Virus record (IMG/VR): IMGVR_UViG_3300009503_001325
Coordinates: 1 to 22,069 of that record
Strand: one strand, 5' to 3'
From: a virus
DNA length: 22,069 bases
Both the position numbers and the translations under genes were made by a program. Under the pieces are notes generated by a model. It was given only the letters and a program-made list of their open reading frames with translations. It was not told the DNA's origin and did no database searches. Positions 1-22,069 of this stretch are shown one piece after another. The stretch's first letter is position 1. Every line of letters begins with the position of its first letter.

Positions 1-1828
1 CCCGTCCCTCTCCTGCTTTACGGCGCCGTACCAGGCGCACCCAGTCCTCATCCTTGTTGGCGAGATCCCCCCTTATCGCCAGGGCCCGGTCGAACGATCC
101 GCTCCTGGGCCCGATGAGGACGAACTCAGACTCACAGCCCGACTCGTATCCCCACCCCGATCCCGACCACATAGACCACACGCGCTCTGCGGGGACTCTC
201 GTAACGAGTACGGCGCTATGCTCGAAGTTCCCCGCGAAGCTCATGGCAAGAGTCGGATCCGCTGACCAGGACGAGAGCGGGCGGGAACCCACCTTGGCCT
301 CACTCAGCGGGCTCAGCTTGGTCCTTTCCTCCGACTTCGTACCGCGGAAGAGTGTAACCTCGGAGATCCCCATCTCTCGGAGCTTGCGCTGCGTGACGCG
401 GTAGGTTGCTTCAGCAACGGCCTCGCTGGCGGCAGCTAGCCCTGCCTCGTCCAGCCGCCTACACTCCTCCCACCTCCACAGATCGGCCGGATCAATATGG
501 AAGCCGTCCAGTGTGTCGGGGACGCCTAAGCCGAATAGGCGATTCACGGCACGCTGCAGGGATAGGGATCGGGGGTTAACGGACCAGCCTGCCCACTGGT
601 CGTACCAGCCATTGAGCGCCCGGGCCACGCTGTTCGTGGTCACTGGGGTGCCCTTGGCCCAGAGTCCTGACCTGATCATCCCATCCCGGAACTTCTGCTT
701 AAGCGCCTCGTCACCAAGGATCTCCTTTGCGACCGCCACCCGTGCCTTATTAACGAGGGGCACCGTGTATATCCCGGCATCCCGCGTAGCATGGTACTCG
801 ATCTCAGGCCTGCCCGTCATCCCCTCCGCCAGCTCGTCAAGGTTAGCAGGCCGAAGAGGCGGTAGCGCCTCGTATACCGCCGCCTCCTGCTCCTCAGCAG
901 CGCCCTCCACCTCCCGGTACTCCTCCTCGTCCACCTCCTCCAGCACTTCGACACAGCGGCAGGAACCGGGGTGGAGCGGAGGTCCAGACACCCCACCGGG
1001 ATAGGTCCCCCTAATCGTAGCCTTCCGACCTTCCATGGCCATGCAGGCGGGGCAAAGGCGATCATCAGGGGTAATTACCCATCTGCGGATACAGAACTCC
1101 GGCAGGAGTCCCTCCCCCTCCGCTACTTTCCAGGCGCTCCGGCGGGCCTCGTTGGCCGCAGTGATGAGCTCCGTACGAGCGATGTTCTCGGCCCGGAGCT
1201 GTCGCAACTTCTCGGCATACGCCTCCACCTTCTCCCGTATGACCTGGCGGTCAAGCCCCCTGGCGATTAGCCGGTTTTCGTAGTTGCACACGGCCACTGC
1301 ATACCGGGGGTCCAGTCCCACCAGCGCCCGGACGTCGTCCATCAGCTCGTACGGATGCTTGCCGCCCTCAAGCCCCCTCGTAATGACCAGGCTTAGGGCC
1401 TCGCGGTCTGTACTCTCCAGGTGACGCACCAGCCTGGCGGCCTGCTTACTTACCGCGACCAGGGAGAGATCACTCACGGGGCCGAATGCCGCGCCCATGC
1501 CCCGGCCAAACTTGCGCTGCAGGGCCTCCAGCTCCTGCCTGGCGGCAGCATCTGTCGCCTCAGACAGCGCCTCGCCCACTACCTCGGTCGCGTGCTCCGT
1601 CACGGCGCTGAGCAGTGGAGCTAAGGCGTGCACCACATCGTCCTCTACCACATGCGGAACGGACAGAAGCCGTGTAGCGATATCTCGCCACTGATCAGGG
1701 CGGATGGTGAAGTCGTACCGGCGCGCCAGCTGGTTAGTGAGGCGAGCAATGAGGCGCCGCATGGCGGCGTAGGGGTCCCACTCCTCCTTCGCGATCCACC
1801 GGTAGTGAGGCCTCACCGAAACGATCAC
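1..1828 (-). CDS. MuF/SPP1 gp7-type head morphogenesis protein fused to ADP-ribosyltransferase domain (3' end outside window)
   Basis: Reading from a GTG at 1828 (Shine-Dalgarno GAGGTGA seven bases upstream) the frame stays open for 609 codons to the window edge, so the C-terminus is missing. Residues about 120-295 look like a phage MuF minor head protein: a helical region, then CPACMAMEG (259-267) and PPLHPGSCRC (283-292), the Cys/His signature of that family. After an acidic linker (295-320) and a helical region, residues 490-572 carry the three marks of an R-S-E ADP-ribosyltransferase: LFRG with Arg495, SSWS (519-522), and ESEF with Glu566 and Glu568 (an ExE pair). MuF proteins sit in the capsid with the portal, and family members are known to carry C-terminal toxin or effector domains, so this one is probably packaged and delivered at infection. 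That is inference; the target is unknown. It starts 12 bases after the lysozyme-like gene and is the last gene seen in the portal operon. Confidence 0.88.
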   Translation of the reverse strand, partial: MIVSVRPHYRWIAKEEWDPYAAMRRLIARLTNQLARRYDFTIRPDQWRDIATRLLSVPHVVEDDVVHALAPLLSAVTEHATEVVGEALSEATDAAARQELEALQRKFGRGMGAAFGPVSDLSLVAVSKQAARLVRHLESTDREALSLVITRGLEGGKHPYELMDDVRALVGLDPRYAVAVCNYENRLIARGLDRQVIREKVEAYAEKLRQLRAENIARTELITAANEARRSAWKVAEGEGLLPEFCIRRWVITPDDRLCPACMAMEGRKATIRGTYPGGVSGPPLHPGSCRCVEVLEEVDEEEYREVEGAAEEQEAAVYEALPPLRPANLDELAEGMTGRPEIEYHATRDAGIYTVPLVNKARVAVAKEILGDEALKQKFRDGMIRSGLWAKGTPVTTNSVARALNGWYDQWAGWSVNPRSLSLQRAVNRLFGLGVPDTLDGFHIDPADLWRWEECRRLDEAGLAAASEAVAEATYRVTQRKLREMGISEVTLFRGTKSEERTKLSPLSEAKVGSRPLSSWSADPTLAMSFAGNFEHSAVLVTRVPAERVWSMWSGSGWGYESGCESEFVLIGPRSGSFDRALAIRGDLANKDEDWVRLVRRRKAGEGR

Positions 1829-1840
1829 GGGTCCCTCACC

Positions 1841-2548
1841 TCACAGCCCCATGTGAGACTCAAGGCGCTCCAAGTCCTGGATGATGCTCTGCACCTTCTC
1901 CATCCAGGGATGGTTGGGCACGCAGTACCCAGGGCAATCGCGGGCGCCCTGGGGCGCGCCATAGTACCGGGCCAGCCAGGCGAAGTTAGCCCGGATCCCC
2001 TCCTCCCAGCTTCTGAAGCCGGCCCTATAGGCGAGCATCCCCCAGGCGTTGTGGGGCGCGAAGCAGTACAGCCCAAATGAGGACTCCACCCCCGCGATAG
2101 CCACGGGGAGGTAGGGGTTGATGCCTGTACGTAGTCCCTCCTCCGCAAAGATCGCCCCACATCCCGCCAGCGGGCTATTCCTCCTCGCCAGATAGGCGTC
2201 GATGACCTGCGCGACGGCGGGGCTGCCAGTAGTAGGCGAAGGCGGGGCGGCGGCCCTGGCGGTCACCTCCCCAGGGCTGAGGGTCTCCTCCCGCACCGGC
2301 GCAGAGGAATCTACCCTCTGCATGGATGGAGCAGCCTCCCCGCTCTCCACTAACCCCGGAGGCTCGGACTCCGGGGCAGGCGGCGGGGCACCCGGCCCAG
2401 GGACCGGCTGAGCGATAGATAGCGCTATAACTACCACCAAGACTACAAGTAGCCCGATCCCAATCCCGATTCCGACTACCGGCAACCAGTCCAGCCCCCT
2501 CGGAAGGCCGGCCCGTACCCAGGCTCTGGCCCTCTCCCATCGGCGCAT
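1841..2548 (-). CDS. Membrane-anchored lysozyme-like (glucosaminidase/transglycosylase-type) protein
   Basis: 235 residues. A basic N-terminus is followed by one hydrophobic segment (about 22-46, rich in Gly, Ile, Leu and Val), then a Pro/Glu/Ser-rich linker (48-110), then a compact domain (112-235). The domain has a lysozyme-like core: AGVESSFG (152-159) with Glu155 as likely catalytic acid, and NAWGM (167-171), as in endo-N-acetylglucosaminidase and lytic transglycosylase families. Cysteines at 130, 162, 205 and 209 could form disulfides outside the cytoplasm. The ATG follows an AAGGGGGTGG ribosome site. The gene lies between portal and MuF, not beside an obvious holin, so it could be a virion-associated muralytic enzyme or a signal-anchored endolysin. 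The exact enzyme class is uncertain; the anchor plus linker plus hydrolase architecture is clear. Confidence 0.75.
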   Translation of the reverse strand: MRRWERARAWVRAGLPRGLDWLPVVGIGIGIGLLVVLVVVIALSIAQPVPGPGAPPPAPESEPPGLVESGEAAPSMQRVDSSAPVREETLSPGEVTARAAAPPSPTTGSPAVAQVIDAYLARRNSPLAGCGAIFAEEGLRTGINPYLPVAIAGVESSFGLYCFAPHNAWGMLAYRAGFRSWEEGIRANFAWLARYYGAPQGARDCPGYCVPNHPWMEKVQSIIQDLERLESHMGL

Positions 2549-2569
2549 GGCCTACCACCCCCTTGGCCC

Positions 2570-3850
2570 TCAGTCGGCCCTCTCCTCCGCGCTGGGATGC
2601 GGTGGGGCCGGCAGGTTAGCCAGCTCCAGCAGGTACCTGGTCAGGTCGTCGTTGGGGAAGATAGGGGCCCCCGCGGAGCTCAGGCTCTGCAGGAAGTCCC
2701 CCAGCTCCTTCAGATCCACCGTCTCCACCTCATCGTGGCGCAGCTCCGGGCAGTAGGCGGTGTCCCAGCCGTTGAGGGCGATTAGCCTTGGTATGGCGTA
2801 GGTGTTCATCACGGAGGCCACCTCGTCCAGGTACGCACTGATAGCGAGGGTGAAAAGCCGGGTCTTGTCCACCGAGAGGGCGTAGGATCCCACCCTCTGC
2901 GTCCCCAGCATGAGAAAGTCGGCCAGGATCGACTGAGCGATCCTGGTGTCGTAGCGCTCAATGGTGGAGGACAGCTCAAACTGGCGACGGCCCCCGGTGG
3001 TGAGCAACTCCAGGCGGTACAGCTCCCGACCATTCAGGTCATAGGCGAGCGGCATAACCACCCCCTCCTGAGCGTCCCTTCGCAGCCCGGATACCAACGA
3101 CTGGAAGGCCGAGCGGAGGGCGACGTCCTGCTCCGTATCCCCTCGTAGCACCGATTCAGGAACCCAGACCACGGGTAGGCCGGCGAGATCCCGCTCAATG
3201 CCCATCGCTTCTATCACCTCGAGGTGGCGTTTGAAGTACCAGGGCCGGTAGGCATTCCGAAGGATTGACCTGCCCTCCGGCGAACCTCCCCGGTTCTCAG
3301 TACGAAAGAGCAGCCCCTTCTCGATGGGGATAACTGCCGTCCCTCCCTCCGGCAGGAGCTGGTGAAAGGCCCGTAGCCCGCCCGACTCATCAAGCTCCCA
3401 GCGCAGAAGGGTAAGCTGATCGCGGAGTGCAATCTTCCGCCACCCAATCCTCCCGTCGTCATACCGGCTGCGAAGGGCCGGGTCGTCCGAGGCCCCTCCC
3501 CTCCTCTTGTACACCACCTCGCAGAATGCCCAGCCATAAATGAGGAAGGACAGGATATCTGAGACCACAGCCTTCCAGGGCAGGGACATGTCCTCCAGGC
3601 AGGACTCCACGAAGCGGGCCTGCTCGACGGCGCGTCGGTCCTGACTCGACGACATGACGAACCAGCTGACGGATAAGCAGAGGTTGCGTATGGCGAGCAG
3701 GATGGCCCCAACTATCGGGTCCGTGTCCGCCATCTCGCGGTAGATCTTAGCCCCTCGCTGCCCGCGCAGCTCAGGCTGCCACTCATCCCCATACAGCGAG
3801 CTCCAACTCCCCCTCCCCTTGCCAAGCTCCAGGAATAGCGCGTCGCTCAT
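2570..3850 (-). CDS. Phage portal protein (DUF935/Mu gp29-like)
   Basis: 426 residues, the usual size of Mu gp29-like portal proteins. The ring of portal subunits forms the channel at the capsid vertex through which terminase pumps DNA. Support: an N-terminal region with REMADTDPIVGAILLAI (about 38-54), typical of portals; the GRSILRNAYRPWYFKRHLE region after a GG-S-PEG stretch, which resembles the DUF935 core; the following helical stem with IERYDTRIAQSILADF; and the position immediately before a MuF protein, its standard partner. The ATG at 3850 overlaps the stop of the glycosyltransferase gene by four bases (ATGA), so the two are translationally coupled. The Asp/Glu-rich C-terminus (PHPSAEERAD) is ordinary for the family. 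Assignment to DUF935 rather than another portal family is from recall of motifs, not a search. Confidence 0.85.
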   Translation of the reverse strand: MSDALFLELGKGRGSWSSLYGDEWQPELRGQRGAKIYREMADTDPIVGAILLAIRNLCLSVSWFVMSSSQDRRAVEQARFVESCLEDMSLPWKAVVSDILSFLIYGWAFCEVVYKRRGGASDDPALRSRYDDGRIGWRKIALRDQLTLLRWELDESGGLRAFHQLLPEGGTAVIPIEKGLLFRTENRGGSPEGRSILRNAYRPWYFKRHLEVIEAMGIERDLAGLPVVWVPESVLRGDTEQDVALRSAFQSLVSGLRRDAQEGVVMPLAYDLNGRELYRLELLTTGGRRQFELSSTIERYDTRIAQSILADFLMLGTQRVGSYALSVDKTRLFTLAISAYLDEVASVMNTYAIPRLIALNGWDTAYCPELRHDEVETVDLKELGDFLQSLSSAGAPIFPNDDLTRYLLELANLPAPPHPSAEERAD

Positions 3851-5097
3851 GGACCATTCACCCCCTGACTGGCCTGTTCAGTCACCTCCCGCGCCGTGAG
3901 CACCCCCTCCAGCGCGAGAACCAGGGCTCGCCGGTGCACCTCCCAGGTGTACCTCCGCACCCACTCCAGGGCCCTGGCCACCTTGATCTCCCGCTCGCGC
4001 CGGTGCTCCTCGCTGACCGTGGCCTCCCACAGCCGGCGAGCCGCATCGCTCACATCCACCACGGGGCGCGGGTGGTAGTCAAAGCCATAGGCGAACTGCT
4101 CCCCTCTACAGCGTATGAGCCAACCCCGCTCCTCGGCCTCCCCCACGAGCTCAGTAGTTGCGCTGTTACGAGGGCCGACGAACGGCACGCCGACCGCGAA
4201 GGCCTCCGTGGTGGAGAACCCCCAGCCCTCCCCCATGGAGACTGACAACACCACGTCAGCGCAGCCGTAGATCAGACGCATCTGCTCCACAGCGACGTCG
4301 GAGATCCCCTCTACGTACTCCGATGGTGCCAGGATGAACTCCCCCGCCGCCAGGTCGAAATCGAGATCCTGGGCCATCAGCTTCAGCGGGGCCCCGCATG
4401 GCGCATCGTGAGAAGCATGCAGGTATAGCCTGGCCCGCCGAGCCAGCAACCGAGAGAAGGCCTTAAAAGCGAGTAGTGCCCGGCCCGGGTCCTTCCGCCA
4501 CTGGTTGCGTCCTACGCTCACCACCAGGATCTCTCCGTCGTCTCCTATCCCGAAAATCCGCCCACGTGCCTCGCGCCTCTCCTCTGCCGTAAGCGGGCGA
4601 AAGGCATGGGTGTCGCAGCCGAGGTAGACGGTCCCGGCCTCGAGCCCCAGCCTGCGCAGCTCCCCCGCCCCCCAATGGGTATAGCAGAGCCAGGACGCAG
4701 TACTCGACTCCTGCGTAATGTCCGATGGATAGAGGCGCCTGTCGACAGGGCAATAGACGACCACGGGCACGTGCTGGCCATCCCTTCTTAGCAGCCGGAT
4801 GAGCTGGGCGGCAAGCGGCACATCGAAGCTGATCAGCACAAAGTCTGGGCGGAAGCGGCGCGCCAGGCGGACGAATGCCGCTCGACCGAGTGTGTCCCCT
4901 TCGCGGTTCACGTGGGCGGCATAGATGGGGAAGGGGTACTCCACAGGATCCACGTAGGCCACGTGGTGATTAACCCCCATGCAAGTGACCTCGCAGCCCG
5001 CTGACAGCAGAGCTTGGATGTTCTCCCGGCAGACAATGCCCAGCCCTGTGTTCACCGCCGGGCTGTCGCCGTAGACCAGGACCTTCGCGCCTATCAC
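3847..5097 (-). CDS. GT-B glycosyltransferase (family 4/1-like)
   Basis: 416 residues, typical for a two-domain GT-B enzyme. The N-terminal Rossmann-like domain starts VLVYGDSPAVNTGLG (7-20), with the glycine-rich acceptor-side loop seen in family 4 enzymes. The C-terminal nucleotide-sugar domain has VSVGRNQWRKD (193-203, Arg197 and Lys202 as likely phosphate contacts) and the EX7E motif with Glu290 and Glu298 in GEGWGFSTTEAF. It transfers a sugar from an activated donor; donor and acceptor cannot be read here. GTG start at 5097 with AGGAGG five bases upstream, and its own promoter at 5115-5144. It heads the operon with portal, lysozyme-like and MuF genes, so it may glycosylate a virion protein; modification of phage DNA or of the host surface is possible. 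A methyltransferase upstream of the regulator could act on the same product. Confidence 0.85.
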   Translation of the reverse strand: MIGAKVLVYGDSPAVNTGLGIVCRENIQALLSAGCEVTCMGVNHHVAYVDPVEYPFPIYAAHVNREGDTLGRAAFVRLARRFRPDFVLISFDVPLAAQLIRLLRRDGQHVPVVVYCPVDRRLYPSDITQESSTASWLCYTHWGAGELRRLGLEAGTVYLGCDTHAFRPLTAEERREARGRIFGIGDDGEILVVSVGRNQWRKDPGRALLAFKAFSRLLARRARLYLHASHDAPCGAPLKLMAQDLDFDLAAGEFILAPSEYVEGISDVAVEQMRLIYGCADVVLSVSMGEGWGFSTTEAFAVGVPFVGPRNSATTELVGEAEERGWLIRCRGEQFAYGFDYHPRPVVDVSDAARRLWEATVSEEHRREREIKVARALEWVRRYTWEVHRRALVLALEGVLTAREVTEQASQGVNGP

Positions 5098-5114
5098 ACG
5101 GACCTCCTCCTCTC

Positions 5115-5144
5115 ATTTTAACACGCGCGGGCAGCACGTGTCCA
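5115..5144 (-). promoter_or_regulatory. Sigma70-like promoter of the glycosyltransferase-portal operon
   Basis: On the minus strand TGGACA (5139-5144; consensus TTGACA) is followed after 18 bases by TAAAAT (5115-5120; consensus TATAAT), one mismatch each. Transcription would begin near 5108, leaving a leader of about 11 bases that starts at the AGGAGG site for the GTG at 5097. The region between is GC-rich, so the AT-rich -10 stands out. Not confirmed by transcript data. Confidence 0.6.
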
Positions 5145-5161
5145 GCCTTACCCCCGGGCGG

Positions 5162-5172
5162 AGCACTATGAT
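5162..5172 (-). promoter_or_regulatory. Operator-like element shared with the RHH promoter
   Basis: The minus strand reads ATCATAGTGCT, identical over 11 bases to the left part of the 16-bp dyad that covers the -10 of the RHH regulator gene (6219-6229). Here only about one half plus the centre is kept. It lies 17 bases upstream of the -35 of the glycosyltransferase promoter. An exact 11-mer match at two promoters of one small region is unlikely to be chance; binding by the RHH protein is inference. Confidence 0.5.
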
Positions 5173-5173
5173 G

Positions 5174-5189
5174 GTTACCAGCTGGTAAC
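5174..5189. promoter_or_regulatory. 16-bp perfect palindrome upstream of the glycosyltransferase promoter
   Basis: GTTACCAGCTGGTAAC reads identically on both strands. It abuts the 5162-5172 element and lies about 30 bases upstream of the -35 box, a typical place for an activator or a looping repressor. It is outside any convincing coding frame. The binding protein is unknown. Confidence 0.5.
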
Positions 5190-5313
5190 TGCACCCGGAA
5201 CCCTTCACGTGTGCAGAGACACCTGCGGCGCCTCCGGCCCTGGCCCGTCATGCTTTCCGTCCCCGCGCGGGTCAGGGTCGGGCACCAGAACGCCCCTCCC
5301 AGGCCCTACCGGG

Positions 5314-5505
5314 CTACCGACGGGGCTTTCCATGCCCCAGCAAAGGCCATGCAGGGGCCCTCGGTGCGCCCGGCGGATCCCTCCCGGGCCCTCGGATCCT
5401 CCCTGGGCACAATTCCTGGCCCCACCAATGCTCCGAGAAATAGTCGAGAAATAGCCGAAGGGCGGCCCGGAGGCTTCCAACGATAGCGCCGTCCCGGGCC
5501 CACAA
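5314..5505 (-). CDS. Possible small protein of 63 residues, doubtful
   Basis: A TTG at 5505 with GGAAGG nine bases upstream opens a 63-codon frame. The N-terminal 30 residues look protein-like (an amphipathic stretch RAALRLFLDYFSEHWWG), but the rest is Pro/Gly/Arg-rich like non-coding frames here. No family is recognised. It may be a chance frame or the remnant of a gene. The tandem 11-mer at 5434-5455 lies inside it and gives the repeated residues in the amphipathic stretch. Confidence 0.22.
   Translation of the reverse strand: MWARDGAIVGSLRAALRLFLDYFSEHWWGQELCPGRIRGPGRDPPGAPRAPAWPLLGHGKPRR
5434..5455. repeat. Tandem 11-bp direct repeat
   Basis: CGAGAAATAGT is followed at once by CGAGAAATAGC, ten of eleven bases identical. 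It is a small AT-richer island in very GC-rich non-coding DNA, compatible with a two-copy protein-binding site. Two copies are too few to call iterons. Confidence 0.45.
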
Positions 5506-5648
5506 CTCGGCAGCCCTTCCCCGGGGTCATGGCAGGAAGCCCAGGCGTAACCAAGAGCGCCTCCCCGGGTGGCACCAGGCCGCCCAGGGTACGGTTAGGG
5601 GCCCGCCCCCAGGCGGCCCACGCAATCCGACAAGAGGGCGCAGGCAGA

Positions 5649-6152
5649 TTACGACCGCGCGGGGCTAACGTCGCCCCCACCTCCACCGCCCAGATCCTCA
5701 TCGCCCTCAGGGTGCAGCGGGCACCTGCCGCCGATAGTCAGCGACTGACAGCGTGGGCAGAGGCAGTCCCCCCACGCCTCGATCCACTCGATGCAGGCGG
5801 TAAACAGCTCGAACGCCGCCCCCTGAACCTCACAGGTCTCAGGCCGTGAGGTTTCCTCCCACCTGGCAACCTGGATCTCGATCAACGCCCCCCGCCCGGA
5901 AAGCAGCATCTCCCGTAGCACGCCAGGATCCTCCACCGGCTTGCCGCCATCAAGGGCCAGGAACATGCGCGGGAACTCCTGATCCTCCGCCCGCAGTGCG
6001 ATTGCGAAGTCCCCACTTCGGGGAAGGCCGGGGTAGCGATAGACGCTCAGGGCCCGCCGTATCAGCTCAGACTGGGAGATCCGGCACCGGTGGGCCTCCT
6101 CGCGGACGTACTCCGCCATGTCAGGGTCGAGCTGGATGGTCGTACGGCGCAT
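5649..6152 (-). CDS. Ribbon-helix-helix regulator with C-terminal zinc-binding segment
   Basis: 167 residues from ATG 6152. The frame continues upstream, but RRTTIQLDPDMAEYVREEA at residues 2-20 is the beta-strand and first helix of a MetJ/Arc/CopG-type RHH domain, followed by SQSELIRRALSVY (26-38) as second helix, so this start fits. The ribosome site AGGAGG is rather far (about 15 bases); the in-frame TTG just before ATG is an alternative. The middle (45-125) is unrecognised. The C-terminus has C-x-C-x2-C-x8-C-x2-H (130-147), probably a zinc site, then a Gly-rich acidic tail. RHH proteins dimerise and bind short dyads as repressors. Its own promoter carries such a dyad over the -10, pointing to autoregulation. 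It stands between packaging and portal genes, a good place for a late-gene switch. Confidence 0.8.
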   Translation of the reverse strand: MRRTTIQLDPDMAEYVREEAHRCRISQSELIRRALSVYRYPGLPRSGDFAIALRAEDQEFPRMFLALDGGKPVEDPGVLREMLLSGRGALIEIQVARWEETSRPETCEVQGAAFELFTACIEWIEAWGDCLCPRCQSLTIGGRCPLHPEGDEDLGGGGGGDVSPARS

Positions 6153-6213
6153 CAAGGCAGAAGCCACCTCCTCACCTCCCAGGCCCCACAGGGCCGCCGC
6201 GCCTCCTGCCTCC

Positions 6214-6243
6214 ATCATAGCACTATGATAGCGCCCCTGTCAA
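6214..6243 (-). promoter_or_regulatory. Promoter of the RHH gene with overlapping operator dyad
   Basis: Minus strand: TTGACA (6238-6243, perfect -35), 18-base spacer, TATGAT (6214-6219, -10 with one mismatch). The dyad ATCATAG-TG-CTATGAT occupies 6214-6229, covering the -10 and half of the spacer, so a bound dimer would block RNA polymerase. The predicted start is near 6207, giving a leader of about 55 bases to the ATG at 6152. This is the best promoter match in the window. Confidence 0.72.
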
Positions 6244-6621
6244 GGGCTGAGGAAGGCCCACCAGGGGCGCCGCTAAGAGAGGGAACCAGGAAGGGATTTG
6301 CCGCGCGGGGCAGACGGAGCGACGGCACCGGCCGGAAGAGGGCCGGCATCCGCCCCCATGCGCGGGGTTGAGTGCAATGGGCGGCGCCCCCGGCAAGGCC
6401 AGGATGGATCCTACCCCCACCGCCGCGCCGGCCTCCAGGCCGGGCAGCGGTCCTGGTGCCTTCCCCCGCCCACCATGGCGGCTCAGGAGGGAGGGGTGCC
6501 GGCCCCCAGGGCGGAGGAAGGCGCCAGGCGTTGGGGTCTGGGCGGTTCACAGGCCCCCCGGGCCAGGGGTGGGGCGAGGCGGGGCGAGGAGGGGGCGGCG
6601 GAGCCGCCTGAGGCGCGGGGT

Positions 6622-6636
6622 CCGACATTGTGTCGG
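6622..6636. repeat. Dyad CCGACA-N3-TGTCGG, copy 1
   Basis: CCGACATTGTGTCGG, perfect six-base arms around TTG, in non-coding DNA. A second perfect copy with spacer CCG lies at 7028-7042 and a two-mismatch copy at 6973-6987. The arms are conserved while the spacer varies, as expected of a dimer-binding site. Confidence 0.5.
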
Positions 6637-6642
6637 GTCCGG

Positions 6643-6764
6643 GGTGGTTCCGGAGACCACCTCCACACACACATGCCCCTGAAGAAGGGGTGTCTCTAAA
6701 AACCCTGCCTTTCATGGGGGGATTTTTTAGACACCCCCCCCTGTTTACCCCTACTGTGTGTGTG
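6643..6764. other. Cluster of nested and mutually exclusive hairpins
   Basis: Four inverted repeats within 122 bases: GGTGGT/ACCACC (6643-6648 and 6656-6661); CACACACACA/TGTGTGTGTG (6664-6673 and 6755-6764) enclosing the rest; CCCCT-GAAGA-AGGGG (6676-6690); and GGGGTGTCT/AGACACCCC (6687-6695 and 6729-6737), extended inward by A5/T6 and CCC/GGG. The last two share 6687-6690 and so exclude one another. It is downstream of the methyltransferase stop, so a terminator or processing site is possible, but the stem is not followed by a clean T-run on either strand. An origin-type or packaging element is an alternative. Confidence 0.45.
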
Positions 6765-6862
6765 ATTGAGCTCCGTCGCATGGGCTCCGTCCTCCACTCA
6801 CGCTCCACCGAGGCCCCTCTCAGGGCCCCCATTTCCCCACCTACGCTCCACCTGGTTAACTG

Positions 6863-7693
6863 TTAACTATCGCTCTCAAGCTTCGAGGGTTGCCGAGAAG
6901 GGTCAACTCGAGAACCCCCCTCTCGGTCTCCTGATCCCTCTTCGCTATACACGTGGCCATCTCGGTGTTCATTCGACGCGGTGTCGGAGCCTATGACCGA
7001 CCAGTCGTTCGATGCGGCCCCCTCGGCCCGACACCGTGTCGGATCCAGCTCCCGGTCATTCCTCGCCTCTATACAGCCCAGGGCCTGCGCCCCGTCCGGG
7101 TCCTCCACCGAGCGCACCTGGAAGGCCTCCTCAGGTGGGACCTCCCGCCATCTAAGGCCTTCCCTGACCGCGCAGCGGAGCGTCACCCACCGGAATCCTT
7201 GGGCGGCGATCCTCAACAGCTCTCTTACCCGGTCCTCCCGATAGAAACGGATCCATCCCCGGTGCCCAAACCAGGACTCCGCCCCCTCCCCTACCGGGAA
7301 GGTCACGAGCACCCCCCGCCGGGCTACCCGGCAGATCTCTGCCATCGCCTTCAAATCCCCGTCGGGGTCGCGGTGCCTGACGCCGTACGGGCGGTGCGGA
7401 AGCCCGATGTGCTCGATCGTCGAGATCGAGAACGCGAAGTCGAAAGCCCGGTCCGGGAAGGGCATGGCCCGGGCGTCGCAGACTACCGAGGGGCCGTACT
7501 CGTAGGGACGGAGATCCACCCCCTCCGCGTTGAACCCCAGGTGCCGCAGGACCGACAGGACGATCGAGTAGCAACAACCGACATCGAGCACGGACACCTC
7601 TGGCGAGGGATCGGGTAGGAATTCGCTCAGCCAGACGAGCTCCTGGGCCCTCTCCCCGCGCGCGCAGAGATATGCGAGTCCCTGGCCTTCCAT
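6863..7693 (-). CDS. Class I SAM-dependent methyltransferase (Methyltransf_11-like) with disordered tail
   Basis: 276 residues. Motif I is VLDVGC (35-40, Asp37), the acidic residue at the end of strand 2 is Asp60 in GVDL, and FDFAFSISTIEHI (84-96) is the post-II region of Methyltransf_11 enzymes. The fold ends near residue 210. The last 65 residues are rich in Ser, Asp, Glu, Gly and Arg and look disordered, and their DNA contains two of the CCGACA-N3-TGTCGG dyads, so the tail may be read-through of regulatory DNA. The ATG at 7693 follows GGAGGTGG; the gene begins 6 bases after the terL stop and is co-transcribed with it. The substrate is unknown; similar enzymes often accompany glycosyltransferases, and one starts the next operon. 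There is no target-recognition domain of a DNA methylase. Confidence 0.8.
   Translation of the reverse strand: MEGQGLAYLCARGERAQELVWLSEFLPDPSPEVSVLDVGCCYSIVLSVLRHLGFNAEGVDLRPYEYGPSVVCDARAMPFPDRAFDFAFSISTIEHIGLPHRPYGVRHRDPDGDLKAMAEICRVARRGVLVTFPVGEGAESWFGHRGWIRFYREDRVRELLRIAAQGFRWVTLRCAVREGLRWREVPPEEAFQVRSVEDPDGAQALGCIEARNDRELDPTRCRAEGAASNDWSVIGSDTASNEHRDGHVYSEEGSGDREGGSRVDPSRQPSKLESDS
6973..6987. repeat. Degenerate copy of the CCGACA-N3-TGTCGG dyad
   Basis: TCGACGCGGTGTCGG matches the consensus in ten of twelve arm positions; the right arm is perfect. It lies in the part of the methyltransferase gene that encodes the low-complexity tail, 55 bases from the perfect copy at 7028. Confidence 0.35.
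7028..7042. repeat. Dyad CCGACA-N3-TGTCGG, copy 2
   Basis: CCGACACCGTGTCGG, perfect arms. It lies within the coding sequence for the disordered tail of the methyltransferase. I found no other perfect copy outside 6.6-7.1 kb when reading the window by eye. Confidence 0.5.
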
Positions 7694-7699
7694 CCTGGA

Positions 7700-9091
7700 T
7701 CACCACCTCCACCTGGGCTCGGAGGGTAACCTCCAGAGAGGCAGCGGGGCCCCCGGGGTACTGGTGCGCCCCACTGCCATGGCGGGATAGTTGGAAACAA
7801 GTATGGGCGCCACCCCCACCCTGGAGCGCTCCAGGCTGGAGAGGATCCCATGGGCCCCGGATAGCGCGTCCACCAGGTCGTCGTGCCTCCCGCCGGGAAA
7901 CTCCGAGAGCTGGCTCAAGAGGTCCCCGTTCCAGCTGGCCCTTACCAGTAGCACGTTCCCCGCCTCTGCCGCCGCGGATAGCGGGCGGGCCCTGGTGACC
8001 TTGTCCCTCGCCGGCCTCGAGGGGCGGACTATGAAGCCGGGCAGGACCAGCCGCTGGAAGTGATCGATGGTCATCACCCCCGAGGCCCCGGGCTCCTGCT
8101 CGATGTAGATCGGGATCCCAGGGCCGTCGAGCTCCGCCGTCTGGCGGACCAGATCCTCGACTCCCGCCGGCGTCGCCCTGGTCCTCCGCACATCCAAAAC
8201 CCAGAACCTGCCCTGCTTGGTAGCCAGGAGGACTCCCGCCGTCCAGTCGGGATCCCTACCCGGGCGGGGCCGGGTTGCCGCCAGGTCCCAGTATCGCACC
8301 GCCTGGCCCTCCCTGGGCCAGTCGTCTACGATCGGGAACCACTCAGGGCGGAAGAGGATCCCCTCCACCGCGTCCCAGTCTCCCTCCAACAGCTGCCGCC
8401 GGGTGACCGGGTCCAAGCGATTCAGGCTCTGGAGGTACGACTCGGCGTCGATGTGAGGGTTATCCGAGAGACGGGCCGGGATGAACACCCGCCCGTGCTT
8501 CTTCCCTTCAATCAGGAACCGCTGCTTTACCCAGCCATGGCCGACATCCCCGGGGTTGGACGCTGAGCGCATGCGCAGGGGCACATTGAGCCCCTGAGGC
8601 CTTCTCAGCCGGCTGAACATGTAGCGATAGGTGACCTCCGAAAACTGCGTCAGCTCGTCAAAGCAGATGGTCTGGAACTGGGCGGAGCGGTAGCGGGTGC
8701 GCTGCCCCTCGGTCATGAGATAGCCGAAGGTCAGGGTGGCCCCGGAGGGGAAGGTCCAGACGTGCTTACGCCCATCCCAGTGCGCCTCCGTGCCGTCCAG
8801 CCACTCGTGGGCAAGGTCGATCAGGGCCCCGGGCAGCGATAGGTCGGTAAAGGTCCGCCGAAGGATGAGGGCGGAGTATCCTGGTGTGTCCACGTATTGG
8901 AGTGCCGCCATGAGCAGGGCGGCGCTTTTCCCTCCCCCGGCCGCGCCCCCGTAGAAGACCTCCAGTGCCGGGCACATAAGGAAGATGGCCTGGCGCTCCG
9001 TGGGCTCTACAGGGATCCAGCGGTTCTCCAGCACCGTGGCGGCAAAGATCGCCAAGTCCTCCGGCGTAGGCTGATACCCCTCCTGGGGCAT
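7700..9091 (-). CDS. terL: Terminase large subunit
   Basis: 463 residues, the DNA-packaging motor with ATPase and nuclease domains. ATPase: Walker A GGAAGGGKS (48-56) and Walker B ICFDE (142-146, Glu146 catalytic), with SASNP (176-180) as the likely coupling motif. Nuclease (RNase H fold): RYWDLA (266-271, Asp269), IEQEPG (330-335), and HDDLVDAL (403-410) with the metal-binding aspartates. The length is normal and all catalytic residues are present. ATG at 9091 lies 20 bases after terS; the stop at 7700 almost abuts the methyltransferase. It partners with TerS and the portal ring at the procapsid. Packaging type (cos or pac) is not assigned. Confidence 0.95.
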   Translation of the reverse strand: MPQEGYQPTPEDLAIFAATVLENRWIPVEPTERQAIFLMCPALEVFYGGAAGGGKSAALLMAALQYVDTPGYSALILRRTFTDLSLPGALIDLAHEWLDGTEAHWDGRKHVWTFPSGATLTFGYLMTEGQRTRYRSAQFQTICFDELTQFSEVTYRYMFSRLRRPQGLNVPLRMRSASNPGDVGHGWVKQRFLIEGKKHGRVFIPARLSDNPHIDAESYLQSLNRLDPVTRRQLLEGDWDAVEGILFRPEWFPIVDDWPREGQAVRYWDLAATRPRPGRDPDWTAGVLLATKQGRFWVLDVRRTRATPAGVEDLVRQTAELDGPGIPIYIEQEPGASGVMTIDHFQRLVLPGFIVRPSRPARDKVTRARPLSAAAEAGNVLLVRASWNGDLLSQLSEFPGGRHDDLVDALSGAHGILSSLERSRVGVAPILVSNYPAMAVGRTSTPGAPLPLWRLPSEPRWRW

Positions 9092-9111
9092 AGGATCCTA
9101 CCCTCCCTCTC

Positions 9112-9711
9112 TCAGCTGGACTCCTGCCCCTCTTTGCCTGGGATCACCTTCAGCTCCGGGGCCTGGGGCTTCGCCTCTGCTTTCTGTGCCCTCTCAACCA
9201 GGCGCCGGTACTTCTCGATCTTCTCCGAGATGTCCTTCGCCGCCTGGTTCAGTGTGGCGGTGGGAATCTGTCCCCGTGCCGCCCTCTCCACTCCTGCAAT
9301 GACTGGAAAGGTGGCGCTGACGCGATTACAGAGCTGGATAAGGTCAGCAAGTTCGCGTGAACTCAGCTTGTCCAAGGCTTCAGGATCCTCTGACAGGCGC
9401 TTGAGCAGGGCGTGAATCGGCGTCATCAGGGCATTCATGATCAGCTGGGACTGCTCCGCGTGGCGCTCAGACATCTCCTGGATCTGGCGCACCTGGGCCC
9501 TTACGCGCTGTTCATCCAGGTAGCGGTCATACTCCTGGGCACGCCATGCCCAGTTGTGGCGGGCGGCCCAGCCTCCGATGGACTGCCGGCTCTTGCCCAA
9601 GATGGACGCCACCTCGCTCAGAGACCGCCCCGGCCCCAAGTCCCTGTAGATCCGGAAAGCCTCCCAGGCCTTTCCGCTTTCATCAGGCTGCCTCTCCCAC
9701 GGCTGCATCAT
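9112..9711 (-). CDS. terS: Terminase small subunit
   Basis: 199 residues. TerS recognises the packaging start and loads TerL. Residues 29-54 form a helix-turn-helix (RSLSEVASILGKSRQSIGGWAARHNW, shown here as RSLSEVA...GGWAARHNW) like that of many small terminases. The rest is helical and charged (55-185), suited to ring assembly, with a short flexible C-terminus that would contact TerL. The first of two tandem ATG codons (9711) has AGGAGG seven bases upstream. It has its own promoter (9731-9760). Assignment rests on the HTH, the length and the position directly before terL. Confidence 0.85.
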   Translation of the reverse strand: MMQPWERQPDESGKAWEAFRIYRDLGPGRSLSEVASILGKSRQSIGGWAARHNWAWRAQEYDRYLDEQRVRAQVRQIQEMSERHAEQSQLIMNALMTPIHALLKRLSEDPEALDKLSSRELADLIQLCNRVSATFPVIAGVERAARGQIPTATLNQAAKDISEKIEKYRRLVERAQKAEAKPQAPELKVIPGKEGQESS

Positions 9712-9730
9712 ACCAATACCTCCTGCCTCC

Positions 9731-9760
9731 AGTGTACCGCGGGATGCAGGCCTGCGTCAA
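9731..9760 (-). promoter_or_regulatory. Sigma70-like promoter of the terS operon
   Basis: Minus strand: TTGACG (9755-9760; one mismatch), 18-base spacer, TACACT (9731-9736; two mismatches). The predicted start is near 9724, which is the first base of the AGGAGG ribosome site (9719-9724) for the ATG at 9711. The layout copies that of the glycosyltransferase promoter. It lies in the only gap of more than 60 bases between the nucleotide-metabolism and packaging genes. Confidence 0.5.
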
Positions 9761-9774
9761 GGATGCGCCAATAC

Positions 9775-10647
9775 TCAGCCGGTGGGGCCAAACCCCTGCT
9801 CACCTCTCAGGGAAGGGTCGAGGCTCTCGACTTCCAGGATCCGCACCCGGCCTGGCAGAGGTATGAGGATGAGCTGGGCCAGGCGCATCCCCCGCCGCAC
9901 CAGGAACGGTCCGTCGCTGAGGTTGCGAACGCTGGCAAATAGCTCACCCCGCCAGCCGTTGTCGACCACCCCCGGCTGGACGAGCAGGTTGTGCCGGCGA
10001 AGGGCCGAGCTCCTCCCGATGATCAGGCCCCAGAATCCCGGCGGTAGCTGGACGCGCACGCCGGTGGGGACGTCGAGGGTCTCACCCGGCATAATCATCA
10101 GCTCCTCGGATGACGCCAGGTCCAGGCCCGCGTCTCCGGGATAGTGGCGAACGGGCAGAGAGCCTCCCGGGCCGAGCTGTACCTTCAGTACCTGCCGCGC
10201 CGCGCATAGCTCCCAGACGAGCTCCTGAGGGGCCTGCTGCCGCGCGCGGTGCGCAGCGAGCTCCCGCCTTAGGGCCTCCAGCCCTTCAGACACCTTCCCC
10301 TTCACCACCCGCACTCCCTCCAAGCCCTGGAAGGCCACGTGGTGGGCTTCCCCCACCATCGCTACCGTGGGGATCCCCCGCCTGGAGGCCATGAGCAGCT
10401 CCCAGACCGTACCCACGTGCCTGCAGGGCAGCCATAGCTCAGCGAGGACCGCCCCCGCCGCGCTCAGGGCCACGCGGTTGATCCAGAGGATGGACTCAGC
10501 GTCCTCCCCTCCCCCGTTCCACGAGAAGGCCCCCGCCGGGTCATAGACGCTGTACCCGGCTTGGGCCAGTAGCTCACGGGCCTCCTGCCTCCAGGCTTGC
10601 GCCTCGGGTATAGCGTCATCTATCGCCCCAGCCAAGTAGACGAGCAC
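9775..10647 (-). CDS. Deoxyribosyltransferase-like domain fused to dUTPase
   Basis: 290 residues with two domains. Residues 1-135 resemble the nucleoside 2-deoxyribosyltransferase family: VYLAGAID (3-10), YDPAGAF (35-41), and HVGTVWELLMA (77-87) with Glu83 as likely nucleophile. This fold cleaves or transfers the N-glycosidic bond of deoxynucleosides or dNMPs. Residues 148-290 are a trimeric dUTPase with all five motifs in order: DAGLDL (172-177), GRSSAL (211-216), GVVDNGWRGE (226-235, Asp229 catalytic), RRGMRLAQLIL (251-261), RGEQGFGPTG (281-290). The sugar-stacking Tyr of motif 3 is Trp232. dUTPase lowers dUTP and supplies dUMP. GTG start at 10647 with a GGAGGGAGG site, 16 bases after the MazG-like gene. 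The fusion groups two activities on deoxynucleotides beside PurZ; the first domain could act on an unwanted deoxynucleotide, which is inference. Confidence 0.85.
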   Translation of the reverse strand: MLVYLAGAIDDAIPEAQAWRQEARELLAQAGYSVYDPAGAFSWNGGGEDAESILWINRVALSAAGAVLAELWLPCRHVGTVWELLMASRRGIPTVAMVGEAHHVAFQGLEGVRVVKGKVSEGLEALRRELAAHRARQQAPQELVWELCAARQVLKVQLGPGGSLPVRHYPGDAGLDLASSEELMIMPGETLDVPTGVRVQLPPGFWGLIIGRSSALRRHNLLVQPGVVDNGWRGELFASVRNLSDGPFLVRRGMRLAQLILIPLPGRVRILEVESLDPSLRGEQGFGPTG

Positions 10648-10663
10648 CCCAGATCCCTCCCTC

Positions 10664-10978
10664 CTACCACTTTACTCCGCGCCGGCAGACCAGGGCGATC
10701 AGCCCATAGCCCACCAGGTCCTTCCAAGTGTCCTCGAGCGTCTCCTCCGTAGCCGGCTCGCGGATGGCGGAGCCGCCCCCCTCAATTACGCCCCTCAAGT
10801 TGAGGTTGTGGAGGCGCATCGCCTTGTCGATAACGCGGACGGTTAGGCCCAGCTCACCGCCTGTTAGCCTGATGTTCTCCGATCCGTAGTCCCTGCTCTT
10901 GCGCAGAAGCATGGCGGTGATTTCCCTGGTTACCTCCTCCAGGGCCCTCGCCTTCTCCTCCTCGCTTGCCGCCACCAA
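10664..10978 (-). CDS. MazG-like / DUF1599 (Nmad1) all-alpha protein, candidate MazZ
   Basis: 104 residues, all helical by inspection. KSRDYGSEN (27-35), VIDKAMRL (49-56) and EETLEDTWKDLVGY (78-91) match my memory of the DUF1599 nucleotide-modification-associated domain, an all-alpha NTP pyrophosphohydrolase relative in which spaced acids (Glu79, Glu82, Asp83, Asp87) bind Mg2+. In Z-genome phages a MazG-like enzyme, MazZ, turns dGTP into dGMP, the substrate of PurZ, and can also remove dATP. This gene directly follows the purZ-like gene by three bases, so the same role is proposed here. The start is TTG at 10978, six bases after AGGAGG that overlaps the previous stop. Family membership is fairly clear, the reaction less so. 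Confidence 0.65.
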   Translation of the reverse strand: MVAASEEEKARALEEVTREITAMLLRKSRDYGSENIRLTGGELGLTVRVIDKAMRLHNLNLRGVIEGGGSAIREPATEETLEDTWKDLVGYGLIALVCRRGVKW

Positions 10979-10981
10979 ACG

Positions 10982-12055
10982 TCACCTCCTCTTCTCTCGT
11001 ACCAGCTCTCTCCAAGCCGTGCAGCACGTCCCCCTGCCGCATCCGGCATACACCAGGCGCGTCCCCGACGCGGAGGTCAGAGACTCCACCACTTGCCCGA
11101 TCGGGGTATGGGCGTGGAGCAGCGCGCAGGACTCCATCTCCTCATGGACACCGGTCCCTAACGGGCAGCCGGCCTCCGGGAAGCCGGGTAAATAGTCCAG
11201 GAAGGATACCGCCAGCAGGTCGGGCCCCGCCAGGCACACCGCCCGGAGGAATTCGGGCCACTCAAAGAGCCCGATGCGCCTCTTCCGCCCCGTGGTGGTA
11301 GTCAGCTCCGGCTCACGTCCGATGTCCGCCCAGTCCACCTCATGGCGCAACGGGCCAGAATCTCCCCCCACGCGGATAGGGAAGGTCCGGACCACCCCGA
11401 CCACATGGGTCACTCGCAGCGGTGGGATCCCCACCTCCCCCAGGACAGCCCCTGGCGTGGTATCTGCGCTTGTGCAGTGGGGCCAGGGGCCATGTATCAG
11501 GGATAGGCCGATCCCCTGCGTGCCCTCGATTACTGTGACTCCCCGCTCGTGCGCGCGCAGCAGCTCCATGTACTCCGCGTCAGTGATGAGGAAGGGGCGG
11601 AGAGAGGGCGCCTGGGCGGCGGGGATCCAGCCGCAGCGTGGTAGCCGACTAATCCTCGCTCGCCGCGCCTCCCCCACCCCCTGGGCCGTGGAGCCTATGG
11701 CGGCCTGGATCTCCCTTTCCGCCTCCCGGTGCATCGCGGTAATCACCCCGGCGGCCTCGTGGATGAAGAACCGCCCCTCCACCTGGATTCCCGCTGCGCG
11801 CAGCTCGGAGATCTCCATTGCCAGCCGTGCCGGGTCCACCAGCCCCCCAGGCCCCAGGGCGGTCAGCGCCCGCGGAGCGATGATGGCGGCGGGGATGTGG
11901 TGGAGCTTCACCACCGCCCCCTCGCCAGTCACCACCGTGTGCCCTGCATTGGGGCCCCCTGATCTTAGCCCCAGGGTCGTCCATGGAGCCAGCGATGCCG
12001 CCACCTGCCCCTTTCCCTCGCTCCCGTATTGAAGTCCCGCGATGACGATAACCAT
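10982..12055 (-). CDS. purZ: PurZ-like adenylosuccinate synthetase homologue (2-aminoadenine pathway)
   Basis: 357 residues, against about 430 for bacterial PurA. The PurA fold is plain: GLQYGSEGKGQ (7-17), GGPNAGHT (33-40, His39), EGTQGIGL (177-184), TSADTTPG (195-202), TTTGRKRRIG (253-262, aspartate loop). In PurA the first motif reads GDEGKGK and the Asp is the catalytic base; here it is Ser12, the change reported for phage PurZ. PurZ joins dGMP and aspartate to N6-succino-2-aminodeoxyadenylate, which host PurB and kinases carry on to dZTP. The TKLD nucleotide motif of PurA is SFLD here (284-287), suggesting a donor other than GTP. The ATG at 12055 has GGAGG seven bases upstream and overlaps the preceding stop (TGATG). 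A short PurA that makes AMP is the alternative, disfavoured by Ser12 and by the MazG-like neighbour. Confidence 0.85.
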   Translation of the reverse strand: MVIVIAGLQYGSEGKGQVAASLAPWTTLGLRSGGPNAGHTVVTGEGAVVKLHHIPAAIIAPRALTALGPGGLVDPARLAMEISELRAAGIQVEGRFFIHEAAGVITAMHREAEREIQAAIGSTAQGVGEARRARISRLPRCGWIPAAQAPSLRPFLITDAEYMELLRAHERGVTVIEGTQGIGLSLIHGPWPHCTSADTTPGAVLGEVGIPPLRVTHVVGVVRTFPIRVGGDSGPLRHEVDWADIGREPELTTTTGRKRRIGLFEWPEFLRAVCLAGPDLLAVSFLDYLPGFPEAGCPLGTGVHEEMESCALLHAHTPIGQVVESLTSASGTRLVYAGCGRGTCCTAWRELVREKRR

Positions 12056-12528
12056 CACTCTCCCTCCTTCTCCTCACCCTTCTCGGGCCCGGACAGAGGC
12101 CGACCATGGGCGTCACACGCCGGCTTCTTGCCGAACCTCAACCAATACAGCCCATGCATGACTGCGTCCCTGGCGTGCTCCCCCAGCTTAAGGTCCCCCA
12201 AGTCCACGAAGCTCCGGAGGTCCTTCCCCAGGAAGTAGATCTTCGCGGATGGAGGCTGCAGTACGACGCGGTGATCCCCGGCAAGCCAGCGCAGTACGCC
12301 GATTACCTGGACAGCGGTTAGCCGGCTGAATGGGGCGGAGCCGGGCCAGGACTGGTAATCCTCCACCACATAGATCCCGCCCTGGGGTAGGGCCTGGGAG
12401 ATGCGGTGGAGCAGCTCACGCCACGGGCACTCTCCCGCCCCTACGAAGGTCTCCCCGCTCCAGAGGGCCCACCCGCAGGTGTCGCCGGGATCCACTGCCC
12501 AGAGCGGGCCGTGCCACTTCGGACTCAC
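12055..12528 (-). CDS. RuvC-like Holliday junction resolvase / RNase H-fold endonuclease
   Basis: 157 residues from GTG 12528, which overlaps the polymerase stop as GTGA behind a GGAGGTGG site; the frame is open farther upstream but that part reads as a shadow of the polymerase gene. RuvC features: AVDPGDTCGWALW (11-23, Asp13) on strand 1, YVVEDYQSW (53-61, Glu56), and GEHARDAVMHGLYW (116-129, His118 and Asp121) as the C-terminal acidic motif. These enzymes cut four-way junctions or branched replication intermediates before packaging. The C-terminal 25 residues are charged and probably disordered. It is shorter than E. coli RuvC (173), as is common in phage versions. Confidence 0.78.
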   Translation of the reverse strand: MSPKWHGPLWAVDPGDTCGWALWSGETFVGAGECPWRELLHRISQALPQGGIYVVEDYQSWPGSAPFSRLTAVQVIGVLRWLAGDHRVVLQPPSAKIYFLGKDLRSFVDLGDLKLGEHARDAVMHGLYWLRFGKKPACDAHGRPLSGPEKGEEKEGE

Positions 12529-14258
12529 ACCACCACCTCCCTCTTCTTTGCCCAGGACGTGCCGCAGGATATGTCCACCTTCAGCGGCACGAGCTCGAAG
12601 AACTCGAAGTCCTCCATCGCCTCCACGATCTCGGGGACGGCCCAATCCGCCCCCTCCGGCAGTTCGACGATAAGCTCGTCATGGATCTGGGCGACTATCG
12701 AGCCGCCTGCCCGGCGGGCGATCTCCTGCACCCGGACCATTGCCCTGCGCATCACGTCCGCACAGCCGCCGCTAATCAGCGTCTGCAGCACCTTGTGCCC
12801 CGGCAAAGAGGAGGTATCGCGCCGGCGTCCTGTCCAGTAATAGATGTAGCCACGCGTGCGGGCGACGCGCTCTACTTCCTGCGTCAGGGCCCGCACGCGG
12901 GGATAGACCTCTCGGTGTCGCCGTATTAGCTCCTGGGCCCTCTCAGGGGTGAGACCCCAAAGGCGGGCCAGGGCATGAGGGCCGGTACCGTACACCAGGC
13001 CGAAGTTGACGCGCTTGGCATCCCGCCTGGATACGCCAAGCAGCTCCGCCGTAGCCTGATGAATGTCCTGCCCCTCCCGGAAAGCCTGGACCATCGCCGG
13101 CTCCTCCGCGTAGTTCGCCAGGGTACGGAGCTCCATCTGGCTATAGTCGAAGAACCATAGCCTACAGCCCGGACTGGCGACGATTACCTCCCTCTCCCGG
13201 TGTATCTCGTCGGGGTGGGGCAGGCCCTGCAGGTTGGGGTTGCTGCAGGCAATGCGTCCTGTTACGTAACCTACCTGGTTGAGCTGAGGGTGCAGCCTTC
13301 CGTCCACGGTTAACTCCTGCAGGCTACGATAGGTGGCCCGGGCCTTTACCCAGGACCGGTACTCAAGTAGCAGGCGTACGAAGGGGTGGTCCACAGAGGC
13401 CAGGCTAAGCTCCGAGGTGGACACCTCGCCAGTAGCCGTGCTAAGGGCCCCCTCGATTCCCAGGCGCCTCAGTTGATCGGCCACCTGCCGAGTACTGCTA
13501 AGCCTGATCTCCCGGCCGATCATTCTTCGGGCTGCCTCCTCCAGCTCCGTTATCCGGCGACTGCACTCCTGCTCGAGCTCGATGCACCGGGATAGGTCCA
13601 CGCAGACGCCGTACTCCTCCACCTGCTGTAGCGTGCGGAGGAGTCTCATGTCCCATTCCGCCACCTCAAGGATCCGGTGATCTATCTGGGCGAGATCCGA
13701 TAGCCTCGCCCACTGCGCCTGCGCAAGCCGCCAGGTAAGCTCCACGTCCTTACACGCATAGGCGCCCAGGATATCAGGCGGCACCCAGTCGAACCGCCAG
13801 TTCCCCTCCTCGTCCTTCAGGCGGTTCTCAGCCAGGTACCGCTTCAGCTCGTCCTGGAGCTGGCTGGCATGAGGATCCACCGACTTCGCCAGCGCCTTCA
13901 GGGCGAAGGATGGCTCGTCTGGATTGAGCAGGAAGGCGCCGATCATGGTGTCCCAGATTCGCGCCTCCCGCTTAGGGCGGATTCCCTCCGCAGCGAGCAT
14001 GTGGAGGTCAAACTTCAGGTTGTGGCCAATGAGGACGTCAGCCTGACTGAGTAGCAGCTCCAGGCGAAACTTGGCCTCCTGCTCCGACCGCTGGTGCTGC
14101 TCCGCGCCGGTATAGAAGAGCGTGGGCCGATCGGGCAGCCTGTGGCGGAAGGCCACGTAGTAAGGCTCCCGCCCGTCGACCATGGCGGCCCACCCGCAGA
14201 TCCGGGCCCCCCGCCAAGGGTAGAGCCCGGATGTCTCCGTGTCGATCACTACCAGCAT
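12525..14258 (-). CDS. Family A DNA polymerase with 3'-5' exonuclease
   Basis: 577 residues from ATG 14258, chosen because AAAGGAGG precedes it; the upstream extension overlaps the primase gene. Exonuclease: IDTETSG (5-11, Asp6/Glu8), GHNLKFD (78-84, Asp84), YACKD (167-171). Polymerase: TGRIACSNPNLQGLP (333-347), motif A DYSQMELR (371-378), motif B RRDAKRVNFGLVYG (411-424, Lys415, Phe419), motif C HDE (526-528). All catalytic residues are present. There is no 5'-3' exonuclease domain, as expected of a phage replicase. Placed two genes before a PurZ homologue, it may be the dZTP-preferring type called DpoZ, but selectivity cannot be read from these motifs. Confidence 0.94.
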   Translation of the reverse strand: MLVVIDTETSGLYPWRGARICGWAAMVDGREPYYVAFRHRLPDRPTLFYTGAEQHQRSEQEAKFRLELLLSQADVLIGHNLKFDLHMLAAEGIRPKREARIWDTMIGAFLLNPDEPSFALKALAKSVDPHASQLQDELKRYLAENRLKDEEGNWRFDWVPPDILGAYACKDVELTWRLAQAQWARLSDLAQIDHRILEVAEWDMRLLRTLQQVEEYGVCVDLSRCIELEQECSRRITELEEAARRMIGREIRLSSTRQVADQLRRLGIEGALSTATGEVSTSELSLASVDHPFVRLLLEYRSWVKARATYRSLQELTVDGRLHPQLNQVGYVTGRIACSNPNLQGLPHPDEIHREREVIVASPGCRLWFFDYSQMELRTLANYAEEPAMVQAFREGQDIHQATAELLGVSRRDAKRVNFGLVYGTGPHALARLWGLTPERAQELIRRHREVYPRVRALTQEVERVARTRGYIYYWTGRRRDTSSLPGHKVLQTLISGGCADVMRRAMVRVQEIARRAGGSIVAQIHDELIVELPEGADWAVPEIVEAMEDFEFFELVPLKVDISCGTSWAKKREVVV

Positions 14259-14269
14259 GTCCCCTCCTT

Positions 14270-17188
14270 TCAGAAGCGAAGTTTCCTTCTCCGCGCTGCC
14301 GGCGCGGCTTGCCCGGCGGCCCAATGCAGGAACCGGTTAGCTGCCTCCGTCTTGCGCCAGTAGTTGGCCTGGTGGCGGAGGAGTCCACGCCGGGTCATCC
14401 AAGCAAACAGCTCCTTGACCTGCGCGCGCTCAAGTCCGGAGGAGGCCTCGAATGCGCTGACGGAGAGGTAGTCGTCGCCCATGAGCGCGTCAAGCACCTC
14501 GGGCCATACGCTGCCGAGCATGTCCTGCACCTCCTCCAGCAGGCGCTCCATGTCCGCTAACCTGACCGGTGCCTGCCGCCTGGCATATTGCTCGTATTCG
14601 AGCCCGCGGTACAGCTCCTGCATGTATTCCGCGGCGAACTCGACATGCGCCGGATGTACGATCAGCTCGTCTCCGTCCCCTCCCGCGCTGAACAGCCGGG
14701 CCGCCACGGCGGCAGATACCCTGGCGAGCTTGAACCGGAAGTCCGCGGCGCTCACCAGCGGTATGTCGCATTCGGTCCCCTCCTGCGCCCGGGCCAGGGC
14801 GAGGATGTACTCCTCCGCGTCTGGTGTGAAGATCACCTGCTCTGGGCGGCGCGTCCAGGCCCAGAGTACCAGGTCGCGGCAGAGATCCGCCGTGTACACG
14901 TGCCGGACATCCCTCATTGCTGAGATGTGCTGGTTCATCACCTCCGGAGGCACCTCTCCCGCCTTTACCGCCACCGCGAGATCCAGGCGGGCGATGTCCT
15001 CACTCTTGGAAAAGATCGTCCGGATGGCCTGTACTGCGTAGGTGTAGGACGCTATCGCCCTGCCCGTCCTGGGGTTCGTGATGAAGATCAGTCGCGTGCG
15101 GGCCGGGGTCTGGGCTGAGACCACGCGCCGTACCTCGGCTATACCGGAGCTTCGGAGATCCGACATGAGCGCGATCTCCTCCTCGTCCAGGCCGCCGAAC
15201 TCGTCGATGATCACCAGGCGGCGGTCGTTCATGGGGATTACTCCCCAGGACAGGAACCACCCCTGGCTCTCCTGCAGGTTATAGACTAGCCCGGTACGAG
15301 AAGCCGTCTCCCCGCTAATCCTCAGGCCCAACCCGTAGTGGTCGCGGATCCGCTCGGCTATCTGGCTCTTCCCCTCCCTCGTGTCCCCGATGATGAGGGT
15401 CTGAAGCCAGCCCCTGCGATGCGTCTCACCTTGGAAACGGAAGCCGATCACGCTGTGGTAGGTCAGATCCACCGCCATCGCCACGAGCTGGCGCCCCCAG
15501 ATGCGCGTGACATTGCGCTCCAGGTCCTGGTGGATCTCCTCCATCTTGGCGGCTATCGTCTGCCCAGGCGCGGGCTGGAATAGCCGGCTAAGCTGCTCCC
15601 TCCTCTCCTCGCTAAGCGTAAACTTCGCCAGTGATCCTGATATGGGCTCGGCCTTCCGGATCAGTATCACCACCGTTTGGCTGCGAGGATCCGGGATGGG
15701 CCGCGCCTCAAGCCGGTACTCCTGCCCGGCGCGGAGGGTCTCCTTCCCCTCGCTTAGGTAATAGCCGCGCCGGACCACGTACTCCCCCTCATCAGGGCGA
15801 GGGATGAGTCGCACTTCCTGCACGCCTACGTATGACGTAGGCCGAACCCGCGCAGCGTGGCAATTCTGGGGCACGCGTAGTGCGGCTCTCATCGCTCCTC
15901 GCACCAGGGTGTCAGAGGCGGAAGTCATGGAGACGATCTGCCTCTCACTGAGCTCCGCCTCCGACTTTCCCCCCGCCGCGGCGACTGGGCAGCGGGAGCA
16001 CCGCGACTCCGGAGAGGCCGAGGGCACGCACTCCACCTCGCACCGCTCCGGCACGAGAAAGGGGCTGATACCCTGCCCAGAGACCATCACCTCCAGCGCT
16101 ATAAGCCGGCCCGCGAGATCCACCTGGCCCGTCTGGTCCAGGGTCGCCTCCACCGGCAGCTCCTCCTGCCTGACCACCACCTCGCACCGCCCGGGGCAAA
16201 ATACCCCCAGTCCTCTCATCACGGAGCAGGAGAAGTAGTAATCATCGTGATCGTAGACGGTACGGATCACGGAGAGCGTGGCGGCCTCCAGTCTTCTCCC
16301 CCTCGCACTGGTGAGATCCTTGGGAGTCCGCTTCGCCCATTCAAGCAGGGCGCGCTCCACGCGGTCCTGGGGCCACCCCAGCGCCTTCATCAGGGTGGAC
16401 AGGCAAAGGGTGGCCTTGTTCCTGGTTCCTGCCACTCGCAGGTGGTTATGGAGGAGATCCTGCGCGCACGGAGGCAGCGGGGATCCCTCCACCACCCGGT
16501 ACTCGGGCCGCGAGATCCGGAGCTCCTCGTACCGCTTCACCATTGAGCTATACCAGGCGGCGGCATCGGATATAGCATCCTGACTTCGCCACTGCTTCTC
16601 CGGCCTCGGCCCCTTCGCTAAGGCCCTTATCTTCGAGGGCGAGAGCTCAAGCTCCGAGGGCTCCAGCTCGACCTTGAACAGCCTGCTCGACGGGTGGACC
16701 GTTCCGGGTACGCGCCACATGCGGCGGGCGGTGTAGACGGCGGGATCCACCGTCTCCAGCCTGAGCAAGGACCGCAGCTCCTCCGCTATGAACCGGAAGA
16801 CGCGGTGAAGGTCCGGGCGGCCCTGGACTCCCAGGGCCTGCCCGTTGACCAGCACGTGGATCCCACGAGCCCCGCTAAACCAGAAGCGCACGTCGCCCTC
16901 CAGCCCCAGCGTCCTGGCGAAGAACTGATGGAGCTTGCGGGCGTCGGACAGGACGCGCGCGAGATCCTGCGCGTCTCCGTGCGCGTCCAGGTCGAAGTAC
17001 AGGTCGGCCCAGGTATCCTCACCTTCGACCGCCTCCGGATTAGCGAACCGCTGGACGGTGGCGAAGACGTTGTAGCCCCCGGCTTCAAGCGCCACCGCCG
17101 GCAGCTCCCGGACGGGGATCCTCCGCCACCGCTCAAAGCCGCCCCCCGGAGGAGCATACGTCACCTCCACATAGGGGTAGCCTTCCAT
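14270..17188 (-). CDS. Archaeo-eukaryotic primase fused to MCM-like AAA+ helicase
   Basis: 972 residues. N-terminal primase (about 1-200): DLYFDLDAH (62-70, catalytic Asp66 and Asp68), FSGARGIHVLV (104-114, His111), and MWRVPGTVH (157-165), the AEP signatures. Middle: a helical segment and Cys-rich sites at 321, 331, 335 and at 383, 387, 397, 400, probably zinc or iron-sulfur. C-terminal ATPase: Walker A IGDTREGKSQ (600-609), Walker B LVIIDEF (658-664), sensor 1 FITNP (702-706), and SEDIARLDL (729-737) as MCM-type arginine finger. A winged-helix-like end covers about 900-955. One protein thus primes and unwinds. AEP-MCM fusions are known in Bacillus prophages and other mobile elements. ATG 17188 follows GGGGGAG, 17 bases after the preceding gene. 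The MCM call, against other AAA+ types, rests on the Walker B and arginine-finger context. Confidence 0.87.
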   Translation of the reverse strand: MEGYPYVEVTYAPPGGGFERWRRIPVRELPAVALEAGGYNVFATVQRFANPEAVEGEDTWADLYFDLDAHGDAQDLARVLSDARKLHQFFARTLGLEGDVRFWFSGARGIHVLVNGQALGVQGRPDLHRVFRFIAEELRSLLRLETVDPAVYTARRMWRVPGTVHPSSRLFKVELEPSELELSPSKIRALAKGPRPEKQWRSQDAISDAAAWYSSMVKRYEELRISRPEYRVVEGSPLPPCAQDLLHNHLRVAGTRNKATLCLSTLMKALGWPQDRVERALLEWAKRTPKDLTSARGRRLEAATLSVIRTVYDHDDYYFSCSVMRGLGVFCPGRCEVVVRQEELPVEATLDQTGQVDLAGRLIALEVMVSGQGISPFLVPERCEVECVPSASPESRCSRCPVAAAGGKSEAELSERQIVSMTSASDTLVRGAMRAALRVPQNCHAARVRPTSYVGVQEVRLIPRPDEGEYVVRRGYYLSEGKETLRAGQEYRLEARPIPDPRSQTVVILIRKAEPISGSLAKFTLSEERREQLSRLFQPAPGQTIAAKMEEIHQDLERNVTRIWGRQLVAMAVDLTYHSVIGFRFQGETHRRGWLQTLIIGDTREGKSQIAERIRDHYGLGLRISGETASRTGLVYNLQESQGWFLSWGVIPMNDRRLVIIDEFGGLDEEEIALMSDLRSSGIAEVRRVVSAQTPARTRLIFITNPRTGRAIASYTYAVQAIRTIFSKSEDIARLDLAVAVKAGEVPPEVMNQHISAMRDVRHVYTADLCRDLVLWAWTRRPEQVIFTPDAEEYILALARAQEGTECDIPLVSAADFRFKLARVSAAVAARLFSAGGDGDELIVHPAHVEFAAEYMQELYRGLEYEQYARRQAPVRLADMERLLEEVQDMLGSVWPEVLDALMGDDYLSVSAFEASSGLERAQVKELFAWMTRRGLLRHQANYWRKTEAANRFLHWAAGQAAPAARRRKLRF

Positions 17189-17205
17189 GGGGCTCCCCCG
17201 TTAGC

Positions 17206-17610
17206 TTAGAACAGCAGCGGGCGCCCGGCCCCCTTCGCCTGGTCCGCCACCTGCGGCGCTTTTCCCGCGGGCAGGAACCGCGCTATGTCTTCCCGCTCCT
17301 CACCGTTGCGCTCGCGGGTCACGACCTCAGCGATGACCCGTCGGCCTATGTAGTCCTCAGGCTCGAACTCGAACTCTCCCTCTGCTCGCTCGCCCAGGGC
17401 CCGCAATAGTGCCTGGAGTCGCCAGAGGGCCTGGGGCTGCAGGCTCATGGTGAAGAAGAGCCTACGCCCTGGCTCCCCTTCCAACAGCCGGAAGGTCCAA
17501 GTGACTACCGGCTGGCCCGAGGTCTTGCCCTCACCGAGCATAGCGTCCTCGATCTCCACGAGATACCTGCCCGGCTGGAGGACTTTCCTCTCCTCGAAGT
17601 AGAGCCTCAT
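17206..17610 (-). CDS. DUF669-type protein, probable ssDNA-binding partner
   Basis: 134 residues. YLVEIEDAML, a GQPVVTWTFRLLEGEPGRRLFF stretch split around 33-54, and LRALGE followed by a beta region with GRRVIAEVV fit my memory of the phage DUF669 family, which forms an OB-like beta structure and is found next to Sak4-type ATPases and helicases. The tail ends GAGRPLLF: a hydrophobic tip, but without the acidic run of canonical SSB. The ATG at 17610 overlaps the Sak4-like gene stop (TAATG) with GGAGG upstream. Its role as single-strand binder is inferred from family and operon. Confidence 0.62.
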   Translation of the reverse strand: MRLYFEERKVLQPGRYLVEIEDAMLGEGKTSGQPVVTWTFRLLEGEPGRRLFFTMSLQPQALWRLQALLRALGERAEGEFEFEPEDYIGRRVIAEVVTRERNGEEREDIARFLPAGKAPQVADQAKGAGRPLLF

Positions 17611-18344
17611 TACTGTCCCTCCTTTCCCTCTGTAACCTGGATGAGCCGAATGATCCTCTCGAAGTGCGGATCTTCCATGACGCCCCCAAGGGCGCCTGAC
17701 CGGTCCTTCGCTATGAACGACACCCCCGGCTGGGTAAATAGCAGCCTTCGCAGGCCGTCCTCGGTCTCTGAGACCACCAGCCTTCCCACCACATCTACGT
17801 AGGCGCAGACGTCGCCCGCGAGCTTGTCGCTCAGGGCGGGCTGATAGGTGATCTCGCCGGAGCGCTCGTCGCGCACCTCCTTCTCCATACTCACAAAGAC
17901 GACGTGCATGGGGAGATCCCGGAAGGCCCGGACGATTCTCCGCATACGCTGCGTGTTCTTGCCCCAGTCGGAGAGCGTAGGCATGTCATCCCTGTAGGGA
18001 TGGCGCGGCTCCAGCTCAAGGATCTCGTCCATAAGCCTCCTCTGGAGCTCGGTCAGGCTGTCGATTACGACGGTCTGGTATCCGTGGTCTTCGCGCAGGA
18101 ACCAGAACGCCTCGGTCACCTCTTCGTAGCGGGTGATGGTCAGGACATCCACGTCCCTATCCCGCGGTATGCCCAGCGTGCCCCCTTCGCAGTCCAGGAT
18201 GATCGGCTTGGGCGCGGACGACGCGAGGTAGGTCTTCCCTACCCCCGGCCGCCCATAGATGAGCACCTTGACGTAAGGGGTTACCTCTCCCAGTCTCCGT
18301 ATCCTCCTCGCGATCCCCGCGCCGTCAGAGCTCTGCTGCGCCAT
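17610..18344 (-). CDS. Sak4-like RecA-fold ATPase (phage recombination)
   Basis: 244 residues. Walker A GRPGVGKT (31-38) after VKVLIY, Walker B TVVIDSLTEL (91-100), and a later strand VVFVSMEKEV (148-157) followed by polar residues. This is the compact RecA core without extra domains seen in phage Sak4-type proteins (P-loop phage nucleotide-binding proteins), which help single-strand annealing or recombination with an SSB. The neighbour order nuclease, Sak4, DUF669, helicase-primase is typical for that family. ATG 18344 lies seven bases after AGGAGG and overlaps the nuclease gene by 20 bases. A general AAA ATPase of unknown role is the alternative. Confidence 0.8.
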   Translation of the reverse strand: MAQQSSDGAGIARRIRRLGEVTPYVKVLIYGRPGVGKTYLASSAPKPIILDCEGGTLGIPRDRDVDVLTITRYEEVTEAFWFLREDHGYQTVVIDSLTELQRRLMDEILELEPRHPYRDDMPTLSDWGKNTQRMRRIVRAFRDLPMHVVFVSMEKEVRDERSGEITYQPALSDKLAGDVCAYVDVVGRLVVSETEDGLRRLLFTQPGVSFIAKDRSGALGGVMEDPHFERIIRLIQVTEGKEGQ

Positions 18345-19308
18345 CGAACTCCCTCCTTTCCCGGGCGTATAGCTCGAAGGCCTCGACGGGCACGCCCTTC
18401 AGATCCGCGATGCAGGGCTCTTGGTACGGGCAACTCGCGCATAACGGCCCTGAGGCGCGATAGATTGGCGACTTCCCCGCCCTGGCCCGGCGGATCTCAA
18501 GGGTTATCCGGTAGGTCTCCTCGGCTATGGCCCGTAACTCCTCCTCCGTCTTTGCGACGCGGTACCGGTCGAAGAACTTGCCGCGCTGCTCAAAGTAGGC
18601 TATCTCCTCCGCGTAGTCCTCCGGATCCAGCCCCGCGTCGATAACGGCCTGCCTGTAGGTCTCCGCATCCGTATCTATGTCCTTCCTCCTGCTAATCCCA
18701 CCTCCCTTCAGCAACTGAGGCCTTGTCGGCACCTTGCGCCTCGCCAGGTTATAGATAGCGCCCGCCGGCCTGTGGCGCCGGAGGGCCCAGAGGTAGAGGC
18801 TCACCTGGTAGGCCAGCTCATCGAGGCCGTAATCGAAGCGTGAGACCAGCTTGTGCTCAACGATCCAGAGCCTCTCCTCCTCGTCCACCACCAGGAGATC
18901 TACAACACCCCGAAGGACGCCGGCGGTGAATCCTGGCCTGCGTATCCTGCACCGGAAGGGCCACTCCACGGCTATGACCCGCCACCTATCCTGGGGTGCC
19001 ACGATCGTAGTGTAGCGGTGAAAGATCGCGACCGTCTCCTCCACCTGCGCCTGCAGCTCGTCGTCCATCTCTATACTGCCGTCCCTCGATGCTCTACTCC
19101 ACCAGGATGACACTACGGCCTGCCAGCCTATGGCTTTAGCCCCGGCGCGCCCCCTATAGAAGTCCGCCAATAGCTCATGGTAGAGGCTGCCCATTGCCAG
19201 CGCCCTGGGCGGCGTCGGTGGTTCGAGGCCAAGGGCGTAGGCGTACAGCCAGCGCTGCCGGCATCTCGCGAAGGTCGAGATCTCAGAGTAGCTCGTCTCT
19301 ATGGTCAC
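18325..19308 (-). CDS. PD-(D/E)XK nuclease, RecB/Cas4-like, with probable Fe-S cysteines
   Basis: 327 residues. YSEISTFARCRQRW (7-20) is the entry motif of RecB-family nucleases; then GSLYHELL (40-47, His44), GVVDLL (134-139, Asp137), WIVEHKL (148-154, Glu151 and Lys153) and QVSLYLWAL (168-176, the QxxxY motif). Cys16 and C-x2-C-x5-C at 290, 293 and 299 reproduce the four-cysteine arrangement that binds an iron-sulfur cluster in Cas4 and AddB. It probably resects DNA ends to single strands for the Sak4-like ATPase, replacing an alkaline exonuclease. GTG 19308 with GGAGGT five bases upstream; overlaps the helicase gene by 26 bases. No CRISPR array or other cas gene is here, so a Cas role is not proposed. 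Confidence 0.85.
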   Translation of the reverse strand: MTIETSYSEISTFARCRQRWLYAYALGLEPPTPPRALAMGSLYHELLADFYRGRAGAKAIGWQAVVSSWWSRASRDGSIEMDDELQAQVEETVAIFHRYTTIVAPQDRWRVIAVEWPFRCRIRRPGFTAGVLRGVVDLLVVDEEERLWIVEHKLVSRFDYGLDELAYQVSLYLWALRRHRPAGAIYNLARRKVPTRPQLLKGGGISRRKDIDTDAETYRQAVIDAGLDPEDYAEEIAYFEQRGKFFDRYRVAKTEEELRAIAEETYRITLEIRRARAGKSPIYRASGPLCASCPYQEPCIADLKGVPVEAFELYARERREFDGAAEL

Positions 19309-20614
19309 TTTCCACCTCCCCTCTCAACGCTCCCCTTAGCGCCTCAGTATCGAGAATCAGGCTACTGAGCCTGCTAATCGTTAGACCGCCGGTGTGCACC
19401 GCGAGGTCTATAGTCCTCTTGCAGAGGAGCCTTATTACCTGGGTGCCCCGCGCGGTCCCCCCTGGGCGAATTGCGCGGCTCACGGCCTGCTCGTTGCGGT
19501 GCGGGTTCCAATCCAGGTCCGTGAAGATGACGAGGTCCGCACCCGCCAACGAGAGCGCCTCTCCCGCCGCGCGGATCGTGCAGAGCACGGTGGAGATATC
19601 CCCCGCCCTGAACCGGCGAGCGACCTCAGCCCGAGCCGCCTCGGATTCTGATCCCGTAATCCTCCCGGCGCCAGGGATCCTCTCCTGCAGCAACCTAAGG
19701 GTCGCCGCGAACCCGGAGAAGATCACGGCCCGCTGTCCCTCGGATAGAGAAGTGCAGGCCTCAAGCTTCGGCCCCTCCTCCGGGAACCCGAGCATCAGCG
19801 GGGAGACAGCGAGCTGTCGTAGTCGCGTACACCTCGCGAGGACGGTTGGAGCGTCAAGGCGCTGGCCCTCGAGCTCAGCCACCATCTCCTCCTCCATGCC
19901 ACGGTATAGCGCCGCCTGGCGGTCGCTCATCTCCAGCAGGATGGGCTGATCAATGCGTTCGGGAAGCTCCTGCAGTTCACTCCTCACCCGGCGCAGGACC
20001 AACCCCTGGAGCTCCTTACTGAGCCCCTCGGGATCCCGGCATTCCCCAACCTTCCAGCCCCAGGGCGTGATCTCCACGTAGCACCATCTCTCCACCCACC
20101 GCCAATACGAACGGAAGAGGTCTGGCCTCGCGATGTGCAAGAGGCTCCAGAGCTCATGGGTCTTGTAGAAGGGCGTGCCCGTGAGCAGCCAGGCGTAGCG
20201 CGCCCTGCGGGCCAAAGTGTACGCCGCTCGCGTGGTCTTCGCCTTGCGGTTCTTGACGCGGTGCGCCTCGTCCAGGACCACGCCCTGGGGCCGGAGCGCG
20301 AGTAGCCTGGGCTCCGCGAGGAGCTGCTCGTAGTTAACGACCAGCACGTCCGGATCGGCGGAGAGATCCAGGCCCCGCTTCCTGTCCAGGGCCAGCACTT
20401 CGAGATCCGGGGCCCATAGCCTGGCCTCGCTTAGCCAGACCTCCCTGGCTACCAGGGGTGCGACTACGATCCAGGGGCGCGCCCGCGAACGGCGCATGGC
20501 GGAGAGGGCCTGGGCCGTCTTGCCCAGGCCCATCTGATCCGCCAGTATACACCGCTCCCGCTCAAGCAGGAAGGCTACTCCCTCCTCTTGGTAGGCTCTT
20601 AATGCCAGAGTCAC
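19283..20614 (-). CDS. SNF2-type superfamily 2 helicase/translocase
   Basis: 443 residues. LRAYQEEGV (5-13), motif I DQMGLGKT (26-33), VVNYEQLL (92-99), motif II DEAH (115-118), motif III LLTGTP (143-148), then a C-terminal RecA lobe with a TIRAAGEALSL segment, FTDLDWNP and QAVSRAIRPG (motifs V-VI). This is the phage SNF2 form without accessory domains; it translocates on duplex DNA and may remodel forks or strip proteins. Start: GTG 20614, because AGGGGG stands seven bases upstream and GTGA overlaps the stop of the 30-codon gene; the in-frame ATG (20620) directly abuts the SD-like run and the earlier GTG (20635) has no site. Both termini are complete. Confidence 0.88.
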   Translation of the reverse strand: MTLALRAYQEEGVAFLLERERCILADQMGLGKTAQALSAMRRSRARPWIVVAPLVAREVWLSEARLWAPDLEVLALDRKRGLDLSADPDVLVVNYEQLLAEPRLLALRPQGVVLDEAHRVKNRKAKTTRAAYTLARRARYAWLLTGTPFYKTHELWSLLHIARPDLFRSYWRWVERWCYVEITPWGWKVGECRDPEGLSKELQGLVLRRVRSELQELPERIDQPILLEMSDRQAALYRGMEEEMVAELEGQRLDAPTVLARCTRLRQLAVSPLMLGFPEEGPKLEACTSLSEGQRAVIFSGFAATLRLLQERIPGAGRITGSESEAARAEVARRFRAGDISTVLCTIRAAGEALSLAGADLVIFTDLDWNPHRNEQAVSRAIRPGGTARGTQVIRLLCKRTIDLAVHTGGLTISRLSSLILDTEALRGALRGEVESDHRDELL

Positions 20615-20703
20615 TGCCATTCCCCCTGGGGCCACACGAAGATCTCAGGGTCCTTGATGTACCAGGTGATCCGGCGCCTACTCTCATGTACAGCAATCTC
20701 CAT
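20611..20703 (-). CDS. Small protein of 30 residues, unknown
   Basis: ATG 20703 is preceded by AAGGGGGGTGG and ends in a TGA that overlaps the helicase start (GTGA). It begins 13 bases after the 71-residue gene. The product starts MEIAVHESRRR and continues as a charged, aromatic peptide (ITWYIKDPEIFVWP), unlike the Gly/Pro/Arg-rich spurious frames of this GC-rich sequence. Good ribosome site, tight spacing and the coupled stop-start argue that it is translated. No family is recognised. Confidence 0.55.
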   Translation of the reverse strand: MEIAVHESRRRITWYIKDPEIFVWPQGEWQ

Positions 20704-20716
20704 AGCCCACCCCCCT

Positions 20717-20932
20717 TCATCTACCGCGGCGTTTCCGGGGATCCCCGACCAGAACCCAGAAGTCCCCGAGGTCGAGGATCATGCTACAGCGCAGCCGCCA
20801 GTCCGAGTCGTACCATTCAAGGACCAACCCCAGCTCCGCCGGCCTCGCCCGGGCCACCTTGGGCACCAGTGCCATCAGGTCACTGGCCTCCCTTGCGATC
20901 CAGCATGTACGCCCCCCGATGACCATCCGCAT
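20717..20932 (-). CDS. Small protein of 71 residues, unknown
   Basis: ATG 20932 (a second ATG two codons later); no clear Shine-Dalgarno, and the frame is open farther upstream towards the preceding gene. The composition is protein-like, with hydrophobic strands (VIGGRTCWIA, LGLVLEWYD, RLRCSMILDLGDFWVLVG) suggesting a small beta-rich fold and a basic C-terminus (RKRRGR). It sits between the zinc-ribbon gene and the 30-residue gene in a tight row. No function can be assigned. Confidence 0.5.
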   Translation of the reverse strand: MRMVIGGRTCWIAREASDLMALVPKVARARPAELGLVLEWYDSDWRLRCSMILDLGDFWVLVGDPRKRRGR

Positions 20933-20960
20933 GGGCCGGTGGAGCCTGGCAAGGCCCAGC

Positions 20961-21311
20961 TCAGGTGAGAAAAAACTCAGGCTCGCTCCCCTGCTGCGCT
21001 TTGGACTTGGATCCCTTGCCGCGCTCCGCCTCGCGCGCGGCTATCTCCTCCGCCTGCTGCGCCAGCTCGTACCAGCCAGCCACAGCGCAAAGCACCTTCC
21101 CTTTGCGCAGCTGCTCCGGATCTCCAGTCTTGAACATGCGGATGATCCGGGATTTCAACTTGGCGTCGTGACCGATAGCGAACCTGGCGGACGTGGGGAG
21201 CCCGCACCCGCACCAGCAAAGCCCATCCTTAACCAGGGCTTCGGCCTCGAGCGCCACTTCCTCAGGATCGAGTCCCAGGCGTCTCGCCTGCATCTCGAGC
21301 TCGGCGTTCAT
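20961..21311 (-). CDS. Internal in-frame product: 116-residue CWCGCG/GHD protein
   Basis: ATG 21311 has GGAGGGAAAGGAGGTGA just upstream, the strongest ribosome site in this part of the window, although the reading frame is continuous with the longer protein. The product has an N-terminal helix, then CWCGCG (32-37), FAIGHDAKLKSR (44-55), a helical part (78-95) and a polar Lys/Ser tail. It is a probable metal-binding protein of unknown role. Either the gene gives two products, or this is the true second gene and the upstream frame stops nearby in related phages. Confidence 0.6.
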   Translation of the reverse strand: MNAELEMQARRLGLDPEEVALEAEALVKDGLCWCGCGLPTSARFAIGHDAKLKSRIIRMFKTGDPEQLRKGKVLCAVAGWYELAQQAEEIAAREAERGKGSKSKAQQGSEPEFFLT

Positions 21312-21737
21312 ACCTGTCACCTCCTTTCCCTCCTTCTCCCGCCCCCTGGTCGGAGAGGGGCTAACTTGGCTGGCCGCTATCCTCGCCGCCTGGCGGAACG
21401 GATAGCGCTCCAGCACCAGATCCAGTGGGGCGCATTTCACGTATGAATCCCCTCCGTAGCCTGGGAGTTGAGCCACGTAGGGGCCAAAGGCCGTCCTGAT
21501 GATTTCCCCCCGGATCGCATGCGTCATGAATGTCCGGCATTCCCATTCGTCTACGCGTATCGACGCCAGGATCTCAGGGTCGAGCTCCCCCTGCCAGGCG
21601 CGAAGGTTTGCCGCGCCGCAGTCGGGGCAATTGTCCGGCCTCTCGCCCCCGATGAGTGTGCCGTCCCGGGCCCGGACATCCAGGCCGTGAGCCCCGCACG
21701 CGGGGCACTCCCAGCGATAGAAGACCGCCCGCTCCAA
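20961..21737 (-). CDS. Zinc-ribbon protein with C-terminal Cys/GHD domain, unknown function
   Basis: 258 residues from TTG 21737, preferred over the ATG at 21755 because AGGGGG lies seven bases before TTG and the ATG itself has no ribosome site. The N-terminus has two CPxC pairs (WECPACG and NCPDCG, about 24 residues apart), a zinc ribbon. A middle part with WECRTFMTHAIRGEI and AQLPGYGGDSYVKCAP is unrecognised. A Ser/Pro/Arg/Lys linker follows, then a second domain with CWCGCG and FAIGHDAKLKSR, a Cys-rich motif with GHD seen in small phage proteins. The linker DNA contains a perfect ribosome site for the second domain (next entry), so this may be two genes whose separating stop is lost. First recognised gene of the replication operon. 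Confidence 0.65.
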   Translation of the reverse strand: MERAVFYRWECPACGAHGLDVRARDGTLIGGERPDNCPDCGAANLRAWQGELDPEILASIRVDEWECRTFMTHAIRGEIIRTAFGPYVAQLPGYGGDSYVKCAPLDLVLERYPFRQAARIAASQVSPSPTRGREKEGKEVTGMNAELEMQARRLGLDPEEVALEAEALVKDGLCWCGCGLPTSARFAIGHDAKLKSRIIRMFKTGDPEQLRKGKVLCAVAGWYELAQQAEEIAAREAERGKGSKSKAQQGSEPEFFLT

Positions 21738-21762
21738 GATCTCACCCCCTCTCATAGACAGA

Positions 21763-21823
21763 GGGCCCCCGCCCTCGGGGGCACAACCCCATAGGGGGCT
21801 GTGCAGCCCTTAGGCGGGGGCCC
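21763..21823. other. Long intergenic hairpin
   Basis: GGGCCCCCGCC (21763-21773) pairs perfectly with GGCGGGGGCCC (21813-21823). Inside, GGG/CCC, GCACA/TGTGC (21781-21785 and 21800-21804) and CCCC/GGGG with loop ATAG continue the stem with small internal loops. It fills the gap between the truncated edge gene and the zinc-ribbon gene. No T-run follows on either strand, so it is not a classical terminator; RNA processing, attenuation or mRNA protection at the 5' end of the operon are possible. Confidence 0.6.
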
Positions 21824-21847
21824 AGGTCGGCCGCTCCCCACAGCCCA

Positions 21848-22069
21848 TCAGGACTGCTCCGGAGCGACGCCACCGATCTCCTCCTCCAGTTCCTCGGCCC
21901 GGACGAGGTCCGGATCCGGTCTCCATGTCCCCTCCCAGGTCCTCCCGAACCGAGAGGGCCAGATCCAGGCCTCCCACCAGCACCCCCCTCCCTTGCTGGT
22001 GGGGGCGGCCCAGGCCCGGATTTCCGGGTGGTCCGGCCACTCGGACCACCCGCACCACGACCTGGAGCC
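21848..22069 (-). CDS. C-terminal part of an unknown protein (5' end outside window)
   Basis: The frame is open from the window edge to a TGA at 21848, 73 residues. The last 25 residues (DPDLVRAEELEEEIGG...) are acidic and helical like a normal protein end, unlike the other frames. It is rich in Trp (ten). Two perfect 10-bp inverted repeats occur within it: CCCACCAGCA/TGCTGGTGGG (21973-21982, 21994-22003) and GGGTGGTCCG/CGGACCACCC (22026-22035, 22042-22051), so the coding call is not secure. No family recognised. Confidence 0.5.
   Translation of the reverse strand, partial: GSRSWCGWSEWPDHPEIRAWAAPTSKGGGCWWEAWIWPSRFGRTWEGTWRPDPDLVRAEELEEEIGGVAPEQS

Follow-up and report, generated by a model that had tools for sequence, protein, structure and literature searches.

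A probable 2-aminoadenine gene cluster of the PurZ0/DmtZ-DutZ type in an uncultured tailed virus

Does this locus equip a virus to replace adenine with 2-aminoadenine (Z) in its genome, and how does it relate to the Z-phages already described? The window that we analyzed is one complete 22,069-base linear IMG/VR record (IMGVR_UViG_3300009503_001325), probably part of a larger genome. On its minus strand, from 14258 down to 9775, it encodes a family A DNA polymerase, a RuvC-like protein, a PurZ-type synthetase, a DUF1599 protein and a transferase-dUTPase fusion. We consider it highly probable, from gene content and active-site residues, that this is a Z-DNA cluster of the PurZ0/DmtZ-DutZ type, belonging to an uncultured tailed virus and set in a primase-MCM replication module. 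Most of the Z gene set is not new, having been described in 2026; what goes beyond the descriptions known to us is a DUF1599 gene in the MazZ/DUF5664 slot, the grouping of the polymerase and the primase-MCM setting.

The PurZ-type synthetase

The synthetase gene (10982..12058, minus strand) has its stop at 10982 and starts at either ATG 12055 (357 amino acids) or GTG 12058 (358 amino acids). The original prediction described its 357-residue product as an adenylosuccinate synthetase homologue with Ser12 in place of the PurA Asp, and profile matches (Pfam Adenylsucc_synt, 1.1e-48; PHROG 1211 '2-aminooxy adenylosuccinate synthetase', 8.9e-65) and alignment bore this out: Ser12 lies within QYGSEGKG, where PurA of E. 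coli and Thermococcus has D. The equivalents of Ser12 and Thr252 (S23 and T273 in S-2L) have been named among the residues unique to PurZ (PMC8342488), and the window protein agrees with S-2L PurZ at the pocket residues listed there, including these two. In addition, Ser122 aligns with a Thr in PurA, and a GDSG insertion is present that PurA lacks (the S-2L insertion follows V241). Judged by these residues, the window enzyme retains the dGMP pocket of solved PurZ. At the NTP site, the position of S-2L Gln308 is occupied by Asp287, as in PurZ0 and PurA, so the donor nucleotide is probably GTP.

Phylogeny likewise placed the window protein with phage PurZ and outside PurA, the grouping on which the original prediction turned. 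All phage PurZ and the window protein formed one clade (support 98/93) apart from PurA at 100/100, and a second tree recovered the same clade at 99/97. Within unconstrained trees the window protein sat on a long branch outside the PurZ0 clade (100/100), and it was 28–33% identical to named PurZ0 proteins. AU tests of placement with PurA (p = 0.078), with chromosomal Ser-type synthetases (0.16) or inside the PurZ0 clade (0.117) leave these alternatives less than firmly excluded for such a long branch. Taken together, pocket residues, tree and neighbours support identification as a PurZ.

The DmtZ-DutZ fusion and the DUF1599 protein

The last gene of the cluster (9775..10647, minus strand) encodes, in one ORF of 290 amino acids, an N-terminal nucleoside deoxyribosyltransferase (NDT) domain (Nuc_deoxyrib_tr, 1.9e-6, slightly below the cut-off) and a C-terminal dUTPase domain (5.7e-25). 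The original prediction counted this fusion among extensions of the known gene sets, but it is already known as the DmtZ-DutZ of PurZ0/Wayne-type phages, which include Wayne, HunterDalle and Korravirus as well as Hiyaavirus Keanu and Galactica (PMC12884076). Searches with tblastn found full-length matches in Wayne-type Arthrobacter and Streptomyces phages (E values to 4e-29). Window residues Tyr4, Asp10, Pro37, Asn57 and Glu83 correspond to Tyr6, Asp12, Pro57, Asn77 and Glu103 of Ghobes DmtZ (PMC12884076), with Asn57 retained where most NDT hydrolases have Asp; the lid residue Trp124 of Ghobes DmtZ is Val104 here, as it is in other purZ-linked DmtZ. We infer that the NDT domain acts as a dAMP hydrolase/transferase and the dUTPase-fold domain as a dATP/dGTP diphosphatase.

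Gene order agrees with this assignment. The window matches HunterDalle in the succession of Cas4 exonuclease, Sak4, small protein, primase-helicase, PolA, PurZ, pyrophosphatase and DmtZ-DutZ, and it shares with the PurZ0 phages carrying the fusion a Ser-type PurZ, a PolA, the fusion itself and the lack of DatZ. An HD-domain DatZ, which the original prediction raised as a further partner, had no match at an E value of 10 in the 22-kb record, itself an incomplete genome; its absence is expected because the PurZ0-type set lacks DatZ, which makes the search moot for such phages. With the PurZ/DatZ/MazZ phages S-2L, phiVC8 and SH-Ab 15497 the window has in common the dGMP-pocket residues and, by prediction, PurZ chemistry. 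Unlike them, it has neither DatZ nor MazZ/DUF550, its PurZ lacks the long insertion after Val229 and its polymerase is not a DpoZ-2.

On this basis, DutZ, perhaps with the DUF1599 protein, would convert dATP and dGTP to dAMP and dGMP, and PurZ would join dGMP to aspartate to give the dZMP precursor. Host PurB and kinases, or missing viral ones, would then yield dZTP; the 22-kb record encodes no PurB. DmtZ would remove dAMP and could transfer its deoxyribose phosphate to the free Z base, and PolA would copy the genome using dZTP while dATP is scarce in the cell. These activities, like a Z-for-A swap in virion DNA and a preference of the polymerase for Z, are predicted from sequence.

The DUF1599 protein is the least certain part of this pathway, and we judge its participation to be about evenly balanced. 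Its gene (10664..10978, minus strand; 104 amino acids) begins 3 bases past the purZ stop at TTG 10978, or alternatively at GTG 10975. Of the original description as a MazG/DUF1599-like protein 3 bases after purZ, the spacing and the DUF1599 type (Nmad1, PF07659-like, assigned by family alignment, fusions and a structure model) held up, but the link to MazG/MazZ did not: hhalign gave no significant profile similarity to MazZ (E = 0.78) or DUF5664 (E = 0.21). The match to Pfam DUF1599 itself is sub-threshold (E = 0.059), and the protein is 33–45% identical to proteins that match the family better, among them one from contig L038 that exceeds the cut-off (6.8e-6). A PDB sequence search returned no match. 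The structure model (pLDDT 82.9) has a weak likeness to all-alpha NTP pyrophosphatases; the best Foldseek hit (E = 0.97) was RS21-C6/DCTPP1, with weak helical-bundle matches mixed with ribosomal proteins, and the best VIA hit, also a weak helical-bundle match, was 2p06 (Z = 8.2). We found nothing relevant in the literature on DUF1599 in phages.

It is quite possible, if not quite probable, that this gene is a leftover of the primase-MCM module with another role, outside the Z pathway. DUF1599 is common in phages without purZ: 40 of 42 DUF1599 relatives lack purZ within 4 kb, and about a quarter of 80 primase-MCM contigs carry DUF1599, nearly all lacking purZ. Against this, the window gene lies between purZ and dmtZ-dutZ, the related contig L037 carries DUF1599 as a C-terminal extension of PurZ, three others (L034, L038 and L056) join it to DmtZ in a single ORF, and no purZ locus contains both DUF1599 and DUF5664. 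We propose that DUF1599 fills the MazZ/DUF5664 slot as a dGTP/dATP pyrophosphohydrolase, a reading that, if correct, opens this so far unassigned 'nucleotide modification associated' domain to direct tests.

The polymerase and the extent of replacement

A family A polymerase two genes upstream of purZ was correctly predicted, with the RuvC-like ORF in between. This polymerase (12525..14258, minus strand) matched Pfam DNA_pol_A (5.7e-76) and a 3'-5' exonuclease domain (9.2e-9), with exonuclease and polymerase motifs intact. Its suggested role as DpoZ partner fared unevenly. Motif B (RRDAKRVNFGLVYG) is canonical and uninterrupted, without the helix-O insertion of phiVC8, so it is not a phiVC8-type DpoZ; in a tree whose non-Z sampling was limited to five phage polymerases and a single bacterial enzyme, it belonged to neither of the two described DpoZ clades, DpoZ-1 and DpoZ-2 (100* each). 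It grouped, at a weak support of 83, beside DpoZ-1 and the PolA of other uncultured purZ phages, with the PolA of other purZ contigs closest, and we retain it as a candidate DpoZ.

We regard as improbable a real Z cluster with partial or non-essential replacement, in which an ordinary polymerase would work while Z is merely raised in the nucleotide pool. The missing insertion, the absence of DatZ and a PurZ lineage whose activity is predicted would fit such a situation. However, Wayne-type DpoZ likewise lacks the helix-O insertion (PMC8599892), removal of dATP is encoded here by DutZ/DmtZ, and in S-2L an unselective polymerase suffices for complete replacement when dATP is also removed (PMC8065100, PMC8342488).

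The RuvC-like/resolvase-like ORF (12055..12645, minus strand; start uncertain) overlaps polA. It matched phrog_1981 (5.6e-8, unknown function) and no Pfam family, resembling RuvC by eye only; a similar-looking ORF downstream of the L037 cluster was compared with it and did not match.

Chromosomal homologues, replication module and related contigs

Ser12 alone is weak evidence for a Z-genome phage and not diagnostic of PurZ: Ser-type homologues, ~40% identical to the window protein, are found in hundreds of genome contigs from bacteria and archaea. These share Ser at the PurA Asp position and largely keep the same pocket residues, and grouping with them was not rejected by the AU test. A window synthetase functioning as they do, in conflict or in nucleotide-pool manipulation and without genome-wide A-to-Z replacement, is nevertheless very improbable: their operons hold ImmA/IrrE-macro and DUF7002 proteins (the latter with no relevant literature found) or DCD-like and dNK proteins, none of which occurs in the window, whereas its DmtZ, DutZ, PolA and DUF1599 genes follow the order of experimentally studied Z-phages and the free tree places it among phage PurZ. 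A Z-genome virus stands as the best reading; the homologues warn that purZ calls made on the catalytic Ser alone overcount Z-phages. A chimeric contig was rejected as less likely because the packaging, Z and replication blocks agree with one another in base composition, codon usage and amino-acid bias.

Upstream of polA, also on the minus strand, lie an archaeo-eukaryotic-type primase fused to an MCM-like helicase (14270..17188, 972 amino acids; phrog_18685, 9e-149; primase phrog_16345, 4e-28; MCM, 9e-11), a DUF669/SSB-like protein (17206..17610), a Sak4-like RecA-fold protein (17610..18344; phrog_124, 3.4e-58), a Cas4/PD-(D/E)XK exonuclease (18325..19308; PDDEXK_1, 1.1e-28) and an SNF2-family helicase (19283..20635). 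Compared with Wayne-type PurZ0 phages, primase-MCM replaces their primase/polymerase-helicase and DUF1599 their DUF5664; no named Z-phage was seen to pair primase-MCM with a Z cluster. The virus seems to be a mosaic, since none of PurZ, PolA and DmtZ-DutZ was seen in the 18–43-kb records of its nearest terminase relatives (44–64% identical), which are themselves fragments and may leave these genes out. Its composition and closest relatives are suggestive of a thermophilic host.

More tentatively, and on balance doubtfully, the window may represent a third, deep Z-virus lineage with a thermophilic, possibly archaeal host and MCM-type Z-DNA replication, in which DUF1599 would be a new, sometimes fused family of PurZ-coupled dGTP/dATP pyrophosphohydrolases. 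If our main reading of the locus is correct, Z-genomes would also occur in a probably thermophilic virus lineage separate from the PurZ and PurZ0 phages studied so far, one that replicates with different machinery and fills the dGMP-supply slot with another enzyme family.

Scans of viral contigs needed alignment queries, as single queries gave one locus with PurZ and none with primase-MCM. Dozens of viral contigs carry variants of the Z gene set. Of the predicted extension of the gene set, the primase-MCM association held, recurring in two more contigs, L037 (also L364; IMGVR_UViG_3300000558_000025) and L339 (IMGVR_UViG_3300033151_000623), where primase-MCM relatives stand beside PolA, PurZ and DmtZ-DutZ. 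Both share with the window, in the same order, Sak4, primase-MCM, PolA, PurZ and the DmtZ-DutZ fusion. DUF1599, a separate gene in the window, is part of PurZ in L037 and was not seen in L339, and the compared proteins of the two contigs are 29–43% identical to those of the window.

Gene order and the PurZ homologue

The window represents a previously undescribed variant of the known PurZ0/DmtZ-DutZ kind of Z-genome phage. The gene set of its Z cluster is well supported, while we infer the Z chemistry of the virus, and any role of DUF1599 in it, from sequence. The IMG/VR record, taken in whole, is linear (22,069 bases) with 63-69% G+C along its entire length. Gene calls bore out the original placement of the named genes on the minus strand, where the order along transcription is SNF2 helicase, Cas4-type exonuclease, Sak4, DUF669-like, primase-MCM, PolA, RuvC-like, PurZ, DUF1599-like and NDT-dUTPase, followed by small and large terminase and then methyltransferase, glycosyltransferase and portal genes. 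This order matches that of the Wayne-type phage HunterDalle (Cas4 exonuclease, RecA-like, small protein, primase-polymerase-helicase, PolA, PurZ0, NTP-pyrophosphatase-type gene, DmtZ-DutZ), except that DUF1599 replaces DUF5664 and the primase-helicase differs. In viral contigs of the third PurZ assemblage, Cas4-Sak4-PolA-PurZ-DutZ recurs, with DUF5664, DUF1599 and DmtZ as variable partners.

The 357-residue protein is an adenylosuccinate synthetase by Pfam and PHROGs, and its match, PHROG 1211, is the PurZ family; its solved-structure relatives include phiVC8 PurZ, S-2L PurZ and archaeal PurA. It formed a clade with all phage PurZ in careful trees (98/93 and 99/97), split from PurA at 100/100. 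In these trees its long branch lies outside the 100/100 PurZ0 clade, close to contig locus L037 (IMGVR_UViG_3300000558_000025) and to the PurZ clade. Because other placements were not firmly rejected by AU tests, its identification rests jointly on tree, residues and context. Mapping on S-2L PurZ (residue list from PMC8342488) showed retention of dGMP-pocket residues Tyr10, Gly11, Ser12, Asn36, Ala37, Gly121, Ser122, Thr123, Arg137, Gln180, Cys194, Thr195, Arg228 and Val229, with His193 in place of the Tyr of S-2L. Ser12, Ser122, Thr252 and a GDSG insertion set the protein apart from E. coli and Thermococcus PurA. S-2L Q308 faces the donor base; since Asp287 occupies this position, as Asp does in PurZ0 and PurA, GTP is the likelier donor.

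Partner enzymes

The window PolA has complete exo and pol motifs and lacks the phiVC8 helix-O insertion (PMC8599892). In the tree it falls beside DpoZ-1 (support 83) and beside 17 polymerases encoded by other purZ contigs, which form a clade (99), and apart from DpoZ-2.

The deoxyribosyltransferase-dUTPase fusion, originally thought to extend the known gene sets, is instead the DmtZ-DutZ of Wayne-type phages, whose fused genes and tested residues were already reported (Poubanne et al., PMC12884076). In that work, DutZ cleaved dATP and dGTP, and DmtZ hydrolyzed dAMP and transferred its deoxyribose phosphate to base Z; dutZ occurred in 98 of 98 PurZ0 genomes and dmtZ in 85, fused in 77 of those 85 (PMC12884076). 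The fusion in the window can be aligned end to end with Wayne-type NDT-Dut (33.9% identity, E 4e-29), and it retains the tested Tyr4, Asp10, Pro37, Asn57 and Glu83; the DmtZ Trp lid is Val, as in many purZ-linked DmtZ. The HD-domain DatZ proposed as a search target was absent from the record, which fits the PurZ0/DmtZ-DutZ type.

The 104-residue protein described as MazG/DUF1599-like is probably a distant DUF1599 member, and profiles gave no link to MazZ; its predicted model is a four-helix protein weakly matching all-alpha NTP pyrophosphatases. At purZ loci with either domain, DUF1599 occurred in 15 rows, DUF5664 in 25 and both in none (rows partly non-independent, some loci truncated). Single ORFs join DmtZ and DUF1599 at three contig loci (L034, L038 and L056), and PurZ and DUF1599 at L037 (9704-11257; the reading frame also takes in an HNH-like part at the N-terminus, with Ns in the sequence there), where DmtZ-DutZ starts three bases later. 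These observations support a shared pathway, although DUF1599 is also common among phages without purZ, which counts against it.

Replication module and host

Two of 80 primase-MCM contigs carried purZ (L037's contig and L339, IMGVR_UViG_3300033151_000623), both also with PolA and DmtZ-DutZ in the window's order. Other contigs have SNF2, Cas4, Sak4 and MCM at 34-47% identity to the window and lack the Z genes; the Z set thus looks like a cassette inserted in a primase-MCM module. The large terminase (7700-9091, minus strand) is 49% identical to that of Methanothermobacter phage psiM2 and 64% to that of IMGVR_UViG_3300014879_000004, a 30.6-kb record with no detectable PurZ or PolA; no Z set was seen in the records of terminase relatives. 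This psiM2-like terminase, a P23-45-like portal match, primase-MCM matches in Thermus phages and an IVYWREL content of 0.463 (0.37-0.46 in compared contigs) are suggestive of a thermophilic host.

Glycosyltransferase (3847-5097) and SAM methyltransferase (6863-7693) genes lie on the minus strand between the portal and terminase genes. The Mu F-like head morphogenesis protein (2-1828, minus strand), with Phage_Mu_F its sole Pfam match, has a C-terminal extension that appears ADP-ribosyltransferase-like by eye (RGTKSEERT, SWSADPTLAMSFAG).

Ser-type synthetases on chromosomes

Scanning 84,980 species genomes with motif patterns containing the PurZ Ser or the adjacent NAGH motif identified 393 stretches encoding relatives of the window PurZ. 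The Ser was present in nearly all of the best 79 of these loci, and the chromosomal proteins formed clades separate from phage PurZ; Ser12 by itself is insufficient for PurZ identity. In one widespread clade, an ImmA/IrrE-macro (DarG-like) gene often lies upstream and a DUF7002 gene downstream (53 loci; seen at L126 7913-9724, L112 5794-9670, L131 6036-9733 and about 50 other genome-contig loci). This looks like an undescribed conflict or defence operon, and DUF7002 was not mentioned in the literature searched. A second clade (L128 7994-10697; also L150, L170 and L124) has as neighbours a deoxynucleoside kinase and a DCD/dUTPase-like protein that carries a C-terminal tail, and it likewise appears to sit in a conflict operon.
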